64,000 nt of DNA from Apostichopus japonicus. Taxonomy: Eukaryota > Echinodermata > Holothuroidea > Aspidochirotida > Stichopodidae. Below the pieces are notes generated by a model. The model did not search any database. It saw only the letters and a program-made list of their open reading frames with translations, and was not told the origin of the DNA. Position 1 is the stretch's first letter. Every line of letters starts with the position of its first letter. Below are positions 1 through 64,000 of this stretch, one piece after another. The stretch is from NCBI RefSeq assembly GCF_037975245.1, contig NC_092572.1, positions 20,882,489-20,946,488 of the forward strand. Direction: 5' to 3'. Made by a program: the position numbers and the translations under genes.

Positions 1-560
1 CCAGTCAGAGCTACTACTGCGCACAACATATCGAAGAGTCCGAACGGTTCTTTCAAAAGAGCCCAACTAACGAACCCAACCAGAATGAGGGATAAATAGG
101 TTATTGTCACAGTGTCCCCGACATCCAAATTACGCAGCGCTAAAGAGAAAAGTGTTAGGTAAGCTGACATGGCGAGACCCGCAATAAGAAGCCACGCGTA
201 CTGCTCGTTTGTTTTGGGGCGGGAAATGTTGTTTCTAACAAGAAGAAACGTAGCACATCCTGTCATGACGATTGCCATTAAGAAAGCGACAAGAAATGGA
301 CCGAGATCCCCAACAGCAATATCCATTTGAAAAGCTTGTCCGGAGTAAAATACAGCAGACAGCAGTGCGAACAGTATTCCTTTACTTCGACGACGAAAAA
401 CTGTGAATCGGTCCACATGAATGGCTTCGGGGTGCGTCGAATCGGGATCCACTGACGGACGTAAAGTGTTGATGCTGCAGGATGCATCCTTATTGTCCCC
501 GTCCTCTTTCAACAGGTCACCATCACTTATTTGCAGCTCACATTCTTCTTCGACCTTCAT
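1..560 (-). CDS. EamA/SLC35G-like membrane transporter, N-terminal part (cut by window edge)
   Basis: The minus strand reads open from an ATG at 558-560 to the window start, about 186 codons. The first ~65 residues are hydrophilic and acidic, ending in a basic stretch (RRRSK). After that come alternating hydrophobic segments: one starting GILFALLSAVFYSGQ, then ones around LVAFLMAIVMTGCATF, WLLIAGLAMSAYLTLF and VTITYLSLILVGFVSWALL, then the motif KEPFG. This order of short helices, with a helix-DVGD-helix-KEPFG block, is typical of the drug/metabolite (EamA) superfamily, and SLC35G/TMEM20 is the closest match I can suggest. Such proteins are ten-helix integral membrane carriers; the substrate cannot be told here. 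An in-frame TAA lies upstream at about 700, so 560 is the only in-frame start before it unless an upstream exon is spliced in. The C-terminal half lies outside the window. Confidence 0.72.
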   Translation of the reverse strand, partial: MKVEEECELQISDGDLLKEDGDNKDASCSINTLRPSVDPDSTHPEAIHVDRFTVFRRRSKGILFALLSAVFYSGQAFQMDIAVGDLGPFLVAFLMAIVMTGCATFLLVRNNISRPKTNEQYAWLLIAGLAMSAYLTLFSLALRNLDVGDTVTITYLSLILVGFVSWALLKEPFGLFDMLCAVVALT

Positions 561-690
561 ACTTCTCGCTTCATGTTTGCTTTTTTTTTCTTCGGATGAA
601 ATTGTTCTGCAGTTAGACGTCAAGAAACGTCCCACGGTGCCTGAAAACAATTTAGAGAAATTTGACGAACTACTACTCCCCACCAAATAG

Positions 691-1071
691 TGTTCGTCTG
701 TTTAAAGACAATTAATGACACTGAAGTTTGTCATAGTACCATAAAGAAAATTAATTTGCCTACATGTATTTATATTTTGTACTAATGTGAAAATTACAGG
801 GAAAGCTGAGGGAGGAAATCTAATATAAATATGACCATAGACAGCTTTTTACGATCACAGACAGAAAGGAATGTCATGCAGTGGCCGGACTAATGTGACC
901 CCTGAGACCATATATAGGCAGACCAGCTCTCCATCTGTGGATGAAGGACACTTAATTAATAACAGGTGCAAACTATAAATATATTAAAGGGCATGACAGT
1001 AATAATAATTCATAATTACGAATTAATAATTATATTAATAATTATCATAATATATATATATATATATATAA

Positions 1072-1102
<31 letters not shown>

Positions 1103-1169
1103 GTAGAAAAGATGAGGAAATGCCTTTAAATCCAACATAATATTTAGAATAGAATAGAAATAACTAAAC
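691..1169. other. Intergenic, AT-rich, no gene seen
   Basis: No coding signal seen. Contains short palindromic AATTAATAATTA motifs and a (TA)n microsatellite at about 1051-1101. It would contain the promoter of the transporter on the minus strand if the start at 560 is right. Confidence 0.5.
1051..1101. repeat. (TA)n microsatellite
   Basis: Two runs of alternating TA separated by AAATAAATA. Confidence 0.9.
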
Positions 1170-1590
1170 GCTACACAAATTTTCGGACACCCTGGTCCTT
1201 CGTCAGGCGTAAAAAGAGTGATTGAAATCACGATGGTCTACCGTAAGCCCCAGACTGCTCAAAGTGCTTAAACCCGGAAAGAAAAGCCATATCCCTATTG
1301 AGACCATGACAGTGTGAACGTACTTTAAGGATCAATTCGACTTCCTTCTAGTTTCTTTTATTATGGTCAGACAAATTACCCAGGATTATGGCAAACTTAA
1401 GACAGTCCATATTGTGTTGTAGAAGATTAAAATGTTCAGCCACTGGAAAACTAGTTTTGTTGAGTCTGTTTGTGCTTTTGTGATTGTTAAGTCGTAAACG
1501 AAAGGGAGTGGAGGTTTGTCTCAGTGTGAGTGGGCAAAATGCAACTTTTGCCCTCAAAGTCAAACTTTCTGGCCCGCTTAACACACATTC
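1170..1590 (-). mobile_element. Penelope-like element remnant, GIY-YIG endonuclease C-terminal part
   Basis: Minus-strand translation (1348-1584) contains FRLRLNNHKS, then PVAEHFN and a following H...CLKFAIILGN. This matches the R-F-N-N-H-K-S...P-V-A-x-H-F-N...H...L-K motif row of the GIY-YIG endonuclease of Penelope-like retroelements. Downstream on the same strand another frame reads HGLNRD, then DQGVRKF near 1150-1210, the usual end of these elements. The frame is broken and no reverse transcriptase precedes it, so this is a 3' fragment. It abuts the (TA)n tract. Confidence 0.65.
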
Positions 1591-2029
1591 TGATATACAT
1601 ATATATTATATATGTGTATTATATCCGTTTGTGTTCTGATTCTTTTTAGTTTTGTTATACACTGTAGATTCGTCCTGTAAGATTTTATGAAGCTCTACTA
1701 AATATTAGCTTAAGAGCCGGTATGCTGAGAGAGCAAAACAGTTGCAGTTTGCCCACTCACAATGCGCCTTTTCTTCTCCACAACTTGCGTCTTTTAAAGC
1801 TTCCTACTTACCCGAGAAGCTAAAAAGGATTTTAGGAAAGAAGAAAGTTTTAAAGTTTTAACTATTGCATAAATGTTTTAGTTCTACGTGGTAATATCAG
1901 AAAATTTCCATTGTACCTCTGTTTGTGTACATACTCTCTTTCCTATTAGCTTTAGAACAGGTATGCTGACATTTATGCAATGACAAAATACTTTAAGCTT
2001 GGATTTTTATAGCCTACGTCACATTTTCT
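1591..2029. other. Intergenic, no gene seen
   Basis: AT-rich DNA with two related phrases (TATTAGCTT.AGA.C.GGTATGCTGA near 1703 and 1946), suggesting a weak direct repeat. No coding or RNA gene recognised. Confidence 0.4.
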
Positions 2030-4110
2030 TTGATTATTGTTGGGAATAACCACCAAAAAATCCTCTAGTTACACCATTGTAAAACACATATCTGCATTTT
2101 CGGTCTGCACTTTAACAGTGCAAAAAGCTCAAACCCAACCACTTGTTGACACATTTAGGTTTAAATGCGTCCAAAACAATTCTTCACTTTTCCCACTATT
2201 TCTGCCATTGTCAAAAATATTTCTGCATTTTTGACATGCTTAGTGAAAATAGCTTCAACCACCTTGGGGCATATTAGCTGAAAAGCCCCCAAACCTCTTC
2301 TACAACTTCACTTGACAAAATCATCTAGTTTTGCCATTGTAAAACTAGAGCACTAATGGTGCAGAAGCTCATACCTTTTTGAGCTGAAAAATGTAGGGCC
2401 CACAAAACCAATTTTGGGCCCATGAGGGATACCCCCCCCCCCCTCCGTTAGCAGAGTCCTGGCCACACCACTGGCTATAATTCCTATTTTCCCCCTTTAA
2501 ATCCTATTTTACCCACTCTCTCAAACAATACCATGCACTGACCTACCCTATTAAACTTTCTCCCCTCTACCTTAGCAGACATAACTTCACAAGCACTCCC
2601 TACAAGACATAACTTCACAAGCTGCCTACATACCTCAGGCTCAAAGACTTCTAAGAATCGGCAAGTGCTGATTGGCTATAGGGCTCTCATGCTTACAGTT
2701 CAACAGTTAATAACAACTCCCAGTGCTGCTTTAATTCCACTAACAGCCTCTGCAGAGCTTAACCACAAATGTAAACAAAAACTGCAGACACTGGGAGACA
2801 AATTAAAGGAGCTTTGGCAAAAAGTGAAGGCTCAGATTTTTTTTAAACAATGGGGATTAATTGTAATTAATTAACTTTTGACCAAAATTTTTTAGGCATC
2901 ACCTTATTCATACACAATCCAACAATCATCAGTTCAACTTTGAATATGATCCATCAAAATCTTGAGGAGATTGAGATATTTGAAAATATTACAAAGAATG
3001 ACCCCCGATGATCCCCTAAATGACATTTGACCTCAATTTTCCGAACACCCCTCGTAACTCTCATCCCGAGGAACATTGTGACCAAGTTTCATTATAATTG
3101 GCCATACACTGTACGAACAGGAGCAATTTGAAAATATAGGGCCGCGGCCCGGGCCACAAAAGACCCCTAGTTGATCTTTGATCTCAAATTCATGAACACC
3201 CTGAAGGTAAAACTACCATAGTACTATCGTGACAAACCCTCAACATTGTACCATGGAATCTGTAGGAGAAGAAGCATTTTGCGTATTTCCACAAAATGGC
3301 CCATTACGGCCCACAGGTGACCTTTGACCCCAAATTTTGGACCATCTCTGATGGCCCTATACCCAATGGTCCTTGTGTCCAAGTTTCATGAAATTCCATC
3401 AAACACTGTGCGAGTGGGAGCGGTTTTACCAATTGTTGACGGATAGAGTGATAGACGCCGCACTGTAACAATAGCTCACACCAGCATGCTGGTATGAGCT
3501 AAAAACAACCTTTCCACGTTTTCGACCTGTATTTAGTGTAAAAAAGCCTCAAGACACATCCCCACACCTTTGCTGGCACATATTGCCTGGAATGCACCTG
3601 CCAAAAACACTTCTTTTCCCTCCCATAGCACCCTAGTTCCGTGTTTGTTAAAAATACATTTCCACGTTTTCGACCTGCATTTTGGCGCATATTGACTGAA
3701 ATGCGCCAAAAACTCTTAACCCTCCCTGGTAAAAATCCTCTAGTATCGCCACTGTAAAAAACATTGCGGCATTTTTGACTGGCATTTAGTGAGAGAAAAA
3801 ACTTATACCCCCACTCATTCTTGGCGCACTACAGCTGAAATGCGCTTAAAACACTTTTTCACCCTCCCTTGACAAAATCATCTAGTTTCGCCATTGTATA
3901 AAAAACATTCCGCATTTTCGACCTGCAATTAGGGAAAAGCCTACAACCCCATCACCTTCTTCTTGACTGAAATGCGCCGTAAACTCTTGACAAAATTCTC
4001 TAGTTTTGCCATTCATTGTGTAAACAAACATTTCCACGTTTTCGACCTGTATTTAGTTTAAAAAAATAGCCCTTCCCACACCTCCTGGCGCATATTGGCT
4101 AAAATGAGCT
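2030..4110. repeat. Degenerate tandem array (~110-200 bp units), interrupted
   Basis: Units share TCTAGTTTYGCCATTGTAAAA, then CATTTTCGACCTGCATTTAG, then a phrase like TGGCGCATATTGRCTGAAATG and CTTCACCCTCCCTTGACAAA. Copies are readable near 2060, 2200, 2320, 3505, 3660, 3750, 3885, 3990 and 4035. The array is split between about 2355 and 3500 by unrelated sequence. Confidence 0.75.
2355..3500. mobile_element. Insertion splitting the tandem array; dispersed non-coding repeat
   Basis: Sequence unlike the surrounding array starts after GCCATTGTAAAACTAGAG and ends before AACAACCTTTCCACG. It holds phrases such as TGACCTTTGACCCCAAATTT and GTCCAAGTTTCATGAAATTC, and ends with a hairpin-like CCAGCATGCTGG and GTATGAGCTAAA. 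AGCTCATACC occurs near its left end and GGTATGAGCT at its right end, giving 10-bp inverted ends. No transposase frame seen. Confidence 0.5.
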
Positions 4111-4499
4111 AAAAAAATTTCTTCACCCTCCCTTGACAAAAAACTCATCCTCATATGCAACTCATCCTAGACTCATCCTATGTAGCAAGATCAATAACGC
4201 AGAAACCGTTGATATCAAACCCGGTATCTCGATTACCAAACTCGGTTTATCGATTTCCGCGGTTTCGGGTTATCGACCTGGCCTGTTGTCTTCTTCAAAT
4301 AGAGCAGTAATCATTTTGTTATTTCTTAGACCCAAGCGAATATAATAGTGAATTCGCTTCACACGATTTGCCTCCATTGTCATCCAGCAGAACCTAACAA
4401 TGGGTGCCCAAAGTCAACGTACACATTAATTCTTATATCTTATATCTAGATTCACATAAGCTCCACAATCAAGTAGGTCTCTACGTTCAAATAATATTC
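4111..4499. other. Intergenic, no gene seen
   Basis: A short passage of repeated TCGATTTCCGCGG-like and ATCTCGATTACC phrases near 4220-4275; nothing coding recognised. Confidence 0.35.
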
Positions 4500-4962
4500 T
4501 TAAATTTATAAACTGATCATTCCACGTACACAGAGGGTCACTTTTGCTTCAAGAGCAATAAGTGTATTTGGCGCCGAGCAATGGAATAAATTACCTAACC
4601 ATGTCAAACAATCTGAGAATCTTGCAATTTTTAAAAGAAAACTCAATACATATTTATTTCCTAGCTAATAACTTTTATACTCAATTTTTCAATTTTTTAA
4701 TATTTGCATTCATTCTATTTCATATTTTTTTAATTTTCTTTTAGATTTTTTATAACAAATTGCATTTTCTATTTTTCTCTGTTTTTCTTAGCATTTGTAT
4801 ATTTTTGTACATTCATCTAGTATATTTTTCTACGCCATTTGAGATCTTATTTTCTTTTGAATGGTTTATTCTTTCTTAGTATTTTGTTGTAAAGCGCAAC
4901 CGAAAACTTTGTTGGGGTTGCGCTATATGAAATTCAATAAATAATAATAATAATAATAATTC
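4500..4962 (+). mobile_element. 3' end of an L2/CR1-like non-LTR retrotransposon
   Basis: Plus-strand translation near 4548-4665 reads AISVFGAEQWNKLPNHVKQ, then LAIFKRKLNTYLF. This is the characteristic extreme C-terminus of Jockey/L2/CR1-clade reverse transcriptase ORFs (A-x-x-W-N-x-L-P...F-K-x-x-L). The 3' UTR ends in a stem-loop, GTAAAGCGCAACC...GGTTGCGCTATATG, followed by (AATAAT)n at about 4936-4962, the expected tail. The 5' part is missing, as usual for truncated LINE copies. Confidence 0.75.
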
Positions 4963-5190
4963 TTACTGTATACGACTAATTTTAATAACTGATTATTAAT
5001 TCGTTATTACGAATTACTAATTAGTAATAACGGATTATTAATTCGTAATAACAAATTATTAATTTGAATTACAAATTATTAATTCGTTATAACGGATTAT
5101 TAATTAGTAATTATAATGAATTCGTAATTACGAATTATTATTTCGTAAATACGAAATATTAATTCGTAATTACGAATTAAAAATATATTT
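4963..5190. repeat. AT-rich palindromic simple repeat
   Basis: Repeated AATTCGTAATAACGAATTATT-like palindromes of about 16-20 bp. Adjoins the LINE tail; probably secondary simple-repeat growth. Confidence 0.6.
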
Positions 5191-5688
5191 TGTTTGGCAC
5201 TAATGGGCTTTGGTAGAATCCAGTTCAGTTCTGCTCTCACTACAAATCTGTCTTCATCTATTCGTTCGCCTTGTCCATCCATCCCTCTTAGCTGTATTGT
5301 ACTTAGTACAAGCTTACCATTCCTGACGGAAAATAACGGTCAGCTTTGTTAATACTGAAATTCCCATGCACTCTACGGTAGTTATCACGCTACTCAAAAC
5401 AAATCCCTGCTCAGGCTAGGCGGCATACACACAGTATAATAACAATCCAATATTACTTTCACACAAACTATACAAGTGATCCATTTATTCCTTACTTATT
5501 TACTAACAACAAGTCATCAACGCATTGAACCAACATTAAAAAAAAACCCCATAAGGTATGATTTGAAGACGATCTTACCTAGAGAAGAGAGAACGATGAA
5601 AACTTGATGTACTTCAATAATGAGTTCTCACTCAATATTTGGGGCTTCGTTGACATGATCACACAACATGATCTTTAACGAAACATAT
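5191..5688. other. Intergenic, no gene seen
   Basis: Unique-looking DNA between the AT-rich repeat and the foldback element; no coding signal recognised. Confidence 0.4.
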
Positions 5689-8600
5689 CACCGGTGTGAA
5701 GTTAGATACTTATTCCCCGTTCCTCGTTCGACATTCGCGAATGAGTAACTGAGCTACCTATTCAGTTACGTATTCGATCATGGTATCGACGTAACACCTC
5801 TGGCAAGACAAAAGCTTTATTACAAGATGTTCAACATTTGGTCGTGGAAAGAGGTTATCTATGGCCCATGGGTCATATGAACTCTAATGACTATGAAGAA
5901 GGGTACCATAATGCATCTTGCAAGGTCCAAATAGTTCTTGACCAACTAAAATGACCACTACTTCATCAGTTCTTAAATTAATGTAACGGGACCTGAAAAA
6001 ATCACTTGAGGCCCTAATCAAGACTAGCACGCCTTGGACCACCTAACCAATGGGTCATATGAATTCTTAACACATTGCAGAAGGATACCATAATGCGTCT
6101 TGCCCGGTCCAAAGAGTGCTTGACCAACTAAAATGACCACTAAATCAACAATTTTTTAAATGAATGTAACGGGAACTGAAATAAAAACATTTGGGCCCTA
6201 ATCAAAACAGGCACGCCTTGTACCACCAAACCAATGGGTCATAGGAACTCTAAAGACATTGAAGAAGGGTACCATGATGCGTCTTGCCCGGTCCAAAGAG
6301 TGCTTGACCAATTTAAATGACCACTAAATCATTACTTCTTTAATGAGTGTAACGGGACCACAAAAAAGCTTTGGGCCCTTATCCATGCAGCACGCCTTAG
6401 ATCACCAAACCGATGGTTAAAATGAACTCTGAGGACATTGTAGAAGGATACCATAATGCGTTTTGCCCGGTCCAAAGAGTGCTTGACCAATTTAAATGAC
6501 CACTAAATCATTACTTCTTTAATGAGTGTAACGGGACCACAAAAAAGTTTTGGGCCCTAAACCATGCAGCACGCCTTGGACCACCCAACCAATGGGTCAT
6601 AAGAACTCTAAGGAAATTGTAGTAGGATACCATAATGCGTCTTGCCCGGTCCAAAGAGTGCTTGACCAATTTAAATGACCACTAAATCATTACTTCTTTA
6701 ATGAGTGTAACGGGACCACAAAAAAGTTTTGGGCCCTAACCATGCAGCACGCCTTGGACCACCCAACCAATGGGTCATAAGAACTCTAAGGAAATTGTAG
6801 AAGAGTACCATGATGCGTCTTGCCCGGTCCAAAGAGTGCTTGACCAATTTAAATGACCACTAAATCATTACTTTTTTAATGAATGTAACGGGACCACGAA
6901 AAAGCCGCCCTTATCCATGCAGCACGCTTTTGATCACCAAACCGATGGTTGCCGTGAACTCTAAGGACATTGTAGAAGAGTACCATAATGCGTCTTGCCC
7001 GGTCCAAAGAGTGCTTGACCAATTTAAATGACCATTAAATCATTACTTCTTTAATGAGTGAAACGGGACCTGAAAAAGCTTTGAGCCCTTATCCATGCAG
7101 CACGCCTTGGATCACCAAACCGATGATTAAAATGAACTCTAAAGACATTGTAGAGGAGTACAATAATGCGTCTTGCCCGATCCAAAGAGTGCTTGACCAT
7201 TTAAATGACCACTAAATCATTACTTCTTTAATGAGTGAAACGGGACCACGAAAAAGCTTTGGGCCCTAAACCATGCAGCACGCCTTGGACCACCCAACCA
7301 ATGGGTCATAGGAACTCTAAGGAAATTGTAGAAGAGTACCATAATGCGTCTTGTCCGGTCCAAAGTGTGCTTGACCAATTTAAATGACCATTAAATCATT
7401 ACTTCTTTAATGAGTGAAACGGGACCTGAAAAAGCTTTGAGCCCTTATCCATGCAGCACGCCTTGGATCACCAAACCGATGATTAAAATGAACTCTAAAG
7501 ACATTGTAGAGGAGTACAATAATGCGTCTTGCCCGATCCAAAGAGTGCTTGACCATTTAAATGACCACTAAATCATTACTTCTTTAATGAGTGAAACGGG
7601 ACCACGAAAAAGCTTTGGGCCCTAAACCATGCAGCACGCCTTGGACCACCCAACCAGTGGGTCATAGAAAGTCCAAGGACATTGTAGAAGGGTACCATAA
7701 TGCGTCTTGCCCGGTCCAAAGAGTGCTTGACCAATTTAAATCAGAATCTTTCAGAATCTACGAAGGGGGTTACAGCGTTCACAACCACTTTCAAGAAAAG
7801 GGACGTGAACACTTCTTTGTTCTTTAAATCTGTAAATATAAGACGGGTCTACGGGTGAAATGAATAAAAGAAATAAAATTAAGTTCTATGAACGAATAAT
7901 TGAAACAAAAACGTTTTCAGTGCGTTGCCAGTCTACAGAAATCACTTCATTCTGAAATTGTAGTTGCGCTAAGGTCCTCCCCCCCCCCCCAAAAAAAAAT
8001 AAATAAGAAAGAAAGAGTGCGCGTGTGTTTCTCCGAAATGGGAAGGAAACTTTGTATGCTGATGATTGTAAAGCACCAATCAGCATTAAACTTGCGAGCC
8101 AAAGGTGTTGCTTTTGTTTTGTATCACCACACTGGAACACAGACGTACAGTTGAAATTCAAAAAAGAAGATAGTGACGAATGTACTGGATAATGATTCTG
8201 CGTTAGTCGTTTGTATTGGTAAAACACTCTTTGGACCGGGCAAGACGCATTATGGAACTCTTCAACAATGTCCTTAGAATTCATATGACCCATTGGTTGG
8301 GTGGTCCGAGGCGTGCTGGTTTTGATTATGCCCTTGCGTGCGTTTTTTTGGTCCCGTTTACATTCATTTACGAAGTGATGATGTAGTGGTCATTTTAATT
8401 GGTCAAGCACTCTTTGGACCGGGCAAGACGCATTATGGTACTCTTCTACAATGTCCTTAGAGTTCATGTTAACCATCGGTTTGGTGATCCAAGGCGTGCT
8501 GCATGGATTAGGGCCCAAAGCTTTTTCGTGGTCCCGTTACTCTAATTAAAGAAGTAATGATTTAGCGGACATATAAATTGGTCAAGCACTCTTTGGACCG

Positions 8601-9544
8601 GGCAAGACGCATCATGGTACCGTTCTAAAATGTCTTTGGACTTCCTATGACCTATTGGTTAGGTGGTCCAATGTGTGCTGCATGGATTAGGGCCCAAAGC
8701 TTTTTTGTGGTCCCGTTTCACTAATTAAAGAAGTTTTGAGTTAGCGGTCATTTAAATTGGCCAAGCACTCTTTGGACCGGACAAGACGCATTATGGTACC
8801 GTTCTAAAATGTCCTTGGACTTCCTATGACCTATTGGTTTGGTGGTCCAAGGCGTGCTGCATGGATTAGGGCCCAAAGCTTTTTTTGTGGTCTCGTTACA
8901 CTAATTAAAGAAGTAATAATTTAGCAGTCATTTAAATTGGTCAAGCACTCTTTGGACCGGGCAAGACGCATTATGGTACCCTTCTACGTTGTCATTAGAG
9001 TTCATGTTAACCATCGGTTTGGTGATCCAAGGCGTGCTGCATCGATTAGGGCCCAAAGCTTTTTCGGGGTCCCGTTACACTCATTAAAGAAGTAATGATT
9101 TAGTGGTCAATTAAATTGGTCAAGCACTCTTTGGACCGGGCATGACGCATTATGGTACCCTTCTACAATGTCTTTAGAATTCCTATGACCCAATGGTTTG
9201 GTGGTACAAGGCGTGCTGGTTTGATTAGGGCCCAAATGTTTTTATTTCAGTTCTCGTTACATTCATTTAAAAAAATTGTTGATTTAGTGGTCATTTTAGT
9301 TGGTCAAGAACTATTTGGACCGGGCAAGATACATCATGGTACCCTTCTACATAGTCATTAGAGTTCATATGACCCATAGATAAACTTTCCACGACCAAAT
9401 GTTGAACATCTGTAATAAAGCTTTTGTCTTGCCAGAGGTGTTACGTCGATACCATGATCGAATACGTAACTGAATAGGTAGCAGTTACTCATTCGCGAAT
9501 ATCGAACGAGGAACAGGGAATAAGTATCTAACTTCACACCGGTG
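5689..9544. mobile_element. Foldback-type element with long tandem-repeat inverted arms
   Basis: The left edge reads CACCGGTGTGAAGTTAGATA and the right edge is its reverse complement, ending TATCTAACTTCACACCGGTG. About 200 bp of outer arm is unique and inverted (5689-5880 against 9370-9544). Inside, ~180-bp units with the core CTTGCCCGGTCCAAAGAGTG repeat about 11 times on the left arm (5910-7740) and about 7 times, inverted, on the right arm (8220-9330). The central ~470 bp (7745-8215) is single copy with no recognisable protein. CACCGGTG occurs at both ends (5689-5696, 9537-9544). It may be an 8-bp target duplication around an element starting TGAAGTTAG and ending CTAACTTCA, or simply part of the inverted repeat, since it is itself palindromic. 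Confidence 0.85.
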
Positions 9545-10179
9545 TTTGTATACTACTGTCCTTGGCCTTGGCCTTATCGATACCGTCAGATAAGAACTGA
9601 GTGTTAGTTTATCACCACTATCTAGTGCGAGAGTATATGGAACGCGGAAAGGGAAAACTGATTTCGTTGCTAAGTTTAACGTAAGTTTAAACAACTAAAC
9701 GACGTAAGTTAAGACAACGTATTTTAAACACAATCCTCGCATTAAATTACATTACACAACACATGCCTAGGTAGGGTCAGTTTTCATCCAAATTTAAATG
9801 AGAAACGATTTACGAAAGCCAGATTTGCATATTGGGTATATCAATAATTAAATTCAATACACTGACATCCCCCCCCCCCCCGTGTCATTCAACAATTTGC
9901 AATGGCAATGCCGATGTAATTTCTTTACTGCTCGAAATCCTGGAATGATGCATGCGAATCGAATACTGTAAATTACACAAATTTGCACTAACATAGTAAC
10001 ACATTAAATCCATTGTTACAGAATACAGCACTCGGCAGTTTCGGTAGGGGGGGGGGGTATGTTCAGCCCCCAATATATGCCAAGTGCTCCAAGAAGTCGG
10101 GACCGCGGGAAGAATTTCGAAGTGGGTGCTGAACATATTCTTGATCGATCCAAAGACAATATACTAAAAACTTTAGTAG
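9545..10179. other. Intergenic, no gene seen
   Basis: Contains poly-C (9870-9881) and poly-G (10047-10056) runs; no gene recognised. Confidence 0.4.
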
Positions 10180-10700
10180 GAAAGAACTGTCTAGATGCGA
10201 TTTATTGTTACCAGAGGTGTCATTTTTGCTGATCTAGGATTTCCTTTTTGCTTAAATTTCGACGCGCCGCGCCAACTGATGGTGGCACACCGCCTAAAAA
10301 GTGACGTATAAGCTTCAGTTGTACATCAACATATAAGTTCTTCTGTCCATCCTCCCTAAATTTACACACGTTCATTAATTGTTTAGATGCAATCAGTAAA
10401 GCCTATATGGGTGTTAATTTTACCGATCTAAGGGTACCTTGCATCGAAAATTTCGACGCTCCTTGCCAACCGATGATGGCCCTCTGCTTAGATATTGACG
10501 TATAACAAAAGTTGTACATCACCATCTGACCATATGTTCTAATTGCAGACATGAGATCCATATTTCAAGGATGGGTACATGCAGCTAAGAGCACTCGGGA
10601 AGTGCCGTTTCCGGCCATCTGGAGGGTTTGTAAAGCCAAAAAGTCTCTTGTACGCTACGCGCCAACTGATGGTGGCGCTCTGCTTAGATAGTCTAGCTGG
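10180..10700 (+). repeat. ~198-bp tandem repeat, two units and a partial third
   Basis: Units start near 10186 (TGTCTAGATGCGATT) and 10381 (TGTTTAGATGCAATC). Both contain GCCAACTGATGGTGGC- or GCCAACCGATGATGGC-like cores and GACGTATAA, followed by GTTGTACATCA. A third partial core is near 10660. A similar core, inverted, occurs at about 23665-23700. Confidence 0.7.
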
Positions 10701-10925
10701 CAGGTTTGCCCCACCCCCCACCCCTCTCTCACAACTCAAAGCCCGCCCAAGTTTATGTGTAATGAGCTTACATGAAGGCTTACATCGCGATCCCCAACAC
10801 CACCGCAGAACACAGGTAAATTGATGTCTCTCCTATAGTCCTACTGTACTTTGATTCCTGGCTAACCAGTTGAGCCAACGTAACGGCTTACACCAACCGT
10901 AATCCGAATCAGAGATTGTTTGTAC

Positions 10926-10955
10926 CAGGGAGCTGCTACTCTTTAGCAGCTCCCT
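10926..10955. mobile_element. Ultra-short palindrome with 8-bp direct repeats (hAT-like terminal-repeat pair)
   Basis: A 30-31 bp hairpin starts CAGGGAGCTGCTA and ends TAGCAGCTCCCTG, with a 5-nt loop. It is flanked by GTTTGTAC at 10918-10925 and 10956-10963. CAGGG ends and an 8-bp duplication match hAT-type transposition of an element with no interior. Confidence 0.6.
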
Positions 10956-10963
10956 GTTTGTAC

Positions 10964-11846
10964 GGAGGGCCAAGGTTCAAAGGTGTTATGCATATTACTA
11001 AGACGCCGTGTTTTCGAATTGCAAGACTCCGGGTGACCTGTTCTTGAAAGCATCACTTGTGAACCTGCCTCAACTCGATAAGCCATCGGGCCCGTCACAG
11101 CAAGTACATGTTAACTTGACTTAGGAAATCTGCTCGAATGTTTCAATTATCACTGTATTGGCTTTGTGACTTGTGATGATTGAGACCTTACATTGAAAGG
11201 TAGGACACGGTGTTTGGCTGTAGTTTATTTAACGTTAGGCTAGTAAGGGCCATATTCTTTGCGTAGGGCCCAAAAGGCGACAGACAAAAGCTAGGCTATA
11301 CCTACTAAGGAACACTGCATTACAGGGAAGTGTGTACAGCCTAGGCAACAACTACAAAAGGTCCAAAATATTGCTGCTACGCAATGCCAGTGTGTATTAT
11401 TACTGTGGCTTGCTGGGACTTGGATGGACGAAGTCGCCATGATCCATCATCTCTGGTACTCCACCATGTTTTCTGACTTTCGTGTTGAAGTTTGTATTTT
11501 GACTTTATTTTAACAGTACATGATATGAAAAACTTCAAAGAATGATTTAGGCTAGGCCTAACAAGTTATGCAAGGCAGCGGGGCATAGAATGAATTTCTG
11601 ACTATATAGGTATTTGCCTACAATGAAAAGCAGTACGTCTTAAACAAACAAATTACCCGAAGGAAGATAAAAATAACATAGACCTTTTCCTAGCCATCCA
11701 AGTGTTTCATTCTTTGGAACTGAAAACTTTAAACCATGAAATCAGACGTGTGTAGTTTTTGTTATGTGAAGATATGGCCTAGGCCTATGCCTAAAAATAT
11801 TAGGACTACCATGTTTCTTCACATTGTCAAGACTGTTGTTTCTTAA
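10964..11846. other. Intergenic, no gene seen
   Basis: Contains scattered GGCCTA-rich phrases; no gene recognised. Confidence 0.35.
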
Positions 11847-12405
11847 GGTCCCACTGCCATTCCGCCATAGGTACATACCGCCATACCTTTCCACCATAGG
11901 TTCCGATCGTTTCCGCCATGGTGGAAAGGCTCTAAACCTATGGCGAAAGGTACATTTTAGGAATGGATTTTACACAGGAATGTATCGGTTAAAAAAATTA
12001 TTTGCGTAGAAGGATAGGTACACCGTCTGCAAATGTGAGGGTTCGCTGGATAGACTGAATTCTAGTTAAGACAAGATCAGTTGGGGAATAGATATACAGT
12101 CTTTTATGTAAATGTTGATTGAATAGTTTTAATTGTAATTTCATAAGAGTCTATACACTGTCTTTGAACAAATATAATAGTTGGTTGAATAAATTGAATC
12201 AATTTAGGTTGATTGTTTATCAAAAGGACCGATTCTGATTGTTGATTAAAATTACCAATTTTGTGGATTTTGAGGGCCTAGAGGTAAGCAAAGCAATATA
12301 CAGGTCATATAGGCCTACAGTGCACCCACAATAATGTGCTCCTTCCGCCATACAAAAAGTTCTTTACCGCCATTGGGGTAACATGGCAGAATGGCACGTC
12401 CCCCG
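11847..12405. mobile_element. MITE-like element with CCATTCCGCCA terminal repeats
   Basis: The left end reads GGTCCCACTGCCATTCCGCC and the reverse complement of the right end reads GGGACGTGCCATTCTGCCA. Near the left end is a nested palindromic stretch with TTTCCGCCATGGTGGAAAGG. About 210 bp of it matches, in reverse orientation, 39835-40070 and 52795-53230. No protein-coding potential. Confidence 0.6.
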
Positions 12406-14221
12406 TTTCTTACAAGGAGAAGCAGACGCAACCATCATGAATGGTAAATATTGATACTTGTGTCAATGTGATGGACAAGTTCTACAAACAGCTGCAAAAT
12501 TGTGGGAGATATCACTCACTGTTTTAATATTCCCTCACAGCTCACACACAAGACTATGAGTCTTGATAAGTAATTGAGCTACATATTCTTCTGCTGTGAC
12601 AGGTTTTCATTTCTTTTCTTACAATGTTTTAAAATACCTAAAAGAGATGGGTTTTAAAAGCCGAATCTAAAAGTATGAAGTTTTCATAATGAACACTGGC
12701 GTTTGCTCAATTGTCAGTACAAAAGAAATCAGGGATATTCATAAGGTTCACCTTCTTTGGTATACTACATTGACCAAATAATAGCCTCCTTTCACTAACC
12801 TTGGGACTTGCTATTGGTGTTAACCCCACTCATAGGTTAACATCAAGGGTTATTACTGTACCTGCACAGTACATGCTGAAGTGAGCGGTGGCATTTTCAG
12901 GGTCACTCAATGTTTTCTTGGTTCTCTGTTTCAAGGATAATACTGTAGTCAAATGTCCAAGTTTAGAAAGCCTCATCCAGAATGAAGTAAATTCTCCATG
13001 ATAAATGTACCAAAAACTGTACAGTTGTAAACAATTATAGCATAGCTTGCAGAGGCCATGTGGGAGATAGAGACAGTCAAAGAAGACATGACACAACCAG
13101 AGTCAGTGCTGAACTGTATTTTCTCCAACACTGCACTGCATACAGCAGTGCAGTACACCAGCTGCAAGGCATACCATACAAACATTAACATAACAATAAA
13201 GGGTTAAGTGCACATAACAATAACACCAATAAGATGGCATGCATACTGTAGCATGCAATATTTAGTCTTACACTACATACCATTCCCTACAAGGTTCAGG
13301 CTATCTCTATGAACAGGAGACTGAACAGGTAAAATTGAATTATTCAAAGTCTTTAGACAAATTCCCGGGATATTCTCGGGACAGTACATTTAACAGCTGG
13401 GGGTTTTTGCAGGGAGGCTTATTATGGTACAGTATGTGGAATCTGGCCAGTCTTCACTTGGCACTGTCAACATTTCTTGTTACCTTGCCTATAACGGCAT
13501 TTATACCCTGATATCTTCTCAAATGAAACTAGATTCTCCTTGGATATTTCAGAATATTTCACGACAAGGAGGACCATCATATCATTTATAAGCTAATATT
13601 GCTTAGGACTCCTTGAGTGAGTCAATAGATGCTGTTGACAGATTTACTCTAATAATAGTAATTGGACATTAATTGACATTTCTCAACTTTTTTCTTGTGT
13701 CATAGTACTTGCTGAAGTGACAGAGTGGATTGTGAACCACGAGAGTCATGTATTCCCTGCGTGCCAAATTCCGTCATTTAGAAGATACTATTCAAATGGT
13801 AATTGCAGGAACTTACATGAAGGGACTCCTCCTTCTAAAACTTGTTACTTTAGAGTTCAAAAAACTGTCCGGAATAATAAGTTTATATAAGCTTAACGGA
13901 TGTACTACTTACTGAAGTGACTTTCCTGTATTAAATCAATGATGTTTGTTGTACTGGATGCATGAGGCAAGAAAGGACACTCTCAAAGCTAAATATACAG
14001 AATGCTTGCCAGACTTTGTGATTTATCAACAGACAACTTTAGCCTGAAGTTAATTAATTTTTTGATTGACATCTGAGACATATATATTCATATTAACTAA
14101 TCGATCTTTCTTTAGGAGAAGTCAGAAACAGTAACATGAATATTACGTTTTTAGCTTAAATTAACAACCTGATGCTATGAGTATAAGTGGTTTATGTCTT
14201 TATTCATCTTTTGGTGTGTAG
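12406..14221. other. Intergenic, upstream of the IFT46 paralogue
   Basis: The missing first exon(s) and promoter of the IFT46-like gene should lie here, but I could not fix them. One candidate, ATGAATG followed by GTAAAT near 12437, ends in phase 1 and would not join in frame to the exon at 14222. The phrase GCTGAAGTGA recurs near 12876 and 13712. Confidence 0.4.
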
Positions 14222-17200
14222 CTTGGTTCTAGCAAGAGCGGGAACTATCGTAAACTACAGCAACGCTCTCCGGGTCGTGGACATGAAGAAGTAGATGGAC
14301 AAGATGTGGCAGTGGAGGAGACCTCAGACTCTGGATCTGATGGAAATAATGACTCGGTAATCATGAAGAGAGAGATGGTCAACATAAAGAGGACATTGAT
14401 TGAAAAATAGTTTAATGTTCATCCCCACTTTCAGGAATATATCATTATTCACATATATACTAACAGTATTAACTCCACATAGATAATGTTTTCATGCCAG
14501 ATCCTCTAAACATCACAGTAGTATACATACTCTTGTATTGTCTTTGTTAAAGCAATTCATACTGTAATAAATTGATTCCTCTCGTTCCTGTGTCCGATTA
14601 ACATATATGTACTCCAGTGGTCCTTAACCTAATAAAATTGGCAACATCTGATCACTGCCCTCCCACTGACTCACTCCGGGTTGGTTCCTCCTTCCTGAAT
14701 CATGTGTGGTGATTGCGGGTGGGTAACTCTACGCAATTATATTCCATGTAACAAGCTTCGAAGTGGTAGTGCTTACCCTAGGTAGTCAAAAATTATGTTT
14801 CATTGGTGGGAAAGGTGTCGTATGAAATGTGTTGGGGGTGGCATCATATCTTCAAGCTGATATATATGAAGTTGTGGGTATGACACTAGCCTAACCACCT
14901 GTTAGTTACAGTAACAAACTCATCCAAAAGGCTTTAGCAATAGGTAATGGCACTATCCCAAACATACCTTAGAGAGCTGTATACTGTAGGTATCCAAACT
15001 ATTGGACAGTGTGTTATAATGGAAAATGTTTAGCATGTTCTAGAGATATGAACACCAGCAGCATTTTCACAAACCTCAAAGTTTGTATTTATTATTGTTA
15101 AGTTTAGACATCTTCATTTTTTCTAGAACTTTCATGTGTGTGTTTGAGTGTGTGCTAATATTTTGTATTGTTTTCAACACTTCATCTGTCACTACTTGTT
15201 TCTATTAAAACCAACTTTGTGTCTTAATCATAACTGACACTGTGTGGTGTGTTATTATTTTGTTATTGTTTTCAACCCATCATCTGTCACTACTTGTTTT
15301 CTATAAAAAACAACTTCTGTCTTAATGATAACTGATCCTTTTATCTTTTCTTAACTTTCTTTTTGATAGGAAAACTTTCCTTTGCACTTTTTCTTTCCAT
15401 ATTTGGTAACAAACACATCTGTGAGATGAACCATTACTACATGGGTCGTCATATTGAGCTCTGTAAGTAAGTATTCTCACTTGACTTGCCATCACCTAAC
15501 TATCTGTGGCTCATATTTCTTCAAAGTGGTTATTCAATGGTGTGCAATGTGACCCATACATATGGTATAAGACCAGTGAGTTGAAAACGTCTTATCTTAA
15601 TACTTAAAACATCCTTTCTACAGTGTTTCTACCTCAACCCCCCCCCCCCTCCACCCACCCACCCCCGATAATACTTGAACAGGAAAATGCAAACAAAATG
15701 ACTGGACTTTGATTTCATCATGGCAAATATTCTTCAATGTCAGTTTTTTGGTTGGTGAAATATTTGTATCGAACTATCAGAGTTTGTTGCCAGGTGCATA
15801 GATATTGTCCAAACCTGCAAACATTACTGAAAGTCGCTGTACAGTAAAATTAGTTAAAGTCGACTGGTTCTCAGGTCTAGGGATCTAGATCAAAGAAATA
15901 AACAAAATGATGCCTAACTGCCTTGAAGCAGTTTGGGATTTCAAATACTTTACCAAACCATACTGAGCTTATTTGGCAAGTTTTACTTCACCACAACAAA
16001 CTAATTTTATTTAACATGCTCCATTGTTGACCACACCATGTTGATCTTATCTAACAAATTAAATACTCGATTGTGCCATTTTGACTTTATTTCAACAAAC
16101 TGTAAATTCGCTCACTTGTACTTGACCGCACTGTATTTGTCTATTTAACCCAAGAGTAATCAATGTTTAGTAAAGAATAGTTTTAACTTCCCCAATATCG
16201 AATTAGTACCAACACATAACGGTTGATAACATTCAATCAGGGTAGGATTGGGGGTGGCTGAAGGGGGGTGAGGGGGGGCAGTGGTAAGTGGAACATTATT
16301 GGATGACATAGGCTTCATTGATATGTCCTAGAAAGACTGAGAATATATTGGTTATGTTTCTAAAGATGTTGTGGTTTTCACACTGTTCATCTTTCAAAAT
16401 GTACAGATGAACACCTAGTTGGGCCATTGTTTGGTATACTGTAATTTTATGTCCTGCTTCAGAGCATGAATATCATGTTTCCATCAGATCAAGGTTAGGA
16501 ACTGTTTGTACTGTCAATACCAGTGCTTTGAGAGCATGATATTGTCTTACAGTTTAGAGAGGTATTAGCATCAGGAAATTGCCCCAACTGGCTGAGATGA
16601 ACTGTTTATATTTGAATATTCATATATCAAAAAGAGATGCATCCAAAGGAAAAAAAAACTGGACAGACAATAGTGCTTTTATAATTGTCTTATAATACAT
16701 TGTCTTATATATGAAAAGTTTGCGCTAAAGTACAGCAGCCTGGGCTGCTTTGAATCAATGTTGGGTCCAAGATAACTGAATTTCTTGTCGAACCACCTAT
16801 TCCATCCTTGAGTGATGTCCAAATGATAACTAGTTTATGCAAAGTAAAAGCACTCAGCTTGTTATACAGTATCATGTATACATTAATCATGTTGTACAGC
16901 CTTCTTTGCTATTCAGACAGATTATAAAGAGAATCGCAGTTTTATTTTGTTTTCCAGCTTGAAGATAAATTAAAATTCAACAATCTTCTTTTTTTATTTT
17001 TTTTGTTCCACAGTTCAGTGATGACTCTCAACTGGGTCCAGTAAAATACCAAAGACATGATGAGGAAGATAGGATGCCAGGTGAGCTTGCTGTGACAGGA
17101 CAGACCAAGGAAGATGAAATTAATGATATGATTAATGTGAGTAAAAGTCTCAATCTACCTTCATTGTCCAACTTACTCATGATTTAACATTTATGCAAGC

Positions 17201-20162
17201 TTTCAGCACACTTCTTAGGTAGTTTGTAATAATCTGTTAATACACCAATGTTTTACAATGTCTAATGATATAATAATAATAATAATAATAATAAATAAGT
17301 TCTTAATATAGCGCCAAATACCAAAAGGCCTCTTGGCGCTTTTCAAAACCTAAAACAAATGAAAAATAAAAAGACAGAGAAATCAAAGGAATAAAAAGTC
17401 TAGAAAACACAAAAACGAAACTTAAACAATATGTAAATTACGAACACAAAAATCTAAAAACACAAGAAGACTATAAAACAGACCAAAACCTATATCCTTT
17501 GAAACCAGAGGAATAATATTTCAAGGTGTTTTTGTTTATGTCTTGCCAGTCATACTTCCCCTCTCAATCTGACACAGTGTCTAGTCAACTTGTTACATTG
17601 TGCTCTGTATATTCTTGTAGCTCAAATATTGTCTGTAAGTGCTATTTATCCAACTTGTTATATGGTTGTCTAAAAACTTAAAAGCTGAATACATCCAACA
17701 TATTTCGGCAGGATGCAGGTTAGTCGTATGGCCTTTTTGAACGTTAAGCATCCTGTATCATGACAATTTGCAGTGGAAAAGTGTCGTTGCCACTTGATTT
17801 ACAGAGTTGAGGTTAGATTGTCAATGTACACAGTGGTTACAACTTAAAGATTACTCAATATAAAAGTTGACTTCTGAATGACAAGGTTAATTAATTATTA
17901 AATATTTATTCATAATATTCATATTCATAATATTCGATATTCATAATATCATGAATAATCATGAATTTTAGCCTGACACTGTGTAAGTTAGTCTTATTAA
18001 CCTTCTCTACATAAATGTACTTATAAGAATGCTCAGCTCTCCTGTTACTTTGTTCTCATTATACTGCTCCACTTTCCTTCTGTTGTGATTATCCCTTTAT
18101 TGAGTTTAGTTACATACATGTATTCTGTTGGAACTCTTACAGGCTTTCAAAGACATACCTCCAATCACCATGGCAAGAAGGCAAAGTTCTGCCACAGACA
18201 ATCACCATAGCGATCACCATAGCGATGTCACCAATGAAGGGAGCTTTAACCATCCTGGGTATGACTCATCAAATGAAAACGAAGGAGCTGAGGAAGATCC
18301 ATCAATGTATGATATTTCTTCTTTTGTTGTAATATATTAAGAATTTAAGATCCTTCAAAAATATTGTTTTCAACTAATTAGTAGTTTTTGGTTCTACTTT
18401 GCTGTATTTTTGTACCCGTGTTGCATGAGATATCTCTGTATCAGATATCTCTGCATGAGATATCTCTGCATGAGATATCTCTGCATCAGTTCAATGATGG
18501 ATACTTCAAGGATAAGTTTTGTATCTGGTCTGGAACTGGATTGTCAGCTTTCATTCCAAAGCACATCTCTATCTGGGTCAATGTAAAATAGAGATATGAG
18601 ATGCCATTGTCTATTAGTTGTAAAACCTTTGATGGTTACAGTGCTATAACCACTAGGGTCATGTAACTCCTCCCCCTGATTAGGGGATAACTGAATTACT
18701 AGCTTATCTTTTTTTTCAATTTTTCTTTTTCTTTTCTTTAACATTTTTCCCCCTTTTCTTTATTTGGAGGGACTAGGGGTGGGTAGACAGAGCGATAAAA
18801 GAGAGAAATGCGGGTTATGCGGCCACCAATGGTCACACAAATGTCTGAAATACTCGGTCAAAATATAGTAGTCACAGAACCATAAGCAAAGTCTGCAAAC
18901 AAAAATCAACATGTGTTCTTATTGAAATGCAGCTTAAGCATACAACACCTATACAGCAGGTGTGCTTAAGCCTTTACTTAATTGATGTTGTCATTGTCTG
19001 AATATTACCAGCACATTGCACCCTACTAGTTTACTAGATATTACTTTTAATATGCTGTTAATTTAAATTATGAAGTTTACGTTTATTATCTATCCACAGA
19101 ACGTATGATCTGGTTGAATGTGACAGCCACCCAGAGATCAAGGAGTTGTTACAGCATGTATCACACCATACACAAGAGAACATTGAATTGCAGTGTGTAA
19201 CGAATCCTTTAACAGAATTCAGTGCAGCGGTTAGAGATGTTGATCAAGTCAAAAAGGTACACACAAAGTTTTTGTGTTCTATACATTATTGATCAGCCAG
19301 CCAAAACTGGTGATGTGAGCTGATCCGATGCTTTTCCTAAAAAAGACAAAGTTCCAGCAGTTAAGGATGATGATACATTTCAGTGATAATTTATGTTATT
19401 GTGCATCAAAATCTACACACAATGGTCGGATTATTATACCAATGTAAAGAATATCTTTCTTCACAGAACCTTAGTGTTTCCAAAAGTTTATTACAAATCC
19501 CAGATAATTTTATTGGGGGAGGGAGGTGGGGGAAATATACATACATGCATATTTTCAACAAAACAATTTCATTCCCAGAGGTGCAGTACAGATTTAGAGA
19601 ATAGGGAAGTGCTCATGAATCAATCAGTCATGAAAAAGAATGCAAATTGGATTGCATATTATAGAGCCAAAAAAAATAGAAATGGACAGAATGCTCTGTA
19701 GATGCTGACTTATGAATGTTGGATACTCTTAAAGGAGAGAGTGGGTCGGATAAAGGAAGCGGTGGAGGGATTAAAGCCTTTTTCATAAATTACAAAGATA
19801 AATTGATTGCTTTACAATCCATAGCTTTAATGTATTTTTCTGTCCTTTTATAAGTTATATGGTATATACCTTTAAGGCAATATTTTTGTACTATTGCTTT
19901 TGATTGTTTCCTGTATTTTAAATGTTTCCTGTATATTTATTGTTTCATTTCCTGTAAAGCGCTTCGAGCAGCGTTGCTGATGAATGCGCTATTTAAGTAC
20001 TATTTTATTATTTTATTTTTATTTTTACAGATTGAAAAGCAAGATGAGAAGAACAGCACTTTGGGATTAATAGTCCTGGATGAACCATCTGCTGTCCAGT
20101 CAAGTTCGACAGCCATTAGCTCTGAACTAAATGCCTTTCCCGCAGCCTTGATAACCTGGTAG
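14222..20162 (+). CDS. IFT46-like paralogue, C-terminally truncated (5' end not found)
   Basis: Five exons are readable: 14222-14356, 17014-17136, 18143-18306, 19100-19256 and 20031-20162 (TAG), with intron phases 0, 0, 2, 0. They join into one frame of about 239 codons. Exon 4 (TYDLVE...HPEIKELLQHVSHHTQENIEL) aligns with the IFT46 exon at 62420-62588, and exon 5 (NSTLGLIVLDEPS) with the one at 63953. The phase-2 junction before the YD motif is identical in both genes. Upstream exons are acidic, Ser/Asp/His-rich and poorly conserved. IFT46 is an IFT-B subunit; its C-terminal half binds IFT52 and its N-terminal part carries outer-arm dynein via ODA16. Here the frame stops about 25 residues after LDEPS, so the IFT52-binding region is gone. 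FIPDYIPAVGD is replaced by LTEFSAAVRD, with a net 4-codon loss. It may be a diverged functional protein or a decaying one; a clean frame through five exons argues against an old pseudogene. Confidence 0.72.
15125..15345 (+). repeat. ~110-bp direct duplication in an intron
   Basis: Two adjacent copies share TTTTCAACACTTCATCTGTC-like sequence, then CACTACTTGTTTCTAT and TCTTAATSATAACTGA. Confidence 0.75.
17270..17480 (-). mobile_element. LINE/SINE 3' tail, L2/CR1-like, reversed
   Basis: Read on the minus strand, AAGCGCCAAGAGGCC...TTTGGCGCTATATTAAGAAC is followed by (ATT)n. This is the same tail architecture as at 4890-4962. It lies in the intron after exon 2 of the IFT46-like gene. Confidence 0.6.
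18427..18490. repeat. 15-bp palindromic minisatellite
   Basis: About four copies of GAGATATCTCTGCAT; each unit contains the palindrome AGATATCT. Confidence 0.85.
19905..20030 (+). mobile_element. L2/CR1-like 3' tail abutting a splice acceptor
   Basis: CTGTAAAGCGCTTCGAGCAGC...GAATGCGCTATTTAAGTA is followed by (TTTTA)n, then TTTTTACAG, the acceptor of the last exon of the IFT46-like gene at 20031. The T-rich tail appears to serve as the polypyrimidine tract. Confidence 0.65.
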
Positions 20163-22839
20163 AAAGTTTCTGACCAGAGCGAATACGATTCCAGGTCCAG
20201 TGAAAATGTGAATGTTCGACAAGAACTTCGTTTCGATGGTGAAGGGAGCCTTCTAAATGTTAGATTCAGAGGTTTTGGTCAAGTACTGGTATTGTGTGTG
20301 AACCTTCTTCTTTCAGTGGTCATGTAAGCAGTATTATACTCTAAGAATAACCAAAGTTGTAATCATTGAAATGTTATACAAAAATTGACAAAATAATTAA
20401 CTTTGTAACTAATTTCTGCACTGTGAGCTTCCTGCTACTGTCTTGTGTAAGATGTCAAAGTGGTATGTTGTTAACTTCCTGTGTTTTTCCCACAATTTTA
20501 GTGAGGGACAAGGAATGCTTATCTGCTCATGTGTGATATATTTGTTGTTAAGGAGTAGTTTTAAGCAAGATGTTATTTAATAATTTTACAGTTTTATATC
20601 ATGGAAAAATTGTTGCCATTAAAAGTAATTTTGTTTCACTGCTAAGACCTCTAAAGCCCGCTGCTCACTGTTTCACTCAAGTTGTCTCAACTTGACCATG
20701 GTTCCATGAAAAATTTCTGTTGGTCGAGCAGTGTGCTTGCGAGTTGAGACTATCATTGATCAAGATTTTTGGAAGTCATGTCTCCTTCAGTCGGGAAAAG
20801 TGAACATTTAGACTTTTCATGAGTCTTCACAATAATGAAAAACTAGTACGGTAGAGTTGAGAGTCTGTTCGGGAACAGTGTGCGGCAGGTTAACAATGCG
20901 TACACTTCCTACACATTGCCATGCATCATCTGACAAGACGCTGTTTATCCTGAATTGATTTCAACTGACATCAACGAAATTAAATTATATTGAAGTTTCT
21001 AAAATATTGCATTGAAGTGACATGCCTGTAGTCTTTTAGAAGTTGAGTTAGCCTAAATTTGATTTAATTGTGTGTGCGGTTGTTTATTATGTTTTTTGTA
21101 AGATATACCTGTTAACTGATTTCTCTTGCCAGCTATGGATCCAAAATACAATCATTATGAAAATGGAAACGGATCCAACTAAAGTTTCTGATTACAAATT
21201 ATTAGCGGTCCCTTTATATTATCATTGATATGCATATAAATTTCATAATGAAAGCATTTTTGTACATCTAACACATATGCTTTTCTGATTGCCCAATCAA
21301 ACTACTGAATCCATCAAAAGTACATAATTTAACTGGCCTAGAATATCACAAGTTAGACAATATTCTAAAAATAGCTAGTCTTTTAAAAGACAAATTTGCT
21401 TGCTAACATCAAGTTCCCATTTCCACACATGAGTTAATCTGTTGATTCAGATGATAATGTTCTTAAAATGGACTGCCAGAAAAACTTGTACGTGCCTTTC
21501 CGTTTTCTAATGGCCTGTTTAAAAACACTTCTCAATGTTTTCTTTGTATTCATCTTGTTGTTGTTGGCAGTAGGGTAGTGTCTACCCTAGCTGTTCCACG
21601 AGTTCTGTATTTACAATGATCATCTGGATTGGTCCCAAAGTTTATCATGTAAACATTCTTAACATGAGTTATTCGCGGACATTAAAGAACGTTCACTTTA
21701 TACGGCGAATATCTCAACGAGTAAGACTTGGAGAGCATTTGTAAAATGAGACTTGAAGTCAGGTAAACTAAATGATGCAGTTACTTTGAAGGTCCTTTTT
21801 GTCCATATTTTTATTCTTAATGTCCCTTTTTATTTTTTGCAACAATATCTTGTCTGTTACTAATTTCAAAATGTTTTTATCTTATTTTTAATATGCACAC
21901 TCACCCAAAGTTTAATAATGTTTAATTATACCTTGTTTAAATAATGTTTAAATAATGTTTTAATATACCAGTTAGTCTTTTTTTCATTTTTTTAGTTGTT
22001 TTGTTTACCCTTTCAATATTCTCTGAAACAAGTGTATGTATTTCACTTACAACTGTGGCCCTTCGCCAAAATCTCTTTAATCTGTGCAAGGTATAAAGTA
22101 CATTTAAAGATAAGATAGTACAGCTCTGTATGAGTATTCAAGTATGTGCAATCAAAGCATCTCTCATCCCATATACCCAGTAGGTTCTTCAATTAGGGGG
22201 TTTAACGCACCAACTTTCAAACAGTAACACAAAGTATCATATAAAATGGCTACACAGAAGAACCTGTAAAATAGTTATACTGAAGAACATGTGTTAACCA
22301 GAGTGAAACCCTCCCAGTGGTTACTTGCCTTGACAGTATATGCAGAAGCTTCCAAATAGGTCACTTATTCTAGTATATTCTGTATATGAAAAATAGACTG
22401 GTCAGAAGTTGAAACTAGCCATGTCATCAAACAGTACAGTAAAAGAACCAACCTGAATAGAATAACCAGAGCTTCATCCCTCAAGAGACTTGTTATAGGT
22501 CCAAACTATCTGCAACTACACACACACAAAAACTGACCTACCTGTTGCAGGACGTTTACACAAGTACAACCCTTCCCTGTAAGTGCTAGGTAATTTATAC
22601 TTCCCAGGGGAGTGGGGTTATCCACCTGTTTGGACATTTTGCTTGTAAAGGATGCATGACTGTTCAAGAGTGGCTAAGAAATATGACCTTTTAATAGGTC
22701 AGTGCAAAACTCTAACAAGCAATAGCTACAGTAAAGATAGGGCATTTTAAACATGATATCACATAACATTGCATAGCTCATTGGAGAAGTGATGGCATTA
22801 TCTGGGCTGTTACTGTTAATATCATAACATAGTTTAACA
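20163..22839. other. Gene-free interval downstream of the IFT46 paralogue
   Basis: 3' UTR of the IFT46-like gene at its start; I saw no certain poly(A) signal. A short TTTAAATAATG triplication sits near 21935-21963. No other gene recognised. Confidence 0.45.
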
Positions 22840-23160
22840 CTAGTACCATCATGTTTACAAGGTTTTCAAGATTTGACCTCTGCTGACCAAAAATGACCTC
22901 CAGAATAGTTTTAAAATTGTACACAGTATTACACAAAACTACCATGCAAATATGAGCTTCCTTGATGTTTGGGATCTGGGGATAAAGGACTTCAGATTTC
23001 CATGTTTTGACCTCTGCTTACCCCATGACCTGATATGAGAGCTGCTGTGCATACCTATCTCAAGATATCGTGCTTACAAGCAAGGGCGTCACATTGAACA
23101 CATACGAACTTGACTGCACAGCTTTTATTTGCCTGCCTTCGGCAAGTAACCAATAAAAAG
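22840..23160 (+). repeat. Dispersed repeat ending in GGGCGTCACAT and a GCCTTCGGC hairpin
   Basis: Contains TTTGACCTCTGCTGACC, then AAGGGCGTCACATTGAACA, then TTGCCTGCCTTCGGCAAG. Related copies occur near 32990-34260, 38490-38710, 41290-41693 and 44816-44955. Confidence 0.6.
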
Positions 23161-23419
23161 TTGGGGGGGGGGGAGGGGTTATCTGATTTCTATAATCTAC
23201 ACAACCATAATGGATCCAACTTTGGACATCCTTGGCAGCTGACTTGTTTGAAGACAAAAGGAATCTGTGCAATTGTGATCAATTGCTCTTCAGGTCACAT
23301 ACTTTATGTATTTAATAATCAAAACTACAGCCATATAGCACTGCCAACAACAGATCCCCACAGCATCAGCACACACTCCAGTTTTGTTTCAAAATTTGTG
23401 GGGGACATTTGCTTGAGTG

Positions 23420-23889
23420 CAGGCGCGTAGCAACTTTCATCTCTGTTCGCCCGCTTTGTGATATTTTACTGGTTGCTACAGCCCTATTTTCCTTTTTTTT
23501 ATTGGCAAACCAAATTGTATTACGGATGCGGTCGGTCTAAGCTAATTTATTTCGAAAAGAGTAAAAAATACTTCGGTGAAAGTCTGTGAAGTTTTTTGGT
23601 GATATTTAGTAACAAATTGTGACACAGTTAGACAGGCGGGAGGGGCGAAGCTTGTATGCAAACTCTCTAAGCGTAGCACCATCATGAGTTGGCCCGAAGC
23701 GTAAAAGAAAATTCTGCAGAAAATGCCTCCCAGTTCGCTGGAAATGGCACTTCCCAGGCCTTGTAAGTTGCATCTAACCATTTTCTATTTTGAAATTACT
23801 AGCGATATCATAGAAAAATACAAAAAAATATGCTTAAGGGAGAGGGGGCAGTCGCCCCCTTCACCCCCCCCCCCTTGGCTACGCGCCTG
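23420..23889. mobile_element. TIR element, CAGGCGCGTAG ends
   Basis: The left end reads CAGGCGCGTAGCAAC and the reverse complement of the right end reads CAGGCGCGTAGCCAA. The subterminal region is G/C-homopolymeric (CCCCCCCCCC just inside the right end). No clear target duplication (flanks CTTGAGTG and TATTTATT). Non-autonomous; no transposase. Confidence 0.65.
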
Positions 23890-25689
23890 TATTTATTAGA
23901 GCAGGAATGATATAATTCGACGGTCGTTAACATGTGTTTTCAGTACAGTGCGACTACTGTAGATGTCTTCTCAGCCTATGCGCTATGTCACGTCAGGTTT
24001 TTCAGCAACTATAGCCTACTGCCGGTCCGCGGTCGAAGGGTCGTTCATGAATGGTCATCATGGAGATTCGAGACCATTCAGACCAATGATATATTTTTCG
24101 CACATGTAATTTTTTTTGGACACCCAAAATCCCAGTGGGAGGGCGACTGGGGGGCGATAAGCATTCATGGGGGCGCCCCCCTGGCTATGCCACTGCCTGT
24201 GGGCTAGTAACCAGGTAAGGGGAGGGGGTGGGGGTTTGATGGGAAGGTGGGGTATTATGTATAGTACTAGTATAATGTGTCAATAGTTATGCATGGGTCT
24301 GAGTCAATTCTGTGGGCTATATAGTTGCTAGATAAGGCAAGAGGGGGAGATTGAGGAGTAGGTTGGTTATGATGTATAGCAATAGGCAATCAAATAGACT
24401 TGAGACACAAATTATTATCCAGAACCTTTATCTTGATGTTTGCTTAGATGATTTATATTTTCTATCCTTCTCAGTCCATCAATGATTACATTAAATGTTT
24501 GGTACATTATCGAACATTATTCATCTGTAACATGAATTTCCAGTCGCTTTTCAAGTATCAGATCTGCTCTTTGCACTGAGAATTAGCCTTGGGCATGTTC
24601 TCAGAACTCAGTCTTACAGCTCCCCATCATAATTAAGGCAGTTATGGGCTATCTTATTGAAATACCTAGCCCCTAAAATAGTAATATTAAAAACAAGATT
24701 ACCGTACATTCGGTTAAAACTTTAATTCTTCTTGTTTCCATTTTGAAGTGTTGCAAATAGATTAGCTAAAGCAATCAAGGGTAGAAATCTTTGAACTCTG
24801 GGGTAACTCTCCATGTAACTGTGTCGGCCTATAAAGCTAATTAGGAAACGTAGTTGGCATTATTTCATGGCACCAGTTCTATATTCTCATAATATGCAGC
24901 TTCTGAAGAGACAGTATATGCAATGCTCCTGCTTTCTACTCTAAAAACCTTTGTCAAGATTTGGTCAGAGTCATCAAATAAGATCAGCTGTAAATTATGT
25001 TAAGATATCGATCTATACATGGTAAGTACTGCACCAATTGGATGAAATCTAACATTTCTATGTAGAGTTGTAACCAATGTCTAACTGGGGGAAAACAGTT
25101 TTCTTAAAATGTATTATACATTCAAAATATACCAATGAGAAAATGCCTAAAACAAAACTCAATCTGTCGATGTATATAAGACAAACTGTCAAAGTAGCTA
25201 ATGAAATTACTGCAGCTACACATGATTACAACAGAGATAAAGACTGATTTCTGTGGCATTGACCAAAATAGATTTCCTGCCATGAGTTTGTATCCAATTT
25301 AGATCCAAAGAATAATTTAACAATGAATGTAATTGCATATTTCCAAGAAACTCAATGAAACTGCACATTTTCATGCACTATTAAAGACTATAGTACAGTA
25401 TGATTTATGCACACTGGTTGATAGCAATGCTGAAAGCAAATAAGACAAATTATTCTCAGAATTTTCCAAACTAGAAATCCAGTCATCAGAGAGTGCTGTC
25501 CAGTTAATTTACTGCATGAAATGTGATCAACATATTGATTTTACCATCAACATATGTTCTCTCTCCTGGTTCTTTCCTACACTGTAGTGTGATTATATAA
25601 CTAACACGGATCCCCAAAAAATTATTTCTTCTAACCTCTCTGAGGATAGGAGCAGAAATCATTTATAAATAAAATCTAATATTGTTCTC
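23890..25689. other. Gene-free interval with G-rich patches
   Basis: GGGGGCGCCCCCCTGGCTATGC near 24170 resembles the end of another TIR element of the same style. No gene recognised. The 3' region of the left TBCEL pair begins at its right edge. Confidence 0.4.
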
Positions 25690-26410
25690 TTCCTAGAAGA
25701 AAGTGTAAAAGTTACAGTCCACTTCTCTGGAGGAAAGAGGGCAGGGAAAGAAATGATGGAAGAAGGCGACGGTACATATTGGACAAGGAATCATCAAATC
25801 TTATATTGTTCTCTTCCTACTGGTGCTGACGCTGATTGGCTCCAGTTTCACTGTATCTAGTTTGCTTCTACATGGTGAATGGCTAGCAACTCATCATACC
25901 TACAGAAGTAACAAGAAAATGTAAAAGTTACAGTCCACTTCTCTGGAGGAAAGAGGGCAGGGAAAGAAATGATGGGTGAGGGCGACGGTACATTGGACAA
26001 GGAATCAATCAAATCTAATATTGTTCTCTTCCTACTGGCACTGACGCTGATTGGCTCCAGTTTCACTGTATCTAGTTTGCTTCTACATGGTGAATGGCTA
26101 GCAACTCATCATACCTACAGAAGTAACAAGAAAATGTAAAAGTTACAGTCCACTTCTCTGGAGGAAAGAGGGCAGGGAAAGAAATGATGGGTGAGGGCGA
26201 CGGTACATTGGACAAGGAATCAATCAAATCTAATATTGTTCTCTTCCTACTGGCACTGACGCTGATTGGCTCCAGTTTCACTGTATCTAGTTTGCTTCTA
26301 CATGGTGAATGGCTAGCAACTCATCATACCTACAGAAGTAACAAGAAAATGTAAAAGTTACAGTCTACTTCATTGGAGGAAAGAGGGCGGGGAAGGAAAT
26401 AATGGAAGAG
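25690..26410 (-). repeat. 215-bp tandem triplication carrying the terminal TBCEL-B exon
   Basis: The units are offset by exactly 215 bp: stop codons fall at 25857, 26072 and 26287. All three carry the same acceptor and 43-nt terminal exon (25857-25899, 26072-26114, 26287-26329), and the first two encode identical peptides over more than 65 residues in another frame. The right duplication block has only one unit (about 44960-45170), so the triplication is specific to this copy. Confidence 0.9.
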
Positions 26411-29400
26411 GGCGAAGGTGTGGGTTCATACCAATGTATCCACCAATCAGAGCCACCACCAAAATATTCTTAGCTGAAGATGTAGAGACAACTAACGTAA
26501 CAACTGAGCACAAACATCAAATGAACTCCAATTATGCACATTAGACTTTCGCTCTCAACACTCAGTAAAGGGTGCTTCCATGGTAACAGCAAAACAGTTG
26601 AGTTCTCAGACCAGGGCTTTTCATTGTGATGTACGTACATGTGGCCTCTAGTCCCTGGTCAGTCCAGCACTCTTACGAAATATCAGAGCACTGGATCAGA
26701 CGAGGGTATTGCAGCTTGGCTACCCTTTCATTTTACTCAACTGTACATTGGTTTCAACTAACTGGTGGAATATTCCATAGGAATGCCTTGAAGCTAAAGT
26801 ACTAGCATACAGTGGCAAAAGGCACATTAAGCTTCCTGCTACAGTTACAAAGTTATGTAAATAACAACTTCTGTCCCAATCCTAATATGCAAAGTAGTCT
26901 GGCCCCGGGTAAATGTGCTATGAGAGTATAGTAGACTCGGACATTTGTGTAGAAAACATCTGCATTGAACAGTACCAGACTTGATTGAAGTATGAAATAT
27001 CTGTTGTAAAAGCAGCGTAATTATCTAAAGAATTCGTATTTTAATCCTTCAAGAAAGTACTACAGCCAGCAGCAGCTCTTGAGGGGGTGCTTAAAAGTTA
27101 TTGTTAACTTTACACATGTTTGACATTCCAAAGGGACCTACCTGTTTTGTACAGAGGTACTTTCACAAAGCAAAAGGAAACAAACGATTTACACAATCAC
27201 TGCACACACAAAATACAGGTTCACCTTCACGGGCGATTAGTATAATCACTGTAATACTGATAGTACTATTTGCATTAAATCTTCAAAAAGGCAATAAACT
27301 TTTCAATTTGAAATGAAACATACCGAGTTGGTTTCTCAGGGATATCAGAGTACTTCTCAATGAAAGCCCGTTCGGCAGTCCCTTTCTAATTCGAAGATGC
27401 TGCTATTGTTCAACTTCCTAATCTTTGGTAATCTAGCAATCAATAATTCCCGAGACTCCTTTTCATCAAACTCTTCTAATAATGGAATGCCTCGCAGCTT
27501 AACATCTTCCAAATTCGGGAAGTGGTTTAGATTGTCAAGTTCTTCCCAAGTCAACAAGTTTATGTCTGTGATGTCGAGCTGCCTCAGACAAGCAAAATGT
27601 CTACCAATGTCCTCTGTTAGGCCAGAGAGAGGGTTTTTTTCTAGGTGGAGACTTTCGATGCTTGGAAACAATTTTCCCAATGTAGCAATCTCTGACCACT
27701 TGGAGAGCAGGTTTCTGTTGAGGTAGAACTTTCTGACACTGGTGAAACAGGTTTCATCAATTGGTGTGGGAATGGATGCCAGGTTATTAGTACCAAAATG
27801 TAGCTCTTCAAGGCTATTTTGGAGAAAAAAAAAGATGAATAAATTTAAAAACTTTAAGAGCAACTTTCTGTGTTTGATCTTAATATAACCTTTCATGACA
27901 TATCTACAATTTATTTGTTTGATTGACATGATTATTATCCACTACTATCACATAGCATAAGGTTGGTACATAAGGTGTGAGTGGAACAAAACTGTAAATG
28001 CTGACACTTCTCTTTGACCTTGGTACCTATGGTAACAGCAAAAAACTGCCTTGCAAACTTCAATTAAATTCAAACCTCCAAGCTACAGACTGCAAGGGAT
28101 CTATATATATGCAAGGGACAATATGGATTGATCCTTCAAACAAACTGTTGGTATTGATCTGGTTAAAGACTCAGCTCTTCCAGTGTTGGAGTATTTTTTA
28201 GTTTTAAAACTTCCATAGACCTTGCTAGTTTTCATGCATCAATTCAGAGAGGTAGCTAGGGACCTAGTGCGTTGTGACTCATCCTTCATGGATCGTAGCC
28301 CTCAAAGTTTAAGGACTACTGGCATATAGCCAGTATTTATAGACAGTATATTTACAGACAGTATTTATAGCCAGTATTTACAGACAGTGTTTACAGACAG
28401 TATTTACAGCCAGTATTTATAGCCAGTATTTATAGCCAGTATTTATAGCCAGTATTTATAGACAGTATTTATAGACAGTATTTATAGACAGTATTTACAG
28501 ACAGTATTTATAGACATTATTTATAGACAGTATTCATAGACAGTATTCATAGACAGTATTTATAGACAGTATTTATAGACAGTATTTATAGACAGTATTC
28601 ATAGACAGTATTTATAGACAGTATTTATAGACAGTATTTATAGACAGTATTCATAGACAGTATTTATAGACAGTATTTACAGACAGTATTTATAGACAGT
28701 ATTTATAGACAGTATTCAGAGACATTACTTATAGACAGTATTTATAGACAGTATTTATAGACAGTATTTATAGACAGTATTTATAGACAGTATTTATAGC
28801 CAGTATTTACAGACAGTATTTACAGACAGTATTTACAGACAGTATTTATAGACAGTATTTATAGACAGTATTCATAGACAGTATTTATAGACAGTATTTT
28901 TAGACAGTATTTACAGACAGTATTCATAGACAGTATTTATAGACAGTATTTACAGACAGTATTTATAGACAGTATTTATAGACAGTATTCAGAGACATTA
29001 CTTATGGACAGTATTTATAGACAGTATTTATAGACAGTATTTATAAACAGTATTTATAGACAGTATATATAGACAGTATTTACAGACAGTATTTACAAAC
29101 AGTATTTATAGACAGTATTTATAGACAGTATTCATAGACAGTATTTATAGACAGTATTTTTAGACAGTATTTATAGACAGTATTCATAGACAGTATTTAT
29201 AGACAGTATTTATAGACAGTATTTATAGACAGTATTTATAGACAGTATTTTTAGACAGTATTCATAGACATTATTTATAGACAGTATTTATAGACAGTAT
29301 TTACAGACAGTATTTATAGACAGTATTTATAGACAGTATTCAGAGACATTACTTATAGACAGTATTTATAGACAGTATTTATAGACAGTATTTATAGACA

Positions 29401-31151
29401 GTATTTATAGCCAGTATTTATAGACAGTATTTACAGACAGTATTTATAGCCAGTATTTATAGACAGTATTTATAGACAGTATTTATAGACAGTATTTATA
29501 GACAGTATTTACAGACAGTATTTACAAACAGTATTTATAGACAGTATTTATAGACAGTATTCATAGACAGTATTTATAGACAGTATTTATAGACAGTATA
29601 TACAGACAGTATTTATAGACAGTATTTATAGACAGTATTTATAGACTGTATTTATACAAGTTGCAACATACCATGGTAGACCAGAAAGAGCCGAGAGCAG
29701 ATACGGCCATTTCAAGAGTGTGTCGCTGAGGATGGCAGTTTTAATGCTCTTGAATTGTTGTTTTCGTTGAGCTGCCTCTTCATCAGCATAGACAACACTC
29801 AGATTAGTAGAGGTGAGGTTCAAATGCACCAAGTTGGGCATAAATTTTATAATTTCCTCGACCTAAATGTAAAAGACAAATAACAAAATTCAAATATTTT
29901 CTTGAACCCAATGTACACACTTTGTAACCCAATGTAATTGTAATCCAATGTACACACAATGCACCATGCTATATACAGAATGCCTTTTTGGCTAAACTTT
30001 TAACAATGTATGTTACAGATAACTTCTCTCTCAAAATGATTTGGCAAGAGCTATGTGAAAATTCCTGACAAACTGGCATATGAGTTTATTCTCTGAACAG
30101 GACCAACATCAGTCACCCTTACCCCAGTCCAACAACACAAGGCATTGTGTGATACGTCCAGCTCAGTCACAACCTGAAGTTTATCAGCAATTTCCTGACA
30201 ATCACCAGCTGCAATTAAGTACTTGTGAGAAAGGATAATTTGCTTCATATCATAGTGTGCTGAAAAGAAAAAGCACAAACTTCAGTCTGAAGTTCAAACA
30301 TGGAATGATATGTAAGCTAAACTACATAGAAAGTTTGAAAAGATTCATTCAATGTTGTTATTCCCATGTACATACAATTGACAGTGGCTGATGATTATCA
30401 TAAAATCACCACCACAAGAATGAATTGAGCTGTTTGAGAGGAAACATTGCTTTGACCCAAATCCACCAAATGTCTCAGTAACAAATGAATTTGGCTGCTT
30501 TTGTTTTTGAATTTGCTTGGTAACAGCTAAAGGTGTGATAAACTTGGTACTATGACCCAATAAACCATCACCATGGATACACAGAACACATAAGGCCTTA
30601 TCCAACTGTAATGATCTAAATGAAATGATCTAAATAACTTCAATGATTGAATTGTATCATTTATTATTTCATTGCAATCTCTTTCATTCTGCTTAAACTT
30701 TGGCAAAAGGGTAAAGTAATGAATAGCTAGAATGGGGTTCCAACCAGTGAACTCTTGGATAAAAACCTAGCACTCTACCAACTGAGCTATCCATCCCTTG
30801 GCTATTTCATTGCTAGGAGTGCCAGTCAGCAGCCATACTGTGTAAACTGGGACTACACCCCAGTTTCATTCAATACAATCTCAAAAGGGGCAGGGAAAGG
30901 ATTTCAAGAGAAAAGTCAACTTTATAAGTATAAATTAATAAGCAACAATGAATAATACAAAATATAAGTGAAAATGGATAGAAAACCCAGTACAGACATT
31001 TTCTATCTTTTTCTTCTCCTCTTGCTTTCCCTTCAGATGACGATGGTATGAATAAGATAGAAGTATAACTAGCTACAGACGCCATCTCGCCTTCTGTCAG
31101 GTACTTGGCAATGAAGGCTTCAGCAAAGGTTGTAAAACTTGGTGTTTTGGG
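25857..31151 (-). CDS. TBCEL-B, left copy: UBL-less tubulin cofactor E-like unit with a 2-nt frameshift
   Basis: Minus-strand exons: 30998-31151, 30123-30259, 29672-29862, 27324-27813, then a 43-nt terminal exon in three tandem copies (26287-26329, 26072-26114, 25857-25899). Exons 2 and 3 have the same lengths (137, 191) as in the A units. The product has an N-terminal TTFAEAFIAKY motif, then leucine-rich repeats (ELDVSHNAL, SIESLHLEKNPLSGL). The fourth exon is 490 nt against 492 in the right copy. A 2-nt loss near 27371-27379 shifts the frame and stops it at 27357, 33 nt before the exon end, so only about 12 exon-encoded residues and the stub exon are lost. The terminal exon reads YDELLAIHHVEAN then TAG, with no UBL. 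No ATG is found in the first exon, which follows an acceptor. It may be the second half of a gene starting at 39542. Confidence 0.72.
28320..29655. repeat. 13-bp minisatellite, ~100 copies, with higher-order pattern
   Basis: The unit is CAGTATTTATAGA with TTCATAGA, TTTACAGA and AGCCAG variants. A marked block (CAGAGACATTACTTAT) recurs with GACATTA starting at 28721, 28994 and 29345, spacings of 273 and 351 bp, exactly 21 and 27 units. The array ends within about 20 bp of the splice donor at 29670-29671. The matching place in the other duplicate has only about 4 copies (45968-46014). Confidence 0.95.
30733..30805 (-). mobile_element. tRNA-derived SINE head
   Basis: On the minus strand it reads GGATAGCTCAGTTGGTAGAG (A-box-like) and then TGGTTGGAACCCC (B-box-like) at tRNA spacing. 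The anticodon arm is degenerate and no acceptor stem pairs well, so this is a SINE head rather than a functional tRNA. The same element sits at 47336-47404, so it predates the duplication. Confidence 0.65.
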
Positions 31152-31852
31152 CTGTAAGAATCACAGACAAAACATCTCTCTTATATACTCCATCTCTAAA
31201 GAACGACTTTCACAAAGTACACAGCGATCCTGAATATGACTTATTAGCACGATACAGGTATTACTCTCTCATGTTTTCAGAGAATATGTCAAATGCTGTA
31301 TTTTGATACTAAAATTTCATAAACTTTGAGGTAACCAAAAAATGCTAGGTAAGGGTTACCATATTTATGTGTTAACAAAATGGGGCATTGGAGTGGTCTC
31401 AGAGAATCTTTTGGACATGATTAACTTAATGAAACTCACCCCACTTCTGATCTGGTATATGCAAGTAACAGGGGCTGACACAACACTATTCTTCCACAAT
31501 TAACAGATGGATACTGCCTGTTACATGTAAAGATCAGGGGCTGACACAACACATATTTTATGTTATTTTTGCTAAAGTTGGACTAATATGTGTTAGGTGT
31601 CTCTGGCCACATCAGTTACTTTTCACCATCAGTAATGATTCATTGTCAATAATGTTTATGCTAACCTCAGGAATCTTTCTCTTCTGTAGTTTACTTTATA
31701 TCCTGCCAAAGGAGTAAGTATTACTTTATGGATGATTCAATTTCTTGCACAGTATTATGATTTTAAATGTTTCTAGCATATATACAATTATAAGTCAATT
31801 AACTGTCACATTGTTTGGGGAGTTAAGCATTAGGCTACCGTATTTATGTTAC

Positions 31853-32220
31853 CAGTGGCGTAGGAAGGTACTTCTGAGTGGGGGGGGCTGAAGACTGATG
31901 GCCGGCCTGGGGGAGGGGTCTAAGGGGAGGGGGTGTCCCCCTCCCCTTTGGTATTTTTTGCATTTCCAGGTGGCCTCAGATGCAATTTGGTGCAATATAG
32001 CACACTTCAACACCCACTCCATTTTGTAAACTTAATTTTGTATTTTCACCTGGCCTTAGATGCAATTTGGTGCTCCAAATGAGATTTTTTTTCTCATTTG
32101 GATATGAAAAAGGGGTTTTCTGACTTGCGAACCGGGGGGGCGGAATGATACTTCCGCCCCTCCACATTTTTCACTGGGGGGGCTGGCGCCCCCCCAGCCC
32201 CCCCGGTTCCTACGCCCTTG
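31853..32220. mobile_element. hAT-like non-autonomous element with 8-bp TSD
   Basis: The left end reads CAGTGGCGTAGGAAG and the reverse complement of the right end reads CAAGGGCGTAGGAACC. It is flanked by TATGTTAC at 31845-31852 and 32221-32228, a perfect 8-bp duplication. Inside is G/C-homopolymeric subterminal sequence. It lies between the UBL exon of TBCEL-A and the first exon of TBCEL-B, and is not seen in the right block. Confidence 0.85.
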
Positions 32221-32572
32221 TATGTTACTGTTATACATAGCCTTCCCAGCCTAAGTATATACATCATCTTCGTCAGAGAGAAATAGAGAGAAGTGATTAT
32301 GGTTTGCTAATGACTGCCTATACATACGATAAGGTCTGGGATGTTAGTGTCTATTCTGAATGGAGTATTAGAACAAGTAATATTTCCTAAGTGGGTCTAA
32401 AGGAGCATTCTGGTAAAATTTTAAGAATTCTGATGACATGCATGGTGACATATTTGAATTTAAAATATTAAATTTGTTCCTAAATCATAAAAATAACATG
32501 TAGGAGTGACAAATCTGAGAGCTGTGATTGAAGATGAATATGAGCAGATATATATGAAAATAAAATGCATAC

Positions 32573-35500
32573 GTTGGCGTTCATAGCGCGTGTAACTTCT
32601 TGTGGCTCTGATTCTTCCAGGGTTATTTCATCTCCATCTCGGATATTGTACCACTTCAGACTGGTGGTTCGGGGGTCGAGCACATCAATCTCAGAGTCGC
32701 CCTTGGCACTCCAGTACAGTAACCGTATATTGGAGCGCCGCACTCCAAAATGAGACGCCAAGGTTTTCTTTAATTGTTTACAAGTTTGCTCTGTGGAAAT
32801 AGTCATTGTGTCTGTTTTCTCTTTATATTTGATGGTGATGGTGGCACTGGTTACCACGGTCATATCTACCTGTGCCAGTCTGTGGACATTCTTGTGAACT
32901 GATGATAGTTCTTCATATCTGCGAGAGAAAAAGCATAACTCTGAGCAATATGAAGAGAAAAGAAGGAGAAATCAAGTTTCAGACTTTGATGCCTTCATGT
33001 GACCTCATGTGACCAATTTCAATAGGATTCTTGCACTCACCAAGCTGCATCTACATGCTAGGTATGAAGTTCAAGAAAGATGCACTTGTTGTGTTTATCT
33101 TTTTACAAAATTTTCAGACTTTCACTAAAGTGTTGACTGCAAATGACCAGTAAGACAGATCCACATACCAAGTATGAAGTTAATTCAACCATTAACTTTT
33201 TGAGTTACCCTTTTTACAAGCAAGTGTCACATACATACACACACATGCTCACACACACACCATCACCATCGCATAGATTCCTGTTGCCTCCGCGCCAAGG
33301 AATCGACCAGAAAACGAACACGTTTAGTGGTTCTGATGTCTGCACAAATTCATATTGTGGTAAACCATACATGGTATTATTCATGAGCTTGTGCTCACCA
33401 ACATGAAGAGGACTATATATTGACTAATGAGGCAATATATAAAGGAAGGTACCAGGAATCAGTTATCAAGTTTGACAAAGTCTGTTTAGTGACATAGTGT
33501 AATAAAATTTTGCACCTAAGATGGTCTCAAGAATCTTTGGCATCAACAAAGTGACTCAAAAGTATCTTTGCCCCCAAAATTTACCCCAAGGAAGGTGGGC
33601 CCACTAATTCCGGCCCAAAGAATTTGTCCCAAAATGCATTTTACATGGCAATAAAATTTGGGACCACTCAGCCTTATAATGCACCCAGAATTCTGATCCA
33701 ATTTATGGTTGTAGAGTTATTGCAATTTGAATGTTTTGGGCCCTCCCCCAAAAAATATTTGACTCAAACAAACTGACTCAAAAATATATTTGCCCCTCCA
33801 AAATTGAACACCACCAATTCTGGGCTCAATGGTTCAAAAAGTTCTGAGCCCACAGAATGTGTCCCAAAATGCATATTGAAAATAAAATAATTTGAGGCGG
33901 AAATAAAATATGGGCCCACCCAGCCCAAAAGTGTGCAGAGATTTTTTGGGCCCCCAAAACACCTAAGCCAATTTGTTGCTGTGCAGACTATATATATATT
34001 ATGTAGTTAGATCATCATATCACAAATAAACTAAATCAGACATTACGGTTGCAGAGATATTGACATATAAGCCCCAAACCAAATAGGGCACATCTACTCA
34101 GTATAGGGCATCTATCTATCAAGTATGACATGGATTCAACTTGTGTTTGTTGAGATACTGTGTTTTTCAACCTAGGGCGTCACATACACACACATTCACG
34201 AACTTGCAGGTACCAACATACACACAAACGCTAACTTGACTACATAGGTCCCAATGGATGCAAACATCAGAACCCAAACCACAACCTCGTAGCATTTTGC
34301 ATTTACAACAATATTCATACTTCAAAGTTTGGGGATCTTGGTGTTTGTTTCATATTTTTATTGATGTATCTGGTAACTTTACAGGAATCACATTTACCTT
34401 TTGGGTTTCTCCGTTGAGTCCATAAATTTCCGTATGAAAGCCCTTTCAGCATCCTCTCTTTCTGGTTCAGAGATGGGACTGTTATTTAATTTTGTGACAT
34501 GTGGTAACCTAGCAACTACCAGCTGACGAGATTCCTTTTCCTTGAGTTTCTTCAAGAGGGGAATTCCCCTCAACTGAAGCTCTGTAAGTTTAGGAAAGTG
34601 GTTGAAATTGTCAATATCCTCCCATGAGGACAATTTAGTGTCCAAAGTACTAAGCTGTTTGAGACAGGCAAAATGGCCACCAATGTCTTCTGTGAGGCCG
34701 GAGAGAGGGTTGTTAACCAGGAGGAGGTTTTCAACATTTGGAAATAATTGTCCCAGCTTGGCAATCTCCGACCATGATGTCACCATGTTGTCGTTGAAGT
34801 AGAGCTTTTTGACACTGGTAAAACGGGGGTCACCATCAGACGGTGTTGGAATGGATGAAAATTCATTGAGGCTCAGATGAACTTCTCTAACGCTGTTATA
34901 TGTATAAAAAAAAACAGTTCTGTTCATAACCAAAACAAACTTTTTCAAGATATCATCACATGCGGTCAGACATTATTTTGAGTTCATGTACTTGGGGTGG
35001 GATGGCTCTGGGATCATTGAAGCTGATATTCATGTCTAAGGATCCTCCCACTCTAAATAAATGAAAGTTTATACAACAAATAGTGCAATGTGAGGCACAA
35101 TTAGACCATATGCTTTTGGGTCTTACTCTTTAGTAAGGTCTACATGTAAGGTTGTGCTAATAAATACATTTGAAAGTCTGTGTGAGATTGAAAAGGAGGG
35201 TGCACTGCCCCTTCACCCCCTGGGTTACCCACCTGAGAGGATATATTTCTTCACCATATGAATGTAGAAAAAAAGAGTTGCTTTGGTGGCAATGGACATA
35301 GACCTAGTTGACTTGCCGTGTAATTGTTGTCAAGTACTCCATGCACATGAGACTGATGGCTGACCTTGTTCCCTATATATACATGTGGAGCTATATTTAA
35401 AGCTCCCAGGGCCCCTTATTGTGTGCTAGGCTTCTTCAATAGTATTCAGCAGTGTGCAACTTTGACAGATTGGTAGCACAATTTATTTTAAAAATTGGGA

Positions 35501-38500
35501 ACGACTAGAGTACCTTAGACCAAGCACAGTGTTAGGGGATAGGTTGGGGGTATGGGGACATCCATACCATCTCCCCCCCCCCCCACCAAAGAAAAATCAG
35601 ACCTTCTTCCCCAAACACCATCTGATACCCCTTTACCCGAACAAAATATTCTCAAAGGTAAAGGGCCAAGAAAATTCAAACTATTCAAATATCATACCTA
35701 GGGAAGCCGGCGAGGACCGATAGAACAGAAGGCCAAGATAAATTAGTAGCATTGAGGATTAGAACCTCAGTTCTCTCTTTTCCCAGTCTTGTACATCTGA
35801 TAGAATCTGCTCCACTGCAGCTACCTAACTCTGCAGAAGCCAGATTGAGAAATTCCAATCGTGGCATGAATTTTATAACTGACTCCACCTAGAACGAAGC
35901 ATATAAATATGTAAATTAAAATACTAAAATATATAATGACACCTCGATGAGAATTTGTAACAAAGCAAGCAACACATCTGGGACAGTTCAAGGATAACCT
36001 GGTGGCTGTGCTTTATTGCTTAGCAAAACTGCTGAAAAGTTTCAGAGCTTTTAGACCAAATATAACATTCTCATAGCATTTTGAAAGGCAACAATATGAA
36101 TTTTTCAAACTTTGTGATAATTAGTAAATTGCATCTGGCAACAGTAGAATGGATCATGTCATCAGGGCAATTCAGCTGAAAACATCTTTGTTTTTCTTTA
36201 TAATCTTTCAATCATTTAGAAAAGGAAATTTAATAGAAATCAGAATGCAAGAATGCATTTTGGTTTCGATGATGGAACATGAGCAGTTTTCTTCATGAAT
36301 GTGACGTAATGTATCATGAGGGTGTACATGTTTCAGGGTTCGTACACTTTTTTCACAACCAAATTCAAGCACTTTTCAATCACTTTTCAAGCACCAAATT
36401 TATGTATTCAAGCACATGCTTATCATTAACAATAGACATTCTGTGAGACAGAGGCATAGAACACACAAAGCTGAACAAAGTAATCAAGTACAAATTCTTT
36501 AACACCCTGATAAAAAATAAAAAAATACATACTGTACAATGAATGGAACAAATCTTTAAAGGTATACTGACAGATACAGGTTATTCTCAGTATCAGTAAA
36601 AGAGCATTAAATTCTTAGTATGTCAGTCTTTGAATTTTGAAAATAGCTATAAATTATTCCAATAAAGATCCACAAAGGATAAAAATGCTAAGTAGAGCTT
36701 ACTAAAGAGAAATAGAAACTGCATGTACATGGTTATTTTAAGTATCCAAATACTATACAAAGAGATTGAGTTCACCGAAACACCCACTTTTCCCTTACAC
36801 CTGAGGAAAACCGTCTTTTATAAATTATAGTACCATACAGTACTTTACATTTGATACAAAAGTTACTTCTAAAACAGCTTTGTATTTGTCGCAATAGGTT
36901 AAGTTTTAACCGCGCAGCACAGTACCATGATTTGCATATTACACCAAAATTTACACTCGGCGCCCAGATGGCGGGAAAATGGGTCATCATGTTCAATGTG
37001 TTGTTTCATTCCCATGGTGCGATGAACTTGGGCAAGTTCGAATGTCGATGACCTACAGTACTTATGTTCCGTGACCAATGTCAATGGGAATTATGTGTGT
37101 AAAAACTCAGGTTTTTCCACGTGTTATATATATAAAAGTTTTACGTAAGCGGAGCGAATTTCGGGGCGGCTCGTTGATTGTGAGGAAGCACTTATCTAAA
37201 CGTCAATACTTGTGAAAAAATATGTTTTTCTTCAGAAAATATTTTTGACTAGTAATTGGAATCTCAATGTATTAAGAAGTACTGGGGTAAACCTTATCAT
37301 TGCATTTTGGGGGAAGTCAGATATTCAAGTGCAAACTATTGGTTTTTCATTTAAGGTTATCGTGGTTTTCTTGCGAGGTGTATACGGCGTAACTTTCGAT
37401 GTAGGCTAAGAGGTAGGATCGGCCAGGACCTACCTAGTTCTCATGAATTGTTACCTACATTCAATATAATGCCTAACGGAAGCAACTCTTATAGATAGTA
37501 AAAGACTGGGGCACATTGTCGTAATTAATATAGTTTCCTTGCTAAAGTTTTTGCACTGATTGTATCCATAGTTTGTGCTCCTAGTTGCGCTGTTTTCTTT
37601 GTTACTCTTAGTCTTATCGGCTTAAGTATATGCTAACTCTGTGGTTGAACATTTTGGAAAGTTATCAATTGGGCTTGGTGCGATACTGAGTTTACTGACT
37701 CTTTTCTTCATCACAGTTTATTCTAACCCATAGAAGCTCTGTTATGTAAAGCGGCTGCGAACACCCTACGTTTACAGATTATACGAGATTGTACGTCTTT
37801 TCGCGCGTATAATCCCTATTCAGGGGCACTAGAGCGAAGCCCTAAGCCGCGTAGACACGGCGTAGACACCTCGTAGACACCGCGTAGAAAGTTGAGTACA
37901 GAAACGTATAACAAAGTATAATCGCGTAGATAAACGTAGAGTATACGTCTACGCGGAGTTATACGTGAGCGGTTCTGTAGGTGATGTCCACAGATAATTA
38001 TAAGCCGCTGCGGAAACTGTTAAATTCAGCGTGTTCAAGATCACGCAACCTCCAGAGCCGTATATTTATACGGCTCTGGCAACCTCTAATGCAATGTGTA
38101 CGCTGGGTATATAAAGACATGATATTATAGAGCCACAGATGCATTACGCACAATATGCGCTAATTGCAAGCGCTGTCACAACTCTTGTATCACTATCTGT
38201 GACTATTCAAAGTACGTTTAAACCTAGAATTTTGTGACCAAATGTTTCGTAATTTTTAGACAACTAAGACTTTTAATTTCTTTTGGTCACAATTTGACTA
38301 TTCTACGGTAATTATTGTGTAACAATTACATACTAAATATGATTTGCATTAAGCATGTTAAATTTCAAGCACTTTTCAATGACATTTTCCAAAAACATAA
38401 GAATTCAAGTACTTTCAAGGCCTTGAAAACTGACCAATCAAATTCAAGCATTTTCAAGGTTTTCAAGCACCCGTACGAACCCTGATGTTTACAAGGATTT

Positions 38501-39542
38501 CAAGATTTGACCTCTGATGACCCCAAATGACCTTTGACCTCCGCCAAAAACAATAGGCTTCTTTAAATCAACGTGGTACCTCTACACACTAAATTAAAGG
38601 TGGGCCCAAGCTTCCAGTATTGAGATGTCATGTTTACAAGCTGGGCATCACAATGCACTCACACACACATACACACATACATACACACAAGCCATCATGA
38701 ATGCATAGGTTACGATTATCAACGAAACCAAAAAGAGACATTACGATGACATTCTAAGCACAGAGAGTGTTCACAGATAAGGAAACATTCCAAATGTTTC
38801 AGGTTTCACGAATAAATCAACAGGCAGATTATCATAGGCTAGAAGTAAAAGCTTTTGAAGTACATCTGCCCACAGGATATCACAGAGCCCCTACTGTATC
38901 TACTAACCATATCTCAAGTTAGGGTCAAGATATGGATTTCAACTAGCAGTGTGAAATATTTGTTTCTCTTCAATACAAGTTTCACATTGTTTTGCCACCA
39001 GAAAATCATTTTAAATTAAGTAATATTCCAGTCACTAAAGGTGCACACATCTCATCTCTGCAATTATTCCTCGTCATCTACATTTCATAAAAAGAATGAA
39101 CTTTCTCACCACATTCCAGGATCCAAGTCTGTTAGCAGAGAGGTCCAGCTCAGTAACATTTCGAACCTTATCGGCGATTTCTTTTACCTTACCAGCAGAG
39201 GTGATGTTCTGATGATCAAGGACGACTTGTCTTAGGAAGGTATTTGCTGAAGTGGGAACAGACGAAAATAGTTAAAGGTACAGTAAACTTGAGCGTTTTC
39301 CTCAAACAAGAATTTTAAAAGCATATCCATATATACTTTGATGAAAGGAATTGATAGTTTTTAAATATTGTCTTCATATTTTCTTTATTTAACCAGCATA
39401 TTTTGATAATAAACATACCACCAGGTTTAGATTTTGGACAGAGTATAACAATTCCATCATCAGCACCAAAGTCTGTTTCATCTTCCTCTTCCTCCTCCAG
39501 GTATTTAGCAGTGAATGCCTCCACAAAGCTTTTTCCAGTCAT
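32573..39542 (-). CDS. TBCEL: TBCEL-A, left copy: tubulin cofactor E-like protein with LRRs and UBL
   Basis: Minus-strand exons: 39419-39542 (ATG), 39110-39246, 35698-35888, 34398-34892 and 32573-32918, with phases 1, 0, 2, 2, giving 431 in-frame codons. Human TBCEL is about 424 residues. Order: N-terminal SFVEAFTAKY, an acidic run, leucine-rich repeats from about residue 60 (NVTELDLSANRLGSW, VENLLLVNNPLSGL, LQLRGIPLL), the linker REDAERAFIRKFMD, RYEEL, then a UBL from about residue 335 to 420 ending NIRDGDEITLEE. There is no CAP-Gly, which distinguishes TBCEL from TBCE. The family destabilises tubulin; its UBL is thought to link to proteolysis. If the donor GTATGC at 32571-32572 is ignored, the frame reads on to a stop at 32480 (461 aa). 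If used, it joins in phase 0 to the TBCEL-B exon at 31151. An upstream 5' UTR exon is likely, as an acceptor-like TTACAT/TTACAG precedes the ATG. Confidence 0.85.
32990..34260. repeat. Dispersed repeats within the TBCEL-A (left) last intron
   Basis: CAAGTATGAAGTTAATTCAACC and GTCACATACATACACACACA belong to the GGGCGTCACAT family. Between 33490 and 33995 a ~240-bp unit is duplicated (GTGACTCAAAAGTATCTTTG against CTGACTCAAAAATATATTTG; TGTCCCAAAATGCAT in both). Absent from the right copy's shorter intron (49009-49794). Confidence 0.65.
36334..38484. mobile_element. DNA transposon-like insertion, CAGGGTTCGTAC ends
   Basis: The left end is CAGGGTTCGTACAC and the reverse complement of the right end is CAGGGTTCGTACGGG. 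Both are followed inward by repeated TTCAAGCACTTTTCAA phrases, in opposite orientation. ATGTTT flanks it on both sides (36328-36333, 38485-38490), a possible 6-bp duplication. No transposase is recognisable. It contains a CGTAGAC-rich cluster (37840-37970) and a nested palindrome at 38053-38078. It lies in the intron between exons 2 and 3 of TBCEL-A (left). Confidence 0.7.
38053..38078. mobile_element. 26-bp palindromic element with 8-bp TSD (hAT terminal-repeat pair)
   Basis: CAGAGCCGTATA, a TT loop, then TATACGGCTCTG. It is flanked by perfect GCAACCTC repeats at 38045-38052 and 38079-38086. The element has no interior between its two inverted ends. Confidence 0.75.
38490..38710 (+). repeat. 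Dispersed GGGC(G)TCACA repeat with (CA)n
   Basis: Contains GATTTGACCTCTGATGACC, TGACCTTTGACCTCC, then GCTGGGCATCACAATGCACT and ACACACATAC repeats. Confidence 0.6.
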
Positions 39543-39684
39543 ACTGTCCTCTTTATGTAAGAGAACATTAATTCAATATATGTAACACTGGGTGGCACAA
39601 ACATTAATTCAATAAATGTAACCCTGGGTGGCATATTAGCACAGCAGCTCAAGTTCTTTGAGTTGTAACTACTCCAAACTGCAA

Positions 39685-39835
39685 ACAATAAATAGTAATA
39701 AATAATAAATAACATTTATGAAGCGCCTAATAAAAAATTTTCTAAGAGTTTAACAAAGGAAAATAGAAACATAGCAAACAAACACTACGAAGAAAAAAAC
39801 AAACGTTTTAGGCTGTCTTTTGAAAGCTCCATCCA
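39685..39835 (-). mobile_element. L2/CR1-like 3' tail fragment, reversed
   Basis: AATAAATAATAAATAACATTTATGAAGCGCC on the plus strand is the reverse of the (ATTATT)n plus GGCGCTT tail seen in other copies. Confidence 0.5.
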
Positions 39836-40070
39836 GCTAAAATTCAGTCTAGCGAACCATCACATTTGAAGATGGTGTACCTACGTATCCTTCCACGCTA
39901 TTCAAACAAAGTTTCACCGATACAAACAATCCTACACCAAGGTTAAATCCATTCCTAAAATGTAACTTTCTGCCATAGGTTTCAAGCCTTAGCCGCCATG
40001 GCAGAAGGATCGAAACCTATGGCTGAAAGGTATGGTGGTATGTACCTATATGGCGGAATTGCATAGATCC
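39835..40070 (+). mobile_element. MITE-like element, left duplicate copy
   Basis: About 235 bp matching the reverse of 11847-12055 and the sequence at 52795-53230; it includes GCCGCCATGGCAGAAGG and TATGGTGGTATGTACC. It provides the empty site for the SINE inserted at 53011: GTATGTACCTATATGGCGG is uninterrupted here. Confidence 0.7.
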
Positions 40071-40539
40071 CTCTCGTACTACACTACTAGTATTAGTCAC
40101 ATTATAGCAGTACTTGCAATGTCCTTTATATAAGGCCAATTCAGCCTATAAAATAGAGTACGTTCAGTTAAATATTACACATGGCCTAATTAACATTAGC
40201 CTAACGTTTTATTATAGTAACCCTTGCCTAACTCACAGTTACACAGTAGCATAGACCTTAATTAGTGAGATCGTACTATTACCAGTACTAGGCATAGGCA
40301 CTATAGTACAGGCAGGCTACAATGCCCTTGCTTCGTTAGACCTTACTCAATACTTGGTCACGTTGGATCCCTTTTGGTTTCTGCTGCAGCTCTATTGTCT
40401 CTCGTAATGAGTGGATAAATGGCAAGCATTGAAGCTCCCGTACCTAGGCCTCTCTCACTCGTTCAAAGGTGCATTACGTCATACATTACTCAAATGTAAA
40501 CAAACATCATGATAGCTGACTGTCTTGCATGCATGTCGT

Positions 40540-40707
40540 TTGTTTCCGTTTTTCGTTCAGGGAGTATCGCTTCTTTAGCAGATCTCCGAGTTCACACGCT
40601 GTTCCCGCAGTAAGTAGGCGGGCCTGTACGACAACACTCTAAATGCGTGGACATTTCAACGTAAAGCCTTCCAACGTGGAACTGATACCCGGGGAAATGC
40701 GGCTATA
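40540..40707 (-). promoter_or_regulatory. Putative promoter/5' UTR region of the left TBCEL pair
   Basis: Strongly conserved with 53745-53905 although surrounding sequence has diverged. On the minus strand it contains GGCCCGCCTACTTACTGCG (GC-box-like), then GATCTGCTAAAGAAGCGATA and CCCTGAACGAAAAACGG. It lies about 1 kb upstream of the first coding exon, consistent with a non-coding first exon. Inference only; no TATA box. Confidence 0.4.
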
Positions 40708-41693
40708 TTAAGGGCCACAAAATGATCCAAAAGAGAAGCTTGTGTTTTTTTTTTAACATGCAACTTATAATAATATAACAGTAATACTAATTTAACCCGA
40801 GCAATTGAGCTAGTTCCCCCAGCTATGCAAATATATTTCATTAATCCACTTATACAAAAAGTATTGAGACTATTGTCTGCCACATATGAAAATACTCTCT
40901 CATTGAGGATATTCAATGAGAATTGTAATACATTTTCATGATCCATAACAAAAAATGTTATTAGAAACATGCAAAGATGAAAAAGTCGTTCAATATTAAA
41001 GGAATCAAATTGTACATGTCCAACTTTCTGGTAATGAGGCAATTACCATATCTCAGTACAGGACAAAAACCCACTGGAATGATGCATAAATTGACTCGTA
41101 TGTTCTTTAACTTTTTTTCAGCAGAACTGCATGCGTAGCAAAACAAGAAAGATTTGGAACTGAGATTCAAAATGCTCTAGAAATGTGGCATAGCAAAGTT
41201 TTATAAAGACACTAACATTATTCAACACACGTTGACTCACTACAATAATAAATATGTGTAATATCAACTTGATAAATTTACCCACTATCTACCAACACAT
41301 TAATACCAAGTATGAATAAATTCTGACTTCCGGTTGCGGAATTATTAGCATTTGGAGATTTTCACGTTTGACCCCGACCTCAATAGTATTATTCATGAGA
41401 TGAGCACCAAAATTAATAGTGTACATCTACTCACTATGGCGCATATATGTGCCGAGTATGACTTCAATCCAACTTGTCGTTGTTCAGTTACCGTCTTTAC
41501 AAGCTATTTTAGTGAAAATCAACTTAAGCCCCGCCCCTAATATATATGCATAATATCAATTTGAACATATCTCACCATGTACCCGCTTTCTATCAACACA
41601 TTAATACCAAGTACAAATAAATTCTGACTTTTGGTTTCAGAGTTATTAGCATTTGAAATTGTTTACGTTTGACCCATGTGACCTCATTCATGA
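40708..41693. other. Inter-block DNA, partly dispersed repeat
   Basis: 41290-41693 contains two imperfect units with ACACATTAATACCAAGTA and AATAAATTCTGACTTYYGGTT, then TTTGACCC and CATTCATGA. These belong to the repeat family into which the Gypsy element has inserted. No gene recognised in 40708-41290. Confidence 0.5.
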
Positions 41694-41922
41694 TGTTATG
41701 GGTATGATTAGCGGTGCCCTACCCAAAATTGTGTTGTTTGTTTTGGCATTCAATAGCGCGTATGGTGGGCGGAGCCCAGAGGTTGATAACATGTGCCTTA
41801 ACGTTATAACAACTATATGCTAGCTGTTTTTCCTCTCTACGTCTCACAGTTTTACAGGTAGATTGGTGGGGTGGTGCTTGGGTCCATGCTTCCAATGGGG
41901 ATTGAGATATCCGGGTCTTAAC
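41694..41922 (+). repeat. 5' LTR of the Gypsy element
   Basis: Shares CTTAACGTTATAACAACTAT, TTTTTCCTCTCT and CAGTTTTACAGGTAG with the 3' LTR, but has about 70 extra bases near its start. Confidence 0.8.
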
Positions 41923-44655
41923 GAATTGGCGACCCTGCCAGGACTGAAGTAACCAATAGATTAGACCTGGAGAGTGGAGACCACAATGAAGACGGGCCAA
42001 AGCACCTCAGCCGATGATGTCGCGGAAACGGATATGAGGGAAACGGTAAAAATGTATGAGCGGAAGCCCAAAGGACTTGGAAGCAGAGTTTGAAAGATAT
42101 CTAGGGGAGCTAAAAGTGACCACATCAACCGGGCCCTGAGAAGGAAAGTCACCCTCCCACGGACCATGCTCTGCCATACAAGAAAGAGTTCAAGATACAA
42201 GGACAGATCGGGGACGTACCTGGGCAACGTGACAAGCTAGCATTCATGTCTCTGGTCCACCAGATTGACAGTGGACTGAAAAGAGGGTATCCTGAGAAAG
42301 AAATCGTAGAGGCTGTAGTTAGAGCTGTAACACCTGGGACTTTTTGGAGGGACGGGACGACTTAGACCTCCCCATTACCAGACGTCTGCTGATGGCTCAC
42401 TCCCAGGAGCGGGGAGCTACTGAACTGTATCAGGAGCTATGTGGTATATATCACAGGGTAGAACTGAGACGGCACAGCATTTTGTCCTCCGTACCCTGGC
42501 ACTGAAGCAGAGAGTACTCTTCGCATCAAAATAAGCCAAACCGAAGAACGCCAAATTTAAATATGATCAAACCCTTGTAGAGTCAATGTTTAAACATGCA
42601 GTGTCAACTGGGTTGTCGAATGCCAAAGTTAAACAGGAGGTAAAGAGGGCCTTCTCCAGCAACACATGCTGCGAGAAAGATCTCCTAGAGAGGGTAAACC
42701 AAGCATCTCATTCCGAGGCAGAAAGGGCGAGAAAGATGCAATTGAAGAAGCCAGTCACAGCATCGGTTGAGATGACAAAGAATGACCGACACATTCCTGA
42801 AGTAAAAAGAGAGAAGAGCCCAAACTTGTACGAAGAGGTACAACTATTGAAGACACAAGTGACTGAAATATACAAGACATAACAGCAGGGAGAAGGGCGA
42901 AAACGTTTGAGAGGCCTCGGGATGCTCCGATTGTCAACAGGATGGTGTAGGAGACCGTTACGTCATTGTTATAAATGTGGTTAATCCGGTCACCTATCCA
43001 GGGGTTGCTTGGCAGGTAAGCAACAGGGAAACGCCAATAGGTGTCCTCTGGTGGACGAGAAGGGACCTCGGGCGATGTCCATGCAGTAAATGTAAATGGG
43101 CTTGAATGTCCCGACTTGCTTAGACAGGTTACAATGAATAACGATTAGTCTCGAAAGAGGAGAGAGAAGACTGTTGACCTAGCTGGTGAAAGGGGCATTG
43201 TAAATGGAACCCTCAACGGGATTGATAGTGAACTGCTGTGGGATACGGGTTCAGCTGTATCTCTAGTCTCGGACATTTGGGTCAAATATCACCTTTCTCA
43301 TGCTGAAATAAGAACAGTTGAGTCCACCCCTTACAGCATTTGTGACACCGTGGGGCCTCCATGAATGAAAGAGAATACCGTTCGGGTTAAAAAAACGCCC
43401 AAGCGGAGTGGAGGGATGCCTGTATGGTCTGAACAACGACATTTGTTTTGTATATTGAGATGATGTGCTAATCCATGGCAGTACATTTAAAGAACACTTG
43501 GAGAATCTTAAGAAAGTACTGGCCAGACTACAGCAACATGGGATAAAGCTAAAGACCTGTAAATGTACTCTTTCAGACACAGGTCAGGTACTTGGGCAGA
43601 CTAGTCACTGAAGAAGGACATGTTAGACCCTACAGATCTTGAACCAGTCCTTTAGCTCAAAGATAAGAAAACATCAACAGTTGGGGAAAATGCTAGGGTT
43701 CATTGGCTACTTCAGGAGCTCCATTCAAAACTTCTCAGCAATTGCCAGTCCTCTCTTCAAGCTGTTACAGAAGGAAAAGGGTTCTACACAAAAACCCAAT
43801 CGCAGAAACCAGAAGAACAACCATCTACCCAACTCGAATCAGAAGATAGCCAGTACTGAGGAGCATCAGGAAATTTTATGTAGTCTGATTGACCTACTAA
43901 CGAGACAACCAGTTATGGCATTCCCTGATAACTCTAAGCCATACATTCTCCACACCGATGCATCGTTAGTTGGGCTTGGAGCTGTACTCTACCAGGAACA
44001 GGAGGGGAAACTGAGAATAATTGCATATGCCTTCCGAACTCTCAGTGCTACAGAGAAGAATTACCACTCCACAAAACTTGAATCCCTGGCACTGAAGTGA
44101 GCGGAGACAGAAAGTTTTCAAGATTACCTGACATGTGCAAAGCACTCTGTGGTCTACACAGATAATAATCCCCTCACTTAATGACGACAGCACGTTTAAA
44201 TGCAACAGGTCAGAGGTGGGTATCAGATCTTGCCTCATTCAGATTTGGTATCAAGTATCGACCAGGGCACAGTAAGCAGGATGCCGATGTGTTATCAAGG
44301 ATGCTCTAAGAGACCAACATCAATGAGTACATCCAGGAGTGTACTGCAGAAGTTCCGGGATGTGCTCTCCAGACATTTGTGTATGCAGACTCATTTACTG
44401 CTGATATATACCTGTGTAATATCACGAACGTGTATACATTCAATAGTATGGGTGCCAAGGTGATTCTAGTAGTGAGATGACTAGTAAGGTTTATATCTCC
44501 AGCTTGTTATTAGCAAGGCTAAAAAAAATTAGAACAGTATAGAGTGCCTTTAATAACTTTTATTAACCATTAGTTTCTTCTTACATTGAATTTTATATTT
44601 CTTCATACCATACATGTTTACATGTCAGGAATGACATCTCTAGAGGAGGGGAGAG

Positions 44656-44815
44656 TGTTATGGGTATTAACATGATTAACATGTGCCTTAACGTTATAAC
44701 AACTATAAAGGTAAACTGTTTTTCCTCTCTCCGTCTCACAGTTTTACAGGTAGCTTGGTGGGGTGGTGCTTTGGGTCCATGCTGCCAGTGGGGATTGAGA
44801 GATCCGGGTCTTAAC
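44656..44815 (+). repeat. 3' LTR of the Gypsy element
   Basis: 160 bp; preceded by the polypurine tract. No direct repeats flank the two LTRs. Confidence 0.8.
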
Positions 44816-44955
44816 TATAGGTTTATTCTACCCAGTATGGCGAATATACTAAGTATGACTTCAATCCATGATTCAATTACGAGCCAAGGGCGTCACATAC
44901 ACACACACACCCACACACACGCAGTCACCATTGCATAGATTCCTTGAGCCTTCAG
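44816..44955 (+). repeat. Dispersed GGGCGTCACAT repeat with (CA)n, at duplication edge
   Basis: Reads CCCAGTATGGCGAATATACT, CCAAGGGCGTCACATACACA, then a GAGCCTTCAGGC hairpin-like end, and runs straight into the start of the duplicated block at AAGGAATCAA. Confidence 0.7.
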
Positions 44956-45031
44956 GCAAGGAATCAATAAAATCTAATATTGTTCTCTTCCTACTGGCGC
45001 TGATGCTGATTTGGCTCCAGTTCCACTGTAT

Positions 45032-47763
45032 CTAGTTTGCTTCTACATGGTGAATGGCTAGCAACTCATCATACCTACAGAAGTAACAAGAAAATGTAAA
45101 AGTTACAGTCTACCTCACTGGAGGAAAAAGGGCAGGGAAGGAAATGATGGAAGAGGGCGACGGTACATTGGTTGCTACTACCTGGTGGAATATTCCATAG
45201 GAATGCGTTGAGGCATAAAGTACTAGCATACAATGGCAAAAAGCACATCAAACTTTTTACTGCAGTTACAAAGTTATCTAAATAACGACTTCTATCCCAA
45301 TCCTCATATGCAAAGTAGTCTGGCCCAGGTAAATGTGCTATGAGAGTTTAGTAGACTTGGACTAGTACTATTTGCATTAAATCTTCAAAAAGGCAATAAA
45401 CATTTGAATTTGAAATGAAACATACCGAGTTGGTTTCTCAGGGATATCAGAGTACTTCTCAATGAAAGCCCGTTCAGCACAGTCCCTTTCTGATTTGCTG
45501 ATGCTGCTATTGTTCAACTTGCTTATCTTTGGTAATCTAGCAATCAATAACTCCCGAGACTCCTTTTCATCAAGCTCTTCTAATAGTGGAATGCCTTGCA
45601 GCTGAACATCTTCCAACTTGGGGAAATGGTTTAGATTGTCAAGTTCTTCCCAAGTCGACAAGTTTATATCTGTAATGTCGAGCTGCCTCAGACAAGCAAA
45701 ATGTCTACCAATGTCTTCTGTAAGGCCAGCGAGAGGGTTTTTTGCTAGGTGTAGACTTTCGATGCTTGGAAACAATTTTCCCAATGTAGCAATCTCTGAC
45801 CACTTGGAGAGCAGGTTTCTGTTGAGGTAGAACTTTCTGACACTGGTGAAACAGGTTCCATCAGCTGGTATGGGAATGGATGCCAGGTTATTAGTACCAA
45901 AATGTAGCTCTTCAAGGCTAGTTTGGAGAAAAAAAAGATAAATTAATATACAACTTTCTGTGTTTGATATTTACAGACAGTATTTACAGACAGTATTTAT
46001 AGACAGTATTTAGACAGAAAACAGTAACTTGCAACATACCATGGTAGACCAGAAAGGGCCGAGAGCAGAAACGACCATTTCAACAGTGTTCTGTCGAGGA
46101 TGGCAGTTTTAATGCTCTTTAATTGTTGTTTTCGTTTAGCTGCCTCTTCCTCATTAATGATAACATTCAGATTAGCAGAGGTGAGGTTCAAAAGCACCAA
46201 GTTGGGCATAAATTTTATAATTTCCTCCACCTACATGTAAAAAAGAGAATAAAAGTGAAATAACACAATTCAAATTACGTTCTTGAACCCAATTGTACAC
46301 ACTTTGTAACCCAATGTAATTGTAACCCAATGTACACACAATGCACTGTGCTTTATACAGAATGCCTTTTTGGCTACACTTTCGGCAATGTATGTTACAG
46401 ATAACTAATATCAATGCAGGTTACATTCCCGTACCACTTTTCCTTCAGAGAGAACACTTTCTCAAAATCCCAAGAATGGCCTTCTTCTCAAGCCATGGAT
46501 TAGTGTTGCTGTACATAAAAATGTTGACAGTAAATTCAGCTATTGAAGTGAAATTAGCAACTTTGATCTTTGGATAACAACAGAGGATGTTTTAAGTCAC
46601 TTTACGTCAACTCAAAATGATTTGGCAACAGCTATGTGAAAATTCCTGACAAACCAGCGTTGCAGGCAGATGAGTTTACTCTCCAATAGGACCAACATCA
46701 GTCACCCTTACCTCAGTCCAACAACACAAGGCATTGTGTGATACGTCCAGCTCAGTCACATCCTGAAGTTCATCAGCAATTTCCTGACAATCACCAGCTC
46801 CAATTATGTGCTTGCGAGAGAGGACAATTTGCTTTATTTCACAGTGTGCTGAAAAGAAAGCACAAACTTCAGTCTGAAGTCCAAACATGGAATGATATGT
46901 AAGCTAAAAAAAAAGCTTAAGTTTGAAAAGATTCATTCAATGTTGTCATTCCCATGTACATACAATTGACAATGGCTGATGATTATCATAAAATCACCAC
47001 CACAAGAATGAATTGAGCTGTTTGTGAGGAAACATTGCTTCGACCCAAATCCACCAAATGTCTCCGTAACAAATGAATTTGGCTGCTTTTAAACAGTTTA
47101 TAATGACTAAGGACATCGACCCATGGAATTTGCTTGGTAACGGTTATAGGTGTGATAAACTTGGTACTATGACCCGATAAACCATCACCATGGTTGCACA
47201 GAACACATAAGGCCTTATCCAACTGTAATGATCTAAATATCCTCAATGATTGAATTGTATCATTTATTATTCCATTGCAATCTCTCTCCGCATTCTGCTT
47301 AAAATTTGGGAAAAGGGTAAAGTAATTAATAGCTAGAAAGGGGTTCCAACCAGTGAACTCTTGGATACAGACCTAGCACTCTACCAACTGAGCTATCCAT
47401 CCCTTGGCTATTTCATTGCTAGGGGTGCCAGTCAGCAGCCATACCGTGTAAACTGGGACTACATCCCAGTTTCATTCCATACAACCCAGAAAGGGGCAGG
47501 GAAAGGATTTCAAGAGATAGTCAACTTATAAGTATAATTTTATAAGCAAAAATGAATAATACAAAATATAAGTGATAATGGAAAGAAAACCCAGTACAAA
47601 TTTTTTTTTTATCTTTTTCTTTTCCTCTTGCTCCCCCTTCAGATGAAGATGGTATTAATAAGATAGAAGTATGACTAGTTAAAGACTCACAGTCCATCTC
47701 GTCTTCTTCAGGGTACTTGGCAAAGAATGCTTCAGCAAAGGTTGTATGAGTTGGTGATTTGCG
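45032..47763 (-). CDS. TBCEL-B, right copy: UBL-less tubulin cofactor E-like unit
   Basis: Minus-strand exons: 47598-47763, 46712-46848, 46040-46230, 45426-45917 and 45032-45074 (TAG), phases 1, 0, 2, 2, giving 343 in-frame codons. The intact frame starts RKSPTHTTFAEAFFAKYPEE, followed by LRRs (ELDVSHNALCCW, SIESLHLAKNPLAGL, VQLQGIPLLEEL) and the linker CAERAFIEKYSDIPEKPTR. The last exon supplies YDELLAIHHVEAN and a stop, just where A units continue into a UBL. So the LRR part is kept and the UBL is lost. The first exon opens at an acceptor (TTACAG) in phase 0 and has no ATG, so an upstream exon must supply the start. The nearest compatible donor is that of TBCEL-A at 48685-48686, only 0.9 kb upstream. 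Confidence 0.8.
45968..46014. repeat. Short 13-bp array (ancestral state of the 28.3-29.7 kb array)
   Basis: About four copies of the CAGTATTTAYAGA unit in the intron homologous to that holding ~100 copies in the left block. Confidence 0.85.
47336..47404 (-). mobile_element. tRNA-derived SINE head, duplicate of 30733-30805
   Basis: Same GGATAGCTCAGTTGGTAGAG and GGTTGGAACCCC boxes at the homologous intron position. Confidence 0.65.
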
Positions 47764-48686
47764 CTGTAACAATCACAAACAAACATCTCTCTATTATACT
47801 TTAAAGAACAACTTTTACAAAGAACACGAGACTGAATATAATTTATTAGCAGGATACAGGGATTCTTCTCTCATTTTTTCAAAGTCCAAATGCTGTATTC
47901 TGTTACTAAAATTTCATAAACTTTGAGGTATCAAATGCATGGTGACATATTTGAATAAATCACATTTAATTTGTTCCCATATGGAAACTTTTGCTCTATA
48001 AACGGCCCGTTGACGGAGAATTAAATGATGATGCACGCACAGGAAGTGTTGCGGTTTTCACTCTCCGAAATTGCTGTGAGAGCACTGCACACTGTGCTGT
48101 GTTTAGATTAGCAGCGTAAAGGAGGACTTCTCAAATTTCTTACTATGCTATTGATTTGCTGGTGAAAAGTACAAGCCTTAAAATTGACCAATCAAGTGGA
48201 ATTTTTATATCACTAGAGAAACGAGTCAACGAACTTTTCTTTGGCATAGGAATGAAATTGGTTATGCAAGCACACTCCCAGCAAGCACAATGTAAGCATT
48301 AAGAGATAGGGACATTTTGAAGACGTTCACTGCTTTCCGAAGTGGTTTTTACTTTTTCAGATTAAAGAGTAGGGGCTTTAGTTCACACGCATAATAAATT
48401 ACGACACATCATTGTAAAGAGGACACAATATTCTTCAAAATGACATAAAAAAGAGTTGTCTGAGTGCTATACTTAGAAAGTTATGAAAAGAGTTAGCGCG
48501 AAATGTGCTTAATTTGTAGCAATATTTGCTACGTCACGAGGTGTTTTGTGCCGAGTTCGGCAAGGATTCCATGTGTTTCAACTTAATGATTAAATCATAT
48601 ATGAATGCAGGAGTGACAAATCTGAGCTGGGATTGAAGATGAATATGAGCAGATAAATATGAAAATAAAATGTATAATTTGCATAC

Positions 48687-51600
48687 TTTTTGTTCGTCTG
48701 TATCTTCCAGGGTTATTTCATCTCCGTCTCGGATATTGTACCACTGTAGACTGTTGGTACGGGAGTCAAGCACCTCAATCTCAGAGTCGCCCTTGACGCT
48801 CCAGTAGAGTAACCGGATCTTGGAGCGCCGCACTCCAAAATGAGAGGCCAAGGTTTTCAATAATTGCAGATAAGTTTGCTCTGTGGAAATAGTCATCTTG
48901 TCTGTTTTCTCTTTATATTTGATGGTGACGGTGGCACTGGTTACCACGGTCATATCCACCTGTGCCAGTCTGTGGACATTCTTGTGAACTGATGATAGTT
49001 CTTCATACCTATGAGAGAGAAAGCATAACTCTGAGCAATATGAAGAGAAAGAAGGAAATTTGTTTAAATACAAATTAAAGACATTTTACTTCAACTTATA
49101 CTGAGATTGAGGTTCCTCTTTCCTTCTTTTCTTTTTCTTCCTTTCTTCTCTTTTTCTTAGTTCTTTTCTTAATTCTTCCTATCACATTCCATAACTCTCT
49201 GTATTCGCTACTTTTGTTGTATATATGTTGTGAAAAAACAAATATTATAAACAAAAATTAACGAAATGAACAAACGTACGCCAACTTGGATGCAAACATT
49301 GGAACCCAAAACACAACCTCTTAACATTTTGCATTTACAACAATATTTATATTTCAAAGTTTGGGGATCTTGGTGTTTTTTTAACATTTTTATTGATGTA
49401 TCTGGCAACAGCAGGGATAAATGATGTCATCATGACAATTGAGCTGAAAATACTTTATATTTATCCTAAGAGGAAAATGGTATTTCTGCAAACAGGAATA
49501 TATCCCATTGAAGAAAAGATAACGTAACTCGTAAAATAACCTGTTACTTTAGTGCACTAGAATCAACTTTATTAATTTGCCAGTAACAAGAGTATATTAC
49601 ATTCAATTAGTGGGATACAAAACTTTCTGTATTGGATTACAGACAACTGACATATTAGAAATAGTCCATCCAGCCAAGCACAAACAAACATTCACTTAGT
49701 TAGATTTAGAGGTATCCAAATAGTACATGTCTTTAAACAAATAGAAATTCAATGAATAATGTAACTTTACAGGAATCAAAACTAAGACATTTACCTTTTG
49801 GGTTTCTCCGTTGAGTCCATAAATTTCCGTATGAAAGCCCTTTCAGCATCCTCTCTTTCTGGTTCAGAGATGGGACTGTTATTTAATTTTGTGACATGTG
49901 GTAACCTAGCAACTAGCAGCTGACGAGATTCTTTCTCCTTGAGTTTCTTCAAGAGGGGAATTCCCCTCAGCTGAATCTCTGTAAGTTTAGGAAAGTGGTT
50001 GAAATTGTCAATATCCTCCCATGAGGACAAGTTAGTGTCCAAAGTACTAAGCTGTTTGAGACAGGCAAAATGGCCACCAATGTCTTCTGTTAGGCCGGAG
50101 AGAGGGTTGTTAACCAGGAGGAGGTTTTCAACATTTGGAAATAATTGCCCCAGCTTGGCAATCTCCGACCATGATGTCACCATGTTGTCGTTGAAGTAGA
50201 GCTTTTTGACACTGGTAAAACGGGGGTCACCATCAGACGGTGTTGGGATGGATGAAAATTCATTGAGGCTCAGATGTACTTCTCTAACGCTGTTATATGT
50301 ATAAAAAAAAAAACAGTTCTGTTCATAGCCAAAACAAACTTTTTCAAGATTACATCACATGAGGTCAGACATTATTTTGAGATCATGTACCTTGGGTGGG
50401 GTGGCTCTTGGATCATTGAAGCTGACATTCATGTCTAAGGATCCTCCGACTCTAAATAAATTAAAGTTTATACATCAAATGGTGCAATTCGAGGCACATT
50501 TAGACCATATGCTTTTGGGTCTTACTCTTTAGTTAGGTCTAAATTTTTGCTACAAGATTGTGCTAATAAATACATTTTGAATGTATTCTCAAAAGGTAAA
50601 GGGGCAAGAAGATTTAAACTAATGTGATTTTGCTTGCAGACAATAGATGTCCGCAGCCTAGACATTGCTTCTAGGTTTGAGACTGGGCTTAAAGCTGTCT
50701 GCATAGTGCAAGCATTACTTCAACACTACAGTACTTAGCTAATATATCTTTTTCTTTCAATAGTTTCATTTTTAATTTTCTGAGATGTTTGTGCCTCTCT
50801 CGCTGCTGATATTTGCAGTTCTGATAGGAATTGAAACAGTTTAGAAAGACAGCAACAAATATCATACCTAGGGAAGCCTGCGAGGACCGATAGAACAGAA
50901 GGCCAAGATAAATTAGTAGCATTGAGGATGAGAACCTCAATTCTCTCTTTTCCCAGTCTTGTACATCTGATAGAATCTGCTCCACTGCAGCTACCTAACT
51001 CTGCAGAAGCCAGATTGAGAAATTCCAATCGTGGCATGAATTTTATAACTGACTCCACCTAGAATGAAGCATATAAATATGTAAATTAAAACAACAAAAT
51101 TTATAATGACATTTTGATGCGAATTTGTAACAAAGCAAGCAACACTTCTGGGACACTTCAAGGATAACCTGGTGGCTGTCGTTGATTGCTTAGCAAAATT
51201 GCTGAAAAATTTCAGAACTTTTAGACCAAAAATAACATTCTCATAGTATTTTTTAAGGCAACGATATGAAGCTTTCAGACTTTATGATATTTAGTAAATT
51301 GCACATTCCAAATGTATCAGGTTTCAAATATAAATCAACAGGCAGATTATAATAGGCTAGAAGTAAAAGCTTTTGAAGTGCATCTGCCCACAGGACATCA
51401 CAGAGCCCCTACTGTGATGGAACTTCCTGGAGTAGCTGAAGGTTTAGCCAGTCAAAATAGGTTATATTCAATCAACCATATCTCAAGTTAGGGTCAAGAT
51501 ATTGAGATGGGGATTTCAACTAGCAGTGTGAAATATTTGTTTCTCTTCAATACAAGTTTCACATTGTTTTGCCACCAGAAAATCCTTTTAAATTAAGTAA

Positions 51601-52286
51601 TATTCCAGTCACCAAGGTGCACGCATCTAATCTCTGCAATTATTCCTCGTCATCTGCATTTCATAGAAAGAATGAATTTTCTTACCACATTCCAGGATCC
51701 AAGTGGGTTAGCAGAGAGGTCCAGCTCAGTTACATTCCGAACCTTATCGGCGATTTCTTTTACCTTACCAGCAGAGGTGATGTTCTGATGATCAAGGACG
51801 ACTTGTCTTAGGAAGGTATTTGCTGAAGTGGGAACAGACGAAAATAATTAAAGGTACAGAAAACTTGAGTGTATTTCTCAAACAAGTATTTTAAAAGCAA
51901 ATCCATATATAAAAAAACTCTAGCACAACAGAGTGTGTCAGTGTGATACACACAGAAACAACACACATCACCACCACACAAACTCCTCTTGCTTTTTCTC
52001 AAAGATATTTGGACTGCTTTGAGGTAAAAATCTCATTAATGACCATTTAGGATATAAGTTTAGCAAATGAGTGCTTAACTTTGATGAAAGGAATTGATGG
52101 TTTTTAAATATTGTCTTCATATTTTCTTTATTTTGACTAGCATATTTTTATAAAAAACATACCACCAGGTTTAGATTTTGGACAGAGTATAACAATTCCA
52201 GAATCAGCACCAAAGTCTGTTTCATTTTCCTCTTCCTCCTCCAGGTATTTAGCAGTGAATGCCTCCACAAAGCTTTTTCCAGTCAT
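48687..52286 (-). CDS. TBCEL: TBCEL-A, right copy: tubulin cofactor E-like protein with LRRs and UBL
   Basis: Minus-strand exons: 52163-52286 (ATG), 51686-51822, 50868-51058, 49795-50289 and 48687-49008, phases 1, 0, 2, 2, giving 423 in-frame codons, nearly the length of human TBCEL. The first four exons have exactly the lengths of the left copy (124, 137, 191, 495). LRRs span about residues 60-300, followed by REDAERAFIRKFMD and RYEEL, then the UBL from about residue 335, ending NIRDGDEITLEDTDEQK. No CAP-Gly. There is no stop at the end of the UBL. The next bases are GTATGC, a possible donor in phase 0; without splicing the frame runs to 48534 (473 aa). The acceptor-like TTACAG just upstream of the ATG points to a non-coding first exon. 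Confidence 0.87.
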
Positions 52287-52794
52287 ACTGTCCTCTGTCT
52301 GTAAGAGAACATTAATTCAATATATGTAACACTGTGAAATACATGGAACTAGTGGGGACTGTGACTGGTGTGCTTAGTGCTATACATTACTATTTTATGT
52401 GGAAAGAAAGTAAAATGTCAATGTTCAATGATCTAACAACATCTTGGCTAGGCCAAGTGTTGTGTACTGACAATTATTACCGCATGATTCTTAATAGCGC
52501 CACCAGTATCGATCCTAGCAGGTTATACTACTTGACAGACTGGTCACATGAAGTTGTTGTTCTACAAAATGGCTGAATAAACTAATAGTACCAAATCCGT
52601 TAATCTCATTCGTATTTTGTCTAGAATCTGGTTAAATCCGATGCATCCGACGTCGCACCAAGTTCCTTTCTTGTGAAACTATGAAAATGCTGCTACCTTA
52701 TGAGAGCATGAGGCAGTTTGTTAATCAATCAACCTGAACATTAAAAGACTGTGTATCAATTCCCCAAACTTGTCTTGACTACAATACAGTCTAT

Positions 52795-53230
52795 CCAGCT
52801 ACAATGCAATCTATCCAGCGAACCATCACATATGAAGGCGGTGTACCTACGTATCCTTCCAAATGATTCAAAGAAAGTTTAACCGATACAATCCTACACC
52901 AAGGTAAAATCCATTCCTAAAATGTTCCTTTCGCCATAGGTTTCAAGCCTTTCCGCCCTGGCAGAAGGCTCGGAACATTTATGGAGGAAAGGTATGGTGG
53001 TATGTACCTATGGCTTCTTGGCCTTTTGGCCTTTTGGCTAAGATCATGTGTAGCATCTGTTCCCTTTCGAGGGCAATGGTGATGCACACCCGACGATGAT
53101 CACACAATCACTGTCCCAATGCAAGGTTGACTGGGTTGAGAGCGGATCAGTCGTTCGGTAGTTTGGTTTTTCGTGCCCAGGTTCTCTCCTGGGCGACTTT
53201 TTCTTAAAAAGTACCTACTGCGGAATGGCA
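52795..53230 (+). mobile_element. MITE-like element, right duplicate copy, split by a SINE
   Basis: Matches 39835-40070, but is interrupted after GTACCTAT by the U2-headed SINE (53011-53210), resuming at GTACCTACTGCGGAATGGCA. Confidence 0.75.
53011..53210 (+). mobile_element. U2 snRNA-headed SINE, copy 1
   Basis: Starts GGCTTCTTGGCC and continues TTTTGGCTAAGATCATGTG, TAGCATCTGTT, closely following the 5' end of U2 snRNA for about 45 nt. It then has an unrelated body (GACGATGATCACAC, GGATCAGTCGTTCGGTAGTT) and a hairpin GCCCAGG...CCTGGGC, ending ACTTTTTCTTAAAAA. GTACCTA flanks both sides (53004-53010, 53211-53217). The homologous site in the other duplicate (about 40039) is empty. Head orientation is plus. 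Confidence 0.82.
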
Positions 53231-53744
53231 CTAGATCCCTCTCTTACTACTAGTACTACTGCTAGTAACATCAATAACAGTTTGCAATGTACTTTAAGGA
53301 TTTATTTAAGGCTAATTAAGCCTATAAAGTATAAACTAGACTACCTTCTGTTAAATATTACATATGGCCTAATTAACGATAGCCTAACGTTAGACCCTTG
53401 TCTAACTTACACAATAGCCTAGACCTTATAATTAGTGAGAACTTAATACTGGTAATAGGCATAGGCACTACAGTACAGGCTACAAAGCCCTTCCTTTGTT
53501 AGACCTTACTCAATACTTGGTCACGTTGGATTCCTTTTGGTTTCTACTGCAGCTCTATTGTCTCTCGTACTCAGTGGATAAATGGTTAGCATTGAAGCTA
53601 CCTAGGATAGGACTCTCTCACTCTTTCCAAGGTGCATTACGTAATACATTACTATAAATGTAGACAAACATCATGATGGCCATATACCCGTGATCTACCG
53701 TTATTCGCAAATATATGACTGTCTTGCATGCATGACGTTTGTTT

Positions 53745-53908
53745 CCGTTTTTCGTTCAGGGAGTATTGCTTCTTTAGCAGATCTCCGAGTTCACACGCTG
53801 TTCCCGCAGTAAGTAGGCGGGGCCTGTACGACAACACTCTAAATGCGTGGACATTTCAACGTAAGGCCTTCCAACGTGGAACTGATGCTCTGGGGAAATG
53901 TGGCTACT
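53745..53908 (-). promoter_or_regulatory. Putative promoter/5' UTR region of the right TBCEL pair
   Basis: Conserved with 40540-40707, including the minus-strand GGCCCCGCCTACTTACTGCG. It lies about 1.5 kb upstream of the first coding exon. Inference only. Confidence 0.4.
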
Positions 53909-54391
53909 AAACTCACGTCCCTGGTATAAGCACTATAAACTTTCTACAAGAGATATTTACTTGCAGCTTACACGCTTGGAATAATTATACCTTCCTCTTT
54001 CTGACACCTGCTTTCAGTGTAACCGAGAACCAGAATATATTAAAATCGAACTTAAGGATGAGAAAGTAAAAATGTAATTTCTCTCTGCACACAAATTTAG
54101 TTATACGAGAGAACAAGGAATATCTGAATACGCTTGGCCCTGGACCCCACTAGGGTCCTGAGATACATTCCGTATAGAAACGTTAATTAAATTCTTTTCT
54201 CTGACATGTATTTTTTTCGGTCCAAAATCCCTACAAATTCTCGGAGTTTTCTGCACTCCCAGCTACTAAGTTACTTACAGTATCCTGGTTGTAATTATTA
54301 TGTTTTTGTTAGTTTATTTTTCGCCAATAGATGTCGATCATTGCAGGCGATCGCAAAAGGCCAAACCGGTTTCGAAATCATGCATCAACAT
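53909..54391. other. Intergenic, between TBCEL pair and IFT46
   Basis: Single-copy-looking DNA beyond the duplication edge; no gene recognised. Confidence 0.4.
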
Positions 54392-55707
54392 CAGTGGCGT
54401 CACCAGACTTTTCAGTCTGGGGGGGGGGCACCAGCATTTGATGGGGGGCACTTAGGTGGATACGGATCGCCGTCCTGGGGGAGGGGTCTAAGGGGAGGGG
54501 GTGGAAAATTTTCGGGTGTTACTAAAACGAATGACAATTGCGTTACACATAACGAATGACAATATGTTGTACACACTAAAAAATTGCGTTGACTAAAACG
54601 AATGACAATGAATGACAGCACAGACATATATTGTCGGTATATTAAAGCCACGCATACCGAGTGGACGCGAAGTATGTGGCTTTCAGATCTAGTAAAGTAC
54701 GGACAAGATACAAACGCACCTTATAGTAAGCGAAATTGTTAGTCTGATTTTAAAAAGTAATTTTAACGTCATTTTCCGATATTAATTGTAAGAAACTAAC
54801 AATACTATAATCTTGAAACGGCTAAAAATTTCAGGAAGAGTCCTTATATTGGACATTTCTATGAAGAACAAAAGATTTTTTTAGGGGGGGTGCAAAAAGG
54901 ACTGGAAAAGGAGAAAATTTGCGCCAGTTATGGGGCACCCTGTGGTTTCTAAACCCTGCAACCACGTAACATGCGATTTTCCACAAATCCTTTTTGCGCA
55001 GAAAACCAATAACCGCATTTACTCCACTCCGTTAAGCATTCTATTTCTTCTCACCACCGTCCTTCGTTGTCATTCGTTGACATTCGTTGTCATTCGTTGT
55101 CATTCGCTGTCATTCGCTGTCATTCGCGAATGATAATTAACCCTGTACAAAGTCAATTGTCATTCGCTGTCATTCGTTTTAGTTTGTCCCAAAATTTTCG
55201 CATACGGAGGATGGGCTAGATGCAAAATGGTGCCACATTTGATGCTAAATTCGATCTGAAGAAATCTCCAGAAATTGCTATTTTTGAGGTAATGATTTTA
55301 ACAACGCGCAGAATTTTGCAGAGGATATGAACCACATGCTGTCGATATTATATATATGAGTCATGTAGCTCGCGAAGCGGACGTGTATAGCCGCTGGTAT
55401 GGCGTGAGCACTGACACATTCAATGTACAGTAAATATCGACACCTGTTGTGATGGCGCGGGTTACGACTTCAATACCCGACGGTCAAGGATAAACTTTTT
55501 CATTTTTTCGCAGCTCATTTGAAGAAAATACGAATTACTGTGCTTATGAAAACCAACTCAGATGATGGGAGTTGAATATAACAAAATATATATATATTTT
55601 TTTACCAACCCAAATCTCAGATGGGGGAGGGGGCACTCGGGGGACTAGGTTTTCCAGGGGGCACGTGCCCCCCTGCCCCCCCCCCCCCCCCCTTGGCGAC
55701 GCCACTG
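54392..55707. mobile_element. hAT-like non-autonomous element, 1.3 kb, 8-bp TSD
   Basis: The left end is CAGTGGCGTCACCAGAC and the reverse complement of the right end is CAGTGGCGTCGCCAAGG. It is flanked by ATCAACAT at 54384-54391 and 55708-55715. Inside, ACGAATGACA occurs three times or more on the left (54525-54620) and TGTCATTCGT many times on the right (55066-55175), so the subterminal motifs are inverted. No transposase frame. Confidence 0.85.
55066..55130. repeat. 10-bp minisatellite CATTCGTTGT
   Basis: About six head-to-tail copies, changing to CATTCGCTGT, inside the hAT-like element. Confidence 0.85.
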
Positions 55708-55794
55708 ATCAACATATTCCTCTTACTGTAGGGCTCTACTCACTTCCAGGAATGCCGTTCAAAGACGTTAAAACGTTTTCACGCACGACAATAT

Positions 55795-55998
55795 CGCTTT
55801 TCGGCCTTGTGGCTAAGATTATGTGTAGTATCTGTTTCCTTTCGAGGGAATGGTGATCTATGCACACCTGACGATGATCACACCGTCAGAGTCCCGATGC
55901 AAGGGGACTGGGGTTGAGAGCGCGCGCGGATCAGTCGTTCGGTAGTTTGGTTTTCGTGCCCAGGTTCTTTCCTGGGCGACTTTTTCTTAAAAAGTATC
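55795..55998 (+). mobile_element. U2 snRNA-headed SINE, copy 2
   Basis: Starts CGCTTTTCGGCCTTGTGGC, then TAAGATTATGTGTAGTATCT: 38 of 42 positions match the U2 5' end as I know it. Same body as copy 1 (CACACCTGACGATGATCACA, GATCAGTCGTTCGGTAGTTT), same GCCCAGG/CCTGGGC hairpin and CTTTTTCTTAAAAAG end. Flanked by a perfect 15-bp duplication CACGCACGACAATAT (55780-55794, 55999-56013). Confidence 0.88.
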
Positions 55999-56013
55999 CA
56001 CGCACGACAATAT

Positions 56014-56495
56014 CCGCAACACACGCACACAGAATGAATCGTGAATCTGATTCTTAGCAATGTTACTAGTCACGGTTGATCTACCGTTCGCATCTCTCCT
56101 TTCTGCCATGTACAAGTACAACATAAATTGAATATCAATAGCGCATGCACCATTTGTATAGATAAACCATCACTACCACCAACCAGGTGCACAGAATTAA
56201 ATATAGGGACTTTACCTTTACTGCTATGTGCACCATAGTAACACAACTAACAAGAAAACGGTGACTCTTCCAAATTAGGTATACCAATACTCTAAAACAA
56301 TTTTTAATCCATATAAATCCATGTTTGTCCACTTAAGTATAAGAGCAATACTTCAATACATTTCAAGATTCATAAAGAAATTGCAGTACTTAGAAAAACA
56401 ACACAATCTTGATATAGTTATAAATATTTTTCATAGATATATGTATCTGGCAACTACGGGTTCCATTCCTTCTACATTCTATGTAAATCTTTCCT
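56014..56495. other. Upstream region of IFT46
   Basis: Contains the 5' UTR and presumably the promoter of IFT46. No clear TATA box or X-box seen by eye. Confidence 0.4.
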
Positions 56496-59400
56496 ATGGC
56501 GGACGACTCCGAAGGGGAAACTTCACAGGTGATTAAATGTAGTCCTAGTTTAAAGTTTGTGTTATGCTTCGCGAATAAGATGTGGTTTATTAGTGTTTCA
56601 TTGTCAATTATTTCGTTTAATCGCAACTTTGTGTGGTTTAAACGGGTTTTTTGTCTCTACTATTGCACCAGGGTAGCCTAATGTTACAGTTTGACATGAC
56701 TTTGACGATAGGCTCCATATAGCCAGTTAGCCCTATTTTGTTTTCTCCATACGGCCGAGTTGCACCGCTTATTTCACTACTTATCGCTGCTTACATGAGT
56801 ATATTACTGACGAGTTTATAATATACTTTTTAGTATATTACGTATAATCGCTATTAGGCCTAGGGTATGTGAACTTGGCGATCGCTGTGTTTGGTCAAAA
56901 TCTCAGCGAATCCGATTCTGAAGAAATACCAGGATTGACTAGGTCTATACAATCGTGCGAAGTAGTCTACAAACTGACAAAGGCAGGAAGTGTGTGGTTA
57001 TCTTAAGCAAGTTTTCTCCTTACTCTTTAGGCCAACTGTGGTATAGACCTAAAAAAAAAGTAATTGTGCACCGAGTAATTATAGAATACAGGGCCACTCG
57101 ATGATTCTATCTGAGTATCTGGATGCGCGGATGCTCAGTCTCACCCCAGTACGTATGTGAGTAAAAAATGTCAAAGTCCCAGTGCTTTCTTTTTGAGTGG
57201 ATGCGCAGATGCGGAGTCAAAAATTTCCTAAGTCCTTTCCTAGTACTTCTGTGGTGGAATTTTAGAGGGCATCGCACATGTACGGATGCCTTTTAAGAAC
57301 GACACACTATTGATGTGGAATATCTTCGTACATACGGGACTTTCAGTATTGGAAATACGTGATGGTATATGGGGAAACTTTCGAAAATTATTTAAGTCCA
57401 TTCCTAGTACTCCCGGGGTGGATGCGCGGATGCGGAGTCAAATATGTGATGGAATATGTTGAAACTTTTCGAAAATTATCTAAGTCCTTTCCTAGTACTC
57501 CCGTGGTGGATGCGCGGATGCTGAGTCAAAATGAAATACGTGATGGAATTTTAGAGGGCGTCATACGTGTACGGACATGTACAGACACAACGCGCATCCG
57601 CGCATCCGGATGCTGGGAAGAGTTAATGAATGGCCCTGTATTCTATAATTGTACCTTGTGCACTAGAGTCTGTAATGTATATTTCTTACATTAACGATAT
57701 ATTTTTCAGCCACGGAGTGAGTAGTGACTCAGAATGCTTGTTAAGGCAAAGGCCCAATAAAACCATTAGTGTGTTCCCTTCCTTCACATACTGTGCTACA
57801 GTAATGTAACTACACTTACAGACATTGCAGCTGCCATGTTTATAAGCCTCAAAGCAATTTAAATTGCAAAATTTATGCTATGGATAACAGAATTGTCAAT
57901 TATTAATTCTTAGGCCCTTTCAGTAAGTATTTCACCCTTTTGATGAAATTATACTGCAAAATCAAACTATATGCAAATTTTGAAATGCCTCGACCTGTTT
58001 TACTCAAGATATGGTGAAGTCTGATCAAAGCATCTTTGAAATCACACAGTTGAAGGAGATCCTCATTACCCTTTACATTTAGAGGAACATTTGCTCTGTT
58101 AGCAAGTAACCGTATACAATCCTTAGTGTTTAAGCAAACACACTTTATTGCCATTGACCTTTTGAATGTATTAAATTTACTAGGAGAGGAGTAAAACAGA
58201 AAAATTTATTGTTCAAAATTTGTTTAACAGTTTGTAGGCTCTGAAGTTTGTCTCTTATAAAATGACAAGATACCTGTGTAAAAAAAAACTGCTAAGTATC
58301 TTTCGACTCATACTAATTTGATCATTTTATGATCCCATACTGGATAAATTATTCCTGAGGAACAGAAGCATATAATTTATATACCAGCTGGAGGTAATGA
58401 AATGGGTAAGCACGGTGATTGGTGCCAGATATATGGTGAAATGCTTTGTTTGAGACTTTGGTCATGTCCAATTACGTATTTTCTAGCTGCCAGATCTTAG
58501 TCGAGGTTGTTAAGTTTTCGGCTATTGAAGCAAACTTAAAACTTAAACAAAACACAGCAAACTATGCGTACTCACAAATAAACAAAACATGTCAGAGCCC
58601 ATCAACATTAAATTATCATAGATGCTTAAACAACCTAAACTTCTTCCAAATATTAAAAAACTACACTCAACTAACTAATATAACAAGAATCCAAGTCAAG
58701 GCAAAAACCATGACCTCTCCAGCAGTTATGTACTTCTGCCCTCTTCTTCTTCATTTTTTATGCCTACGTCACTTTAAGACTAAACTAGTGACCAATCAAC
58801 CATACGATGAGTCTCTTGATGTACCGGATGCCGAAGAAGTAGCTTCTGTGTACACACCAAGCCCACGACTACCACCCACTCAAGGCTCTGATAGACATCC
58901 TGCTGGCAATCAACGAGGGAACGACTCTCAAGATAGCATGACTGACCGTAGTGACGATGACTTAGAAACAGGTGTCATGGAAAATAAAGTAAGTCGTCTT
59001 GAACAGTCAGCTACCTTGTGTCTATGGTTTATATGCCTTGGTGTCTCTGATGATAATAGAAAGTTGAAACTACTGTGGTAAGGCGATACATTATACAGAA
59101 AGGTTATACTAGATTTGATCCGAAAAAGGTCAGAAAATTAGAGACCCTATCACACATGAAGTTTATGCAACAGTTACAGTCTAGTGAGTATGGCTGATAG
59201 TTTTGAGAATATAAACTCAGAAATCAAGTACATGTCGAAGACTAAGAAACAAGTTAGAATCAGTTAGTTTGTATAAACAACACTGTACATAGATCTCTTA
59301 ATGACAGAGACATTTTAAAACCACTTTTGGTTTCAAGCAGGAGTGAAACAGTATAGCCTTAATCTTAACAGGCTTTATGATTAAGAGTAACCAGCTATTT

Positions 59401-62400
59401 TTTTTTCCATTTGCTTTTATTATCTTTGACTTAAAATATTGACTACAGGAACTGGATGATTCAGCATCCTCTGAGCAGATCTCCCAGTTGATGAGCCCAG
59501 CTGAGGTAGTTATTACTGCAAGATTAGCATGACTTGTCACATCACCTCTAAATTGATCAATGGCTCTCTGCTTGTTCCTAATTCTCGGCAGGATGTACTT
59601 CAGAACTGTTCATATCGTGCAGTCATTGTTCAGGGATGCTTGACAGCTAAACAATTGAAGCAGGATACTGTACCCTATGCAGGCACAGTCATTCCTAATA
59701 CATACATGCTATGAAAAAATTGTTGCATCAAATATGACTCGTAAATGTTAGAAGCTCAAATTGGGTGCTAAAGAGATAGCTAGTGGGAGAGGATCTATTT
59801 ACATTTCTTTTGGGGGGGGGGGGGTGGAAAGGCTAGGGAGATCATGATAGCTAACTGAAAGGTTCAAATCATCAATTTTGCAATTCTTACTTTCAGGCAG
59901 ATTCTTATGAGGGGCTTTGTTGGGTGTCACTAGAAGAACACTTTCTAAAGGGCATGTCCTGACCAGCAAAGTTTGTTGTCGAACAAGGCTATTGTTGTTT
60001 TGAATGTATTTAATTGAATGCTGTTATACATACAAAACCAAATAAGACACCAAGATAGTTTTGTGTGTCCAACAAGAAACTTACTGTAGTAGATACAGGC
60101 AGCCAGACATTCCAAAAATTTGGGTTTGATATCAGAATATATTGTTATATAAAGTGAGTATTGTGAAAAAATGAATATCATATTTGCTCGTCTTAACCTG
60201 GTCAATTTCTAAAAGGCTGTATCACTTATTGAACTTCAATAATAATATTTATTGTAGTGGAATGTACTAAAACAAATATGTGAAGTGAGAAATATCACAA
60301 TTTTATCAAAATTGGGACAACATTATAACTTAAGCTTTATGTCTTTGCCGATTTTACTAAACCCCATTGACCTCAGTAGTATGTAGATTGTAATGTACTG
60401 GACGGTACTTTGGTGCAGTGTTACTGAACTGAGAGCCATTGTAATGTGACAGAGTAATGTGTCAGTCATGTTTATTTTTGTGTTCTCTTGCTGGTGCAGT
60501 GGTGTTCTCTCTCAACTTCCGAAACCTTTCTCTCTTTTTCAGCAATTTCCAAAAATTCTTTGCCCAGCTAAGATGTTCTACGAAATTTTCATTTTCTCTC
60601 TTTGCTAACTTCGTTCATTTTCTAGCATTCGTCTCCAGATTCTTTGCAGCAGTGTTTGTACAATAGATTCTTTAGCAAGTGAAGGTATTGTGTATACATA
60701 TGGTTGGTTTATTCTTGTGGATGCCTGTGTTATACTGCTGACATGTGCTGTCTCTCTTCGCACAAATTTAAATTTGATAGACCAATGCATATATAGCTTA
60801 CGTGTGCAGTCTCTCTCCTGGCATTCCGTACTGGCCCTACTCACTGGCCCTTGGTACTGGCTCCCCTCACCGGCCCTTGGTAATGGCCCCCCTCACTGGC
60901 CCTTGGTACTGGTCCTTCTCACTGGCCCTTATTACTGGCTCCCCTCACTGTTCCTTGGTACTGGCCCTTCTCACTGGCCCTTCTCCACTGTTTCTCCAAG
61001 GGCTCTTCTTACTTTTCTCTATTACCTGGTTTGATTGGTCCTTTTTATGTTCCATTTCTTGTCTTTCCTGGGTCAGAATCACCATATCATGTGAAGAGAA
61101 ATATATTTTTGCTATTTGAGTATTGACAATCATATAACAGTGAGTGTTGCAGTAGATAAAAACTTATTTAATAATTAGCTTTCATGTATGTATATATATA
61201 TATATATATGTGTATATATATAAATGCCAGATGATATCTTGGAAGTAGGAACTTTTGGAAGAATTCCAATCTTGTGGTTTATCTTTAATTAGCCTATCAT
61301 GAAGCCATCTCAACCAGTGAAACCGCGGCAGAATATCCAATCACTGGATGATGATGATGATGACGACGAGGATGAAGAAGAGGATGACGAGGATGATGAT
61401 GACGAAGATGGTTCTGATTCCTCTGATGATGATGACGATGATGACAACCAGGGCAGAGGAGTGGAAGGGTATGATAACAGGGCCCATTTCTCACCTTCTC
61501 AACCCTTTGATTAAATTATCAGCACTGATAAACTTCTGATTACAGAACAGTGACAACAAAGTTTGGGTAAGGTGACCAGATGTCCCCAATTTTCTGGAGA
61601 CAGTCCCCAGATTTCATGGACTGTTCGCAGATTGAATGTGCGTTTGGAATTGTACCCGAATTTCATGTTCTGTCACCGATCATTCCCAACTTGTAAAATA
61701 ATGTCTGTTCCTAAAGAATGTATTACAGACATGCATATGACCATCAATCTTGAAACATATCACGCATCTCAACATTTCCATTCCCTTAAAGCAAGTTATG
61801 CAGATACTCCCCCTTGATATCAACATGGGAGAGAACATCAATATCAGGTCTCCAGAATTTCTGAAAGAAATGTTCCCCTTGGGCTTGGAGGGCAGAGGGG
61901 GGGGGGGCGAGAGAAACATGGATTGCTTAACCTCTTAACACTCAATGTAGGGTCTATGAAGTCAGTATTGAAACTAGTAAATTGTGTGAAGAGGGGTTGA
62001 AATGAAAAATTGATTCAATTGATTAAAACTAGTGTGTCACATGAAGCCCTTCTACTACTCTCCCTGTTTGACATGTAGGTTTTAATATGTGTATGTATGT
62101 ATTAGATTCTATTTTGAAGATGCACAATCTCTTTTTCATATCAAGATATTCTTCAACTGTTGTAATGTGTTTTTATCTGTGTGCAAATCATAAACTTTAG
62201 GCCTTCTGTCATTTGCATGCTCGCTTCTGCTGGGATTGATGTTAGATTTGTACAATTTAACTGCTTATGAAGGAAGGGGAGGTGATTTCACAGACCAAGT
62301 ATAGTATCTCTATGGCATCAACTGATATTCTGACAGTGTGCTAACATGATTCATATATATAGATATGTTATTGTACAGAGTGTGTATATGTTAACAACTG

Positions 62401-64000
62401 CATGGTAATCTGTTCACAGAGCCTACGATCCAGCAGAATACGAGAACCTCCCTGTGAGTTCTGAGATCAAAGAGCTGTTCCAATACATAACTCGTTACAC
62501 ACCTCAGACAATTGAGCTGGAATATAAACTGAAGCCCTTTATTCCGGACTATATTCCTGCTGTCGGTGACATTGATGCATTTATCAAGGTAACTTCAATC
62601 GGATACTTGGTATTATTGAGAGCTAGATGTGATGTGTGCAAGCAAGAAAAAGATTCACAAACTTGTGTGTACTACATGCGCCCTAACTAGAGTATACTAC
62701 TGGTGTGTACTTACATGCGCCCCTAACTAGAGTAAAATACTGGTGTGTACTTACGTGCGCACTAACTAGAGTAAATTACTGGTGTGTACTTACATGCGCC
62801 CTAACTAGAGTAAATTACTGGTGTGTACTTACATGCGGCCTAACTAGAGTATAATACTGGTGTGTACTTACATGCGCCCTAACTAGAGTATAGTACTGGT
62901 GTGTACTTACGTGCGGCCTAACTAGAGTATAATACTGGTGTGTACTTACATGCGGCCTAACTAGAGTATAATACTGGTGTGTACTTACATACGGCCTAAC
63001 TAGAGTATATTACTGGTGTGTACTTACATGCGCCCTAACTAGAGTATAATACTGGTATGTACTAACATGTGGCCTAACTAGAGTATAATACAGGTGTATA
63101 CTAACATGTGGCCTAACTAGAGTTTAACACTGGTGTGTACTTACATGGGCCCTAACTAGGTTAATACTGGTGTGTACTTACATGCGGCCTAACTAGGGTA
63201 TAATATTGGTGTGTACGCACATGGGCCCTAACTAGAGTATAATAGTGGTATGTACTTACATGGGCCCTAACTAGAGTATAATACTGGTGTGTACTTACAT
63301 GTGCCCTAACTAGAGTATATTACTGGTGTGTACTTACATGCGCCCTAACTAGAATATAATACTGGTATGTACTTACATGTGCCCCTTACTAGAGTAAAAT
63401 ACTGGTGTGCACTTACATGCGGCCTAACTAGAGTATAATACTGGTGTGTACTTAAGTACACACTAACTAGAGTAAAATACTGGTGTGCACTTACATGTGC
63501 CCTAACTAGAGTTAATTACTGGTGTGCACTTACATGCGGCCTAACTAGAGTGTAATACTGGTGTGTACTTATATGCGTCCTAACTAGAGTAAATTACTGG
63601 TGGGTACTTACATGCGCCCTAACTAGAGTATAATACTGGTGTGTACTTACATGCGGCCTAACTAGATTATAATACTGGTGTGTACTTACATGCGCCCTAA
63701 CTAGAGTAAATTACTGGTGTGCACTTACATGCGCCCTAACTAGAGTATAATACTGCTGTGTACTTACATGCAGCCTAACTAGATTATAATACTGGTGGGT
63801 ACTTACATGGGCCCTAACTAGAGTATAATACTGGTATGTACTTACATACTTACATAACACTGTGATCATACTATATCTTTAAGACCTATTGCATAAAGTG
63901 CATATCAAATGATATATATGTGATGTCAGAATCCCTACTCATTTGCAAACAGATCAACAGACCTGACGGCCAAGGCGATTCCCTGGGTTTGACCGTCCTA
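56496..64000 (+). CDS. IFT46: IFT46, intraflagellar transport complex B subunit (3' end outside window)
   Basis: Exons: 56496-56528 (ATG GCG GAC), 58779-58988, 59449-59505, 61293-61468, 62420-62588 and 63953-64000 (continues), phases 0, 0, 0, 2, 0. Order: N-terminal MADDSEGETSQ; an acidic/Pro stretch with NQPYDESLDVPDAEEVASVY; a 19-residue exon ELDDSASSEQISQLMSPAE; a poly-Asp/Glu exon; then the conserved core starting AYDPAEYENLPVSSEIKELF, continuing FIPDYIPAVGDIDAFIK and NRPDGQGDSLGLTVL. The core matches vertebrate IFT46 almost residue for residue. The N-terminal part is about 100 residues longer than in human. IFT46 works in the IFT-B core with IFT52 and IFT88 and carries outer-arm dynein into cilia. 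The 3' half with the IFT52-binding region lies beyond the window. It is divergently oriented to the TBCEL pair, about 4 kb from its ATG. Confidence 0.93.
57066..57663. mobile_element. TIR element with internal GATGCGCGGATGC repeats, IFT46 intron 1
   Basis: The left end reads GTGCACCGAGTAATTATAGA then ATACAGGGCCACTC; the reverse complement of the right end reads GTGCACAAGGTACAATTATA then GAATACAGGGCCATTC. Inside are about four units with GTGGATGCGCGGATGC and CTAAGTCCTTTCCTAGTACT. No transposase. Confidence 0.75.
60834..60990 (+). repeat. 26-bp minisatellite, six units
   Basis: Unit GGCCCTTGGTACTGGCTCCC plus CTCACT, in the IFT46 intron between exons 3 and 4. Confidence 0.85.
61189..61221. repeat. 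(TA)n microsatellite
   Basis: TATATATA run, about 70 bp before the poly-Asp exon of IFT46. Confidence 0.9.
62661..63848 (+). repeat. 39-bp intronic minisatellite, ~30 copies
   Basis: Unit TGGTGTGTACTTACATGCGC plus CCTAACTAGAGTAAATTAC, with GCGCC/GCGGC/GGGCC variants. It fills most of the IFT46 intron between exons 5 and 6. Confidence 0.95.

Follow-up and report, generated by a model that had tools for sequence, protein, structure and literature searches.

The question raised by this locus is whether two neighbouring TBCEL-type units on the minus strand of a 64,000-nucleotide stretch of the Apostichopus japonicus genome (contig NC_092572.1; hereafter the window) are separate genes or parts of a single one. 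TBCEL is tubulin-binding cofactor E-like, known as COEL-1 in C. elegans and as mulet in Drosophila, where it acts in the male germ line. As described in passages of PMC3789837, TBCEL has an LRR and a UBL domain, is set apart from TBCE by the absence of the CAP-Gly domain that TBCE carries, and has been reported to be tubulin-destabilising; an LRR and a UBL are named in those passages, and no second LRR domain. The first-pass annotation had proposed that the two units, A and B, form one double-TBCEL gene. Two TBCEL-type units were found and a single frame through them is possible, but the single gene stands as a candidate only.

TBCEL-A spans 39542-32573 on the minus strand. Its exon 1 (39419..39542) starts with the ATG at 39542 and ends in a phase-1 donor, GTATGT; exons 2 to 4 (39110..39246, 35698..35888 and 34398..34892) encode LRRs, and exon 5 (32573..32918) encodes the UBL. 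This last exon has no stop: it reads open through LEESEPQEVTRAMNAN and meets the GT at 32572-32571 in phase 0 (donor AAC|GTATGC at 32572), and without splicing the frame would be 30 residues longer, with its stop at 32482-32480. TBCEL-B, on the same strand, begins with an exon at 30998..31151 that follows a TTACAG acceptor, is open in phase 0 and does not begin with a start codon. LRR exons 2 to 4 of B come next (30123..30259, 29672..29862 and 27324..27813). The positions that the first-pass annotation gave for the stopless UBL exon with its phase-0 GTATGC and for the first recognisable B exon after TTACAG, open in phase 0 from 31151, were reproduced. Its description of B exon 1 as having no ATG was mistaken, since an in-frame ATG is present at 31085 (codon 23), though not at the 5' end of the exon. 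The joined A+B frame from 39542 to 27357 was recovered at the proposed 743 residues, but B exon 1 then has to use a poor donor (AAT|GTCTGT, phase 1, at the 73rd percentile of all GT dinucleotides on the minus strand of the window with a human donor table), and its stop, found where it had been placed (27359-27357), is the product of a 2-nt deletion in B exon 4 relative to the second copy described below, whose frame continues. Downstream on the minus strand, a 215-bp tandem array (25697..26437) holds three units with a copy of the remnant of B's UBL exon, consisting of the acceptor and YDELLAIHHVEAN followed by a stop.

The window contains a diverged tandem copy of the pair, A'-B', running from 52286 to 45032 on the minus strand. 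TBCEL-A' has exons at 52163..52286 (ATG at 52286), 51686..51822, 50868..51058 and 49795..50289 and a UBL exon at 48687..49008, which again lacks a stop and ends in a phase-0 donor (AAA|GTATGC at 48686); unspliced, the frame would take in 50 extra residues. TBCEL-B' exon 1 (47691..47763) follows a TTACAG acceptor in phase 0, contains the internal ATG and ends in a phase-1 donor (ACT|GTGAGT at 47690) that scores well with the human donor table (2.5). It is followed by exons 2 (46712..46848), 3 (46040..46230) and 4 (45426..45917, with an intact frame) and by exon 5 (45032..45074), a UBL-exon remnant with YDELLAIHHVEAN and a stop. Spliced through the GTGAGT within B' exon 1, A' and B' give an open LRR-UBL-LRR frame of 734 residues. 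B' keeps an open frame to the end of exon 4, and B on the left carries a frameshift. The damaged copy is the left block, for which the first-pass annotation made its proposal, and A'-B' is the better fusion candidate.

The identity of the units was assessed by sequence and structure searches. A and B' matched TBCE by sequence (9m1j_E, E 1.2e-22, and 9m1k_E, E 3.3e-15, respectively), and the predicted fold of B' exon 4 is an LRR whose top structural match was also TBCE (9m1m_E, Z 16.0, rmsd 2.3, 156 aligned residues), the next non-TBCE chain having a Z of 15.0. The UBL of A matched Pfam Ubiquitin_2 (E 3.8e-7, 30.9 bits against a cut-off of 23.1); the UBL of A' is 85% identical to it, yet was outside the two Ubiquitin_2 matches of the Pfam genome search. 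The Ubiquitin_2 match on C8 appeared TBCB-like by eye, with CAP-Gly and UBL open reading frames. The predicted UBL model (pLDDT 50.3) was too poor and was not used. B and B' retain only a UBL remnant with a stop. No CAP-Gly domain was detected in the Pfam scan of A, and none of the 10 CAP-Gly genome matches fell in the window, the genome having been searched exon by exon, a method by which weak matches can be overlooked. Likewise, with searching that scores only its best candidates, no TBCEL unit was found outside the window: all six matches of one genome search were inside it, and among the 17 matches of a second search (E up to 10) the eight best were the window's exons, with the other nine at E 0.36 or worse. 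The window holds no tRNA genes. By their sequence likeness, far beyond chance, A and B are two TBCEL-type units, each with an LRR domain and with a UBL in A.

The junction has the same outline in both blocks: a UBL exon without a stop meets a phase-0 GTATGC, and the first B exon, preceded by a TTACAG acceptor, does not begin with a start codon; the fourth codon before that exon is an in-frame TGA. The acceptor aligns between the copies. A donor conserved across the blocks was ruled out, since no co-optimal alignment, with any of nine scoring schemes, placed the two GTATGC sites opposite one another; the junction donor is therefore not a conserved site. When scored against all GT dinucleotides on the minus strand of the window, with a human donor table, the junction donors ranked at the 90th-92nd percentile, compared to the 96th-99th for the other donors of A and A'. 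A phase-0 donor at least as good, lying within 100 nt and ahead of the first stop, occurred in 8.7% of random window stretches, and a phase-0 GTATG or GTRAG motif in 4.8%, so that the junction alone is suggestive and not compelling.

Against this background, B and B' could be decaying TBCEL relics, with A and A' as stand-alone TBCEL genes that read past a mutated stop and meet a phase-0 donor by coincidence, a reading we consider rather unlikely but the strongest of the rivals. The start, exon-1 donor and UBL of B appear to have been lost before the block duplication (by eye, the ancestral exon-1 donor site lacks a GT in both copies), and left B has a 2-nt deletion. The chance frequency of an in-phase donor in each block and the unaligned position of the two donors also fit decay, as does the unspliced frame, which the blocks share in phase for about 16 codons beyond the donors, up to a 2-nt indel. 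Overall dN/dS between B and B' was 0.94 (0.54-1.87), compatible with no constraint, and B exon 1, with five gaps in 153 aligned nt, showed no indel protection. Exon 4, in which codon counts end at the frameshift, gave a dN/dS of 0.43 (0.17-1.22), which speaks against decay. So does the distribution of indels: B exons 2-4 carry one or two in 818 nt, vs 18.3 expected from B non-coding DNA (33 in 1479 nt; P(<=2) 2.2e-6), or vs 10.7 when the segment around intron 1 was omitted (P(<=2) 0.0016). This count used 15 of the 22 printed block-to-block alignment rows, the other seven being a repeat pair, two cross matches between A and B, a SINE-like match and three surplus copies of the 215-bp array; the listing itself was confined to rows longer than 60 nt that did not end in the minisatellite. 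B exon 1 lay outside the indel test, and exon 3, which had no row in that set, was aligned separately and showed 21 substitutions between the copies and no gap. Under random substitution, the probability that both copies would stay free of stops was 0.018-0.061 for 50-35 changes per copy, a point in favour of the fused reading. Finally, the frame and splice sites of B' are intact and its phase-1 donor is good. The right block bears on the one-gene proposal in both directions: the stopless UBL exon of A' with its phase-0 donor, the startless 5' end of B' and the indel protection of B exons 2-4 support it, while the unaligned donors, the loss of B's exon-1 donor and UBL, a dN/dS near 1 and the frameshift in left B weaken it.

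Protection of the frame in B exons 2-4 would equally be expected if B and B' were separate LRR-only genes, read from the internal ATG or from an unseen 5' exon and encoding short or dampening forms that bind tubulin but have no UBL; we regard this as quite improbable. The internal ATG (31085, context GGCGAGATGG; B' counterpart, context GACGAGATGG) has G at -3 and +4 in both copies and lies upstream of all LRRs, and in the left block a TATA-like string (GTATATAAG) occurs about 36 nt upstream of B exon 1. However, that string is absent at B', the 182 nt upstream of B are 79.7% identical between the blocks, which is not above the B introns, and the motif F-EAF-AKY, 5' of the internal ATG, is common to A. 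In neither A-B space did a scan limited to GTRAG and GTATG donors find an ATG exon ending in phase 0. A copy of the A promoter upstream of B was rejected, since comparison of the A upstream regions with the A-B spaces gave only short matches at chance level. Polyadenylation signals tell against the fusion on the right, where the A'-B' space holds AATAAA at 47847 and ATTAAA at 47970; the left space (1421 nt) has neither, with nine variant signals present. Each space also has a stretch of its own on the minus strand: 47978..48590 on the right, an interspersed repeat over positions 15-613 of its 613 nt, and 31334..32437 on the left, missing from the right block, in which a 368-bp young repeat (31853-32220) lies between two pieces. 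In a genome search that skips very common words, so that uniqueness is unproven, these two pieces matched only themselves. Removal of the block-specific stretches leaves an A-B space of 310-317 nt, which we do not claim as ancestral because only 368 of the 1104 nt of the left stretch are repeat and the rest may equally be a deletion on the right. An assembly artefact, either haplotypes placed in tandem or a base-calling error at the frameshift, is very improbable. Tandem false duplications arise in heterozygous genomes, and left B differs from B' by just 2 nt at the frameshift. Nevertheless, block homology ends at 40705/53906 and 25697/44957, the flanks show no duplication of at least 100 nt within the window, short repeats aside, and the non-coding DNA of the blocks has diverged by about 6-8%, with different repeats inserted.

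Overall, the likeliest reading, which is plausible on the sequence evidence, is that each block forms, or formed until recently, a single conjoined LRR-UBL-LRR gene. We propose that an ancient tandem TBCEL duplication gave rise to A (LRR-UBL) and B, that A later lost its stop and B its 5'-end start, its exon-1 donor and its UBL, and that a block duplication of the pair then yielded A'-B' and A-B. A phase-0 splice would join the UBL exon of A to B's first exon, giving a product in which the UBL is internal, between a TBCEL LRR domain and a second LRR domain. Of the two blocks, the right one would be the intact form, with 734 residues ending in the remnant of B's UBL exon, and the left block its damaged sister, with 743 residues, a weak donor and a frameshift before the end. 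By analogy with TBCEL, the LRR domains may grip tubulin, the UBL may assist in separating the heterodimer and in committing alpha-tubulin to degradation, and the additional LRR may be a second, faster-evolving binding surface. That A' and B' encode one tubulin-destabilising LRR-UBL-LRR protein, with the second LRR under diversifying selection and perhaps acting in the male germ line, is a more specific claim that we hold to be unlikely on present sequence data. The suggestion of diversifying selection comes from exons 1-3 of B and B', in which dN was 0.139 vs a dS of 0.075 and vs a rate of about 0.064 substitutions per site in the non-coding DNA of B.

In comparison with known systems, A resembles TBCEL in its LRR and C-terminal UBL without CAP-Gly; the fused reading differs in its internal UBL and second LRR domain, and B in being LRR only. 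TBCE offers a similar LRR and UBL arrangement and the best sequence and structural match, but carries a CAP-Gly domain, of which none was matched in the window. Same-strand neighbours joined by splicing are the hallmark of conjoined genes and tandem chimeric transcripts; the abstract of PMC4136775 describes tandem chimeras, and a passage of PMC12295355 names the human TBCEL-TECTA readthrough protein. Unlike these, the partner here would be a tandem paralogue, and the joining would replace a lost stop and start. In kind, the A-B fusion would be a case of conjoined tandem paralogues, which are already known, and not a new system. Among the open-licence papers listed, as judged by titles, abstract openings and passages, none showed a double TBCEL. 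If real, the locus would present tandem paralogues caught merging, the lost stop of one complementing the lost start of the other, with the duplicated block as a replicate in which one copy is already decaying. It would also provide a naturally occurring TBCEL whose UBL is flanked by two tubulin-binding LRR domains, and such a double-LRR protein could be used to test how the geometry of TBCEL and TBCE governs heterodimer disassembly.

On the minus strand of the window, we found two blocks, a right one carrying the TBCEL-type units A' then B' and a left one carrying A then B. The exons of A' lie at 52286-52163, 51822-51686, 51058-50868, 50289-49795 and, containing the UBL, 49008-48687; B' runs from 47763 to 45426, with a remnant of the UBL exon at 45074-45032. 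The corresponding exons of A were placed at 39542-39419, 39246-39110, 35888-35698, 34892-34398 and 32918-32573 (UBL), and those of B at 31151-30998, 30259-30123, 29862-29672 and 27813-27324. By sequence, A is a TBCEL-type protein: it matches TBCE (E 1.2e-22), a Pfam scan placed two LRR families and Ubiquitin_2 above cut-off and found no CAP-Gly domain in A, and none of the 10 CAP-Gly matches in the genome falls in the window. B' also matches TBCE by sequence (E 3.3e-15). In a structure search with the predicted fold of B' exon 4 (the best of five models, which span pLDDT 51.0-82.4, at 82.4, from an alignment of four sequences), TBCE chains came out on top of the 987 aligned (9m1m_E: Z 16.0, rmsd 2.3, 156 aligned), with other LRR proteins close behind at Z 15.0 and lower. 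A protein search of the genome (671.6 Mb, 35 contigs; window on C12, 20882489-20946488) found no further TBCEL units, all six matches at E<=0.01 lying inside the window, and a genome search with Pfam Ubiquitin_2 matched the UBL of A, that of A' not being among the matches. Elsewhere, a TBCB-like gene was recognized by eye at C8:24489500-24496500, and about 60 kb from it, at C8:24.55-24.56 Mb, TBCE may be represented by a CAP-Gly match with a weak LRR match (E 3.2) at a distance of 8 kb. COX1, on contig C35, is open throughout under the echinoderm/flatworm mitochondrial code, AAA standing at the Asn of NHKDIG and of GNW, which makes an echinoderm the most likely source.

The first-pass annotation had proposed that the UBL exon of A is spliced in phase 0 to B exon 1, giving one gene with an LRR-UBL-LRR product. 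The underlying observation was confirmed: the UBL exon of A has no stop at its end and meets a phase-0 donor, B exon 1 follows a TTACAG acceptor as a phase-0 exon, and the joined left frame comprises 743 residues with its stop at 27359-27357. The claim that B exon 1 has no ATG had to be amended, since an in-frame internal ATG is present at 31085, and the 743-residue model requires a weak exon-1 donor, GTCTGT (score −2.6 with a human donor table; 73rd percentile among all GT on the minus strand of the window). In the right block, the B' exon-1 donor is GTGAGT (score 2.5, between donors of the 96th and 97th percentile), in the required phase 1, yielding a 734-residue product; the right block argues better for one gene than the left. 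Human TBCEL stops just after the UBL; a stop directly after the UBL is missing in A and A', where unspliced reading would continue for 30 and 50 further residues, respectively.

At the junction, a phase-0 GTATGC was found in both blocks. In optimal alignments the left GTATGC sits opposite TTATAC and never opposite the right GTATGC, and forcing the two into register lowered the alignment score in 9 of 9 scoring schemes. Either the donor has moved or one or both are coincidental. Of random stretches, 8.7% (4.8% by motif) contain a phase-0 donor of equal quality, and the junction donor scores lower than the remaining donors of A and A'. Both blocks preserve the acceptor at B exon 1 (97th and 94th percentile). 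No ATG exon with a phase-0 GTRAG or GTATG was found in the space between A and B or between A' and B'. The left space contains neither AATAAA nor ATTAAA, with nine variant signals, and the right space contains one of each. At 31853-32220 lies a 368-bp young repeat with 96-98% identity to 39 other places (40 of 3081 first-look candidates scored).

The blocks are homologous over 40705-25697 and 53906-44957, interrupted by repeats, and short repeats aside their flanks have no counterpart elsewhere in the window. The split between A and B is far older than the block duplication, synonymous changes between them being saturated (dS about 2.4-2.7). B no longer has a start where A has its ATG, a GT where A has its exon-1 donor (by eye) or the UBL, and since all three losses are common to both blocks, they probably predate the block duplication; a 2-nt deletion is confined to left B. 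In the UBL exon (32573-32918 versus 48687-49008), A/A' synonymous divergence is 0.177, exceeding the 0.056 of exons 1-4, which could mean that segments of the blocks are of unequal age or were converted. A 215-bp tandem array at 25697-26437 carries the B UBL-exon remnant and its acceptor in three units (one copy in the right block). A 13-bp minisatellite of about 102 copies (28325-29656) occupies much of left B intron 3, its right counterpart having only 3.5 copies (45968-46012). By eye, the first introns of B and B' hold tRNA-like (SINE-type) sequence (30740-30810 and 47330-47410), and an ORF resembling a retroelement reverse transcriptase/RNase H lies between the blocks (43627-44100, plus strand); ARAGORN called no tRNA anywhere in the window. 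The window also holds a satellite array of about 180 bp, one half inverted (5689-9544), and a minisatellite of period about 39 bp (62651-63849).

Comparison of the blocks gave dN/dS of 0.21 (0.06-0.54; dN 0.012, dS 0.056) for A/A' exons 1-4 and 0.33 (0.13-0.77) for the UBL, and no indels in 947 nt of A exons 1-4 versus 46 in 2195 non-coding, with 5 gaps in 332 in the UBL exon. For B/B', the ratio was 0.94 (0.54-1.87) overall, 1.84 (0.89-6.20) in exons 1-3 and 0.43 (0.17-1.22) in exon 4 up to the frameshift. Non-coding substitutions number 172 in 2195 aligned sites around A and 95 in 1479 around B; nonsynonymous changes in B exons 1-3 exceed the latter (48/372, longer version of exon 1; Fisher p 8e-5), and their excess over the synonymous rate is not significant (p 0.085), so that these residues are either changing freely or under selection for change. 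B exons 2-4 carry 1-2 indels in 818 nt (two one-base gaps by BLAST, a 2-nt deletion by net length), against 18.3 expected from 33 in 1479 non-coding nt, or 10.7 without the indel-rich segment around intron 1; exon 1 has 5 gaps in 153 aligned nt, none in about the first 69. Both B copies would stay stop-free under random substitution in 2-6% of cases (50 to 35 changes per copy, transition bias assumed). From the few indels and the stop-free copies, the frame of B exons 2-4 appears to have been protected for some or all of the period after the duplication. This pattern is consistent with a translated B, hard to square with a long-dead relic, and silent on whether B is translated as part of A. 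A single gene spanning A and B, or A' and B', is a plausible, if tentative, reading; that B and B' are decaying TBCEL copies beside a stand-alone A and A' is somewhat unlikely, and that they are separate LRR-only genes we consider unlikely.

TBCEL has been proposed to disassemble tubulin heterodimers and send alpha-tubulin to the proteasome (PMC3789837), and a role in spermatid individualization is described for the Drosophila protein (PMC7055396). If A and B are joined, the LRR domain that follows the internal UBL might engage another tubulin or a partner. Tandem paralogues and conjoined genes are of a known kind; relative to the open-licence papers searched, the LRR-UBL-LRR architecture would be a new form.
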